The notes under the pieces are model-generated. The model did not search any database. It saw nothing but the letters and a program-made list of their open reading frames with translations, and was not told the origin of the DNA. Shown here piece after piece: positions 1-64,000 of a DNA stretch of 64,000 nt. Position numbers and translations under genes: made by a program. Positions within the stretch are counted from its first letter, which is position 1, and every line of letters begins with the position of its first letter. Origin of the DNA: Arcuatula senhousia (Eukaryota; Mollusca; Bivalvia; Mytilida; Mytilidae); the NCBI GenBank assembly GCA_963971305.1, contig OZ020303.1:15311184-15375183 (forward strand), given 5' to 3'.

Positions 1-290
1 AACTGACCCTAAAAGGGGTTATATTTTTGTTAAACTGTAATTTATTTTTGGTCTGCTTTTGAAAAAAAAATGAATTCCTTGTAAAATGTCATGAATGTGG
101 GAGAAAAGTCCACAAAACATGCCAAAGGCTGCATGTGTCAAAAAACTTTGTTAGTCCACTATGGACTGCATGTATCCAGAGCTAGTGACTATCCATATAT
201 ATTGGGCCTAAAATTTACAGGGTTTGACATGCTGTGGTCATATCATGCTGCGCTGGGCAAAGCTTTTCATTTTCAGTTTTTTAGTGACTG
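1..290 (+). repeat. Fragment of an interspersed repeat, second copy near 28.0 kb
   Basis: From about 133 to 270 the sequence (GCATGTGTCAAAAA, then a stretch ending TCATGCTGCGCTGGGC) closely matches 28011-28150. The upstream part (CCTAAAAGGGG, T-rich text) resembles the degenerate units just before that second copy. This is therefore the right end of the same family. The small open frame across it carries no recognisable protein and I do not call it a gene. Confidence 0.7.
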
Positions 291-339
291 AATGTGCCAC
301 ATTATCTGTTATTATATAATATAATTTTATATTTTGTAG

Positions 340-417
340 GTTTACTGGTAATATAAAGTTAAAAGGAATAATTTTAATTGGTGGCGAAGAAGATACACAT
401 CCCAATAAAATGAGATT
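340..417 (+). CDS. PITHD1: PITHD1 exon a
   Basis: Acceptor TTTTGTAG at 332-339 and donor GTAAGT at 418. Reads FTGNIKLKGIILIGGEEDTH and onward to MR, with a leucine codon split across the junction. Confidence 0.85.
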
Positions 418-2713
418 GTAAGTCACTAACCCCATACACTGTGGGTTCATTATTATTTATTGGGTATATATAATTTTGTTGTTGGTTATTTGGTTAACAG
501 ACATGCCATGAACAACAAATTTCAACTTATTGTTTATTTGATTTATTTTGTCTACAAAATGTAGCATCAGGACTGCAGACCACAAAATAAAAAATCATTA
601 TAATGATTTCAATGTTTTTTTTTAAAGATTATAAACGGATAGAAATTCTAAGATTAAGAAAATACATTGAAGAATTTGGGACCACAGAACATTAAACCAC
701 ACATAACTAAATGGCGGATCCAGAAATTTTCAAACGGTAGTGCATGCAATTTAAAAAAATCTTCTGGGACCTCTTGTTTCATACAGTTCTTAACCAAATT
801 TTCCTGTTAAAGGGGAGGGCATGCACTGAGCATGCCGGTCCTAGATCCGCCTTTATATAATTTTGATTGTTATTATAAACAGCTGTACCATACCATTTTA
901 GGTTTAAAAATCGTCCCAATATGACATTTGATGATGCTGGAGGTGAAGCAGACCAGGAATTTGAACTTTATCCAGACACACAAGGCACTTTAGAATATAG
1001 ACCAAAGTATGTCAAGTCCTAACAGTAAATATGGACTTGTATTTTAATACACTTTCATTCATTTAAGAAAATACGTCTAAAAATTCAAACATAGTTTCAG
1101 AACTTAGATTCCCTAACATAACCAACATTCAAAATATCATGATCATAGAGAAAATACTCAGAAATATACATGACATTAAGACCTATACAGATTTTTATTG
1201 GACACTGCCCCAAAAATAGAAATAAAACATTATGGAAACCATACATGTTCTAAATTGAATTATAGGCAAATAAAAAAATTGCCGCTCAAAATTCAAATAA
1301 AAGGCATTCAAAATAATTCATGTCAGCCATAATTATATAAATTACCCTCTTCCAAAGAAAGTCTTTTTGGGTATATAGAAATCACCCTGTCTGGGCTGTT
1401 CACATGTCTTGAAACCACAACTTTCTTAAACCCTTGATTGATTTTGATGAAACTTCACATGAAGGGAGTGTATCATATGCAAGGCCATCAATGTCCTAAA
1501 TCACAATTCCAGGTTTATATGGAGAACTTCCAGTTAATGATAAGTGTGCTTGATATTTTCATCTTTATTGTCATTCCAAACCTCATATAAATAAACTTAC
1601 AATACAATACAAATATTTAAGTAGTACTCCACCTAAGAATCATGCAAAATTGAAGAAAAGTGATTCATCGATAAAAAGGCTACAGTGGTTTATTTTTAAC
1701 AAAAGATAGTTCAAAGTATACAAAATAAGAAATAAATAACAATTTGCTCATAACGGTCTGGTCCTGGGAGAAATCTTGCCATTTTGTTACAATGGTTTCT
1801 ATTGAAATTATTGACAGTTTTAAGAGTTATCTCCCTTTCTTACAATTTTCCAATGCATTCTATATATTTTTTTCTCTCAGGACCAACGCTTGTTTGGAAA
1901 AAGAGTACAAAATGTCGAATCAGGGTGCTAGTAGGAGTAACATATCAAAAATAAAGTGGTGTAGGCTTTCCACCCATGAATCGCTTTTTGCATGGTTCTT
2001 ATAAAAAGTGGTACTTAACACATTTTTGGGGGCAAAATATAGTATTGTAAATGCATATAGTAAGTTATTGATATTTTTATTTCAGAATTGTCAGATTCAG
2101 TTCAGTAACACATCTTTCCATACATTTTCCTAGTAACTTTGGTGCAGATAACACAAAAGTTTATTACATAGGTCTGAAAGGGGATTTTACAGAGGTAATT
2201 ATCTAATAAAGTTTACAGCAACAACAAAGATAAGATAATTTTATTATGAATAAATGTATGCAACACATCGTATCTAAATCAGCAGAAACGTAAAATTTCA
2301 AAACGGAAAACAGCAATCAGCCTTCTATGTGAACAGTGCATGCATGTTGGCAATGTTCACTGTCTTGCAATTGATCCTATTAGTAGATTTATAATTGGTT
2401 CATCAAACACATTACTGTTAAAAATTAGAGGTCTATATTTTTTTTTTGAACATGAGGTTTGTCTTTTAAAATAATTTCATTTTATGCAGTTCAAAGTTAA
2501 GTAAAACAATTACTGCAAATTCATTGAAAGATAAATTGGTTGCCTGAATTTGATTTAAACAATCAAAATTTTTGAAGACCTGAGAAAAATTGTGATTTCT
2601 TTGTTTTGTAGGCTCACCGACATGAGGTAACCCTGTGTACTTATGAAGCTAGACCTATGCCACAAGACCACAAAACAGACTTGTTTGACTCGGTTAATCA
2701 TCAAATCTCATAG
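340..2713 (+). CDS. PITHD1: PITH domain-containing protein 1, C-terminal four exons (5' end outside the window)
   Basis: Four plus-strand exons (340-417, 902-1006, 2086-2194, 2612-2713) join in frame across GTAAGT, GTATGT and GTAATT donors. They encode the C-terminal part of a PITH domain, the beta-sandwich also found at the C terminus of thioredoxin-like protein 1. Landmarks are GGEEDTHPNKMRLFKNRP, MTFDDAGG, LSIHFPSNFGADNTK and HEVTLCTYEARPMPQDHK, in the order seen in animal PITHD1. There is no thioredoxin domain in the visible part, but the N-terminal half would lie left of base 1, so TXNL1 is excluded only by closer resemblance to PITHD1. The stop is TAG at 2711-2713. PITHD1 is a small soluble intracellular protein linked to proteasome and transcription functions in vertebrates; nothing here shows its role in this animal. 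A possible poly(A) signal lies about 530 bp downstream. Confidence 0.9.
712..855. repeat. Short inverted-repeat element (GGCGGATC ends) in a PITHD1 intron
   Basis: The element begins GGCGGATCCAG and ends CTAGATCCGCC, an inverted pair about 145 bp apart. Its core (CTTCTGGGACCTCTTGTTTCA) recurs at 44176-44275 with the same right end, so this is a dispersed MITE-like family. No transposase is present. Confidence 0.65.
902..1006 (+). CDS. PITHD1: PITHD1 exon b
   Basis: Acceptor CATTTTAG ends at 901 and donor GTATGT starts at 1007. Encodes FKNRPNMTFDDAGGEADQEF and onward to YRP plus a split lysine codon. Confidence 0.9.
1013..2085 (+). other. PITHD1 intron, no further feature
   Basis: AT-rich intron sequence between exons b and c. 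I see no coding exon, RNA gene or clear repeat in it. Confidence 0.5.
2086..2194 (+). CDS. PITHD1: PITHD1 exon c
   Basis: Acceptor TTATTTCAG ends at 2085 and donor GTAATT starts at 2195. Encodes IVRFSSVTHLSIHFPSN, then NFGADNTKVYYIGLKGDFTE. Confidence 0.9.
2612..2713 (+). CDS. PITHD1: PITHD1 last coding exon
   Basis: Acceptor TTTTGTAG ends at 2611. Encodes AHRHEVTLCTYEARPMPQDH and onward to NHQIS, then TAG at 2711-2713. Confidence 0.9.
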   Translation, partial: AHRHEVTLCTYEARPMPQDHKTDLFDSVNHQIS

Positions 2714-4070
2714 CACTGATACTCTCACTTTTAAGAGGGATTGTTTTATTGGTGCATGCTATTTCATCATTTATCATAAAAGTTATATGTGCCTCATGAA
2801 AAGAACTTAGCCTGTTTTTTACACTTACACATCTTTGTTTGTCATCAACATGTCAGCGTTTTTCGTGTGATACTTTATATAAACACAGGGGGTTTAGTGT
2901 CAGAAAACCTGTATTAAACTGTTAGTACGCTTTTTATTTTAAGTTACAACCTAATTTGTCATCCTGTTTGAAAATCTTTAATCCTTTTGACTTTGAAGAA
3001 TGATACTGAAGAAATCAGAATTTTGTAATTAAAGCATTACTGAATGTACAGTTTAATTCAGCATTCAACTTTTTAGAATTTCAGTAATGGAATGATGTAT
3101 AAGTGACTTAAAACCCTAATATTGGGTGTAAGCTAAAGCAATTATGTGATTTTATACATATGTGTATTGCATATATTTTGCAAAAAAATGTGTTAATTGT
3201 TAACTGTTTTATTTGTGAATTTTATACAAGATTTGCTTATAAATAAAAAAGCCATTGCAATGGTTAAGATAACAAATTATTCATATGCTTCTGTTATTTG
3301 CATTCAATAGTTAGGTTATTCTTAAGAAAATGCAGCTATAAAGAATTTTGTTTCAGAAATTGCACCTCTTTTGACCTAAGAAACTTTTTATGCACAGTGT
3401 GTTAAAAGATTAACCATAAAAAATATGTATGATTGAATTGTTAGTAGAAATTAATTAATTGTCACTCACTTTGTCTCCAGTTGAACATACTTTGCTTAAT
3501 ATATTTGTCTTGCTTGTAAGAAAAAGCTACTCTGACAGGATTATGCATATGAGTACTTTTCACTGGCAGCTGCTAAGCAGCTATAAAGTATAAGTTTAAT
3601 GGAAAATGAAAATCTTTGAAAAAAATGACAAAAAGTTCCAGGCAACAAATTTTGCTTTGCCTGATGAGTTCAAAACCTTGAACTGAAACTAAAACTTGTT
3701 TAGTTTGCCTTATTAGCCCCGGCGTTTCATCTTATCAAGGCTTATTAGAGGTTGTCTAGCAAAAAAAACTGCCAATGAAAAACTCAAAATGAATATGAAC
3801 AATAAAATCCAAAACTCAAACTTGAAATGGAACCCAAATAAAATCTAAGATAAACCTTACCCTGGCATAGGAAGAAATTTTCACAGAAAATTCCATGGCT
3901 TTTAAGTATTCATCTAGCCAAAAGTATTATACATACAGGTTTCACAACTACAAGCAATGTGATACCTATTTTTATCATATCAAATTAGATATTTGTCATA
4001 AAAGAACCCCCAATTCTTTTTTCATCAACTATGATCATGTTGTTTGATTAGCAGCTGCTATGTACAATCT
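2714..4070 (+). other. PITHD1 3' UTR and intergenic AT-rich DNA
   Basis: No gene is supported. The first kilobase is probably 3' UTR plus flank. A hammerhead-ribozyme-like core (CTGATGA, then GAAAC) occurs at 3661-3690 but lacks stem I; it is treated under findings. Confidence 0.5.
3242..3247 (+). terminator. Possible PITHD1 poly(A) signal
   Basis: AATAAA in an AT-rich context about 530 bp downstream of the stop codon. Position and motif are all the evidence there is. Confidence 0.35.
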
Positions 4071-4074
4071 ATTT

Positions 4075-4740
4075 GTTCCCTGCTGCAAAGCAGAGCAGGG
4101 ACATGTAATGCCTATGTTCTGTGTGACACTCATGCCTACAATTCTGAACGGATGTTTGTGAAATTAATACATTGTAATTTGGACATGGTAGAATTTGGGC
4201 ACTGTTAGTCAATTTTTGTGGAAGTTGTGTCCCTTTGACCATGAAAATTAGGTCAATGTATCCATCACACTTTTGTAAGCCCTGAATGCTTACAATTCTC
4301 AATGGATTTTGTGAAATTTTACATAATGTTTAAATCAGGAATATCTTCTGAAAACATTATGACAATTTCTGTTGAAGTTGTGCCCCTTTTACCACATGTA
4401 TCCATTACACTTTGGTTAGCCCTCTCATGCCTACAATTATCAATGTTTGTGAAATTTGACATGTTTATATCACCAAATCTGGGTACCATGCTGCTTCTTT
4501 ACTACCCCGCTGCAATGAAGAGCCGGGTGTCTGTCCATGTGTCTGTGCATCCGTGTGTCTGTCACAATTTTTTATAAGATTTCTCAGCTACTACTATTCC
4601 TATGCATTTAATATTTGGTATGCAGCTTCAGATAGGGGTCTCATATGGTGGGAAGCTTAGGTCTTTCCCTTACCTACATTCTGTTTAGCTAGCAGACTTA
4701 TAATTTTTGCTGCTCGGCAGGGACTCCAGGAAGTCCGTTT
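4075..4740 (+). repeat. Interspersed element with about 150-bp internal tandem repeats
   Basis: Degenerate units begin near 4131, 4280 and 4424 (ATGCCTACAATTCTGAA, AATGCTTACAATTCTCAA, ATGCCTACAATTATCAA). They are flanked by CTGCAAAGCAGAGCAGGGAC on the left and GCTCGGCAGGGACTCC on the right. The layout, short related ends around tandem core repeats, resembles bivalve pearl-type elements. That is resemblance in architecture only. Confidence 0.55.
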
Positions 4741-5504
4741 TTGTTGATTTAGATTATAGAACACAGTTCGAATTTAGTTTTTTTAGTTAGTTTCAATTTT
4801 TAAAGTAAAGGTCAAATTAAAGTAGCTAAAAATAAGAATGCCTTGTACTATAGTAATGAAAGTGTGCTTCATTCAGAAAATATATTTTTATACATAATAA
4901 AAAAAAATTAAAAACCCAGGAAGCTAAGTGCAGTCACTTTACCAGCATTGTGTCAATTTCATTTTACCGATCTTTTGAATGTTTTTATCAATGCTTGGTT
5001 TTAAGGTAAAAAATGTGACGTCATTTCTGGAAAAAACTAGCTGGTTGATGTAAAGGTTTTTAGCTTTAAATAAACAGCCAGGTTCTTGTATTTTCAAATC
5101 ATGTACAGCACTATGGTGGGTTTAGTGTAGGTTTTATTCTAATTTAAGCTTGAATTATGGTTTAAAGGTGTGAATTGTAGTGTTTTTTTTCTTAAATCTT
5201 ATTTTCAAAGGAATTTATTCGGAATGAAAGAATTAAATTTTTGTAAGAAACAATTAACCGTGAGAAAACCTATTAAATGTTTGGAATTTAACAATGTATG
5301 ATAAGTGTTTTAAAAGGTTCAAGATAGCTTTAGAATAGTTGTTGGTAGAAGCATATGTGCAGCCAAGCTATGAGCATTTCTGACATTTAAGTACTATTCC
5401 ACAAAAGGATCAGGCAGGGGGTGGCACATCGATAATTTCCAATTTCAGATTTTGGGGTATAGATTCATTCATTTTACCATAAAAACAAACCCAATGCAGT
5501 TTTT

Positions 5505-5553
5505 AGCTCACCTGGACCAAAGGTCCATGTGAGCTATTGCCATCACTTGGTGT

Positions 5554-5606
<53 letters not shown>

Positions 5607-7359
5607 CGTTAACAATTTTAAAAAAATCTTCTCCTCTGAAACTACTGAACAGAATTGAATGAAACTTGGTATGATTGATCCTTAGGGTGTCCTGCACCAA
5701 ACTTGTGTTTCGATTTTTGATCTGTCAAAAAACATGGCTGCCGTTACTAAAAATAGACTAGGGGGGTCAGACTACTGTTTTTGGCTTATAAATCAAAAAG
5801 TATAAGAGATAGAGGAAATCTGAGGCCACGCTGCTGATTCAGCATCAAAAGCTCTACAAAAGTTTCCATTTGGTCAAAGTTGTCAGATGACCCCTTATAG
5901 GGGTAACGGCTCCTTAAAGGTGAAAAATAGCATTTTTTCATGTTTTTGGCCTACAGAATGAGAACTATTGCAGAAAGAGATTAGCTGTTGCTTGCTTAAA
6001 TGTTAAGCTCATTCAGCTCTACAAAAGTCTCCATAGGGTCGAAGTTGTCAGATGACCCCTTATAGGGGTTACGGCCTCTTAAAGGTGAAAAATAGCCATT
6101 TTTCATGTTTTTGGCCTACAGAATGAAAACTATTGCAGATAGAGATTAGCTGTTGCTTGCTTAAATGTTTAGCTCATTTAGCTCTACGAAAGTCTCCATA
6201 GGGCTGAAGTTGTCAGATGACCCCTTACAAGAGTTACGGCCCCTTAAAGGTGAAAAATAGCCATTTTTCATGTTTTTGGCCTACAGAATGAAAACTATTG
6301 CAGATAGAGATTAGCTGTTGCTTGCTTAAATGTTTAGCTCATTTAGCTCTACGAAAGTCTCCATAGGGCCGAAGTTGTCAGATGACCCCTTACAGGGGTT
6401 ACGGCCCCTTAAAGGTGAAAAATAGCCATTTTTCATGTTTTTGGCCTACAGAATGAAAACTATTGCAGATAGAGATTAGCTGTTGCTTGCTTATATGTTC
6501 AGCTCATTTAGCTCTACAAAATTCTCCATAGGGTAGAAGTTGTCAGATGACCCCTTATAGGGGTTACGGCCCCTGAAAAGACGATTTTTCATGTTTTTGG
6601 CCTACAGAATGAAAACTATTGCAGATAGAGATTAGCTGTTGCTTGCTTAAATGTTCAGCTCATTTAGCTCTACAAAATTCTCCATAGGGTCGAAGTTGTC
6701 AGATAACCCCTTATAGGGGTTATGGCCCCTGAAAAAAGCGATTTTTCATGTTTTTGGCCTACAGAATGAAAACTATTGCAGATAGAGATTAGCTGTTGCT
6801 TGCTTAAATGTTCAGCTCATTTAGCTCTACAAAATTCTCCATAGGGTCGAAGTTGTCAGATGACCCCTTATAGGGGTTACGGCCCCTGAAAAGACGATTT
6901 TTCATGTTTTTGGCCTACAGAATGAAAACTATTGCAGATAGAGATTAGCTGTTGCTTGCTTAAATGTTCAGCTCATTTAGCTCTACAAAATTCTCCATAG
7001 GGTAGAAGTTGTCAGATGACTCCTTATAGGGGTTATGGCCCCTGAAAAAAGCGATTTTTCATGTTTTTGGCCCACAGAATGAAAACTATTGCAGATAGAG
7101 ATTGCCTGTTGCTTGCTTAAATGTTCAGTTCATTTAGCTCTACAAAAGTCTCCATAGGGTCGAAGTTGTCAGATGACTCCTTATAGGGGTTATGACCCCT
7201 TATAGGTGAAAAATGGTGTTTTTGGCCTATCAAATGAAAACTATTGCAGGTAGAGAAAAGCTGTTGCTTGCTTAAATGTTCAGCTCATTTAGCTCTACAA
7301 AAGTATAGGGTCAACATCAAGACCAGGTGAGCGATTCAGGCTCCTGGGAGCCTCTTGTT
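5505..7359 (+). mobile_element. AGCTCACCTG-family repeat, copy A, with nine core repeats
   Basis: The left end AGCTCACCTGGACC forms a hairpin with GGTCCATGTGAGCT. The right end is CCAGGTGAGCGATTCAGG followed by CTCCTGGGAGCCTCTTGTT. Inside, the motif GTTGTCAGATGACCCCTTA recurs near 5879, 6046, 6210, 6376, 6540, 6696, 6852, 7009 and 7167, giving nine units of about 157-167 bp. The same ends occur at five other places in the window. No protein is encoded, so the element is non-autonomous or structural. Confidence 0.85.
5556..5606. repeat. (TCG)n microsatellite inside copy A
   Basis: About 17 uninterrupted TCG triplets next to the left terminus. Other copies have GTCCGTCGTCGTC or GTCCGTCCGT at the same place, so this is an expansion of a family motif. 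The poly-arginine open frame on the other strand is a by-product. Confidence 0.95.
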
Positions 7360-7750
7360 ACATCTTAATATGTATTTGGTGCCTAGATATTTTTTGACTG
7401 GTTATATAGGAAAAAAATATGGCGGGAAATTTTCCCGTACTTTTCACTATACAACTAAATTTTTAATGGTAATATCTCCTAAACCCAAGATAGACTGAAA
7501 AATTTAGTGGTCAAATCAAAGTTAACTGGGGTTGCTTTACCTAATTCTGTTGATTTTTTTGGTGAATTTATTATTGATGTGCCACCCTATTAGTGGTATC
7601 TGCCTGATTCTTAGAAAAAGTAGTACTTAATCTGTAACTGTGTATTACTACCTTAGCACCCTGTTCAAAACATAAGGTTTTATTATATTGCTCTTCATAG
7701 TCAAGTTTATTTCAACTTTTCAACTTCAAGCTAAGTGTTTATTATTAGTC
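7360..7750. other. AT-rich intergenic DNA
   Basis: No gene, repeat unit or RNA gene recognised. Confidence 0.4.
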
Positions 7751-7840
7751 TTATAGACAAAACACACTCCAGAAAGAGTTAAAATTGTTTGCCTGCTACG
7801 TTGTTGCAGTTCTCTAATCACAGCATTTAACAGTTTTGGC
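7751..7840 (+). repeat. Direct repeat, left copy
   Basis: ATAGACAAAACACACTCCAG through the ACAGTTTTGG region matches 8333-8420 with about a dozen differences. The two copies flank the element at 7870-8155. Confidence 0.7.
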
Positions 7841-7869
7841 ATCACGACGGGTGTGTTATAGGAAGCAGG

Positions 7870-8155
7870 GTTGCCACTATTTTGTTGTTGCAAAATTCAA
7901 AGGTTTTTCCAGGACTTTTCAAGGGTATTTGAAACATTTTCAAGGATGAAGATAGTCCACAAAATTTCAGTCCCCCTATGAAATTTTCTGTGAAACAGTT
8001 CAATCCTGAACTTTTGATTGTGGAACTACTAGTATCAAATTCCAGAGTTTTTCAAGGATATTTTCATTTTTTTCAAAATTCAAGGTCTTTTCCAGGACCT
8101 TGAATTGATAAATGAAATTCTAGGATTTTTCCAGGTTTCAAGGATGGGTGGCAAC
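7870..8155. mobile_element. Short TIR element (GTTGCCAC ends)
   Basis: Begins GTTGCCAC and ends GTGGCAAC. The interior is built of reiterated motifs such as TTTTTCCAGGACTTTTCAAG and AAGGTCTTTTCCAGGACCTT. A partial second copy with the same left end and interior is at about 63465-63545. Length and lack of coding sequence fit a MITE; the superfamily is not determined. Confidence 0.6.
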
Positions 8156-8332
8156 TTGACGACTTGAACTTAAACGACTTGAGTTCGCATTGTTGATTTC
8201 TGTTTGGTTGATTTTGTGATTTTTGTTTCTTTGTTCTGTTCTTTTTTGTGTTGACTGGTGTTGTTGTTGCCCATTCTGACTTTTGCCCCAATGGTGTCTC
8301 TTTGCTTCATTTACAAAAGATCATACTGTTCA

Positions 8333-8420
8333 TAGACAAAACACACACCAGATACAGTTAAAATTGGTTGCCTGCCACGTTGTTGCAGTTCTGTAACCAA
8401 AGCATTTCACAGTTTTACAA
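8333..8420 (+). repeat. Direct repeat, right copy
   Basis: Matches 7751-7840, including CACGTTGTTGCAGTTCT. Confidence 0.7.
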
Positions 8421-9061
8421 AAGATCATACTGTTTATATAGACAAAAATTGTTAAACTTGATCAACCATAGGAAATAAAAAATTCACAAATAAAAAAACA
8501 AAACTGTAAATATGAACACCATCTTAAGTAAAGGCCACTACCTATAATTTAAAACACAAATAAAAGGTAATCACAAATAATAAGTATAAATAATTTATTT
8601 ACTAACAATTATTAGACAGATAACATTTGGTGTTAGACAAATCACATGTATATGAGTATAGGTTTGCTATAATATTAATCACCTGTATAAAACATATAAA
8701 ATATGAAAAAAAAACAAGACAAATATAACAAAGGCATCTTGTCAAAAAGTATTTTTCTATTTCAAAATTACATTTTCAGTCAAATCTGTATCATTGCATA
8801 GAATTTTAAACAATTAATAAATAAGAGCACTTGCTCTAAATTCAAAGATCTATCTTCAAAAGAAAGTTATTTTAAAAAAAACCTTCAATATAAAAAGGTA
8901 AAAAATTGACAAAGTTCGTTAAGAGAAGGAATTGTCAACTTTATTAGAAAATATAACATATAAAACTATTTTAACAACCACATAAAAATTGTTCAATTCA
9001 AAGGCAGTGAAAAGCTATTAGTAATCTTTTCTATTTAACAAAGTTTAAATTAACAAATTCA
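8421..9061. other. AT-rich intergenic DNA
   Basis: No supported gene or repeat. Confidence 0.4.
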
Positions 9062-10751
9062 AACAAGAGGCTCCCAGGAGCCTGAATCACTCACCTGACA
9101 TATGTGCTCGAAGTAAAGGTTATTAGGCAAAATCTATTTGACGTTGAAAGGGTCATAAGATTAATAAGGGGGTCATCTGACAATATGGTGGATATTAAGG
9201 TGCTGATCACTTTTGTTCTCAATCAAAATCTAAAAATCTGTCACACTTTTTGAGTTATTTGCAAAAAAAATGCAGTTTAACCTTATGTTCTATTTTTAGC
9301 CAAAGTGGCAATGTTTTACAACCAATCAAAAATCCCCACAACAGTTTTATACACCTAATAATAATAAACAATAATACCAAGTTTGGTTCTGATTGGACTT
9401 AAAGTGTCAGAGGAGTTAACATTTTCAATATGAGGAAATGCAGTTAAAATGCTCAATTTTGAAGTTCCAAGGGCAATAACTCCTCAAAGGAAAGGTCCTA
9501 CAACGTTGACCATGTTACATATTTTGTAGATCTTGATGCGCTTAACAATATGCAATTTAAATTTCTCAAATATCTTGTATAGTTTTCAAGATATTGAGCT
9601 AAACAGGTGCGAAATTTGCAAAAAATCCACAAAAAGGGCAATAACTCCTACATGGGTTGTTGGATTTTCTAAAAAATTTCAGAGCTGGTAGATCTTGAGG
9701 TGCTGATCACTTTTGTTCCCAATCAAAATTTTGAAATCTGTCACCGTTTTAGAGTTATTTGCAAAAAACTGCCATTTACCCCAATGTTCTATTTTTAGCC
9801 ACAGTGGCCATGTTTTACGACCAATCAAAAATCCCCACAACAGTTCTATACACCTAATGCTAATAAACAGCTATACTAAGTTTGGTTCCATTTGAACTTA
9901 AAGTGTCAGAGGAGTTAACGTTTTCAATGTAATGAGGAAATGCTGTTAAAATGCATTATTAAGCGGCTTTTTCCTTTGATCTCATCTGCCTGATATTTTT
10001 CAATATCATGGACTGTCCATGATACAAGAAAATATCAGGTGGGAGCACTTGATAACTGTGACGTCATTACCGATAAAAAGAATATTATATACTTTCCTTT
10101 TTGATACTATCTACATCTAGTCTCGTATCAGACTCGTCCTACCGGACTCGTCTGATACTCACCTAGATATAGTTAGTATCAAAAAGGGAAGTACATAATA
10201 TTCTATATAAATTTTGACGTTCTAAGGGCAATAACTCCTAAAAGGAATGGTCCTACAACGTTGACCCTATTACATATTTTGTAGATCTTGATGTGCTTAA
10301 CAATATGCAATTTAAATTTCTAAAATATCTAGTATAGTTTTCAAGATATTGAGCTAAACAGGTGCAAAATTTGCAAAAAATCCACAAAAAGGGCAATAAC
10401 TCCTACATGGGTTGTTGGATTTTCTTCAAAATTTCAGGGTAGGTAGATCTTGAGGTGCTGATCACTTATACCCGTGCCAGAATTTTGATATCTGTAGCCG
10501 TTTTTGAGTTATTTGCAAAAAACTGCATTCTACCCCTATGTTCTATTTTTAGCCATGGCGGCCATGTTTTACGACGAATAAAAAATCCCCACATCAGTTC
10601 TAAGCATCAAATGCTAATGAACAACCATACCAAGTTTGGTTGCAATTAGACTTATGGTGTCAGAGGAGTTAACGTTTGAAAAAGTTTACGGACGGACGAC
10701 GGACGCCAAGTGACGCCAATAGCTCACATGACCCTTCGGGTCAGGTGAGCT
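9062..10751 (-). mobile_element. AGCTCACCTG-family repeat, copy B
   Basis: Inverted relative to copy A. It starts AACAAGAGGCTCCCAGGAGC and ends GGTCAGGTGAGCT, preceded by GGACGGACGACGGACGCC. The internal core differs from copy A: units contain CAATAACTCCT, TAGATCTTGA and TATTTTTAGCCACAGTGGCC. It is interrupted by a separate element at about 9955-10208. Confidence 0.85.
9955..10208 (+). mobile_element. Element nested in copy B, second copy at 62.8-63.0 kb
   Basis: Copy B sequence (AAAATGC, then AATTTTGACGTTC) is split by about 250 bp containing TTTCCTTTGATCTCATCTGC, CTGATATTTTTCAATATCATG and CACCTAGATATAGTTAG. The same motifs appear in reverse order and strand at 62822-63009, so this is an independent dispersed family. 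Exact ends are uncertain. Confidence 0.7.
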
Positions 10752-11687
10752 AAAAATCATATTCTTAAAAATATGATTAAGAAAAAGTTGATATTTGCCA
10801 TTGATACATGCTCACAGCTTTCTCTTTATTTAACTAATAACATGTAGTTTTAATAGAAAACTAATCCCTATAAATTTCTTGACGCAACCAAAATATATAT
10901 GAAATAGTTTAATTGCAAAGTATAAATTGCACTCCCTTTATTAAAAAGAAAAAAAAAACTAACAACAAATGCTAATAGAACAAAAAAAAACAGAAAAAAA
11001 CACAGAAGCACCATAATTCAATAACAATTGACATGTAACAGGTACCATTGAAGATTCACCATAACCAGACTACTTGTATACAATTAAAATGCCCCTTTGC
11101 AACAAGAAAGGGTATATAAACTTCCCAGCTTATGATGATCAATTTGATATGTTTGTATTTTTACAGTTACAAATATCTCTATGCAAATGTTAAAAAAAAG
11201 ACACAAAAACAAACAGAAATTTTGTTCAGAATTAGATTTTATGTTCATAAATGTAAGCAGTGCAATAAAAAAATACTCTGTTCAGATAAAGTACTTGCTT
11301 TAAATTCAGTTCTAAATTACTTTCTGATCAGAATTACAGTAACCCTTATCTATAGAGAAAAATAGAAAACAGGTCTCTGTCAAAGTACAATGAATGTAAA
11401 AAAGTAAATACTGGGTAACAGAAAATGCCATGTTAAGTTATACCCGTAAGATATATTATGCAAAAAAATAAAGATTAAAGGCAAGAATTTTCCAGGCAAA
11501 TTAATAACTAAAATGCATATAAAGGATGGCAAGGAATTTTAGGGAACAGGTAAATTAAACAATATTAAATGGTGATATAAAAGGACGGAGACCAAAATAA
11601 CTATTAATTTTAACCTATTGATATATTATATTTTGTCAACCATCCATAAACATTTATTAGTACCTATATACTACTACAAATGTACTG
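10752..11687. other. Intergenic DNA and downstream flank of the EndoU gene
   Basis: AT-rich, with no supported gene. On the minus strand, AATAAA motifs at 11658-11653 (30 nt past the EndoU stop) and near 10831-10826 are possible poly(A) signals; neither is confirmed. Confidence 0.4.
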
Positions 11688-11942
11688 TTAATACATTCTA
11701 GCAGCACCTATGTAAGCTGTTCCTATATAATTTTTTGCAAATGGTTTAACATCTATCTCAACTTCATATTCTCCAAGTTGTACATCAGTTTTGCCAAGTT
11801 TATCCATAAGAAAACAAATAGTATAAGCAGCTATTTCAAACTCTGGGCTTGTTCCAAGGAAACAACTGCTCATGGGTTTTGCTTTCTCTTCTTTCCAATC
11901 AAACTGTAGAGCTATAAGTCTAAAATGCTCATCATCTGTAAC
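11688..11942 (-). CDS. EndoU exon 6, last exon
   Basis: Acceptor TTTTTAAG. Encodes [20 protein letters not shown] and onward to [11 protein letters not shown], then TAA at 11690-11688. Confidence 0.95.
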   Translation of the reverse strand, partial: VTDDEHFRLIALQFDWKEEKAKPMSSCFLGTSPEFEIAAYTICFLMDKLGKTDVQLGEYEVEIDVKPFAKNYIGTAYIGAARMY

Positions 11943-14900
11943 CTTAAAAATTAACATAATCTATAAGTCATTTTTATATTGAGTTAGTTAAAAATTTGTT
12001 CTCAAAATGTTCAACAAAGTTCTATTAAATATTTAAAAGTAGATAACAAGGTTTTCAAGTGAGCATCCATTTAGGGGATCTTCTTTACTTTACTGTCAAA
12101 GTGAATTTCTCCTACATTCAAAGGGGAAATATTTTGATATATTTAATTCAAATAAAAATATTCACAAGTAAAAATTTTCAATAGTGATTCTTATATATTT
12201 TTATCTGGTTACTATGGTGTATATTAAAATCTTTTTTAAGTTAATATTTGAGTAACTGAAATGTTGTAGTTTTCTGCATTGATCTAATTTTATGGATCTT
12301 TCTAGCAATAAAAGTATGTAAGTGAAATGTATTTTTTCTAGAATAGCTGAGCATGCCCAAAAGGTAGGAAAAAATCATTTCCTGTGTAAAACCATTTTTT
12401 TTGGGGGGGGGGGTTAATTTCAGACAAAAATAATGAATTTTAAGTTGCGTTTATTTTCAAGTTTAAATGCAAGCTGCTATGAGCTGAAATCTGTTTCTCA
12501 TTAGAGGTCACCAGTAAAATCCACATAAACATTTACACTTACAGTTTCTCTTCTGAAGTATCCATGGTAGTCAATGTTGCCTGCCTTTTCTTGAAGATAG
12601 AACTGAATCCAGTTATGAAGACCAATAAATGCATCTTCTCTCCCTTCTCCTACAAAGACATGCTCAAAACTACTGGAATCAAAATCCCTGAAATATAAAT
12701 AGAACTGAAATAATAAATTTTGACAAAAACAAGCTTTTGAGAATTAATTAAAACTCAAGAGAGCTGAACAGAAAGGTCTTCCATGCCCGCTACCTGTCAA
12801 ACATGTTGTATGATTTTGATTATGATTTAGACGAATATTACATATATGTAATGATTTTTAAATTACAAGCTGTCATATCAAGGCTACATATAAAGATTAA
12901 GTACTGCAAACACTTGAATGCTGATGTATTGGTAAAACTAAAAACTTTAGTCTCTGGCTTTTATTTTGTCTTTTTTATCTAAATAACACCTTGGAAAGCT
13001 AAGACAGAATGACAGTTCAAATCATGTTTCGATAATTTCTTTTCACTTTTTCAGTCAATTATTTTTGTTATAAAATCTTTTGTGGATTTTTTTAAGACCA
13101 ATTTTAACCTGACATTAATTTTATCAAACACAATTTCTGAATCAATAAAAGTGTCTTTATTTAGTGAACAAAACTACTTTTAAACTGTCAAATATATTGC
13201 TTTTCCTTACCTATCACCCCTTGTCCTTCTAACCAAACTAAACCATAGTTTGTACAGCTGCCATTTGAACTGGCCAACATGAGGAGGAGATTTCCCTTTG
13301 GACACCAGATACTTATGTGCTTCTTGCATCACTTCTGTTTCCATAATAGAATCAACAAATGCTACATTTTCTTTCTTTTCCTCTGGTGTTACAACTTCTG
13401 CTTTCCCACATTCCAACTCATAGTTATCAAGTAAGTCTCTAAATGCTTAAATCATTAAAATGATCATTTATAGTTGTTACAGACCAAATGACTATTTGAA
13501 CCATGCATACGTGTATGGTCATGACCATATGGGTATACATGTGTCTATATGGTCAGACCATACGCAAATGCCTTTTATGGTCAGACCATATAAGTATATA
13601 CTTATATGGCTATGACAGACCAGACCATATAAATATCTGGACCATATGAGTATTTTTTAAGTAAATAAAACAGTAAATTTTCAGTGAAAAAAGTTAACAA
13701 GAGTTAACACTAAAGTATGTCTCGCCTGCCGGCACCATCAGAAACAATTATTCTTTCTTACTTCCACTATATTTTGAATTTACATGGATTTTCAGTTTCT
13801 GAGATCAAAAGATGTTTATAGAACTTAAACATTGATAATATATGCAATAAAAATAATCAAAGTCACTCAACCAGAAAATCAAGGTCAAGGTCAAAATATG
13901 GGGATGCAACTGTGCTAAGCTACTACTGGGGCATATGCATACCAAGTTTCATCAACCTAGGACCAATAATACTTTAGATATGAAGGTGCTCGCAAAACTT
14001 TTCCATTGCTATTATATGTATTGAAAATTCTCAAAGTCACTCAACCGGAAAATCAAGGTCAAGGTCAAAAGATGGGGATGCAACTGTGCTAAGCTACTAC
14101 TGGGGCATATGCATAACAAGTTTCATAAATCTAGGACCTATAGTTCTTGAGATATGGAGGTGCTCGCAAAACTTTTCCATTGCTATTATATGTATTGAAA
14201 ATTTTCAAAGTCACTCAACCGGAAAATCAAGGTCAAGGTCAAAAGATGGGGATCCAACTGTGCTAAGCTACTACTGAGGCATATGCATACCAAGTTTCAT
14301 CAACCCAGGACCTATAGTTCTTGAGATATGGAGGTGCCCATAAAACTTTCCAAAAAGTTAATGCCATCGCCGCTGGTAAAGTAAAACCTATGTCCCGCTC
14401 TGCTTCGCAGGCGAGACAAAAACCAAAATTTACATTACTTTTTCGCAATATTGGATTGTGTACACATAAATTGTTCAAAGAGAGAAAATTCTGGATTTCA
14501 TATAACAGGACTAAGTTGGTTGGTAAAGAACAGAACTCTTTACAATCATGACAATGGTCTTTATAAAATATGTAAGGATTCTACAAATATTCTGTTATGG
14601 AAGTTTAAAAAAAGTATATTTTGTGTGTGTGTGTGTGTATGAAACGATTTTATATACATGTACATGTATTGGAATTCGGTTTTGAAGCTCCATGATCATG
14701 ATGATTACTAGTAATATACATGTATGTTGTTTTTTTGTTGTTGTTGAAAAATGCTATTGAATTGGTCAACCAGTTATCTTATTATTATTTTTTTTCATAT
14801 CATTTTTGAATGAATAATCTTCTCCTACAAGTAAATGATGCTACAATGTATAGGTAAAAAGTATATTTTCGTAACAAACGATCTAAATAATTTTCAACTA

Positions 14901-17900
14901 GATTTTTTTCGACAAATGTGATAGGATTTTTTTTTGTTTTTTATAAATTGATCAAATATCAGTATATCTAAAAAAATCAAAATCTTCCTAATGTTTGTTC
15001 TGTAAAACCATTGGCACTTACTTTGGTAGGTTTTCCTTGTAAAGACTTTCTCTTCATCAACCCAAGCAAACAGATTATATTTTGCTCTGTCTCTCTGTAA
15101 CTGTCTCCCACTGGTAACATAACCTGTAAGAAATAGCTTTAATCTAATGTTAATAAAAATCTCTTTTCTTATGAATTTAAACATGAACAGATTTGGCAAT
15201 AAGGTGTCTTCAGAGGAAAGGAAGTTCAATATTGGGTACTGAGCCATTAAGCTCCTATCATATCTGTAAATCTAGCAAACACCTACATGAGTAAATGGAT
15301 CTTAACTGTAAATAATTGTCTTGAGTGCAAAACTAACAGGCAAACTGATTTCAAGCTCCTCACATACATTATGATTTTGTTCATTTTTTTTTGTGGTGAT
15401 GTAGGTATTGCTATATTCGCAAAAAACATGGAGATAATGAAATTTTAAGCACATGAAATATTTGTTAGTAATAATTAGAGTCATTCTAATATAAACCCCT
15501 GCCAATGAACAATGGAAACAATGACAACAAGCCATATAAAAATTTCCAATATTTTCTACATGTACTTGGTCAAATCAAAGAATGAGGGGCATTAAGACCC
15601 ATAATTGGCCCAAGAAAATGTTGTTAGTTTAAATGACATGATACTTATAAGAAATATCAACTTGTATGTGGTTACAAAGGAAACACACCGAATAAGGCAA
15701 ATTTCGTTCATTGTGATGTAATAATGACATTACATTTAGTAATCTTATTTGACAAAATAAAAAAAAATCTGCAATTTTGAATGGTTTCAGTGCATATTTT
15801 CATTTAGAAAACATTGGGTGCATGACAACAACAACTTCAAACTTTCAGAAATGATGGATTTCATCATTTTACACATTTTATCCAAGTATGAAGTTGTTGT
15901 TTAGATGTGCCCACCTTTTTCAAGACCAAAAAGTGTGTGAAAATCAGCAAAACCAATGAAATTAGGACAACTGCTTTAATACAATGTATATAGCTTTTTA
16001 AGTTAACGAACTGGCATATCAAATAAACTGATACATGTATTGCAAAAGCTTATCATTTTATTTACCCGGTAAGCCTAATATTTGATCAATGTTTCAGCAA
16101 CTTTGACATCTGATCTGTATGCCTAGTTTTAATTTCATGGTAAATTTGGGGCCAAAAAGGCACTCATCCTCTACTTTAAGGCTATAATTCCAGCATATTC
16201 ATAATGTAATTACTACACAAGAAAACATCAAAATGGCAAACATTTTGTTTTGCACTACAGGTCCATTAGGATATGCCATAAAAGGGCATATTAGAATAGA
16301 AATATATCATGGCCGCCAATGGTTTATACTTGACTTTAATGGTATCAATGGTTTTCATTTAATTCAACCCTTGCACAGCTGGGCTCCACTCAGGGCAAAA
16401 AATTAAGGAAAACAATGGCAATCCATGTTAAAATCTCCAACTAAACACAGGGGGCCATGAATTATTTCTTAAGTCCCATACATGGAACATGTAATATGTG
16501 CTTTGAACAAGATAAAAAGCAATGAAAAAATAATATCAGGCATTAGAAAAGCAATGTGATGCAAGTCAAAAGCATCATGACTGAAGTCACAAAACAATTG
16601 TTATGGTTATTGTGGAAGTCAAAAGCATTGTGATACAGTGATAGAAGTCTTACCAACATCAGAATACATCATAATGGAGTTGGAAGCATCATGATGGAAG
16701 TAAAAAGAATTATTTTAATGGAATTAAAAAGCAGCATCATTTGACCATGATGGAAATCAAAAGCATTGTTATAGAAGTTAAGCATCATAAAGGAAAGTAA
16801 AAGCATTGTGACATGTGTGAACAAAGTTAAAAGATTTGTGATGGAAGTGACATGTGTGAACAAAGTTAAAAGATTTGTGATGGAAGTTAAAGACCTCCTA
16901 AAGGAAGTTAAAGGCAATAAATTTTATGGAGGTTAAAAACATTGTGATGAAGGTTGATTTTAAGCATGATGATGACAGAGTAAGAATATTGTCAATGATG
17001 GAAGTAAAAGCATAAATTTCAAAGTATGTTACTTGTCAAGAAGAGGGTCTTTCTCCGACATTCTACGAATTAGTTTTGAATCATATGCATTATATTTTAC
17101 CAATTGCAAAGCAGTGAGCAGGATTTTTAATATTGCTATTTATATATCATGAACATGTAGGTTGTGTCACATACAATTATTTCACATCTGCATGTAATTA
17201 TCTTCTATTTGTATATGACTCCAGATACATACCCTGTAAGTCTACCTCAAATTCTACTCCAGGGTAACATTTGTTAGTATCAAGATCCCATATCTTTGTC
17301 AAAACTTCTGAAAGTTCAGGATCTGGATCGAAACTAGAAGAAAAACATAAACTTGATATTCTAATATGTAGTTATACATAATTATATAAAAAGATATTTA
17401 TAACATTGCATGTGTAATACTCATTTCATTCACTTAAGTCTTTAAGTATCAGTTGCATGACTCTAGTCTAGAAGAACAAAGTTCCAAGAAATAATTTTTT
17501 TGCAAGGCCTAGAGCACATATAGCAATGTTTAGTAAATTAAAATTTCAACATTTAGGTCAGCTCTTATCCAAAAGATTGAAAATGCCAATCACTAAATAA
17601 AAATGAAGAGCATAGAACAATAAAAACAAAATAAGTTGAGCTTGTTTCCAAATTATGACTAAGATCAAACTATGCCTTGGGTAGGAAGAGTATATGATCA
17701 GATCAAAATGATTTGGATGTACTGTAACTGACTACATTGTCAATGGTGTAGGTCAGTGTTTGAGCCCTGGAGGTAATGTTGCAGATCATATATACATGTA
17801 AATTACTCTCTTGTTTTGTTTGGTACACAACTACAGTTGTTTGTCAGCTGACAATGCAGGGTCAGAATATTGAATTTACCATTTAAAGGTAAAGGTAAAA

Positions 17901-18892
17901 GGTAAGATTTATTTAACGTCAGTGAGTACACATCAGTAATGTGATGTGTACACAAGTCAAACAATTAACATAAGCTCTGAAGAGCTTTTGACCAATGGCA
18001 ACCTTAACAACTGTTTGGCTAATAGGAAGCCCTTAATGCATGGTCGCCAAGCTTGTGACTGGGAGGAAAGCCCGATATTCCAAGCTGGAAAATCGGTGAA
18101 ACCCACGAGCAACGGTAGGTGCCTGGAAACCTTGACACATATGGGGCTCGAACCCACAGAGGTGTCGACCTGTGATTTATAGTCCAGTGCCTTAACCACT
18201 CGGCCACTACATTGTTAATTTAAGAACGATTTAACAGTGGTTTTTATCATGTTTATATGTATATATTAAAATTCATTAAACATGTTAAACAATTCTTGCT
18301 ATTTTGAGTGTCTTTTTTTTTAATCTGTACAATTTTTAAGCTTTATGGAAGCTAAACAAAGAAATTTAAGTTGCTCCATTACTATCATGACTATCAATGA
18401 AAAAATGTAGCTCCGCCCAATCAAAGATTACAAATTTTAGCTAGCGCTCTCCCTCATCTGGAAAGAATTCAAAAACAAATCTTTGTAATTATGGTCCTAG
18501 CCATCAGTCTTGCAGACGAAAATTAAATTGTCAGAGAAATGCCTTTAAAAAAATCATTTTTGCAGCTTTACCATAGTTCAATGTGGTCAAGTATCCACAC
18601 AAAATGAACCCCTGCACTTTAAAATGGTTGTGTTGAAACATGGGATTTTACACAAATCTAACCATTTTTTCAAATCAATCGATGGGGTAATGTTACAGAT
18701 CATTTCTCAGATAGATGTTTTTTCTTCTTCAGAATATGAACAGTTGGAACTTTGAAAATTTATATAATTCAAGTTAAATGAGAGTGAGAATATTTCAAAG
18801 TAAAAACTAAAATGTTGCAACGTTACAAACTCAGTTATTGAAGGACAATGTGACAAAAGGAAGATTAATCATCTTATTTACCCTCCGCTCAT
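11688..18892 (-). CDS. Poly(U)-specific endoribonuclease, EndoU/XendoU family, complete
   Basis: Six minus-strand coding exons (18892-18882, 17333-17233, 15123-15022, 13445-13211, 12687-12543, 11942-11688) total 849 nt, or 282 residues plus TAA, and every split codon resolves. EndoU enzymes are metal-dependent RNases that cut at uridines and leave 2',3'-cyclic phosphates. The product shows the family order: [31 protein letters not shown], then the active-site block. Candidate catalytic residues are His159 (FEHVFVGE), His174 (GLHNWIQFY) and a lysine in the WKEEKAKP stretch (Lys220 by spacing to Xenopus XendoU). The C-terminal [13 protein letters not shown] and GTAY motifs are intact. Length is typical for a single-domain member. 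There is no signal peptide or somatomedin-B domain, so a cytosolic or nuclear enzyme is expected. It is transcribed divergently from SELENOI. Confidence 0.93.
12543..12687 (-). CDS. EndoU exon 5 (active-site histidines)
   Basis: Acceptor ATATTTCAG, donor GTAAGT. Encodes [14 protein letters not shown] and [15 protein letters not shown], carrying both catalytic histidines. Confidence 0.95.
13211..13445 (-). CDS. EndoU exon 4
   Basis: Acceptor GATTTAAG, donor GTAAGG. Encodes [13 protein letters not shown] and onward to [15 protein letters not shown]. The acceptor was chosen because it alone restores the [12 protein letters not shown] reading across the junction. Confidence 0.9.
13490..13650. 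repeat. Cluster of ATGGTCAGACCAT-type palindromes
   Basis: The self-complementary word ATGGTCAGACCATA and shortened or altered forms (ATGGTCATGACCAT, CAGACCAGACCATATA) occur about eight times in 160 bp of EndoU intron 3, mixed with ATATG words. The array could fold into a compound hairpin. Confidence 0.7.
13697..14421. mobile_element. Element with TCTCGCCTGC ends and about 175-bp core repeats, copy 1
   Basis: It starts AACAAGAGTTAACACTAAAG then GTCTCGCCTGC, and ends GCAGGCGAGAC, a short inverted pair. Three core units start near 13860, 14035 and 14210 (CAAAGTCACTCAACC, then AATCAAGGTCAAGGTCAAA). A second copy with the same left and a related right end is at 61871-62745. It lies in EndoU intron 3 and encodes no protein. 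Confidence 0.75.
14623..14638. repeat. Short (GT)n microsatellite
   Basis: Eight GT repeats in EndoU intron 3. Confidence 0.9.
15022..15123 (-). CDS. EndoU exon 3
   Basis: Acceptor TTCTTACAG, donor GTAAGT. Encodes [20 protein letters not shown] and onward to RKTYQ. Confidence 0.93.
15124..16540 (-). other. EndoU intron 2, distal part
   Basis: AT-rich intron sequence. I see no exon, RNA gene or clear repeat. Confidence 0.45.
16550..17010. repeat. Degenerate minisatellite in EndoU intron 2
   Basis: About twenty imperfect copies of a roughly 22-bp motif, GTGATGGAAGTTAAAAGCAT and variants. One 39-bp unit (GACATGTGTGAACAAAGTTA and onward) is duplicated almost perfectly at about 16809 and 16848. 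Confidence 0.75.
17233..17333 (-). CDS. EndoU exon 2
   Basis: Acceptor TTCTTCTAG, donor GTATGT. Encodes [19 protein letters not shown] and onward to FEVDLQ, plus a split glycine. Confidence 0.9.
17885..18212 (-). mobile_element. tRNA-derived SINE
   Basis: Read on the minus strand, the head has an RNA polymerase III A box (GTGGCCGAGTGGTTAAGG, 18207-18190) and a B box (GGGTTCGAGCCCC, 18155-18143), as in Ser/Leu tRNAs with a long variable arm. It is followed by about 250 bp of non-tRNA body. It lies in EndoU intron 1 in the same orientation as that gene. It is not called a functional tRNA because no complete cloverleaf with paired acceptor stem is present. Confidence 0.8.
18882..18892 (-). CDS. 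EndoU exon 1, 11-nt coding micro-exon
   Basis: ATG AGC GGA GG followed by donor GTAAAT. This 11-nt coding segment supplies exactly the two bases needed to complete the first codon of exon 2 (GG+T, Gly), giving MSGG-FDPDPEL. It was chosen by phase and motif logic; an alternative upstream first exon is not excluded. Confidence 0.7.
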
Positions 18893-19138
18893 TCTTATTG
18901 AATTATTGAATAAAGATGTTACACGTCGACAACTGAATATTTTCCTTTTTTGACAGTTCAGTTGACAAGTATGCCTGCAGGCTAAGGAAACGACAAAACC
19001 CAAGGTATTCCGGGTAAAATTTAATGCAGACGAAATTTGTTTTTGTTACGCTAGATCCCATTGGACGATGACCTAGAATAAACCAATCACGTAAGAGATA
19101 AGTTCTGTCGCAGTTAATACATTTTGAGGGGTACCACC
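18893..19138. promoter_or_regulatory. Divergent promoter between EndoU and SELENOI
   Basis: Only 246 bp separate the two opposing start codons, so both 5' UTRs and core promoters must lie here unless one gene has an unseen non-coding first exon. An inverted CCAAT box (ATTGG, 19060-19064) and a direct CCAAT (19083-19087) are spaced about 20 bp apart. No TATA box is convincing. This is the setting of a bidirectional promoter; activity is inferred. Confidence 0.6.
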
Positions 19139-19195
19139 ATGGCAAAGATCAAATATTTGTCTGCTGATGTTTTGAAAGGTTTTGATAATTATAAG
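19139..19195 (+). CDS. SELENOI: SELENOI exon 1
   Basis: [19 protein letters not shown], then donor GTACAT. It matches the N terminus of animal EPT1 (Leu/Val-Ser, then GFD-x-YK), and the next exon continues YSAIDTSP. The gap of 24.3 kb to exon 2 is filled with repeats. Confidence 0.9.
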
Positions 19196-22100
19196 GTACA
19201 TAAAAACCAGTGAACACCAACATTAATTTCATAAAATCATCTCAAACAGGTAATATCAGTCTCAGTCTCACTCTCACTCTCAGCAAAGAATTCTTTGGTG
19301 TCAGACTCAGAGCACAGGCACTTGTTTCTATAAAATAAAGAGCTCTTTATTTTATGCATACTCGACCCCCTATTATTGATAGAAACACAGGGACTTGCTC
19401 CCCTCTATCAATATTTTGTTAGAGTCAATGTGCGGTAGGAAAAAAACACAAGGGAGATACTACTTTCACCACCCCCCTTTTCTTTAATTCGATTTCCTTT
19501 TAATATATCGGATCTCCTGTACTTGGCGATCACAATACTGGTATACCAGTATTGTTAACAATACTGGAATAAAATTTTATTCCAGTATTGTTGATTTTTT
19601 TTCAAAAAAGTAACAATACTGGGATATATTGATGTTCCAGTATTGTTCCTCGAGTATCATGAGTAATGCATTATGTTATGGACGTGTATATTATAGATAT
19701 AATGAGACCTTTCTAACTACTTGTTTGCCCTTTTAAGAAATTAATCAAAATAATTTATTAATGGATATCTATGTAAAAGTTTCATTTAGTTTTGATGAGA
19801 AATAATAAACTTTTTATGAAAACTCCAACTCACAGATCAACTCTAATAAACAGGTCTTTGATTATGTTTTTATGTTATATATAATTTGTGTAAGTTAATT
19901 TGTCATTTATTTTGTTTATATGTGTTTTGGTTTTTTTTGTAAGAATGAATAAGCATTTGCTACATTGTTTCTCTTTGTAATTTAAAATTGTATTCCATAA
20001 ATCAATATCATTTATTAAAAAGCAATAAGATCTCCTTTATACTTTATCATGTTTATTGTACAATAAATTAACAAAATAAAGATATAATTGTTAACATAAG
20101 AAGACAAAGGTTTTCAAATGACATACATTCAGAGTTTGTGAGTCACAAATTAAACTTTGTACTGCTCAGCAATATGTGCAATGATGTTCCTGTAGGCATC
20201 ACTGTCTGAAGATCCCCATCTGTCTCTCCACATTCTTTCATCAAGGTAACTTGGAAGCAGGTCTGATGACACCCCTTTCATTTCTTTAAACTTCTGTTTT
20301 GCTTTGGCCCAATACGACTCTATAGCTTGAGTATGAACACCAGTCTCGGGATCTACAAAGTTAACAGAATGGTTGACTGTTCCATGCTCTACTTGTAGTT
20401 GGCTGCTGATGTTGTGGTATGCCTTCCATTGGTCAGAATAAATAACTGTACCAGGACGAACTACTCTTTCGATGATTGGAAGAAGGGTCTTTGCATCTCT
20501 TTTGTCTACAGTCTCTAAATAGGTGATTGCAGGCTTTGTTGATGTGTCTGCAAGACCAAATACCCACTGTTCCTTGCTGGCTCTTCTTCCCCGGTTGTAT
20601 TTGGATTTGTGGTTGAAAAGGCTCTCATCAATTTGTACCACAACGCCTGGTCCTCCTAGTTGAACTGGTGTGTTCAGAAGTTTGGTTGAACATATATCTC
20701 TCAGGTACTGGAACATCTGGAAAACAGTCTTTTCACCAATCTGTGTTTGTTGCTGAACAGTCTTGACCTTACTGCCTTGGCTCCACAAGTATATAGTTAG
20801 TAACCATTTATCCAGAGTGATGCGTGACTTCTCGAAGAATGATCCTGTGCGAATGGTGATAAAGGTTCTGCCCTTAGTACACCTCTGGTTATTACAACGC
20901 CACCCAAAACCGTCTGCTGTTGCTGATGTTGGTCTGCTGACAAGTTCCATCTGACTTTGACATGTTGGACAGGTGCAAGACTGTGCAAGTAGTTTTTTAT
21001 CTTTCATGTAGTTCATCACTGCATCTGGCTGTGGACTGAAGATAACATTTGGTGCAAGGTATGTGTAGAAGTCATCCATGATTTCAACTTTATGTTGAAT
21101 ATCATTTGAGCAACCATATTTATGGTGAAATTGGGCTTGTGTACACTATAATTATTCTTAGAATCAAAGAAATATAAACATCAAAGTCTACTCATGATTA
21201 TGAAGTTTTTTTTTATACTTCAAAGAATCCTTTGATAATTAATAATTGTAATCCTTCTGATGTGATAACTTCAAAAAGTTTAATTGTTTTTTTTAATTAT
21301 GTCATCAACAATAATTATGATCTAATAATCACAACTAATGGTTAAAATTATCTAAAATTAAATTACCAATCAATCCCTAATTGTCAAATATTATTATGTG
21401 TTTAAGAGTTATAAGATTAATTTTGCTTGATTTTTTTTGAATTTGCATTTTCCAAGTTCTTTTAACTAAAACTAATGAATAAATAACCATTAAATAAAAT
21501 TAGAATTTAAAAGTAATTACAGATGGGTGCACACATAACCTGTACGGTAAGTTAACTTGAGAAGCAGACATCAAGTTAACTTCAAGTTCACTTGCGACTG
21601 GTCATGCGACTGCTTTGAGCAGACGCGCGACTGGTTCCAAGTTAACTTGAAAAGCAGTCATAATTCCACGTCTGCTATTAAAAGCAGTCACATAATTATG
21701 ACAGGTCTGGTCAAGTTAACTTCGTGAAATGTCTGCTTTAAAAACTGAATGTAAAAGGAGAAAAAATTATGTTCTTTTGCCTAAACTGTATTTGAAACTC
21801 CTTGTTTTATGCATATTGTGCTTACAATGTTATATAGTGCTGTTATTAAATTATGGTTTACCTTGATATATACACATGTACATACTAGCAAAAGTACTTG
21901 TAATAAAGTTTTGAAAATTAAGGTGGTTTTTTTTCAAGAACTTGTCATATAATCTTATGCATCTTTAAATACATAGATATATAACAGAAAGCAATAAAAA
22001 CATCAATGACAAATGACACATTTTAAGAAGAAGCCAAATTTCAAAACCATAAAATGTACAATATGTGTCAAATAAAACAACAAAGACAAATGACACATTT

Positions 22101-25100
22101 TAAGAAGAAGCCAAATATCAAGACCATTAAAATGCAGAATATGTGTCAAATACTGGTACAATACTAAAATACAATACTTCAATAAAATTTCAAAAATAAA
22201 CAATACTGGTACAATACTGGAATACAATACTGGAATAAAATTTTATTCCAGTATTGTTAACAATACTGGTATACCAGTATTGTGATCGCCAAGTACAGGA
22301 GATCCAATATATCATTAATCTCGTACCTTTTCTTATATAATTCGTTTCACAGTTGATTTTCCTTTCCAAAACACCCAAATATATCTTCATTCATTGCGTT
22401 TCAGCCTCAAAATCGGGCTTTGTTCGGACAATTTTGTAAAATTTGGCAATCGCTTGGACAGTCAGGGGCCTTACTTAAATCAGTGATTTTTTAATCACTT
22501 GTTTAAGTATTATTACGTTATTTTCCTTTCATAGCTGGAGTTACCTCTCTTTTAAAATCACTTGTTCGAGTATTACAAATGAACTACTTATAACAGTGAT
22601 TTTATTATAATGTCCTTCATTTTAAATGATATGAAGAGAAGTCTGAGTCTTATTGTACATGTATCATTAAAGATAGAACACACCCCTGTCTAGATAATGG
22701 AATGTCCAGTCATGGCAGGACATGACCCTGAACTGAATTTTGGATAATTACCTTCCAAATCACTTGTTTAAGTATCATATTAATTTTTACCTTTAAAAAA
22801 TCACCTTTTTAAGTAACATTTTGTTAGGTAACCCCTGCTATCTTCAGGCATCGCGAACATGAAGATTTTGATCGCGAACATGGGTAATTAATTACATAAT
22901 CAGAAACCTAAGATATTGAAGTTAATGGGAAAATTATTGCCACAGCTGGGAAAATTCAGAAAGTAAAGTAATGGGTTGTTACATTTGGTCTTTCTTTTAT
23001 CAGAAAACTACATATTTTGGGGAAATACTGATAACAGGTGGCAGCAAAATCTATAATTTTGTAATTTTAAAGAAGCTTACTAAATCTTTTTTCAATATTT
23101 ATTTATTAATATAAATTTTCTTAAACTGATCTTTTGTAAATTTAGATTTTTTGCTACTTGAATAAGTGATTTAAAAATCACTGATTTAAGTAATGCCCCT
23201 GACTGTTGGACATAAAAAGCATTACGTCAAGGAAAAGTCTCGAAACTCGAAAGAAATCCGAATGAATTTTAATGACGTTTTTACTTTCGTTTTACGTTAC
23301 ATTTATTGGTAAAGTCCAGAGAATGTACTTTCATTTTCATGTCCAAGCGATTGGACTGGTTTTGTGTGTTACGGTTTGCACGCAATGGCTTGGTACCAAT
23401 ATTTTGGGTCGACTCAAGAGTAAAAATGTGACCAGTTAGACATATTAAGTGATTTGCATGGCTTCTGTTTGTCTTGAATCCGCAAGGGTCCAAACTGTGC
23501 CCATCTAAGGATAAAGAGCTGAATAAAATTGTTTAGACGGTTTCAGCAAAATTTTATGTTACAAAATATAAAAGCTCAGACATCCCGACATGACATTTTT
23601 GCCTGAAGGGAGCGATACTGTAATGGTAAATATGTCAACAATTTAGTTGTACTATAAGCTAAATTTTCCTTCAAGGTCCGGTTTTTCACGCTTGTTTTCC
23701 TGAACTTTCAGCCTCTTTTTAACGCTTATTTATTTGAGAATTTTGAACTTCATTAAGCGCACTTGGGACCTGGAACTGGCAGAAGAAAAACTAGTATTTT
23801 TTATTTTCAAATACAAATTGTTTCAATTAATAAACATTTTAAAATGTATACAGCATAAAAAATATTTAAAGATACGTTGTTACATCGGGAGCATCACAGG
23901 TTAAACCTGCCTCATATTGAATTAAAACAAAAACTGCCAATCAAATTATAATCTTGACTGTTAATTGTTACGTTTTTTTCCATGTACCTAAAAAATTCCA
24001 ACACAAAAATAGAGGGTCCTAATTCCGCCCACCCCCTTCAAAAACGATGAAGATGACACTAATATTGACAAAATTTTAATTAAATTAAAGTAGTTTGCTT
24101 AAACATAACTGAAAAGTAAATTTAAAAGAGTTTTAATCAGTCTGGAAATGTACCATATATTTTTATGTCGCCTGCAACGTGTTGCAGAAGCGACATATAG
24201 GGGTTACTTTGGCACTATCCCTCGTCTTGCGGCGTCACAAAATTTTCCGTCACAGTTTTCGAGGCAACAATTTGTCACAGCATCTTGATATTTGGTATGT
24301 ACATGTACATGTAGCTTCATCACATAGTACTATAAAGTGTAAAGCGATTTTATGCCCTAAAAATAACTACTTCCTGTTTGACGAATACTTAACGTTTTAT
24401 ATATAATGGACATAGATGCCAAATTTCGGTCCCAGTTTTCCAGGCAACTACATGCCACACCCTCTTGATATTTGGCATGTAGCTTCATCTCATAGTACTA
24501 TAAGGTGTAAAGCAATTTTATGCCCGAAAAAAAACTACTTCCTGTTTAACAAATTATATACTTAATGTTTTACATAAAATGGACATAGATGCCAAATTTT
24601 CGTCGCAGTTTTCCAGGCAACTACATGCCACAGCCTTTTGATATTTGGTATGTAGCTTCATCGCATAGTAATTGTGAGCTATTGTCATTGTTAAGCGTCC
24701 GTCGTCCGTCCGTCTGTAACTTTTCTTCAAACATCTTCTGAAAACTTTTGAAACTTTGTACACTTGATCTTGATGTCCTCTACCAAGTTTGTGAAATTTG
24801 TGAACGTCGACCAACCAACATGGCCGCTGTTACTAAAAATAGAACAGGGGGGTCAGACCATAGTTTTTAGCTTATAGCTCAAAAAGTATAAGAGATAGAG
24901 AAAATCTGAAGCAACTTTCTTTCTTCAGCATCAAAAGCTCTACAAAACTCTCCATTGAGTCAAAGTTGTGGGACGACTCCTTATAGGAATTATTTCCCCT
25001 TAATCGTCAAAATTGACCATTTTCACAGTTTTTGAACTTTATCTTGAAAACTGTAAGTGCTAGAGGAAAAGTTAGCATTGCAAAATTGTTCAGCTCATTG

Positions 25101-28100
25101 AGATCTACTAATATGAGTTAGGGTCAAAATTGTCAGATCAACCATTTAAGAGTTATCCCCCTTTAACTGATTTTTCTATTAATTTTAACTGATTTTTAAA
25201 AATCTTCTTCTCTGAAACCACTTGAGGGATTGCTTTTAAACTTTTTTAACTTGTCTGACACCATACATCCAACTTCAACCAAACTTGGCACAGTTGTTTA
25301 ATGGCATAAATGCTACAAGTGTATCGTTCAGATTTTTGATTCGTCAAAAAATATGGCCGCCATGGCTAAAAATAGAACATAGGGGTAATTTGCATTTTTT
25401 TGCTAATAACTCAAAAATGGTTACAGATATCAAAATTCTGATCGGTGACAAAAGTGATCAGCATCTGAAGATCTACCTGCTCTGAAAGTTTCAAGAAGAT
25501 CCAACAATTGATGTAGGAGTTATTGCCCTTTTTTCTGGATTTTTTCAAAATTTTTCATTTATTTAGCCATATATCTTAAAAACTATACAAGATATTTCAA
25601 AAATTTAAGTTGCATATGATCAAGCACATCAAGATCTACATTTCAAATATTTAGGTCAAAGCTGTAGGACCATTTCTATTAGGAGTTATTGTCCTTAAAA
25701 CAGCAAAATTTACCATTTTTCATTATTTTTCCCCTGAATTTCAAAGATTAAATTGTCTGACACCATAAGACCAACTGCATCTTAACTTGGCACACTTGTT
25801 TAATAGCTTATATGCTACAACTCTATCGTTCATATTTTTGATTTGTTAAAAAACATGGCTGTCGTGGCTAAAAATAGAACATAGGGCATAAATTTCATTT
25901 TTTTTGCTAATAACTCAAAAATGGTTTCAGATATCAAAATTGTGCAAAAATCGAAAGTTATCAGCATATTAAGTACCTGTCCTGAAATTTAGGAAAAGAT
26001 CTGACTGCTGATGTGGGAGTTATTGCCCTTTTTTCAATTTTTTTCTAAATTTGGCACTTATTAAGCCCAATAACTTGAAAACTAACTAAGTTATTTCAGA
26101 AATTTAAATTGCATATTGTTAAGCACAATAATATCTACAAAATATATGTATCTGTGTAGTTCAGGTGAGCGATTCAGGCTCCCGGGAGCCTCTTGTTGAA
26201 CTTTATCTTGAAAACTGTAAGTGCTAGAGGAAAAGTTAGCATTGCAAAATTGTTCAGCTCATTGAGATCTACAGAAATGAATTCAAGGTCAAAATTGTCA
26301 GATCAACCGTTTAAGAGTTATTCCCCTTTAACTGATTTTTCTATCAATTTTAACTGATTTTTAAAAAAATCTTCTTCTCTAAAACCACTGGTGGGATTGC
26401 TTTGAAACCTTTAGGATGTCCTCTACCAAGTTTGTGAAGTTTGTGAACGTCGACCAACCAACATGGCCACTGTTACTAAAAATAGAACAAGGGGGTCAGA
26501 CCATAGTTTTTAGCTTATAGCTCAAAAAGTATAAGAGATAGAGAAAATCCGAAGCAAACATCCTTCTTCAGCATCTGATCAAAAGCTCTACAAAACTCTC
26601 CTTTGAGTCAAAGTTGTAGGACGACTCCTTATAGGAGTTATTTCCCCTTAATCTTCAAAATTGACCATTTTCACAGTTTTTGGACTTAATCTTAAAAGCC
26701 CTAAGAGTTAGAAGAATAGTTAGCATTGCAAAATTGTTCAGCTCATTAAGATCTACAAATTGATTTGAGGGTAAAAATTGTCAGATCATCCTTTTAAGTG
26801 TTTTCAATCAATTTTAACTTAATATGTTTGTTTTTTTGTTTTCTTTTCAAATGGAAAGCTTTGTAACTTTGTATTCTTGGTCTTAAAAGTGTTTTCTATC
26901 CTAACTAGTCTCTTTAACATTACTTACAAAGTACATGTAGACCATTTTGCACACTAGGTAAGAGGCTTTAGCATAAGAGATCAGGTGAGCGATTCAGGCT
27001 CCTGGGAGCCTCTAGTTTAGAAATTAGGGGCCAAAAATACTACTTTTTCGTTTGTTTCCACAATAACTTTAGTTCTAGTTATCTGATTGCTATGAAATTT
27101 GACAGTGATGTTCCTTACCATACAAGGATGAATGGGATTGATTTCGGGGGGTCCTCCCTTTTTTTGTTTTGAAATTAGGGGCCCAAAAGGGGCAAAAAAT
27201 TCAAAAAATTTATTTGTTTCCACCATAACTTTGGTCCTAGTTGGCCTATTGCTGTGAAATTAGTCAAGAATATTTTTTACAATAAAAGAATGAACCTGAT
27301 GATTTTGCGCCCCCTATTTCCACGTTGTGTAATAAGGGGCCTAAAGGGGCCAAAATTGAAACTTTTTTATTTGTGGTCCGATTTTGAAAATTTTTTTTTT
27401 GCAAGTTTATTCTTGTCAAGTAGCGAATCCAAATTTGAGAATTAATATTTGCGACCATCCCCTTTTTCAATTGTTTTGTAATTAGGGGTCAAAAGGGGCC
27501 ATAATCAAAACTTTTTTTTATTTCTGGTTTGTTTTTGAAAATTTTTTCTGCAAGTTTATTTTTGTCAAGTAGCCAATCCAAATTTGAGAATTTATTTTTG
27601 CGACCCCCACCCCTTTTTCACCTGTTACATAATAAGGGTCCAAAGGGGGCTGATTTTGACATTTTTTTTGCAAGTTTATTCTTGTCAAGTAGCAGATATA
27701 TTTTTGTGTCCCCTTTTACTGGTATGTTATTAGGGACCAAAAGGGGCCAGAATCGTAACTTTTTTATTTCTGGTCCGATTAAAAAAATTGTTTTGCAAGT
27801 TCATCCTTGCCAAGTAGCGATTCCAAATTTAAGAATAAATTTTTGCGATCCCACCTTTTTTTCGCTTATTACCTAAGGGGCTGTAATTATGATTTTTTTT
27901 TTAATTTCTGGTTTGATTTTCAATTTTTTCCCCCAAACATTATTCTTTTCAAGAGTAGAATACAAAATTGAAAATTCATATTTTTACCCCCTGTGTCCAT
28001 CAGAGAAGCATGTGTCAAAAACCTTTGTCAGTCCACCATGGGCTGCATGTGTCCAGAGCAATAGACTATCCATATTGGGCCTAAAATGCACAGGGTTCAA

Positions 28101-31100
28101 CATGTTGCGGTCGTATCATGCTGCGCTGGGCGAAGCTTTTTATTTGGTATATTTTACTGATAAAAAATTCTGTAGAAAAATATTTTTTGACATTTTTGCA
28201 GTTAGACTTAAAATTTCCATGGGGACACTAATATAATCTTATATTTGACATTCATACCGCTAGTGCAGTTAATGGACAGTGACATTGATACGCAGGGTGC
28301 CATGTGAGCTTATGCCATTATGCGTCCGTCGTCGTCCGTTAACAATTTCTAAAATCTTCTTCTCTGAAACCACTGAACCAATTTTAATACAAATATTCAT
28401 GATCAAATCATTTTATCCACTTAAGAAAACTTCTTATTGCTTTGAGGTTTGTGGCCACTACTGTTCAATCAAAGTACCGTTGGTACCATGTATTTGGAAG
28501 TCACATTAGAACGAAGGCAAGCTTTGTGGTTTATAACTTTTTCAATAAAAGAAGGCAATTACTGAATTTAGATATATCTACATTTATGTATGAACCACCC
28601 TTTCTTACAATGATATGAAATCGATATAACTACATGTATTTTTCGTTAACTTTTAGCTGAGAAAATCATTAGTTAAATTATCTCAGCTATTATAAAAAGC
28701 ATTAATGTTTTTTTCTATAATTTGTATATTCCCGCTAAAATATATTTCCCCATCGCACAGGTGACTAAAGTCACATGATACACAAAAATGTAGTTTTTAA
28801 AAGATTATGAAAAATATAGCAAATACTATATCATCATTCATGTCATTTAAAACAAAATAAATTAACAAATCTAGTAATAACTAGCTATAATTTGTGTTGG
28901 GATGCCAACACACAAGTCGCCCAAAATCGCCTTGGATACTGTTTTTTCCCATTCAGTGCAATAAAATATGTATAGAAATAAAATTTCATTGAAATCGGAC
29001 AAAGTTCACATTTCTAAGGGGGGCGGGTGTAGTAAAATGGCCGCCATTTTGAAACCGGAAGTCGGATTTCAAATCTGGTTGCAGATTTGAATTCAGCATA
29101 CCCGTTTTACCCAGATGACCAATTTTCAAGACGATCCGATGAAAAAAAAATTTCCGCCCACTTTTTCCGACGGCCGCCATTTTGAAACGGCGGCCATCTT
29201 GAAAATTTCAAAACTTGATTACACGCCTTTGAGTGACCCACTATCCAATCCAACAAGTGTTATTCAATTTCCTTGAACCATTTTCTTGTATTAGGGAGGA
29301 CAACTTTACGATAAAGAATCAGAAGAATAACAAGGTATAATTGTGTTGGGATGCCAACACACAAGTCGCCCAAAATCGCCTTGGATAGAGTTTCAATCAA
29401 ATCAGTGCATCAAAATAAGTCTAGAAATCAAATTTCGTTGAAATCGGACAAAGTTGACGTTTTTAGGGGGGGCGGGTGTAGTAAAATGGCCGCCATTTTG
29501 AAACCGCAAGTCGGATTCCAAATCCGGTCGCAGATTTGAGCTCAGCATACCCGCTTTACCCAGATGACCAATTTTCAAGACGATCCGATGAAAAAAAAAT
29601 TTCCGCCCACTTTTTCCGATGGCCGCCATTTTGAAACGGCGGCCATCTTGAAAATTTTAAAAGTGCATTACACAACTTTGAGTGACCCACTATCCTATCA
29701 AACAAGTGTTATTCAATTTCTTTTAACCGTTTTCTTGTATTAGGGAGGACAAATTCTCGATAAAGAATCAGAAGAATAATAATAATAACTAGTGCTGATT
29801 GTGTTGGGATGCCAACACATAAGTCGCCCAAAATCGCCATGGATAGTATTCCATTCAAATCAGTGCATCAAAATAAGTCTAGAAATCAAATTTCGTTGAA
29901 ATCGGACAAAGTTTACGTTTTTTTGGGGGCGGGTGTGGTAAAATGGCCGCCATTTTAAAATGGCGGCGTTCGCGTCAATTTTTTTTTTCGCCCAGTTGCT
30001 CAAGATGGATCACTCTACCAGTGTACCAATTTTCATTAAAATCCATCCACCCATCTCCGAGATCTGAGATCGGGCCAAAAATCTTTAACGGCGGCCATTT
30101 TGAATATGGCGGCCATATTGAAAATTTCAAAAGTGGATTGCACACCCTAAAGTGACCCCCTACCATCTCCAATAAGTTTTATTTCAATTGGTCAAAGCGT
30201 TTGCCCACAATACGTCGGACAAGTTCACTATTAAGAAAGGAAAAAAATAAAAAAAATAATAATAAGAAACGGTGCAAAAACAATAAGTCTCCCAAACTTT
30301 GTTTTGGGCGACTTAATAAGAATAATAATAATAATAATAATAATAAGAAACGGTGCAAAAACAATAAGTCTCCCAAACTTTGTTTTGGGCGACTTAATAA
30401 TAATAACTAGATATAAATGCCATTTCAAGAAATAGCAGATGTCACTCCACTTTGTGTGTGAAGTTTATTAAGTGCATGTTATAAGCTCTGTCAAATAGAA
30501 TATGTCATCATGACCTTTACCTTTGTATTACTCAATGATAGGTTTATTAATAGACATAATTGTATCAGGATGACACATGTTGACAGAAAATCAATACAAA
30601 CCTAGCATACAATATGTCATCATGACCTTGTCTTAACAAAATTTTCCATGAGTCATCATAATGATATGTTTATAAATAGATATGATGCTATCTTGACAGA
30701 AAATCAATACTAACTTGGCATTTTGCCAGTCAATGTTAATCCTATGGGAAAAACAGAAAATCTTTAATTGGCGATTATTTGAAAATGCCTGCTTCGATCA
30801 ACTTAAAAAAAAAAACTGATAAAAATTTAAATCATAGTCTAAGCATACTTAAAATTTCAAAACATTTAATCAAGTGGTTTTCTTAAAAAGCTTTGGACAA
30901 AACTCATTATTTACCTGTAGCAGACGACGCATGTTAACTGAGAAAATCAATACCAACTTGGCTTTCTGCCAGCCAATGTTAAACCTATGGGAATTTTAAA
31001 ATTTTAAAATCTATATAATTTAAAAATGGCTGCTTTGATTTTGAAAAAAAAGTTTCAGGAATGAATTCAAACTAAAGTCTACGTGCATTTAAAATTTCAA

Positions 31101-34100
31101 GTCTTTTGGTCGGGTAGTTTTCTCAAAAACACTCGGACAAAATTCATTGGAATAATAATAATAATAACAAGATATGATTGTGTTGGGATGCCAACACACA
31201 AAGTCTCCCAAACGATTAAATAAGTAACAACTCCAAAATGAAGGCTTCCCTTTGTCCCAATGTTCGAAGATCGTCATGAAAATTCAATATATTTTGAATA
31301 TAATAAGTAAATTGAAAATAATGCAACAGGTATAGTTAAATTTTAAAATTTGCAAATATTTTATATTTATTAAAGATCTTTTGTAAACCAATAAATGAGA
31401 ATAGTTCAAAATTGTTGTAGAAAAAGAAATAAAGCTTTATTTTTTCTATTGTAAAAAGGAAGAGTGTGAAAATAATAATTTTAAAAAATAAAGGGAGATA
31501 ATACACCCATCTTGCTGAAGGTCAAGGGTCAATTGGTCCCTCCCTAACATAGTCCCTAAAAAAGTGAAATTAATGATGACAGGCAGGGTTTTAAACTTTC
31601 AAATTTATTCCATTATAATAAGCTGAAATAACAATGTAAATATTTAGTTGAATGAAAGCAACCTCATCATCTCAATATTTATGTCTCATTTTAAAAAGTG
31701 TATGAATAATGTTTATTTTGCTGTGAAATGGTCTCACATGGAAAAAAAAATATAGAAATTGCAATAAGACTTTCAGAAAATTGTAAACTATGATGACATT
31801 CCATTTACATGTACATGTTTTCTACCAATATAACTATATTTACAAGATCCACCGAGAAGATTTTTGTTTTTTCCATTGAACTCGGAGCATCATGTTTAAC
31901 TCGAAAACCGTTGGTCAGATTTTTTCATGACTCACCCCTTTTTTGTAGCTTTTATAATGCTGATTTCAAATATCAAATCAGATTTTTGATAGGAGCACTT
32001 GATTTTTTTTCAGAATTTTTTTAAATTTTTTTATGTGATTTTTCAAAAATTCAAAAAAATACAAAAAAAAATTATGAAAAAAAAACTATACAAGATAGCA
32101 ATTTTTGGTCTTTTCCATTGAACTCGGAGCATCATGTTTAGCCCAGATACCAATGTTCATCAGAATCGGTCAACATTCCCAAAAATTAGCCGATTTTTGT
32201 CGGCCATTTTGAAATAGGCGGCCATCTTGAAAAATTCGAAAGTTTTGTGCACACCTTCATAACATGAATAACTCATATACCAAGTATGGTTTTGATCCGA
32301 AAAACCATCTCCGAGAAACCGGTCGGACAAGTTCATTGTAAAAAAAATCTGAAAAACCTGAGTAAAAACAATAAGTCTCCAAACTTCGTTTGGGAGACTT
32401 AATAATTACATACCGAAACTTTTTGCAGGCATTTTTTAACCGATCCTTCTGAAACTTGGTAAACATGTAGGACTAAGGCCAATGTAAAGAATTAATACCA
32501 AATAGATCAGATTCACAAGTCATAAGGGGTGCTGGGGGGTACAAGAAAGGGGGACCGTAGGCCAAAATGCCATGGTTTCGCACACAAAACTCCTTATAGC
32601 TCTCAAACAGTAAATCCAATCTGTATAAACAATACATATTATAAGATGCCTAACATGTACTTGAACTCAATACGGTAATCGTTTCAATGTAAGAGGTCCA
32701 TTGCGAAAATAAGGGGGTCCAAAGGAGGGGTGGGGTCACTTCGGAAAAAATTTCAAAACTGTATAACTCGAAAACCGTTGGTCAGATTTTTTCATGACTC
32801 ACCCCTTTTTTGTAGCTTTTATAATGCTGATTTCAAATATCAAATCAGATTTTTGATAGGAGCACTTGATTTTTTTTCAGAATTTTTTTAAATTTTTTTA
32901 TGTGATTTTTCAAAAATTCAAAAAAATACAAAAAAAAATTATGAAAAAAAAACTATACAAGATAGCAATTTTTGGTCTTTTCCATTGAACTCGGAGCATC
33001 ATGTTTAGCCCAGATACCAATGTTCATCAGAATCGGTCAACATTCCCAAAAATTAGCCGATTTTTGTCGGCCATTTTGAAATAGGCGGCCATCTTGAAAA
33101 ATTCGAAAGTTTTGTGCACACCTTCATAACATGAATAACTCATATACCAAGTATGGTTTTGATCCGAAAAACCATCTCCGAGAAACCGGTCGGACAAGTT
33201 CATTGTAAAAAAAATCTGAAAAACCTGAGTAAAAACAATAAGTCTCCAAACTTCGTTTGGGAGACTTAATAATTACATACCGAAACTTTTTGCAGGCATT
33301 TTTTAACCGATCCTTCTGAAACTTGGTAAACATGTAGGACTAAGGCCAATGTAAAGAATTAATACCAAATAGATCAGATTCACAAGTCATAAGGGGTGCT
33401 GGGGGGTACAAGAAAGGGGGACCGTAGGCCAAAATGCCATGGTTTCGCACACAAAACTCCTTATAGCTCTCAAACAGTAAATCCAATCTGTATAAACAAT
33501 ACATATTATAAGATGCCTAACATGTACTTGAACTCAATACGGTAATCGTTTCAATGTAAGAGGTCCATTGCGAAAATAAGGGGGTCCAAAGGAGGGGTGG
33601 GGTCACTTCGGAAAAAATTTCAAAACTGTATAACTCGAAAACCGTTGGTCAGATTTTTTCATGACTCACCCCTTTTTTGTAGCTTTTATAATGCTGATTT
33701 CAAATATCAAATCAGATTTTTGATAGGAGCACTTGATTTTTTTTCAGAATTTTTTTAAATTTTTTTATGTGATTTTTCAAAAATTCAAAAAAATACAAAA
33801 AAAAATTATGAAAAAAAAACTATACAAGATAGCAATTTTTGGTCTTTTCCATTGAACTCGGAGCATCATGTTTAGCCCAGATACCAATGTTCATCAGAAT
33901 CGGTCAACATTCCCAAAAATTAGCCGATTTTTGTCGGCCATTTTGAAATAGGCGGCCATCTTGAAAAATTCGAAAGTTTTGTGCACACCTTCATAACATG
34001 AATAACTCATATACCAAGTATGGTTTTGATCCGAAAAACCATCTCCGAGAAACCGGTCGGACAAGTTCATTGTAAAAAAAATCTGAAAAACCTGAGTAAA

Positions 34101-37100
34101 AACAATAAGTCTCCAAACTTCGTTTGGGAGACTTAATAACTAGATATAAATGCCATTTCAAGAAATAGCATATGTCACTCCACTTAGTGTGTAAAGTTTA
34201 TCAAGTACATGTTATAAGCTCATTGAATTATTATATGTCACCATGACATTTACCTTTGTTCAAGTAAAATTTTTTCACAAGATTTATAATTATAAATTAC
34301 TCAATGAAAGGTCTATAAATAGAAATTACAGCAGCAGGATGACACATGTTGACAGAAAATCAATACAAACTTGTCATGTTAATAGTTTAATAAGCTCTTC
34401 AATGAATTACATTATGTCATCATGACCTTTACTTTTGTCCTAACAAAATTGTCCATGAGTCATCCTAATGATGTTTATAAATAGAAATGACACATGTTGA
34501 CAGAAAATCAATACAAACTTGTCTTTAGAAATTACAATATGTCATCATGACCTTTACCTTTGACCTATCAAAATTTTCCATGAGTCATCATAATGATATA
34601 ATGATATGTTTATAAATAGAAATGACTCTAGCATCTTGACAGAAAATCAATACTAACTTGGCATGTTGCCAGTTAATGTTAAACCTATGGGGAAAACAGA
34701 AAATCTTTAATTGGTGATAATTTGAAAATGCCTGCTTCGATCCACTAGAAAAAAAAATTGATAGAAATTTAAATTATCGTCTAAGCATACTTAAAATTTC
34801 AAAACATTTAATCAAGTGGTTTTCTCAAAAAGCTTTGGACAAAACTCATTTACCTGTAGCAGACGACGCATGTTAACTGAGAAAATCAATACCAACTTGG
34901 CTTTCTGCCAGCCAATGTTAAACCTATGGGAATTTTTAAATTTTAAAATCGCTTTAATTTAAAAATGGCTGCTTCAATTGAAAAAAAATTAATTTTGGTA
35001 TAACTTCATATTCAAGTCTAAGTACATTTCAAATTTCAAGTCTTTTGATCCAGTAGTTTTCTCAAAATCGTTCGGACAAAATCATTGGAAAAATAATAAT
35101 AATAATAACAAGATATGATTGTGTTGGGATGCCAACACACAAAGTCTCCCAAACGATTAAACAAGTAACAACTCCAAAATGGAGGCTTCCCTTTGTCCCA
35201 ATGTTCGAAGATCATCACAAAAATTTAATATATTTTGTATATAATAAGTGCAACGGGTATAGTTGAATTTTAAAATTTGCAAATATTTTATATTTATTAA
35301 AGATCTTTTGTAAACCAATAAATGAGAATAGTTCAAAATTGTTGTAGAAAAAGAAATAAAGCTTTATTTTTTCCATTGTAAAAGGACGAGTGTGAAAATA
35401 ATAATTTTAAAACATAAAGGGAGATAATACACCCATCTTGCTGAAGGTCAAGGGTCAATTGGTCCCTCCCTAACATAGTCCCTAAAAAGTGAAATTGATG
35501 ATGACAGGCAGGGTTTAAAACTTTCAAATTTATTCCATTATAATAAGCTGAAATAACAATGTAAATATTTAGTTGAATGAATGCAACCTCATCATCTCAA
35601 TATTTATGTCTCATTTGTAAAAGTGTATGAATAATGTTTATTTTGCTGTGAAATGGTCTCACATGGAAAACAAAAAAAATATAGAAATTGCAATAAGACT
35701 TTCAGAAAATTATAAACTATGATGATATTCCATTTACATGTTTTCTACCAATATAACTATATTTTCGAGATCCATCAGGAAGATTTTTGTTTTTTTCCAT
35801 TGAACTCGGAGCATCATGTTTAGCCCAGAAACCAATATTCATCAGAATCGGTCAACATTCCCAAAAATTAGCCGATTTTTGTCTGCCATTTTGAAATAGG
35901 CGGCCATCTTGAAAAATTCGAAAGTTTTGTGCACACCTTCATAACATGAATAACTCACATACCAAGTATGGTTTTGATCTGAAAAACCATCTCCGAGAAA
36001 CCGGTCGGACAAGTTCATTGTAAAAAAAATCTGAAAAACCTGAGTAAAAACAATAAGTCTCCAAACTTCGTTTGGGAGACTTAATAATTACATACCGAAA
36101 CTTTTTGCAGGCATTTTTTAACCGATCCTTCTAAAACTTGGTAAACATGTAGGACTAAGGCCAATGTAAAGAATTAATACCAAAAAGATCAGATTCACAA
36201 GTCATAAGGGGTTCTGGGGGGTACCAGAAAGGGGGACCGTAGGCCAAAATGCAATGGTTTCGCACACAAAACTCCTTATAGCTCTCAAACAGTAAATCCA
36301 ATCTATATAAACAATACCTATTATAAGATGCCTAACATGTACTTGAACTCAATACGGTAATCGTTTCAATGTAAGAGGTCCATTGTGAAATTAAGGGGGT
36401 CCAAAGGAGGGGTGGGGTCACTTCGGAAAAAATTTCAAAACTGTATAACTCGAAAACCGTTGGTCAGATTTTTTCATGACTCACCCCTTTTTTGTAGCTT
36501 TTATAATGCTGATTTCAAATATCAAATCAGATTTTTGATAGGAGTACTTAATTTTTTTTTAGAATTTTTTTTAAATTTTTTATGTGATTTTTCAAAAATT
36601 AAAAAAAATACACAAAAAAATATGAAAAAAAAACTATACAAGATAGCAATTTTTGGTCTTTTCCATTGAACTCGGAGCATCATGTTTAGCCCAGAAACCA
36701 ATATTCATCAGAATCGGTCAACATTCCCAAAAATTAGCCGATTTTTGTCTGCCATTTTGAAATAGGCGGCCATCTTGAAAAATTCGAAAGTTTTGTGCAC
36801 ACCTTCATAACATGAATAACTCACATACCAAGTATGGTTTTGATCTGAAAAACCATCTCCGAGAAACCGGTCGGACAAGTTCATTGTAAAAAAAATCTGA
36901 AAAACCTGAGTAAAAACAATAAGTCTCCAAACTTCGTTTGGGAGACTTAATAATAACTAGATATAAATGCCATTTCAAGAAATAGCACATGTCACTCCAT
37001 TTTGTGTGTGAAGTTTATCAAGTACATGTTATAAGCTCATTGAATTATTATATGTCACCATGACATTTACCTTTGTTCAAGTAAAATTTTTTCACAATAT

Positions 37101-40100
37101 TCATAATTAAAAATTACTCAATGAAAGGTCTATAGATAGAAATTACTGCAGCAGGATGACACATGTTGACAGAAAATCAATACAAATTTGTCATGTCAAT
37201 AGTTTTATAAGCTATTCAATGAATTACATAATGTCATCATGACCTTTACTTTTTGTCCTAACAAAATTGTCCGTGAGTCATCCTAATGATGTTTATAAAT
37301 AGAAATGACACATATTGACAGTAAATCAATACAAACATGTCTTTATAAATTACAATATGTCATCATGACCTTTATCTTTGTCCCATCAAAATTTTCCATG
37401 AGTCATCATAATGATATGTTTAAAAATAGAAATGACTCTAGCATCTTGACAGAAAATCAATACTAACTTGGCATGTTGCCAGTTAATGTTAAACCTATGG
37501 GGAAAACAGAAAATCTTTAATCGGCGATAATTTGAAAATGTCTGCTTCGATCCACTAGAAAAAAAATTTGATAAAACTTTAAATTATAGTCTAAGCATAC
37601 TATAAATTTTGAAACATTTAATCCAGTGGTTTTATCAAAAAGCTTTGGACAAAACTCATTATTTACCTGTAGCAGACGACGCATGTTCACTGAGAAAATC
37701 AATACCAACTTGGCTTTCTGCCAACCAATGTTAAACCTATGGGAATTTTTAAATTTTAAAATCGCTATAATTTAAAAATGGCTGCTTTGATTTCGAAAAA
37801 AAAGTTTTAGATATAAATTCAAACAAAAGTCTAGGTGCATTTAAAATTTCAAGTCTTTTGGTCAAGTAGTTTTCTCACATTAGTCTGGACAAAATTCATT
37901 GGAAAAATCAGAATAATAACTAGATATAAATGCCATTTCAAGAAATAGCATATGTCACTCCACTTTGTGTGTAAAGTTTATCAAGTACATGTTATAAGCT
38001 CATTGAATTAATATATGTCACCATGACATTTACCTTTGTTCAAGTAAAATTTTTTTCACAAGATTTATAATTATAAATTACTCAATGAAAGGTCTATAAA
38101 TAGAAATTACAGCAGCAGGATGACACATGTTGACAGAAAATCAATACAAACTTGTCATGTTAATAGTTTAATAAGCTCTTCAATGAATTACATTATGTCA
38201 TCATGACCTTTACTTTTGTCCTAACAAAATTGTCCATGAGTCATCCTAATGATGTTTATAAATAGAAATGACACATGTTGACAGAAAATCAATACAAACT
38301 TGTCTTTATAAATTACAATATGTCATCATGACCTTTACCTTTGACCTATCAAAATTTTCCATGAGTCATCATAATGATATAATGATATGTTTATAAATAG
38401 AAATGACTCTAGCATCTTGACAGAAAATCAATACTAGCTTGGCATGTTGCCAGTTAATGTTAAACCTATGGGGAAAACAGAAAATCTTTAATTGGTGATA
38501 ATTTGAAAATGCCTGCTTCGATCCACTAGAAAAAAAAATTGTTAGAAATTTAACTTATCGTCTAAGCATACTTAAAATTTCAAAACATTTAATCAAGTGG
38601 TTTTCTCAAAAAGCTTTGGACAAAACTCATTTACCTGTAGCAGACGACGCATGTTAACTGAGAAAATCAATACCAACTTGGCTTTCTGCCAGCCAATGTT
38701 AAACCTATGGGAATTTTAAAATTTTAAAATCGCTTTAATTTAAAAATGGCTGCTTTAATTGAAAAAAAAATTAATTTTGGTATAACTTCATATTCAAGTC
38801 TAAGTACATTTCAAATTTCAAGTCTTTTGATCCAGTAGTTTTCTCAAAATCGTTCGGACAAAATCATTGGAAAAATAATAATAATAACTAGATTTAAATG
38901 CCATTTCAAGAAATAGCAGATGTCACTCCACTTTGTGTGTGAAGTTCATTAAATACATGTTATAAGCTCTTTTAATTTCTATATGTCATCATGACCTTTA
39001 CCTATGTTCAAGCAAAATTTTCCATGAGTCATCATTATGATAGATTTATAAATAGGAATTACTCAATGAATGGTTTATAAATAGAAATTACTGCAGCAGC
39101 ATGACACATGTTGACAGAAAATCAATACAAACTTGTCATGTTAATAGTTTTATAAGCTCTTCAATAAATTACATAATGTCATCATGACCTTTACCTTTGT
39201 CCTAACAAAATTGTCCATGAGTGATCCTAATGATGTTTATAAATAGAAATGACACAAATTGACAGAAAATCAATACAAACTTGTCTTTATAAATTACAAT
39301 ATGTCATCATGACATTTACCTATGTCTTATCAAAATTTTCCATGAGTCATCATAATGATATGTTTATGATTAGAAATGACTCTAGCATCTTGATAGAAAA
39401 TCAATACTAACTTGGCAAGATGCCAGTCAATGTTAAACCTATGGGGAAAACAGAAAATCTTTAACTGGCAATAATTTTAAAACGCCTTCTTCAATCAACT
39501 AAAAAAAAATTTTGATAGAAATTTAAATTATAGTCTAAGCATACTTTAAATTTTGAAACATTTAATCAAGTGGTTTTCTCAAAAAGCTATGGACAAAACT
39601 CATTTACCTGTAGCAGACGACGCATGTTAACTGAGAAAAATCAATACCAACTTGGCTTTCTGCCAGCCAATGTTAAACCTATGGGAATTTTTAAATTTTA
39701 AAATCGCTTTAATTTAAAAATGGCTGCTTAAATCGAAAAAAAAAATAATTTTGGTATAACTTCATATTCAAATCTAAGTACATTTAAAATTTCAAGTCTT
39801 TTGATCCAGTAGTTTTCTCAAAATCGTTCGGACAAAATTCATTGGAAAAATAATAATAATAACTAGATTTAAATGCCATTTCAAGAAATAGCAGATGTCA
39901 CTCCACTTTGTGTGTGAAGTTCATTAAATACATGTTATAAGCTCTTTTAATTTCTATATGTCATCATGACCTTTACCTATGTTCAAGCAAAATTTTCCAT
40001 GAGTCATCATTATGATAGATTTATAAATAGGAATTACTCAATGAATGGTTTATAAATAGAAATTACTGCAGCAGCATGACACATGTTGACAGAAAATCAA

Positions 40101-43100
40101 TACAAACTTGTCATGTTAATAGTTTTATAAGCTCTTCAATAAATTACATAATGTCATCATGACCTTTACCTTTGTCCTAACAAAATTGTCCATGAGTGAT
40201 CCTAATGATGTTTATAAATAGAAATGACACAAATTGACAGAAAATCAATACAAACTTGTCTTTATAAATTACAATATGTCATCATGACATTTACCTATGT
40301 CTTATCAAAATTTTCCATGAGTCATCATAATGATATGTTTATGATTAGAAATGACTCTAGCATCTTGATAGAAAATCAATACTAACTTGGCAAGATGCCA
40401 GTCAATGTTAAACCTATGGGGAAAACAGAAAATCTTTAACTGGCAATAATTTTAAAACGCCTTCTTCAATCAACTAAAAAAAAATTTTGATAGAAATTTA
40501 AATTATAGTCTAAGCATACTTTAAATTTTGAAACATTTAATCAAGTGGTTTTCTCAAAAAGCTATGGACAAAACTCATTTACCTGTAGCAGACGACGCAT
40601 GTTAACTGAGAAAAATCAATACCAACTTGGCTTTCTGCCAGCCAATGTTAAACCTATGGGAATTTTTAAATTTTAAAATCGCTTTAATTTAAAAATGGCT
40701 GCTTAAATCGAAAAAAAAAATAATTTTGGTATAACTTCATATTCAAATCTAAGTACATTTAAAATTTCAAGTCTTTTGATCCAGTAGTTTTCTCAAAATC
40801 GTTCGGACAAAATTCATTGGAAAAATAATAATAATAACTAGATATAAATGCCATTTCAAGAAATAGCACATGTCACTCCATTTTGTGTGCAAAGGTTATC
40901 AAGTACATCTTAAAAGCTCTTTGAATTACTATATGTCATCATGACATTTACCTTTGTTCAAGCAAAATTATAAATAGAAATTACTGTATCAGAATGACAT
41001 ATGTTTACAGAAAATCAATACAAACTTGGCATAATTTCAGTCAATTTTAAACCTTCCAATGAATTACAATATGTCACCATGACCTTTACCTTTGTCCTAA
41101 CACAATTTTCCATGAGTCATCATAATGATATGTTTATAAATAGAAATGACTAAATCTTGACAGAAAATCAATACTAACTTGGCATGTTGCCAGTCAATGT
41201 TAATCCTATGGGGAAAACAGAAAATCTTTAATTGGCGATAATTTGAAAATTCCTGCTTCGATCAACTTAAAAATTTTTTTGATAAAACTTTAAAATTATA
41301 GTCTTAACATACTTGAAATTTCAATATATTTAATCAAAAGGTTTTCTCAAAAAGCTTTGGACAAAACTCATTATTTACCTGTAGCAGACGACGCATGTTA
41401 ACTGAGAAAATCAATACCAACTTGGCTTTCTGCCAGCCAATGTTAAACCTATGGGAATTTTTGAATTTTAAAATCAATTTAATTTAAAAATGGCTGCTTT
41501 GATTGACTAAAAAAATAAATTTGGTATAAATTCAAATGATTATCTAATTACATTTAAATTTGCAAAACATTTGATCAAGCGGTTTCCTCAAATATCCCTG
41601 GACAAAATTCATTGGAAGGAGAATAATAATAATAAGAAGAAACATAGAATAACAACATGTCACATCCACGATGTGGAGTGACATAATAATAATAAGAAGA
41701 AACGTAGAATAACAACATGTCACATCCACGATGTGGAGTGACATAATAATAATAAGAAGAAACGTAGAATAACAACATGTCACATCCACGATGTGGAGTG
41801 ACATAATAATAATAATAAGAAGAAACGTAGAATAACAACATGTCACATCCACGATGTGGAGTGACATAATAATAATAATAAGAAGAAACGTAGAATAACA
41901 ACATGTCACATCCACGATGTGGAGTGACATAATAAGAAGAAACGTAGAATAACAACATGTCACATCCACGATGTGGAGTGACATAATAATAAGAAGAAGA
42001 AGAAACGTAGAATAACAACATGTCACATCCACGATGTGGAGTGACATAATAATAATAACTAGCTATAATTTGTGTTGGGATGCCAACACACAAGTCGCCC
42101 AAAATCGCCTTGGATACTTTTTCTTCCCATTCAGTACAATAAAATATGTATAGAAATCAAATTTCATTGAAATCAGACAAAGTTCACATTTTCAAGGGGG
42201 GCGGGTGTAGTAAAATGGCTGCCATTTTGAAACCGGAAGTCGGATTTCAAATCTGGTCGCAGATTTGAATTCAGCATACCCGCTTTACCCAGGTGACCAA
42301 TTTTCAAGACGATCCGATGAAAAAAAAATTTCCGCCCACTTTTTCAGACGGCCGCCATTTTGAAACGGCGGCCATCTTGAAAATTTCAAAACTTGATTAC
42401 ACGCCTTTGAGTGACCCACTATCCAATCCAACAAGTGTTATTCAATTTCCTTGAACCGTTTTCTTGTATTAGGGAGGACAGCTTTACGATAAAGAATCAG
42501 AAGAATAATAATAATAATAACGAACGCATTTTTGACCTCATTATAAGATTCGCCATCTTTTAGAACCCCTAGCTACAAAATTTTGTCGAAATCGAAACAT
42601 TTTGACGATTTTCGCATTTTCGGGCCCGAAAAATCACATTTTCGCAAATAACTCGAAAACCGTAAATACCGCTTCAAATTTTTTTTTCGTATTATTGAAG
42701 AGCTCCTTTTGCTCTATTCACCTACAAAATTTCAGCCTCCTACGCACCTAGGTTACCGAGATATTGCAATGTCCTATATTATGAACTTTCGCTAATTACA
42801 CGGAAACGGTGGCCATTTTGAAAATTTCAAAATGTCCGTGCACAACTTCAGTAACCAATCTACCATCCTACAATGTTTCGTGAAAATCCTTCGACTCGTT
42901 TCAAAGAAAACTACCGGACACGTTCATGGGAAGAAAGAAGAAAAAAAATAATAAAAAGAATAAGAAACGGAGTAAAAACAATATGTCTCCAAACTTTCGT
43001 TTGGGAGACATAATAAGAAACGGTGCAAAAACAATAAGTCTCCCAAACTTTGTTTTGGGCGACTTAATAAGAAACGGTGCAAAAACAATAAGTCTCCCAA

Positions 43101-46100
43101 ACTTTGTTTTGGGCGACTTAATAAGGGGTTATACTAACATAGATGTAGATAAGAAAGCTTGTTGACCAAAAAAATAAACACACACATGACACTTCTACTG
43201 GAGAACGAATGCACAATAGAATAGGTTATACGGTCTCAGGGAAAAAACGCTGATAGATTTCTTCGAAATCATTACTATAAAAGGTAAAAAGGAGGCAAAA
43301 GGGACAAAAAGGATGGTTTAACGTGTTATAGTTTAATCTGATTATCTGATGAGCACTCTTTTAATAATCATTGTATTCCTCAATAAAATTTCAGTATTTA
43401 ATAATATCTCACAGTAGTTTAACCATGTCTCTAAAAATAATTCAAAAAAGAGAAAAAAAAAATTAAAAAAACTGTCGTGACTGTATGTTTGTATTTATCT
43501 GTTTTAGTATAGTGCAATTGATACCAGCCCTGTCAGTAAATACATTACACACCCATTTTGGAACTGGGTAGTTGAGGTAAGTGATAGGTAATTAATTTAT
43601 CTAAATTATTGTTTGATGTAAATGAATTCCCTTTGATTTAGAGCTGTCTTTATATTCACATAGGTTAGTAAGCCTGAAGTCACTCTATACATTTTATCTA
43701 AATGACATTTGCAATAACAATTTTGATGCAAGGCACATTTCTGTTTTGATATCAATATTTCAGCTAGTATTATTTACTATAATTTTAGTTTTATCCAAGA
43801 TGGTTGGCTCCAAATCTACTGACATTAACAGGGTTCCTGCAATTAGTAGGGAATTTTTTCCTCTTGACATATTATGACAGGGATTTTTATGCTGCAAGTG
43901 GAGATCACCCAGAACATCCCCCTATACCTAATTGGGTGTGGTTAATTTGTGGACTGAATATGTTCCTATCACACACATTAGGTGAGTACTTGTAGATCAT
44001 TGATGAAATTTCAAATCAAACAGGAAGCAGACATGGGGTAATTGTAATCGGTAATAATAATCCATTGTAATTAATTACAATTTTTCAAGTAATCGAGAAT
44101 AATCGAATACTTTCTTGAATTTCGATTACTTGTAATAAAAAATAATCAATAACTGATTGCGCACAATTATAAAAAACCTTCTGGGACTTCTTGTTTCATA
44201 ACCAATTTTTTTTGTCAAACAGGGAGGTAAGGGGCGTGCCCGTTACGCCTTTCCTAGATCCGCCTTTGCTCTTGTTCATAATAATGCAAATGTATGCCAT
44301 AAAAAGTAGAGGAAGAGAAAATGTAGATATTTTGTCACTTCTTATTATCAATTTTTATTAGCTCACCTGGACCGAAGGTTCATGTGAGCTATTGCCATCA
44401 CTTGGCATCCGTCGTCGTCCTCGTCTGTTAACAATTTTTCAAATTTCTCCTCTGAAACTACTGAACAGAATTTAATGAAAATTGGTATGATTGATCCTTA
44501 GGGTGTCCTGCATAAAAGTTGTGTTTCAATTTTTGATTCGTTAAAAAACATGGCCGCCCTGGCTAAAAATAGAACAGGGGGGTCAGACCGTCAGACTACT
44601 GTTTTTGGCTTGTAATTCAAAAAGTATACGAAATAGTTGAAATCTGATGCCACGCTACTGCTTCAGGATCATAAGTTCTACAAATGTCTCCATTTGGTCA
44701 AAGTTGTCAGATGACCCCTTATAGGGGTTATGGCCCCTTAAAGGTGAAAAATAGCATTTTTTCATGTTTCATGTTTTTGTCCTATAGTATGAAAACTATT
44801 GCAGATAGAGAAAAGCTGTTGCTTGCTTAAATGTTCAGCTCATTAAGCTCTACAAAAGTCTCCATAGGGTCGAAGTTGTCAGATGACCCCTTATAAGGGT
44901 TACAGCCTCTTAAAGGCGAAAAATAGTGTTTTTGGCCTATAAATGAAAACTATTGCAGATAGAGAAAAGCTGTTGCTTGCTTAAATGTTCAACTCATTTA
45001 GCTCTACTAGAGTTTTCATAGGGTCAAAGTTGTCAGAAGTCCCCTTATAGGGGTTACAGCCCCTTAAAGGCAAAAAATAGTGTTTTTGACCTGTAGAATG
45101 AAAACTATTGTAGATAGAGAAAAGCTGTTGCTTGCTTAAATGTTCAGCTCATTTAGCTCTACAAAAGTCTTCATAGTGTCGAAGTTGTCAGATGACCCCT
45201 CATAGGGTTACAGCCCCTTATAGGCGAAATATAGTGTTTTTGGCCTGTAGAGTGAAAACTATTGCAGATAGAGAAAAGCTGTTGCTTGCTTAAATGTACA
45301 GCTCATTTAGCCCTAGTAAAGTCTTCATAGGGTCGAAGTTGTCAGATGACCCCTTTTAGGGGTTACAGTCCCTAAATTAACATGTTTTCATGTTTTTGGC
45401 TTATATAATGAAAACTATAGCAGAAAAAGAAAATTGGTTGGTTGCTTTAATGTACGGTTCATTAAGCTCTCAACAAAAGTCTCTATAGAGTCAAAGTTGT
45501 CAGACAACCCTTAAAATAACATGTTTCACGTTTTTAGCCTACAGAATGAAAACTATTGCTGAAAGAGAAAAAGCTGTTGGTTGCTTAAATGTTCAGCTTA
45601 TTTAGCTTTACAAAGATCTTCATAGGGTCAACATCAAGACCAGGTGAGCGATTCAGGCTCCTGGGAGCCTCTTGTAAAGTTCTACTTCTTGAAATTTATA
45701 ATTAACATGATTAAACATGTTACATATATACTAGTATCAATAAATTGAACTTATTCAGATGGAACTGATGGTAAGCAGGCCAGAAGAACCAAGTCCAGTA
45801 GTCCCCTGGGAGAATTGTTTGACCATGGGTTAGATAGCTGGGCAGCTTTATTTATACCTGTAGCTATGTACTCTGTATATGGAAGAGGAGAATGTGGTGT
45901 GGATGTGTTTAGGGTCTACCTTGTCTCCATTGGTGTACAGTTTTGTTTTATGCTCTCACATTGGGAGAAGTACATCACTGGAGTGTTGTTTTTACCATGG
46001 GGATATGACTTGAGTCAGATTGTAAGTTTAAGTTTAGTACTGGTATAAAGATTTTCTTTAAAATTAAAGATCAGCTGGTAGCAGATCTGAAGAAGAAAAA

Positions 46101-49100
46101 TACTGAATACATCATTTTTTTTTATTTCAAACATGACATACAAATGTATTCATAAATTTATCATGACATTAAAAATCTATACAGTTGTTGTATTATATTA
46201 AAATAGATTAAGTTTTGGATGAAAGAAATTAAGACAAGCTTTTTACCATTCATAGCAGATACTGTTGGACATATTTAGTTGGTTGTGTAAGCAAATCAAA
46301 TGCATTTTTTTTATCAACTAATGATTATCATCATACTGCCTCAGAATCATCATATTAACACCAACTTCCTGTATGTTCAACATGAGCAGGACATGATAAG
46401 CATACAATACATTCCAAATTAATTATTCAACAAATTTTAAGATTGAATTTGATCAATTAAGAAATGTTTTATACACCTTGAATATTTACACGAAATATGA
46501 TATTTTTCTATACAATTTTAATGAGGAATTGATCCATTGTTTGCAGGGTATGACTTTACTGTATGTCATCACTTTCTTTGGTGGACATGATATGTGGAAA
46601 TTTAAATTTCCTGTCATAGGATTGTACCCATCAGAATTTTTTGAAATCGTCTGTTATTGTAAGTATTTAAAGGGAGCTGTCTTGGTTTTTTTAAAGCTTT
46701 TGTAGACTTTATTTTGATTTCTAAAAACCTCTTTATAGATACATGTAGTAATATCATAGAGTTTTTTGATTTATTGATAAAAAATGCAGAAAACAAGTTG
46801 TGTTGATTCTATTTCAAAAAGCCTTAGATAGATATTGATAATTTTTTCCTCCTCCATATGTGATTGTTCATTACTAAAAAAAAAAATCAAACTAAAAATT
46901 AAGAAGACATGAATCCATTTTAACGGTAAATTCATGAAATTCAAGTTTGATAATTATGTTTTCTTTGTAATAAAGTGACTGACAGTATTCTTTTCTTTTG
47001 ACATTATAGTTGGATTTTTTGGTTTGACAATGCCATTTACTTTGTGGAATATTTATGAGTAAGTATTTAAATTTGGATAACCTAAACATCTATCTGAAGA
47101 TTATGATTTTGTGCTTGCTGGATGATTGACAAAGTTGTGCTGTTTCTAAACAGTTGTATACAATCATTAAAAATAGAGATACTGGAAACCAATTTCTATT
47201 GTCAAGACTACTATATTTCACATTTCTGTGTCAGATGGCAATTTTTTTGTGATTCTTTGTAAAAAAAAACAAAAACATGACTATGACTATGAAAATAAAT
47301 TAATTTGCAACATTTTATTTTTCATGAATTTCTGTTCCTTGCGAAATCTGTGAATATAAATCACTAGGGGAGATTAGTTGGTTTTCAGTATACATGCATA
47401 AATCACAATACATTGTGAATACTAAAAGTTTCAAGAGAAATGCCAGCACAAAAAAAGTAAAATTATTGCAATTGTTTTGAAAACTGAATGGTCATATTGC
47501 CATAAAGACCCCATTTCAATATTAAATTTATTTAATTTTTTTTTTCAGTTTATCTTAGTCATATTTTCTTCTTGTATTAGCTCTAAACATGTTTTATCAT
47601 CAGAATCATGATTATGTCAAAATACTTTGCTTTTTAGCTCACCTGAACAAAGGCCATGTGAGCTTAAGCCATCACTCTGTGTCCATCGTCAACCATGACG
47701 TCATCTGTTGTCATCGTCTGTGAACAATTTAAAAAATCTTCCTCTCTGAAACCACTGAACCAGTTAGACTGAAACTTTGCTGGAATGATATATGACATGT
47801 TGGCAAAAAATGATCTTCATTTTTAAGGGATTTGATTAAAAAAATGGTTGCTTTTCTTCAAAAAAGATAGGTAAAATCACTTAAAATTGCTTATAAATCA
47901 GCAACTATAACAGATAGAAAAATCTGAAGGGTCTCAGAATGAAAAGCTCTACTAAAGTCTCCATTGGTCCAAGGTGTAAGCTGACTCCTTATTATAGGGG
48001 TTCTGGCCCTTTAAAGGTCAGAAATAACATTTTTTATGTTTTTGGATTAGAATTAAAACTATTGAAGATAGAAAAAAAGCTGTTGCCTGCCTATTTCTTC
48101 AGCTCAATGAGCTTTACAAAAGTCTCCATTCGGTCTAAGTTGTCAGATGACCTCTTTTGGGGGTTATAGCTCTTTAAAGGTCAAAAACAGTATATAAAAC
48201 TATTGAAGGTAGAGAAAAACTTTTACTTGCTTAAATCTTTAGCTTATTTAATGCTCTACAAAAGTCCCTATTGGGTTAAAATTGTCAGATTTCCCCTTAA
48301 AGGAGAGACCCTTATTGCCCTTAGGACCAGGAAAGAGATTCAGGCTACTGGGATCCTCTTGTTTGATTACCAGTTTGATGTCTGTTTCCATTTGGAGGAG
48401 TAATCTTTTTAATACTACATTGTACTAACATACTACATGTAATTGAAAAAAAAGTTTTAAATAATGTGATATTAATAATAATTTATATTTTGCAGATCCT
48501 ACAAAAATAAGACCGGGAAAATGTTAAATCTGTGGGAGGCTTCAAGGCCCCTCATTCCAACAACCAGTTTGTTCTTATTGATGGTCACGTGGGCTAAATA
48601 CTCCAGTATAGATATTATAGAGTTATACCCCAGAATGTTCTACTTAACTACTGGAACAGTATTTTCTAATATAACAGTAAGTTTTGGTGTTCATACATGT
48701 CATATCAATTCTCTAATGGATATATGATGTAGCAATGGGAAAAAGTGAGAAAATAGATTTAGGTCTGAAAAACCGGGATGCGGAAAAATGCTTAAGAGGT
48801 GAAAACCACAAATTCACTACTACAGTGGTGATGTTTAAGCTTTTGTCGAATTTTCTTATAAAATAGCATAGTCAATGATAAGTATTACAATAAATAGTGA
48901 ATGTTTCTGTTTCAGTTCTTCCACAGATAGTGTGTCTCATAGTTGAAGTTTCTAGTTTCTGGGCCTAATTAACCATTTCAAATAAACTATATTGACGGCT
49001 TGAATCATGAGATAGAGAAATGGAAATACAAAAATGACCAGTAGATATTTAAAATGGAACATCACAAAAAGCAATATCAATGAAACCAACAAAAAATTAT

Positions 49101-50557
49101 TAATAGATATTTCAATGAGTCATTCTATGTGTGTTTTTTCTATATTTTTCAGTGTCGGTTAATCATAGCTCAGATGAGTAATACTAGATGTGAATTATTT
49201 CATTGGATGTTGATTCCATTATGTGCTATAGTTGGGCTTGTTTTGTTTCTTAAGCTTGGCAGAGTAGAAGTATATTTCCTGTGGTGTTATGCTCTTATTG
49301 TAATAAGTGCTCATGTTCATTTTGGTTTTTGTGTGGTAAGTCATATCAAGTATTTAGATAAAAGTTAAAAATCATGTTTTTAAAGATAAATGATCATGTA
49401 TAAAGATGGATAGGTTTTTCTCTCTTGGACAAAAACTTATCATTGGAGCTTACTTTTGGTAAAAAATTATATAAAAAAATTGTACACTTATGGCATCAAT
49501 GAACAAAAGTTATGATGTACAAGTTGCATGTGGTCTTATCTTTGACGTCATAGGTAATTACAGTTTTACAAGCGTATGGATTGTTCTCAAATCCATCATA
49601 GTCACGAGAAGATAGTGAGCTGTGGAATAAGTGTCAATGACTCAATCATCATTTGGATTTTTTTAAGAATCAACTCTATTAATGCTGCGTTCACACTTAC
49701 AAATAATGCGCATTCAATTCGATTTCAATTCGCATTCAAAAATTTTGACGCGTTCACACATAAAAGTTATTTTAATGCGAATCAATTCGAATTGAAATAA
49801 TGCGGATTATATAATTCGCTATGATGATACGTTTTCGATAATTCGAATTGGATAATTCGCATTCAATGCGCATTGCATTGCCGTGTGAACGGAAACTTAT
49901 ATTCAATTCGAATTATATGACAAGTGCCCTAAATATATCTAATTGCATCAATTAAAAATATATCTAATAGTGCATCAATTAAAAATAAATATCTAATTGC
50001 ATCAATTGAAGATATATCTAACATCAAATGTAACGGAATAAAATCCAAAGAAGGGGTCATGCATGAACTTTAACGTTTATGACGTCATCAATCCTTGATG
50101 TCATAGCAGACTTCCAGGAACCAAAAATCTCCAATGCGAATTGAGTGGTAAAAGATGTGTGAACGGATATCAGTTTCAATTCGAATTGAATGCGAATTGA
50201 AGAAACGTGTGAACGCAAACGACGTTATCGAATTCGCATTCAGTTCAATGCGCTTTGGTAATGAGGATTGAATGCGCATTAAGTGGTTGTACGTGTGAAC
50301 GCAGCATAAAATTGTGTAGTTCTTCATTTTGGGATTGGTATATTTCATAATTATAGATTTGTGAAAATTATTAAATGCAATTATTCTGATTTTTTAATCA
50401 TTTTTTCAAATATGATTAATCATGCAATAACTTATTATACATATTTTATATATTATGTTTTTAGGTTAGAGAATTGTGTGACCATTTCAAGATCAATGCT
50501 TTATCTATCAAACACTCGTCAGATTGACAAATACTGTTACCAGCCACAGAGGGTTGA
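19139..50557 (+). CDS. SELENOI: Ethanolaminephosphotransferase 1 (selenoprotein I), complete, with in-frame UGA
   Basis: Nine exons (19139-19195, 43508-43576, 43789-43981, 45759-46021, 46547-46658, 47010-47058, 48496-48676, 49153-49335, 50465-50557) total 1,200 nt in frame, or 399 residues counting the UGA as selenocysteine. The enzyme moves phosphoethanolamine from CDP-ethanolamine to diacylglycerol or alkyl-acylglycerol in ER/Golgi membranes. The CDP-alcohol phosphotransferase signature D-G-x2-A-R-x8-G-x3-D-x3-D is complete (Asp110, Gly111, Ala114, Arg115, Gly124, Asp128, Asp132). Hydrophobic segments such as [16 protein letters not shown] and LFLLMVTWA fit a multi-pass membrane protein. 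UGA at 50525-50527 (codon 390) follows Ser-Ser-Asp, matching the vertebrate Ser-Asp-Sec site near the C terminus, and UGA at 50555 ends the frame. If the first UGA acts as a stop, the protein is 389 residues. The start ACCACCATGG has a strong Kozak context. Confidence 0.95.
19196..19509 (+). other. Start of SELENOI intron 1
   Basis: Contains a CTCAGTCTCACTCTCACTCT stretch and otherwise nothing recognisable before the target duplication of the Merlin element. Confidence 0.4.
19502..19509. other. Target-site duplication, left
   Basis: AATATATC, repeated exactly at 22306-22313. Confidence 0.92.
19510..19591. repeat. Merlin terminal inverted repeat, left (82 bp)
   Basis: Inverted match to 22224-22305. 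Contains two palindromes, centred near 19546 and 19575. A third, imperfect one follows outside the TIR at about 19612-19645. Confidence 0.95.
20150..21079 (-). CDS. Merlin transposase (IS1016/IS1595-like, DDE)
   Basis: An uninterrupted 309-residue frame. The N-terminal zinc ribbon has CPTC at 37-40 and C62-x4-C67, as in ISXO2-like transposases. Next is a helix-turn-helix-like stretch around residues 83-125, ending [14 protein letters not shown]. The catalytic domain has Asp151 (QIDESLF), Asp216 (IYSDQWKAY) and Glu254 ([10 protein letters not shown]), giving D-x64-D-x37-E. The enzyme would cut at the element's terminal repeats and re-insert it. With no stop codon or frameshift visible, and matching TIRs and duplication, the copy looks young. 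The start at 21079 is the first ATG of the frame; an upstream spliced exon cannot be excluded. Confidence 0.93.
   Translation of the reverse strand: MDDFYTYLAPNVIFSPQPDAVMNYMKDKKLLAQSCTCPTCQSQMELVSRPTSATADGFGWRCNNQRCTKGRTFITIRTGSFFEKSRITLDKWLLTIYLWSQGSKVKTVQQQTQIGEKTVFQMFQYLRDICSTKLLNTPVQLGGPGVVVQIDESLFNHKSKYNRGRRASKEQWVFGLADTSTKPAITYLETVDKRDAKTLLPIIERVVRPGTVIYSDQWKAYHNISSQLQVEHGTVNHSVNFVDPETGVHTQAIESYWAKAKQKFKEMKGVSSDLLPSYLDERMWRDRWGSSDSDAYRNIIAHIAEQYKV
21525..21745. repeat. Reiterated AAGTTAACTT / GCAGTC words inside the Merlin element
   Basis: The palindrome AAGTTAACTT occurs five times within about 190 bp, with interspersed GACTG/CAGTC words, upstream of the transposase gene. It could be a transposase-binding or promoter array. 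Confidence 0.5.
22003..22150. repeat. Two-unit tandem repeat of about 75 bp in the Merlin element
   Basis: GACAAATGACACATTTTAAG with its following AAGAAGCCAAAT stretch occurs at 22008 and 22084, each copy ending with TATGTGTCAAAT. Confidence 0.8.
22224..22305. repeat. Merlin terminal inverted repeat, right (82 bp)
   Basis: Inverted match to 19510-19591; the sequence diverges immediately inside. Confidence 0.95.
22306..22313. other. Target-site duplication, right
   Basis: AATATATC, identical to 19502-19509. Confidence 0.92.
22459..23205. mobile_element. Non-autonomous TIR element with iterated subterminal motifs (747 bp)
   Basis: The ends are inverted repeats starting CAGTCAGGGGC and running about 50 bp through AAATCAGTGATTTTT. 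TTGGA flanks both ends (22454-22458 and 23206-23210) as a probable 5-bp target duplication. The motif AATCACTTGTTTAAGTAT or close variants recurs near 22493, 22557, 22760 and 22799, and inverted at the right end. No protein is encoded. The superfamily is not identified. Confidence 0.8.
23211..24160 (+). other. SELENOI intron 1, no recognised feature
   Basis: AT-rich sequence with small, unsupported open frames. Confidence 0.4.
24167..24673 (+). repeat. GTCGCCTGCAACG-ended repeat with about 175-bp units
   Basis: Starts TATGTCGCCTGCAACGTG, then hairpin partner CAGAAGCGACATA. About two and a half units follow, each with CAGTTTTCCAGGCAACTACA and TTGATATTTGGTATGTAGC. The last unit is cut off where the AGCTCACCTG-family copy begins. 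Confidence 0.65.
24674..26197 (+). mobile_element. AGCTCACCTG-family repeat, copy C (left end truncated)
   Basis: Begins inside the left terminus (GTGAGCTATTGTCATTG, then CGTCCGTCGTCCG) and ends CAGGTGAGCGATTCAGG with the GGGAGCCTCTTGTT terminus. The internal units mix the type seen in copies A and B. Confidence 0.8.
26198..27016 (+). mobile_element. AGCTCACCTG-family, partial tandem copy after copy C
   Basis: Restarts directly at GAACTTTATCTTGAAAACTG, which also occurs at 25035 inside copy C, and ends with its own CAGGTGAGCGATTCAGG and GGGAGCCTCTAGTT terminus. This fits a partial tandem duplication. Confidence 0.75.
27017..28160 (+). repeat. Degenerate tandem repeat ending in the family seen at the left edge
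   Basis: Units carry AAATTAGGGGCC(A)AAAGGGGC and AAGTTTATTCTTGTCAAGTA (near 27402, 27551, 27672 and 27797), about 120-150 bp apart. The right end (28011-28150) is the second copy of the sequence at 133-270. Related units also occur at 55237-55650. Confidence 0.7.
28295..28515 (+). repeat. AGCTCACCTG-family, left-end fragment
   Basis: CATGTGAGCTTATGCCATTA, then GCGTCCGTCGTCGTCCGTT and CTTCTTCTCTGAAACCACTG; no right end is present. Confidence 0.6.
28881..29330 (+). repeat. Chain unit G1
   Basis: Head CTAGCTATAATTTGTGTTGG, hairpin, then AAGTCGCCCAAAATCGCCTT. The body includes ATGGCCGCCATTTTGAAAC and the tail is CAGAAGAATAA. Confidence 0.8.
29331..29788 (+). repeat. Chain unit G2
   Basis: Close relative of G1 (same hairpin, same body). 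Head CAAGGTATAATTGTGTTGG, tail GAAGAATAATAATAATAA. Confidence 0.8.
29789..30406 (+). repeat. Chain unit G3 with duplicated hairpin tail
   Basis: Same head as G1, with a diverged body. The tail unit AAGAAACGGTGCAAAAACAA plus hairpin AAGTCTCCCAAAC / TTTGGGCGACTT occurs twice, separated by (TAA)n. Confidence 0.8.
30407..31167 (+). repeat. Chain unit A1 (shortened)
   Basis: Head CTAGATATAAATGCCATTTC, with internal ATGTCATCATGACCTTTACC and GACAGAAAATCAATACAAAC units. The tail is CATTGGAATAATAATAATAA. About 200 bp shorter than the other A units. Confidence 0.8.
31168..34139 (+). repeat. Chain unit G4 with exact 867-bp tandem duplications
   Basis: Head CAAGATATGATTGTGTTGGG. From 31898 the sequence repeats with a period of exactly 867 bp (starts 31898, 32765 and 33632; the third ends at about 34139) and looks identical between copies by eye. 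Each period contains a hairpin AAGTCTCCAAAC / GTTTGGGAGACTT. The start of the first period is fused to CATCATGTTTA, which in other units lies at a different point of the period. Confidence 0.9.
34140..35108 (+). repeat. Chain unit A2
   Basis: Head CTAGATATAAATGCC, tail CATTGGAAAAATAATAATAA; 969 bp. Confidence 0.85.
35109..36956 (+). repeat. Chain unit G5
   Basis: Same organisation as G4 but with only one full internal period plus a partial one (TTCCATTGAACTCGGAGCAT near 35797 and 36660). Diverged from G4 by scattered substitutions. Confidence 0.85.
36957..37919 (+). repeat. Chain unit A3
   Basis: 963 bp; head CTAGATATAAATGCC, tail CATTGGAAAAATCAGAATAA. Confidence 0.85.
37920..38887 (+). repeat. 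Chain unit A4
   Basis: 968 bp; very close to A2 in sequence. Confidence 0.85.
38888..39862 (+). repeat. Chain unit A5 (975 bp)
   Basis: Head CTAGATTTAAATGCC. Appears identical over its whole length to the next unit. Confidence 0.9.
39863..40837 (+). repeat. Chain unit A6 (975 bp, copy of A5)
   Basis: Exactly 975 bp after A5, with no difference seen by eye, so it is a very recent tandem duplication or an assembly duplication. Confidence 0.9.
40838..41625 (+). repeat. Chain unit A7
   Basis: Head CTAGATATAAATGCC, a shorter body than A2-A6, and an end CATTGGAAGGAGAATAATAA leading into the hairpin array. Confidence 0.85.
41626..42058 (+). repeat. Seven-unit hairpin array (about 60 bp each)
   Basis: Each unit is AAGAAGAAACGTAGAATAAC, then ACATGTCACATCCACGATGT and GGAGTGACATAATAATAA. 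The core folds as TGTCAC-a-TCCAC-GAT-GTGGA-GTGACA. TGTCACTCCAC also occurs near the head of every A unit. Units differ mainly in TAA-repeat number. The long open frames across it are artefacts of the repeat. Confidence 0.95.
42059..42520 (+). repeat. Chain unit G6
   Basis: Nearly the same as G1 (head CTAGCTATAATTTGTGTTGG, tail CAGAAGAATAATAATAATAA) although 13 kb apart. Confidence 0.85.
42521..43133 (+). repeat. Chain end unit with triplicated hairpin tail
   Basis: A body not seen elsewhere in the window (CGAACGCATTTTTGACCTC, CTCGAAAACCGTAAATACCG), followed by three hairpin tails AAGTCTCC(C)AAAC / TTTGGGCGACTT. The last two are 59 bp apart and match the G3 tail. Confidence 0.8.
43134..43507 (+). 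other. End of SELENOI intron 1
   Basis: AT-rich sequence leading to the exon 2 acceptor; no other feature. Confidence 0.4.
43508..43576 (+). CDS. SELENOI: SELENOI exon 2
   Basis: Acceptor CTGTTTTAG, donor GTAAGT. Encodes [20 protein letters not shown] and VVE. Confidence 0.95.
43789..43981 (+). CDS. SELENOI: SELENOI exon 3
   Basis: Acceptor AATTTTAG, donor GTGAGT. Encodes [16 protein letters not shown], then [20 protein letters not shown] and a transmembrane segment. Confidence 0.95.
44176..44275 (+). repeat. Partial copy of the GGCGGATC element
   Basis: CTTCTGGGACTTCTTGTTTCA to CTAGATCCGCC matches the right half of 712-855. It lies in SELENOI intron 3. Confidence 0.6.
44360..45675 (+). 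mobile_element. AGCTCACCTG-family repeat, copy D, in SELENOI intron 3
   Basis: Left end AGCTCACCTGGACC with hairpin partner, right end CCAGGTGAGCGATTCAGG and GGGAGCCTCTTGT. About six core units of the copy-A type, each with GTTGTCAGATGACCCCTTAT and GAAAACTATTGCAGATAGAG. Confidence 0.85.
45759..46021 (+). CDS. SELENOI: SELENOI exon 4 (catalytic signature)
   Basis: Acceptor CTTATTCAG, donor GTAAGT. Encodes [16 protein letters not shown], then [10 protein letters not shown] and [20 protein letters not shown]. Confidence 0.97.
46022..46546 (+). other. SELENOI intron 4
   Basis: AT-rich; nothing recognised besides splice sites. Confidence 0.4.
46547..46658 (+). CDS. SELENOI: SELENOI exon 5
   Basis: Acceptor GTTTGCAG, donor GTAAGT. 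Encodes [17 protein letters not shown] and onward to FEIVCY. Confidence 0.92.
47010..47058 (+). CDS. SELENOI: SELENOI exon 6 (49 nt)
   Basis: Acceptor ACATTATAG, donor GTAAGT. Encodes [15 protein letters not shown] between two split codons. Confidence 0.9.
47059..47635 (+). other. SELENOI intron 6, first part
   Basis: AT-rich sequence with no recognised element, before copy E. Confidence 0.4.
47636..48363 (+). mobile_element. AGCTCACCTG-family repeat, copy E (diverged), in SELENOI intron 6
   Basis: Left end AGCTCACCTGAAC, then CATGTGAGCTTAAGCCATC. The right end is decayed (AGAGATTCAGGCTACTGGG, then ATCCTCTTGTTT). Three to four diverged core units. Confidence 0.75.
48496..48676 (+). CDS. SELENOI: SELENOI exon 7
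   Basis: Acceptor TATTTTGCAG, donor GTAAGT. Encodes [20 protein letters not shown] and onward to FSNIT. Confidence 0.95.
48677..49152 (+). other. SELENOI intron 7
   Basis: AT-rich; nothing recognised besides splice sites. Confidence 0.4.
49153..49335 (+). CDS. SELENOI: SELENOI exon 8
   Basis: Acceptor ATATTTTTCAG, donor GTAAGT. Encodes [18 protein letters not shown] and onward to AHVHFGFCV. Confidence 0.95.
49683..50306. mobile_element. Harbinger-like MITE (624 bp) in SELENOI intron 8
   Basis: Termini TGCTGCGTTCACAC and GTGTGAACGCAGCA are inverted, with further paired sequence inside (AATGCGCATTCAAT). TAA flanks both ends (49680-49682 and 50307-50309), a 3-bp duplication as used by PIF/Harbinger elements. 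The interior is rich in AATTCGAATTGAAT-type palindromes and in ATCTAATTGCATCAATT repeats. No protein is encoded. The superfamily rests on the duplication only. Confidence 0.8.
50465..50557 (+). CDS. SELENOI: SELENOI exon 9, with selenocysteine-type UGA
   Basis: Acceptor TGTTTTTAG. Encodes [32 protein letters not shown], then UGA stop. The first UGA aligns with the vertebrate SELENOI selenocysteine and leaves a tail of nine residues, close to the ten of the human protein. Confidence 0.88.
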
Positions 50558-53380
50558 GTGTTTCCATTATTGTAGTGCTGATCTCTGGTGTTGTGGTTTG
50601 TGGAACAAATTCTAGACTTGTATGATCTCAGATCTTAGAAATACCATAGAAAGCTTTATTTTTTAAGTCAACCATATACTGAATAACAATATCATCTTTT
50701 AAGAGAAGTGGCAGTTTTGTTGCCTGCAATTCTATTTCCAAGTTTTTTCACCCAGCTTAAACAGACAAAGCCCATTAAACGAGACACAGTCATGTGTTAA
50801 ACAAAATTAATATTTTGTGTAATATTATCATACTAGTTGCAATCTTAATTTTAGTTAAAGTAGTATGAATGTATCAATGCTTTAATACATGTAGACTTGA
50901 TGTTTGTACATTTCACTAGACATCACTGATATAACTGGCAGAGCTGAGAACTCCCCATAATTTAACTCCTGGTTTTATAAAGAGTGGGGTACAAAAATTT
51001 TACTGTTGACAGGTTTTTTTTATAATACAGATTTATATCTAGCTTTTCTTTGCCATTGAATACATTTTTACCCATGTTCCAACAATTTCCTGTACATTCA
51101 CTCAGTACTTCTCTTTTTGTCAAAAATACATTCTTTGTTGAACAGGTAATGCAGTCAAAGAAATTAGGAATTGGAGTCCAGTGGACCGACTGAATGCCTA
51201 TTTTCATCAAATTTGCTAATTTTTTCCTATATGTCTAATATAAATTAATGCAAAATTTAACTGGACCAAACCAATTTTTAACTGGATATTTCCAGTAGGT
51301 CCAGCCTAATTTCGAAGACTGGTAATGACATTACCATCCCTGTTACTAACCATTGTTATTTTATATTTGACTGAATTGAAGAAAGAACTCCTTTAGTCAC
51401 AGTATTATGTTTTTGTAAAAATACTTTGCATATTAGAAATCAACTGTTGGAAAAAATACCCCTGCTTAAAAATATGTGTATTAACAAGTTTTCATTCATC
51501 ATGTTTGTTTGTGTACAAAAGACAGAGACTTTTCCAAATACTCTTTGATTTGGTGTTGCAATATACTATTTTCTTTTTATGTTTTTTATTTATTTCTGTT
51601 TTGCAAACAATATAATATACATGTGACGGATCCATCCGGCAAAGCTGGAGATTTGATATAAATGCAGGAGATTTTCAAAGCTTGTTTAATTTACAATTCC
51701 ATGTTAATTGGGTGCACTAGCCTGTGCCAAAAGTACAGGGCTTCATTATATAATTTCCACTGTTAATACAATCATCATGTCAATTACGGCAATGAATCTT
51801 TAATTAATACTTTCACCTGTGAAATTAATGTCTGACTTATTGACAAATACCTAGAAACATCGGAAATATTTATGACTGAACAATTAAAATGTCTATAAAA
51901 TTTAGATTTTTTGAAGTTTTGAAAAAGCAGAATATTACACAAAAAGTTGGGAGAATGGGAGATGGGTCAAAAAGTCAAGAAAATTTGGTTCCCTGCAGGA
52001 GAATCACAAGTGTGATATGATGATTCCACTGAAACTGACTCGTTTTGATCTTTATACTTTTAATGTGTGGAACTATTTTGTTTTTGTGGAACTGGTTGTA
52101 AGAGTAAACATGTTTACATGAGCAAGATTTTATAAACATTTTTATTTGTATTATATTTTATGAGACAGTTTGTGAATTTATCTGTGAACTGTTAGCAATT
52201 TCTTTCCTACATAAATTATGTGATAAATTATGTGATAAATTATCACACAAAGTTTTCTGAAGAAATTACTTTGAGACCATGTCTGTTGTACAGTAATCAA
52301 GTATTGTGCCATATATTGTACAAAACATTTTCTTTTTGTTTATACAATGTATAATTCTCATGTCCATATCATATTGATGTTAAGTGGTTATGGATGTTTT
52401 ACCTCTGTTGTATAATTATGAATAAAACCTTAGTTAGAGTGAAAAATACAACAATTGTTAACTATAACATACATTAAAGAATATATTTTGTATTTAAGTG
52501 TGGAATCATTTAGTTCGTTGTATGTTTAAGAACACATGTGCTGTGGTCATGTACATGTTTCTACATGTATCATGTTTTTAACTTTTTCATCTGATAGATA
52601 ATTTTTAATCAAGTTTGTCCATAACTGTGGCAGTCTTAGATCAACATTAAAGAAAACAAATAATATAGGGGTGAAGGATTTCATGTTGTTAATAGTTGAA
52701 TAGTGTAATCATGTTATAGAAGAATGTTGTATGAATGTCAAGGTTGTATGTCTATTTATTGAGATATTTGTTTAACATTTTATTATATTTATAACTTAGT
52801 CCATTGCCAAAGTTTTAAGACATTTTCATTGTCTTGATTTTCTCCTTTTAACAAATATTTTACTAGATTTAATTACATGTACCACATTCCATGGAAAGCT
52901 TGTAAGGCTGACTGAACAATGGCAATGGATTGTTTTTTATATAGCGGTGAATAAACTTTTCTCTATTGGTTTTTCCTATTAAGTGGAACCATGAAAAGGA
53001 TTTTTTTTTAAAGCTAGCTGTTCATACTACTTCATTTGAATTTTAAGAATGGTTACCATTTTAACCATTGTAGTTTTAAAAGTTTATTGTTTATGTAATG
53101 ACTTTACAATTTCCAGATCGCAAGACTCAAAAGTCTTAGCATTTTGTTGTAATCATGTGTTATGGATAACAACTTGTCTATGGTTATAACTTTTTTTATG
53201 CTAAAATCATTCTTTCCTTCATCTGTATATTTTCAACCAAACAGTTAAAACCAAAGTTGTGATGGTCACAATCAATTAACTCATAGAATTTACTAGTCTT
53301 AATGTTCAGTATTTTACCTCTGGTTTTAAACTTGTTTATTTATTGTAAAAATAAAGTATTTATTGTGATGTTTTTGTATT
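50558..53380 (+). other. SELENOI: Probable long 3' UTR of SELENOI
   Basis: No gene or known repeat interrupts the 2.8 kb after the stop. It ends in AATAAA followed by GU-rich sequence. If codon 390 is selenocysteine, a SECIS stem-loop must lie here. I found none that meets the consensus well; a weak candidate is at 51620-51660. Confidence 0.5.
53350..53355 (+). terminator. SELENOI: Candidate SELENOI poly(A) signal
   Basis: AATAAA followed within 20 bp by TTTATTGTGATGTTTTTG, a GU-rich downstream element. An earlier AATAAA is at about 52421. Confidence 0.4.
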
Positions 53381-53406
53381 TTTCTCCTAACCATAATGTT
53401 CAATAA

Positions 53407-54192
53407 TTGTTATTTATAATTAACCCTTACTATGCTGACTTGTTTTTCAAAAATAATCAAGACAATCACCAGACAATGAATATGCTTATTAGACCCTCTC
53501 TTACATGTATATATGACATGTTTATGGCCAAGCTACAAAAAGACCCAAACAAAAACCACCTTATCGAATCTTTTAACAATACATATAGGTACTTAGATGA
53601 CATACTTGCTCTAAACAACCCCACATTCTCAAATTTAATAAATGATATATATCCTTAAGAATTAACCCTAAATAAAGCAAACTCGACCGACAGTAGATGT
53701 CCATTTCTAGATTTGGACTTAAGCATTATGATTGGTAGATTACACACTAAAGTATATGATAAACGGGATGACTTTTCATTCCCAATAGTTAATTTTCCGT
53801 TTCTTGAAGGAGACATACCATTAGCTCCAGCTTACGGGGTATACATTTCACAATTAGTCAGGTATGCTCGCATTTGCAGTGATGTGTTTGATTTTAATGA
53901 TAAAAACCGTTTTATTACAGAAAAATTGCTAAAACAAGGTTACCGTTACCACAAATTAGTCAAATCTTTTACAAAATTTGCTCATAAATATGGACATCTC
54001 ATCAAAAAATTTAATTGTACACGTAGATTTCTGATTGTTAAAGAAATATCTCATCCTGATTTTTATAGCAATGTAGTTTATAAAGCACAAAAATTCAAAA
54101 ACAACCTTATGGAAATTAAAAACTGGCTTAAAAACCTTTTGAAAAAAGGATACGAATTCAATGTTTTAGTAAAATCTTTGCATTTGGTATGA
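53407..54192 (+). pseudogene. Reverse transcriptase fragment of a retroelement, one internal stop
   Basis: One frame reads through 53407-54192 with a single TAA (53656-53658). It contains the RT catalytic box in FNNTYRYLDDILALNN, then FPFLEGDIPLAPAYGVYISQ and LLKQGYRYHKLVKSF, motifs of a retroelement RT family spread through bivalves and other marine invertebrates. The N-terminal RT motifs before YLDD are missing or cut short, so it is a 5'-truncated, inactive copy. I do not assign the retroelement class with certainty. Confidence 0.75.
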
Positions 54193-54895
54193 TTTGGCAG
54201 AAATATTGATAGCTTGATAGTAACTTTAAAACGTTAAATTTTCACTTTGTATCCACTGTATTATTTATAAGCACCACAGCGATCAAGTATGTCGGTTCTG
54301 TGTGGTGATACACCTCTAAATCATTCATTGTTTTGACGTCGGATTTAGAACTGATGTATTTGATTCTTTTACATCAATCGATAAATGTTTCTTAGCTAGT
54401 TGTCAGTAACTTCGAGTGTTCTCAAGAGAGTTCCTCCTTGTCTTGTTCTTTTCATACAGTATTTTGTCTTAGGTTCTCTCCTGTTGAATTGAACTTTTGT
54501 CGATTGAGTTTTACAGTGTGTTTTATATGTATGCTTTGTGCAAGCTTATCAATAGGGGGAAGGTTGGATCCAAAAAACTAGTTTAATCCCGCCACATTTT
54601 ATATTTGCCTGTCCTAAGCCAGGAAACTTTGCCAAAGCCTTTATTTGTCCTTGTCATTCTGTGTTAACTGTTTTATGTCAAGAATTGGGTCTTTCGTTGA
54701 TGATTCAGGGATTGGTTTTGATACTTTTGTATTGTATTATAAGTCTTGGGCCAATGCAAGACGGTAAGCAGTGACCTATGGTCATGTTGAAGACTGCTTG
54801 CTGTTTTCTGTTGTGATTTTTTGAATTGCTGTTTGTTTATGTTTGTTGTGTCGCATACACTTATTCCACATCTCAATATCGTCTATGTCTGTCTG
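54193..54895 (+). mobile_element. Probable 3' tail of the retroelement
   Basis: Non-coding sequence directly after the RT frame, including CCGCCACATTTTATATTTGC and CTGTCCTAAGCCAGGA, which I associate from memory with retroelement tails in mussel DNA. The right boundary is uncertain. Confidence 0.45.
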
Positions 54896-55236
54896 TCTAT
54901 ATTTTGTAAGAACAACTTCTTCTGAACTGCTTGATGGATTTTGATGAAACTTTACATCATGGAGATGTGCTTGTGGAATTTTTATTGCCTTCAGATATCA
55001 TATTTTGGAGAATTTAGGACAACAGCATTTTGAAAATACATGTATAGAGATCAGGGGTTATCTTTTTTTTATGGATTAGTATTCCTAGTGTTATGGGGCT
55101 TTTGATTTCAAGACTTAAGCTTGAAGATACTCGATATAAATTTGCTTTAGTACAGTACAGTCACAGCCTTCCCTTGGCCGAGTGGTAGCCACTTGAAAAT
55201 GCACATTAAAAATACAATATTTCAGATATAGACACT
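54896..55236 (+). other. Intergenic DNA
   Basis: Contains a 17-bp tRNA A-box-like word (GGCCGAGTGGTAGCCAC, about 55177) without a B box; otherwise nothing recognised. Confidence 0.4.
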
Positions 55237-55650
55237 CCCCTTTTCACCTGCGTCGCTGAAGGCGAAAGCAGGTCTAGGAGTGGGGTCACTCCGTCTGTCT
55301 GTCTGTCCGTCCATCGCGTTAAAGGGTTCCTGTCTTGTGTAATCTGAATCTCAAAAACCAAACACTTGATCTTTCTGAAATTTTACACAGTGATTACATA
55401 TATATTGAAGATATGCACCTCCCCTATTGGGATCATTTTATCGTTCCGTTGAGAAATTAGGGGCCCTAAAGGGGCCAGTAAAGCGACTTTTTCCATTTTT
55501 TCCACAATAACTTTTGTCATGGTTGACTAAATGCTATGAAACTTTACAGTAATGTTACTTATAATAAAAGGAAGAATCGGGATGATTTTGGGTGTCCCTT
55601 CTTTTTTCATTTTGAAATTAAGGGCCATAAAGGGGCTAAAAAATGAAACT
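55237..55650 (+). repeat. CACCTGCGTCGCTGAAGG-headed repeat
   Basis: Head CACCTGCGTCGCTGAAGGCG with partner CGAAAGCAGGT, then (GTCT)n. The following units contain AAATTAGGGGCCCTAAAGGG and CCACAATAACTTT, as at 27017-28160. It probably represents the left part of that family. Confidence 0.6.
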
Positions 55651-55654
55651 TTTT

Positions 55655-58600
55655 AGCTCACCTGACCCGAAGGGTCATGTGAGCTATTGTCATCACTTGG
55701 CGTCCGTCGTCCGTCCGTAAACTTTTTAAAACGTTAACTCCTCTGACACCATAAGTCCAATTGAAACCAAACTTGGTATGGTTGTTCATTAGCATTCGGT
55801 GCTTACAACTGATGTGGGGATTTTTGATTCGTCGTAAAACATGGCCGCCGTGGCTAAAAATAGAACATAGGGGTAAATGGCAGTTTTTTGCAAATAACTC
55901 AAAAACGGTGACAGATTTTAAAATTTTGATTGGGAACAAAAGTGATCAGTACCTGAAGATCTACCACCTTTGAAATTTTGAAGAAAATACAACGACCCAT
56001 GTAGGAGTTATTGCCCTTTTTGTGGATTTTTGGCAAATTTTGCACCTGTTTAGCTCAATATCTTGAAAACTATACAAGATATTCGAGAAATTTAAATTGC
56101 ATATTGTTAAAAACAGCAAGATCTACAAAATATGTAATAGGGTCAACGTTGTAGGACCTTTCCTTTGAGGAGTTATTGCCCTTAGAACGTCAAAATTGAA
56201 CTTTAAACAAGAGGCTCCCAGGAGCCTGAATCGCTCACCTGACATATGTGCCTGAAGTAAAGGCTATTAGGGAAAATCTATTTGACATTGAGAGGGTTAT
56301 AAGTTTAATAAGGGGACCATCTGACAATATGGTGGATCTTAAGGTGCTGATCACTTTGATCTCAATTAAAATTCAAAAATCTGTCACCCTTTTTGAGTTA
56401 TTAGCAAAAAAATGCAGTTTAACCCAATGTTCTATTTTTAGCCACAGCGGCCATGTTTTACAACCAATCAAAAATCCCCACATCAGTTCTATACACCTAA
56501 TGCTAATAAACAACAATACCAAGTTTGGTTCCAATTTGACTTTAAGTGTCAGAGGAGTTAACATTTTCAATGTAATGAGGAAATGCTTTTTAAAAGCTCA
56601 ATTTTGATGTTCCAAGGGCAATTACTCCTCAAAGGAAAGGTCCTACAACGTTGACCTAAACATATTTAGTAGATCTTGATGTGCTTAACAATATGCAATT
56701 TAAATTTCTCAAATATCTTGTATAGTTTTCAAGATATTAAGCTAAACAGGTGCAAAAGTTGCCAAAAATCCACAACAAGAGGCTCCCAGGAGCCTGAATC
56801 GCTCACCTGACATATGTGCCTGAAGTAAAGGTTATAAGGCAAAATCGATTTAACGTTGAAAGGGTCATAAGATTAATAAGGGGGTCATCTGACAATATGG
56901 TGGATCTTAAGGTGCTGATCACTTTTGTTCTCAATCAAAATCTAAAAATCTGTCACCCTTTTTGAGTTATTTGCAAAAAAATGCAGTTTAACCTAATGTT
57001 CTATTTTTAGCCACAGCGGCCATATTTTACAACCAATCAAAAATCCCCACCACAGTTCTATACACCTAATAATAATAAACAATAATACCAAGTTTGGTTC
57101 CATTTGGACTTAAAGTGTCAGAGGAGTTAACATTTTCAATATAAGGAAATGCAGTTAAAATGCTCAATTTTGACGTTCCAAGGGCAATAACTCCTCAAAG
57201 GAAAGGTCCTACAACGTTGACCCTGTTACAAATTTTGTAGATCTTGATGCGCTTAACAATATGCAATTTAAATTTCTCAAATATCTTGTATAGTTTTCAA
57301 GATATTGACCTAACAGGTGCAAAATTTGCAAAAAATCCACAAAAAGGGCAATAACTCCTACATGGGTTGTTGGATTTTCTTCAAAATTTCAGAGCTGGTA
57401 GATCTTGAGGTGCTGATCACTTTTGTTCCCAATCAAAATTTTGAAATCTGTCACCGTTTTAGAGTTATTTGCAAAAAACTGCCATTTACCCCTATGTTCT
57501 ATTTTTAGCCACAGCGGCAATGTTTTACGACCAATCAAAAATCCCCACATCAGTTCTATACACCTAATGCTAATAAACAACTATACCAAGTTTGGTTCCA
57601 TTTGATCTAAATACATGAAATGTAGATCTTAATGTGCTCGATCATATGCAATTTAAATTTTTGAAATATCTTGTATAGTTTTTAAGATATATGGCTAAAC
57701 AAGTGAAAAATTTTGAAAAAATCCAGAAAAAGGGCAATAACTCTAACATCGGTTGTTGGATCTTCTTGAAACTTGTTAAGCAGGTAGATCTTGAGATGCT
57801 GAACACTTTTGTCTCCCATCAGAATTTTGATATCTGTAACCATTTTTGAGTTAAAAGCAAAAAACTGCAATTTACACCTATGTTCTATTTTTAGCCATGG
57901 CGGCCATATTTTTTAACAAATAAAAAATCTGAACGATAGAATTGTAGCATATATGCTATTAAACAACAGTGCCAAGTTTGGTTAAAGTTGGATATATGGT
58001 GTCAGACAAGTTAATCTTTGAAATTCAGGGGAAAAGTGATGAAAAACGGTAAATTTTGACGCTTTAAGGGCCATAACTCCTAAAAGTAATGGTTCTACAG
58101 CTTTGACCTAATTACATGAAATGTAGATCTTGATGTGCTCAATCATATGCAATTTGAATTTTTAAAATATCTTGTATAGTTTTCAAGATATAGGGCTTAA
58201 TAAGTGCAAAATTTTGAAAAAATCCGGAAAAAGGGCAATAACTCCTACATCGGTTGTTGGATCTTCTTGAAAATTTCAGGGCAGGTAGATCTTGAGGTGC
58301 TGATTACTTTTATCTTTGCCAGAATTTTGATATCTGTTATCGTTTTTGAGTTATTTGCAAAAAACTGTAATTTGACCCCCCTGTTCTATTTTTAGCCATG
58401 GCGGCCATGTTTTTTTACGAATCAAAAATCCGAACGATAGTTTTGTACACATAATGCCACTAAACAACTTTACCAAGTTTGGTTGCAATTGGACTTATGG
58501 TGTCGGACAAGTTATACTCGAATTCAGAATAGTGGTACCTTTTTCGATTGAATTGAAATGACACTAACAGGTTTGCCAATTAGGTGTCTTAAGAGAAGAA

Positions 58601-59732
58601 AGAGGTTTAATATTAGGTCAGTGAAGTTGGTGAGCCATGAAGCACCTGTTGTTAGTATTAAATCATGAAGCATATCAATTCAGGTGGAAATTTAAATGGA
58701 TCTCACCTGTCCAATAATTACTGATCAAATGGTCAGTCTGATCCATTTAAATTTCTACCTAAAGTGATATTCTTTTTATGAGTTTTACTTCAACAGGTGT
58801 TTCATGGCTGACCAACTTCACTGACCTAATTTTAAACCTCTTTCTTCTCTTAAGACACCTAATTGTCAAACCTGTTGGTGTCATTTAAATTCAATTGATA
58901 AAGGTACCACTATTCTGAATTTAACGTTTGAAAAATTGTTTACAGACGACGACGGACGCCAAGTGATGATAAAAGCTCACATGGACCTTTGGTCCAGGTG
59001 AGCTAAAAAGCTGTTGCTTGCTTAATTGTTCAGCTCATTTAGCTCTACAAAAGTCTTCATAGGGTCGAAGTTGTCAGATGACCCCTTATAGGTGTTACAG
59101 CCCCTTAAAGGCAAAAAATAGCGTTTTTGGCCTACAGAATGAAAACTATTGCAGATAGAGAAAAACTGTTGCTTGCTTAATTGTTCAGCTCATCGAGTTT
59201 TACAAAAGTCTTCATAGGGTTGAAGTTGTCAGATGACCCCTTATAGGGGTTACGGCCCCTTAAAGGCAAAAAATAGTGTTTTTGGACTATAGATTTAAAA
59301 CTATTGCAGACAGAGAAAAGCTGTTGCTTGCTTGAATGTTCAGCTCATTTAGCTCTACAAAAGTCTTCATAGGGTCGAAGTTGTCAGATGACCCCTTATT
59401 GGGGTAACAGCCCCTTTAAGGCAAAAAATACTGTTTTTGGCCTACGGAATGAAAACTATTGCATACAGAGAAAAGCTGTTGCTTGCTTAAATGTTCAGCT
59501 TATTTAGCTCTACTGAAGTGTTCTAAGGTCGGAGTTGTCAGATGATCCCTTTAAGGGGTTATGGCCCTTTTAAGGTGAAAAATAGTGTTTTTCGCTTATA
59601 GAATGAAAACTATTGCAGATAGAGAAAAGCTTTTTCCTGCTTAAACACTCAGCTCAATTAGCTATACAAAAGTCTTCATAGGGTTGACATGAAGACCAGG
59701 TGAGCGAATCAGGCCCCTGGGAGCCTCTTGTT
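55655..59732. mobile_element. Mosaic of four AGCTCACCTG-family segments
   Basis: A plus-orientation left end is at 55655. Minus-orientation right ends (AACAAGAGGCTCCCAGGAGC) start at 56206 and 56774. The second minus copy closes at 59004 with GGTCCAGGTGAGCT. A plus segment of copy-A-type units runs 59005-59732 to a CCAGGTGAGCGAATCAGG end. The pattern is that of copies inserted into, or recombined with, each other. Confidence 0.8.
58514..58920. mobile_element. Fold-back element nested in the mosaic
   Basis: Two arms of roughly 140 bp (from CAGAATAGTGGTACC at 58525 and ending GGTACCACTATTCTG at 58917) are inverted copies with few mismatches. They share TTAGGTGTCTTAAGAGAAGA. About 120 bp separates them. 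Flanking host sequence suggests insertion at TTA. Confidence 0.8.
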
Positions 59733-60640
59733 ATATTTTGAGAGCATTGATATTTGGCATGTATTTCACATGTGAATTTATTTCCATGAGACAATGTGTC
59801 ATGTACCAGATTGGCCTTGATTTGACCTTTGAAATCAAGGTCAAATTAATGATACCTTTACATGCAAAACATGAATAGGGCTTTGATATTTCACATGAGG
59901 ATGTATCACCATGAGGCTATGTGTCATGTACCAGAGTTACCTTGACCTTTAACCTCGAGTTCAAATAAATGCTAATTTCATGAGCAAAACATGTCTTGGC
60001 AATAACTTTTTTCTTCTTTTGACATAGGACATATAGTCCTCACAAGCCAAAATTTCATGTAACCCTAAAATGACCTTGACTTTTGTGATATCCAAGTCAT
60101 ACTTATTAGTTTTATGACCTTAGACCTAAATGTTAAACTTCTCTCATTTTGGCAAATTGTGAAAGGGGAGACATCAGTTTTTGTGCATTTGAACTTGACC
60201 TTGATTTTCAGGTATGTGACTGACAATTTTCAATACACAATAGCATTGTTTTTTATGTGCACTTTCATATGTCAGGATCTACAATATCTCTACTTGGTAT
60301 GCATATGCTCCCAGATGGATCTTAGCATATTTGCATTTCGATCTTTTAAACTTGACCTTTTAGTGACTCTGACAATTTTCTATACATTACAATAGGAATG
60401 TTTTAAGTTTTATAAGCACCTTCCTATCTCAAGATTTGTTAGTTCTAGGCCAATGAAACTTGGTAAGCTTATGCATCAGTGAAATCAATTCAGCTGTATC
60501 CTCATCTTTTAACCTTTACCTTAGGTTTTCAGTTGAGGGAAATAGATAATTTTGGAAATTTAATGTATAAAATTCAGCAAGATGTATGTTATGTTTGATC
60601 ATTATGGATTATGTATAACCTGGTACATGTCAGTTTTTCT
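59733..60640 (+). repeat. Degenerate repeat with GACCTTGA/TCAAGGTCA words
   Basis: Loosely repeated units contain ATGTGTCATGTACCAGA (twice, about 59800 and 59920), ATTTGACCTTTGAAATCAAG and related words. The open frame inside is not supported as a gene. Confidence 0.5.
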
Positions 60641-61870
60641 CCCCAGAATTATTTGAATGCATCTTGGTATTTCCAGTTTTCACAATCACATTTTCTAGTT
60701 TGAAATTACAAAATCACATTCCCTTTAGAAGATATTAAGATGATTTCAGATAACAAAACATTTAAACCAGATACCAACCACTATTGTCAGGATTCTATAA
60801 AGGCATGGGGAGAACACTGCATGTACAAGAAATCTCATTAGTCGGAAAGTATATAACAAAATGTAGGTACTTTTAAAGTATTTGTTTGGATACAGCCCTA
60901 TAGATGGTGTTTATTAAAAAGTTTGTTCGACAGCATACACAAAACTAATCATTGTTTACTTGAAGTAGTTTATTCACAGCCTTAACAATGCAGTCACAAT
61001 CATTATTTGCACCAACATAAACATTGCACTTAGAACTATAATATTATACTTATCATTACGTCAAACAAATTCTTTAAGCTGATGATCTAAAAACAATCAT
61101 TAGTGATTATAAAAAGGCAACATGTATACATAAAATAAGAATTGCAGTAGATATCTCTTGGCACATAATTGTCTTACAACACAATCTCAAGGCAAGTTGC
61201 TATTGGGACATTTGTAAAATTTATACAGAAATTCATTAAGGAAGATGCTTAATAAAATACATACATGTATATCTAAGAACATGCTGTGCATTGATATATC
61301 AAACACATCCTTTTAAAAATTTCAAAACAGTACAGTATTTTGAATGATCTTGAATTTGAATTAACTAATTTGATTATCATGATAATTAGAAGTTATTGAA
61401 ATTTGATTGTTATTTTTCAAGCTGGTATTTGGAAAAAAAAAAACAAACGTAAATATTATTTTATCTAAAAGAAAGACATAAAAGCCAAATGCACCATTTT
61501 ACTAGAACATACAAAAAGGAATGTGTATTGAAAATTATTAACACAAAAGTCAACAGTTAATTAAGTGTATAACATAATTATAATAAATAACATTTTTTAA
61601 ACTAGAGAAAATGTGTCTAGAGTATAGAGGCTTAGTGTTTAACAACATACTAATTCTAAGTTCATATAATGTTAACCCTTAACTGATATGCTAAAAGCTT
61701 GATAAAATTCTGGAATATTTGTTTATTAAGGAAGACTTATTCCAAAAAAAACCATATTAATGTTTCCTTCCTTTGTTAACTTCTTTTTTGTGTCAATATA
61801 TTAAAGAATATGACAACAAAATGAAAGATTTTTATAATGATATTCCAATTGAAGATAGGATATAAAGAGA
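60641..61870. other. AT-rich intergenic DNA
   Basis: No supported gene or repeat. Part may be the 3' UTR of the LRR gene on the minus strand. Confidence 0.35.
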
Positions 61871-62745
61871 ACAAGAGTTAACACTAAAGTATGACTCGCC
61901 TGCTGACAACATCAGAATACCTAGTTATTTAACTATTCATTCATCAATTCCCAACATTTTCCTGTGGACCAACTAAAATGACTCTAGATATCATAGTCAT
62001 TGAGACACAGACTTAAAATAAAAGACTGAACACAAAAAAAACAATATTAACAGTCATTTAGTGTAGAAATGAGATCAATGTTAAGAATTAAGAAATTAAT
62101 TTTCCACAAAAGTTAGCTTACAAAGAAGTTTAGAACCCGAAAAAGACCTAAGTTTACAAAGTCACGGAAGCCTAAAAATGGGGTCAAAGTCCCATGTCTT
62201 GGTAACAGTTGCATAGACCATTACCTCAACTGTCTGCATACCAAATACCAGATGCCTAGCTATTATACTTTTCAAGTAACAAAAGTCTTGCAAAGATGTC
62301 TACGTCCTAAAAAAACCTAAGTTCACAAAGTCACTAAAGTGTAAAAACGGGCCAAGTTCACATGGCATGGTGACAGTTGTGTAGACCATAACCCCAAATG
62401 TCTTTATACTACATATCAGATGCCTAGCTATTGTACTTTTCAAGAAATTTATTTTTCACAAAAGTCTTACAAAGAAGTTTTTGGCCTGAAAAAATACCTA
62501 AGTTTACAGAGTCACTGGAACGGAAACTGGGATTAAGATCACATGGCATGATGACAGTTGCATAGACCATTACCTGAACTGTCTGTATACTAAATATCAG
62601 ATGCTTCGCTATTATCCTTTTCAAGTAATTCATTTTCCACGAAGTCTTACAAAAAAAGTTAAGGCCGTTGCCAGACCACTGCCGCCGTCAGAAAGTAATA
62701 CCTTTGTCTCGCCTACCGCGACTATTTGTTGCAGGCGAAACTAAA
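61871..62745. mobile_element. Element with CTCGCCTGC end and about 180-bp core repeats, copy 2
   Basis: Left end AACAAGAGTTAACACTAAAG then ACTCGCCTGC, as at 13697. The right end is TCTCGCCTACCGCGACTATT then GCAGGCGAAAC. Core units contain CTAAGTTTACAAAGTCAC and ATACCAAATACCAGATGCCTA, a different core from copy 1 although the ends are shared. Confidence 0.7.
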
Positions 62746-62821
62746 CCCCGTAAATACCTTTTTTAAACCGAAACCCTGAAATTTATATAACATAGAAACA
62801 TCCCCTTTTACAGAATATACA

Positions 62822-63009
62822 TGTAGTATATCATGTACTTTCCTTTTCGGACCTATCTATATCTAGGTGAGCATCAGAGAGGCAGTTTTATGATGAATCA
62901 TGTCACATTATTTCACAGTAATAAATACTCCCACTTGATATTTTTTAGCATCACAGACTGTCCATGATACAAAAAATATCAGGCAGATGGGATCAAAGGA
63001 AAAGTGGCT
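62822..63009 (-). mobile_element. Second copy of the element nested at 9955-10208
   Basis: Inverted relative to the first: ATCTAGGTGAGCATCAG, then GACTGTCCATGATACA, AATATCAGGCAGATG and GATCAAAGGAAAAG. The ends differ in length from copy 1. Confidence 0.65.
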
Positions 63010-63166
63010 AATTACAGATAAAACTTTCCTATACCATCCCAAAATAAAAAGTCACACTGAGGAATGTAAAAATTTTCCAGCCTTATTTTAAGACACATTT
63101 CCTCTAGATTAGTCTTTGAACTATAAATATTTTGTTCTTTTATAAAAAGCAAGGGCATAATTTTCA

Positions 63167-63339
63167 CTATGAGCCTGTTTCCGACAATTTGCTATCATCT
63201 ATTGACATTAATGAAGGAATGTGAGTTTTGATTTTTGTCACATGATCTTTGTATCTACACAATGGATTTCCATAGACATTCAGCTTCACTAAATGTTTGT
63301 TGTTCCCAAGAATATAGAATTCTTTGGCATCATTTATAT
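63167..63339 (-). CDS. Leucine-rich-repeat protein, last exon (rest beyond the right edge)
   Basis: Acceptor TTTATTTCAG lies just upstream (63349-63340). The exon reads INDAKEFYILGNNKHLVKLN, then VYGNPLCRYKDHVTKIKTHI and PSLMSIDDSKLSETGS, ending TAG at 63169-63167. The L-x-x-L-x-V-x-G-N-P-L-C start and the following Y-x-x-H-V-x-x-x-I-P-x-L-x-x-I-D-D stretch are the C-terminal cap of intracellular LRR proteins. The specific gene cannot be named from one exon. Confidence 0.75.
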
Positions 63340-64000
63340 CTGAAATAAAAATAATATGTAAGTTTAAACTAAATATATTTAAAAAGTTGATAAAAATGTT
63401 TTCCTTGAATTCGTTTTATCTAAAGCTAGGGTAAAAACATTTTCCAATTGTATAAATCAGGGTTGCCACTCATTTTCAGACACAAAATTCAAGGGTTTTT
63501 CCAGGATTTTTCAAGGATTTTAAAAAATTTTCAAGGGTCATTACCAGCGGATGAAATTAATAAGAGTATGCGAGATATCCCACATTCTTCTTTCAAAATT
63601 AAGTTTTAAACGCAAAGATAGTATTTTACTACTTAAGTACATGTACATCACTTCATAATTTACTCAACTTGTTCCAGTGTGGAAGGATGCCATCCTTGTG
63701 TTCAGAATTATCGATTAGGGAAGGTGCAGATATATAATATGTGCCGAACGGAGCGAGGCGAAAATTTTTTTGTTGAATTTCTGACATTGCAATGATTTTT
63801 GTCACATTTAAGGGGATGGTTCGCCGGCGACTGGATACATTTTAAACGTTTTTACTCGTTAACACTCATGTTTTAGTGTTATGGTATTCTTCTCAAATGG
63901 TCTCCATACATTTTCATCCTTTACCCTTTCACCGATGGGTTCCTACAGTAAGTTCAGTTGTGACGGTAACTTCCCTGGAAGGTCACCATCAGTCCCAAAT
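63340..64000 (-). other. LRR gene intron and unassigned right edge
   Basis: Contains a partial GTTGCCAC element at about 63465-63545 (GGTTGCCACTCATTTTCAG, TTTTTCCAGGATTTTTCAAG) matching 7870-8155. No further exon is recognised to the edge. Confidence 0.45.

Follow-up and report, generated by a model that had tools for sequence, protein, structure and literature searches.

The 64,000-nucleotide stretch of Arcuatula senhousia DNA considered here (the window) carries, from position 28881 to position 43124, a chain of elements that all lie on the minus strand and between which no unique DNA was seen. The initial annotation had described this chain as unbroken and joined through TAA repeats, which is borne out, AATAA standing immediately before 13 of the 13 heads, i.e. 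ten beginning with CTAG and three with CAAG (29331, 31168 and 35109). Two other parts of that description need correction: the members belong to more than two families, namely A (7 copies), G (4), P (2) and X (1), and their orientation is the inverse of the one given, the heads being minus-strand 3' ends and the (TAA)n tail being part of the 5' end.

At the left border, the outermost element G1 (28881..29330) extends from its 3' terminus at 28881 through its body to (TAA)n, and mirror order attributes to it the 5' module at 43090-43119. G2 (29331..29788), with CAAG on the plus strand, is interrupted and is followed by the complete G3 (29789..30314), which has its own 5' hairpin (30285-30314) and a central part unlike the other G copies; the displaced 5' hairpin module at 30366-30395, with the minus-strand subterminal repeat AAGTCGCCCAAAA, is assigned to G2. 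Six interrupted A elements have their assigned 5' modules near the other end of the chain, namely A1 (30407..31167; module 42020-42047), A2 (34140..35108; 41957-41984), A3 (36957..37919; 41903-41930), A4 (37920..38887; 41840-41867), which was the query of the genome search, A5 (38888..39862; 41777-41804) and A6 (39863..40837; 41717-41744), A5 and A6 being 100% identical over 975 bp. The innermost A element, A7 (40838..41684), is complete with its own 5' hairpin (41657-41684) and stands alone among the seven A copies in its AGGAG body end and its ACATAG leader; the six displaced A modules (41717..42047, starting at 41717, 41777, 41840, 41903, 41957 and 42020) all have the ACGTAG leader.

Within this series lie P1 (31168..34139) and P2 (35109..36956), the hairpin of which is G-like at the 3' end but the body and subterminal motif of which are distinct. 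In P1, an internal unit of 867 bp is duplicated exactly (867/867), the direct repeats each bearing a 5'-type hairpin (at 32373, 33240 and 34107), while P2 has such hairpins at 36055 and 36921. Further right come the interrupted G4 (42059..42519; assigned module 43036-43065) and the h1-type element X (42520..43011), which lacks a 3' terminus and has its own 5' hairpin (42983-43011); head-bearing copies elsewhere match it, the best at 91.5% over 496 bp. The displaced modules assigned to G4 and G1 (43036..43119) make up the right border.

The hairpin units are thus clustered, two at 30285-30395, seven at 41657-42047, three at 42983-43119 and five in P1 and P2 together. The count per element is not one, as units pile up. 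Setting P aside, four G, seven A and one truncated element stand against four, seven and one hairpins, in balanced order. Neither Rfam nor ARAGORN gave a match in the window, and the only two frames of at least 110 aa in the chain both run through hairpin repeats.

Element ends and target site

Read on the minus strand, an element begins with a subterminal repeat and a complementary arm forming a hairpin, then a leader, usually (TTA)n, and the body; it finishes with a subterminal repeat, a hairpin, about 11 nt, CTAG or CTTG, and then TT outside the element. In the window, the 3' hairpin of 8-9 bp lies 10-12 nt from the terminus in 13 of 13 heads, and the subterminal repeats of the two ends are inverted repeats of at least 11 bp (G, 5' AAGTCGCCCAAAA and 3' TTTTGGGCGACTT; A, 5' ATGTCACTCCAC and 3' GTGGAGTGACAT). 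The succession of 5' hairpin, leader and (TTA)n, i.e. the palindrome followed by a microsatellite of HINEs, is found in G3 and A7; in X the TAA run is short and broken, and P1 and P2 have the hairpin without internal (TTA)n, these two being uninterrupted (2/2).

Regarding the target, the dinucleotide just outside the 3' terminus is TT on the element strand, hence plus-strand AA, at 187 of 188 ends, a motif-based count preferred to another one (190/190) that is partly built into the detection, and plus-strand AA follows 152 of 153 5' modules. Copies sit at TT, in most cases within the (TTA)n of another copy's 5' region and in some precisely at the 5' edge of that copy. The initial annotation was therefore right in placing insertions in the TAA repeat of an earlier element, but what is required is TT rather than TAA itself, some outer copies having flanks without such a repeat (e.g. 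ATATGAA, TTAGAA, ATTTTAA). The termini are CTAG in 160 of 188 cases and CTTG, read as CAAG on the plus strand, in 28. The 5' modules are preceded by TT and not by A then TC. A designation as canonical Helitron (Helitron1; 5' TC, 3' CTRR, A/T insertion) was discarded in view of the TT insertion and the 28 CTTG ends.

Mirror order and the probable nesting of elements

Taken together, the region very probably consists of non-autonomous rolling-circle transposons of the Helentron type (HINEs), nested like Russian dolls. Each new copy would enter at TT, in the (TTA)n of an earlier copy or at its 5' edge, so that the host's 5' hairpin lies beyond the guest; repeated rounds give mirror-ordered 5' ends, the order of which would record how the pile was nested, a point that the initial annotation had missed. 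Because each copy carries (TTA)n, the repeat can serve as landing site for the next one, and since TT occurs on one strand only of (TTA)n, the insertion orientation would be fixed and the members co-oriented. Of the two models put forward initially, the Helentron-like one is thus supported, the heads being Helitron-like 3' ends and the tail bearing a 5' hairpin that matches the opposite end's subterminal motif.

The genome (1.04 Gb) was searched with A4, which, with 40 of 232 candidates scored, gave at least 103 matches, a count that covers fragments and the copies in the window itself, and 25 chains, all found via this one query, were sampled. The outermost matched ends in these chains are up to 10.6 kb apart, against 14.2 kb in the window. 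The pattern of the G 3' end has 2856 exact matches in the genome versus 0 for the control, and a scan of prokaryote contigs for this end gave no matches. Among the first 100 G 3' ends listed, the neighbour is no more than 15 kb away in 69 of 99 cases, against a mean of 4.4 and a maximum of 14 over 1000 random draws, and strand agreement is 69/69 for these close neighbours versus 15/30 for far ones.

For the mirror-order counts, the window's minus strand and stretches without any 5' module were dropped beforehand. In 62 of the 65 cases where a 5' module comes immediately after a head, the two share the subterminal type, compared over the first 8 bases (mean 15.1, maximum 29 in 2000 shuffles). 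Among the remaining orphan modules in the 25 chains, 53 of 91 pair in non-crossing order with same-type interrupted heads, compared with a mean of 22.4 (maximum 31) when types are shuffled across chains, 41.5 (48) when shuffled within chains and 38.0 (47) when order is shuffled (1000 shuffles each), the reversed order giving 22. The subfamily marker is concordant in all 22 displaced A pairs, 18 belonging to the common class and 4 to the rare one, where permutation gives a mean of 15.4 (P 0.0001), and in 24 of the 27 complete elements scored (29 in total). Against the nested reading, the partner module is absent, within the fetched stretches, for 75 of 128 interrupted heads and the partner head for 38 of 91 orphan modules. 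Although certain stretches are truncated, this does not account for C13:33693500, with 8 A heads and 2 A modules.

Terminal branches lend no support to guests being younger than hosts, since the longer branch belongs to the host in 13 of 33 A pairs and to the guest in 19, with 1 tie, the corresponding numbers for 18 G pairs being 8, 9 and 1; this result is weak, as a sample drawn by similarity to A4 biases branch lengths. The joined-flank test was set aside as nesting evidence: the flanks are contiguous in an intact copy in 51 of 51 cases, but so are those of the other-type-module control (51/51). Median identity is 93.0 for the own type versus 85.7 for the other-type module, and the best matches range from 73.3 to 99.4% identity, with 8 below 85% and 1 of 51 without an own-type match.

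Other routes to the chains

Possibly alongside nesting, a nested stack may transpose as one unit, so that stacks of 5' modules or of heads arrive ready-made, the enzyme starting at an outer 5' end and either halting at the first 3' end or reading past one. This is a possible but less probable reading. Such mobilisation has been proposed for the Fusarium FoHelis, where multiple short 5' termini occur per 3' terminus (PMC5148889). Modules short of heads and heads without modules, as at C13 and C3:66345800, are in line with it, as are the 93 of 186 junctions with a second copy at 90% identity or more, although this recurrence is not decisive because repeated insertion into the same microsatellite also predicts it. 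A ready-made unit, however, does not predict the mirror order and the match of subfamily markers within a chain.

It is unlikely that one composite or unit was multiplied via unequal crossing-over or slippage in a satellite-like manner. The identity of A5 and A6, two C13 neighbours 99.9% identical, the 867-bp unit of P1 and the rows of near-identical 5' modules speak for such a process, but the mirror order spans different types and identity is 0.915 within chains (74 pairs) against 0.910 between them (1696 pairs); elements of one chain resemble each other no more than elements of separate chains do, local exceptions apart, and therefore the chains are not mainly satellite. In line with independent insertion, 49 of 60 A copies have their nearest relative in the sample outside their own stretch. 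An amplified composite, which the initial annotation had named as one refuting case, is thus rejected as main cause, satellite-like amplification remaining as a minor, local process. The row of seven near-identical modules in the window could also stem from slippage.

Slightly less probable still is the insertion of a head-to-tail rolling-circle concatemer in a single transposition: C4:28014000 alternates complete A elements with exact-ended junctions, yet the same junction joins A then G at C3:66345800, C10:23711158, C2:36338000 and C15:31476000, and the mean divergence among A copies of a chain is about 9%. Target-primed reverse transcription with TAA tails, as in LINEs, the other model initially put forward, is most improbable despite the one-ended microsatellite and frequent joining, since next to (TAA)n stands a hairpin module with an arm that repeats, in inverted form, the opposite end, itself a Helitron-like 3' end, and the chain has no frame of at least 110 aa other than the two through hairpin repeats mentioned above.

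Relation to known elements and a candidate partner

The elements resemble the Helentrons and HINEs (DINE-1-like) of Drosophila and a mite (PMC4067079) and the oyster Cg_HINE (PMC7492417), the accessible parts of these accounts giving a 5' subTIR, a complementary inverted repeat and a microsatellite, a 3' subTIR with a palindrome, a preference for TT and, as partner enzyme, an endonuclease fused to Rep/helicase. In contrast to what those parts describe, (TTA)n is here the main landing site, the chains are long, nested and of several families, and the 3' ends are mostly CTAG; comparable nested chains were not seen in them. With the Fusarium FoHelis (Helitron2), the elements share an asymmetric terminal inverted repeat, end hairpins, self-insertion and multiple 5' termini per 3' terminus; one nested case and several multiple-5' elements are given there, against 25 sampled chains with a testable mirror order here (PMC5148889). 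The same text mentions tandem insertions of Helitrons in bat, Drosophila, rice, maize and plant centromeres. Canonical Helitrons have in common the 3' hairpin about 11 nt from the CTAG end and joined copies, but here insertion is at TT instead of A/T, subterminal inverted repeats are present and nesting prevails over tandem multimers in the stacks. Lepidopteran Helitron-like elements, on which Coates is said to have worked in 2010, reportedly disrupt (GAAA)n microsatellites; insertion into a simple repeat is common to both, but in the present chains that repeat is itself part of an element of like type.

Copying and insertion would be ensured by a Helentron Rep/helicase/endonuclease like the one encoded at C866 in the same genome, a candidate autonomous Helentron of 14.5 kb located in such a chain, with a frame of 2330 aa comprising OTU, Helitron_like_N, PIF1 and Exo_endo_phos. 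Its ends (5' AAATCCCC; 3' GGGGATTT, hairpin, CTTG then TT) match each other. It is a candidate for the autonomous partner sharing the hairpin tails that the initial annotation sought: the end architecture is the same, the leader is common to G and the terminal bases are near those of G3, but the subterminal repeat is unlike those of G and A. The C866 3' end has 66 exact copies. When these were compared by eye with the 150 Rep matches listed, correctly oriented downstream ends lay at 7.1 kb (C866), 13.1 kb (C4) and about 20 kb (C8), three further ones near listed Rep matches being on the wrong side; only C866 is put forward from these pairings. Another enzyme region, L065 (C6:34130500), was rejected, its single 3'-end candidate being unlike these families.

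While Helitron self-insertion and multiple 5' termini have already been published, the scale, the self-carried landing site and the readable order look new, no description of HINE chains nested via a self-carried microsatellite having been recognised in the accessible literature that was searched. Target choice and array formation by Helitrons are poorly understood. If the nested reading is true, the many nested copies in this one genome would give insertion series ordered by position, with a clear target, i.e. TT in a self-carried TTA repeat, and a structural reason for co-orientation; with a candidate enzyme nearby, the rules of targeting and termination would therefore become testable. Besides, a repeat library derived from chains of this kind may cut elements at the wrong points and give them the wrong orientation. 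More tentatively, these families may form a guild of Helentron-type elements with its own integration platform, where (TTA)n would be kept as a lure drawing insertions into existing elements, in one orientation and away from genes, and the stacks would be both insertion histories, readable in the succession of displaced 5' ends, and composites possibly mobile again.

Structure of the chain and proposed nesting inside the window

Between 28881 and 43124, no unique DNA was seen between the members of the chain, as the initial annotation had proposed, and all 13 heads start with CTAG or CAAG immediately preceded by AATAA (13/13). Regarding the tail-to-head joining advanced at the same time, the (TAA)n/head junctions hold but their direction is reversed, since the minus-strand reading makes each head the end of an element. 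On this strand, the 3' end comprises a motif (TTTTGGGCGACTT in family G, GTGGAGTGACAT in family A), a hairpin with a stem of 8-9 bp, then 10-12 nt including the terminal CTAG or CTTG, followed by TT. The hairpin units (modules) lying in the TAA stretches are the element 5' ends, in which AAGTCGCCCAAAA or ATGTCACTCCAC comes first, then its complementary arm, a leader and finally (TTA)n; this first motif and the one close to the opposite end are inverted repeats of each other.

With four heads and four modules for G and seven of each for A, the chain can be written as a balanced bracket expression: G1 ( G2 ( G3 () ) A1 ( P1 () A2 ( P2 () A3 ( A4 ( A5 ( A6 ( A7 () )))))) G4 ( X ) ). In X, a module of its own is present but the 3' end is lacking; headed relatives show the missing part. 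P1 and P2, which are uninterrupted and have no (TTA)n inside, display additional hairpins via internal repeats; in P1 (31168-34139), an 867-bp unit is repeated identically (867/867) with a 5'-type hairpin at every period, and duplication in this family seems to involve the 5' part along with its hairpin. In the simplest reading, a guest would enter (TTA)n between the 5' hairpin and the body of its host, the hairpin staying outside. A5 and A6 are identical across 975 bp; as plain duplication of A6 without its module predicts six modules and seven are present, either A5 and A6 were inserted separately or the module was duplicated too.

Mirror order in chains sampled from the genome

In the 1.036 Gb genome, the A4 query had 232 candidates, and the 40 that were scored gave at least 103 matches. 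The top 30 loci, including two inside the window, were cut out and many were extended, 68 loci being fetched altogether. The first 64 loci together with the window form 28 stretches; parsing these for chains that have one or more 5' modules gave 25, totalling 190 heads and 153 modules. Where a module comes straight after a head, the two are of one type in 62 of 65 cases, compared with a mean of 15.1 and a maximum of 29 in 2000 shuffles, the disagreements being G4 beside X in the window and two cases in C4:18512500. The other heads and modules number 128 and 91. Of these modules, 53 could be paired in non-crossing order; three types of shuffling, run 1000 times each, peaked at 31, 48 and 47, and the reversed order gave 22; 75 heads and 38 modules are left without a partner. 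On the minus strand of C4:18512500, the partner of a head at 2364 is the final module, at 13008, both being of type AAGTCTCC; they enclose h1(h2 h2)h1 as well as G(R R)G, the letters denoting subterminal types.

A subfamily marker is consistent with this order. The leader is ACATAG in 7/7 complete A elements with a body ending in AGGAG or AAGAG, and ACGTAG in 17/20 of the others. Among displaced A pairs, assigned solely from the mirror order of A ends, the marker agrees in 22/22 (18 common-class and 4 rare-class pairs), against a mean of 15.4 under permutation (P 0.0001); in C1059, ACATAG is the third of five modules, the position where mirror order gives the AAGAG host. When displaced modules were joined to the body ends of their hosts, the resulting sequences were contiguous in an intact copy in 51/51 cases (median identity 93.0), a test which is non-discriminating because the control passes equally (51/51, at a lower median identity of 85.7).

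Target site and competing explanations

Among 190 3' ends located by internal motif in this A-centred sample, C[TA]AG stands at the expected place in 188, of which 187 are flanked externally by AA, which reads TT on the element strand. The sites of the 188 are (TAA)2 or more in 139, exactly the 5' end of another element in 14, single TAA or GAA tails in 28 and elsewhere in 7, five of these without TAA repeat. Because a (TTA)n repeat offers TT on a single strand, elements inserting into it must all point the same way. In a list of G-pattern matches independent of A (2856 exact matches, the first 100 being analysed), neighbours within 15 kb are on the same strand in 69/69 cases and each of the 21 clusters with at least two matches is confined to one strand, distant neighbours sharing the strand in 15/30.

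Branch lengths in this A4-based sample lend the nesting reading no support, and unpaired heads and modules count against it: shorter terminal branches for guests were found neither among 33 A pairs (host longer in 13, guest in 19, one tie) nor among 18 G pairs (8, 9 and one tie). Probable contributing processes are composite transposition, deletion and local duplication. C13:33693500-33709500, with eight A heads vs. two A 5' modules and four neighbours 96-99.9% identical, seems to have gained units by local duplication, and assembly duplication could lie behind exact copies. Amplification as a satellite is not borne out as the main cause, the identity of sixty A copies being 0.915 within chains (74 pairs) vs. 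0.910 between them (1696 pairs), and the nearest sampled relative lying in another stretch for 49/60 and on another contig for 45/60; A5/A6 and neighbouring copies in C13 are exceptions.

A candidate autonomous partner and other elements

The Helitron Rep family gave at least 150 scored matches (of 345 candidates) in the genome, all above cut-off. The search for an autonomous element suggested by the initial annotation yielded a 14,480-bp candidate partner on contig C866 carrying the leader of G; that its enzyme mobilises G or A is what we infer. Its unbroken 2330-aa frame (133264-140254) carries a C-terminal Exo_endo_phos domain, and a scan covering all but its final 85 residues gave OTU, DUF6570, Helitron_like_N and PIF1 domains. 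Upstream, at 128716, lies a 5' module, AAATCCCC...GGGGATTT, whose leader TTATTGTTTTTGCACCGTTTC is common to G and, downstream, at 143199, the 3' end, i.e. GGGGATTT, hairpin, CTTG, then TT, which occurs 66 times in the genome. The candidate is closely flanked by a complete G copy on its downstream side and, upstream, by the 3' end of a G element and an orphan AAGTCCCCGA module. Besides, an apparent short HINE-like insertion with ATGTCTCCC-type ends lies in opposite orientation just upstream of the frame (C866, about 132700-133050).

Elsewhere in the window, an ISXO2-like transposase frame of 331 aa is unbroken on the minus strand (20150-21145; Pfam DDE_Tnp_IS1595, 1.3e-21). Tandem arrays of 154-165 bp repeats at 5850-7304, 44772-45504 and 59006-59684, the first matching the other two in the same orientation, may represent the central repeats of further HINE-like elements. 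The alike frames of 177 and 207 aa at 53659-54192 and in the C5:52495418 stretch, both containing YISQLVRYARICS, probably belong to another transposon family, the former having no Pfam match.

Helitron-like elements reportedly insert into microsatellites. The anatomy of HINEs is already described (PMC4067079, PMC7492417), and self-insertion with multiple 5' termini is proposed for FoHelis (PMC5148889). As far as the literature searched shows, what is new here is the scale, the landing site carried by the elements themselves and the readable mirror order.
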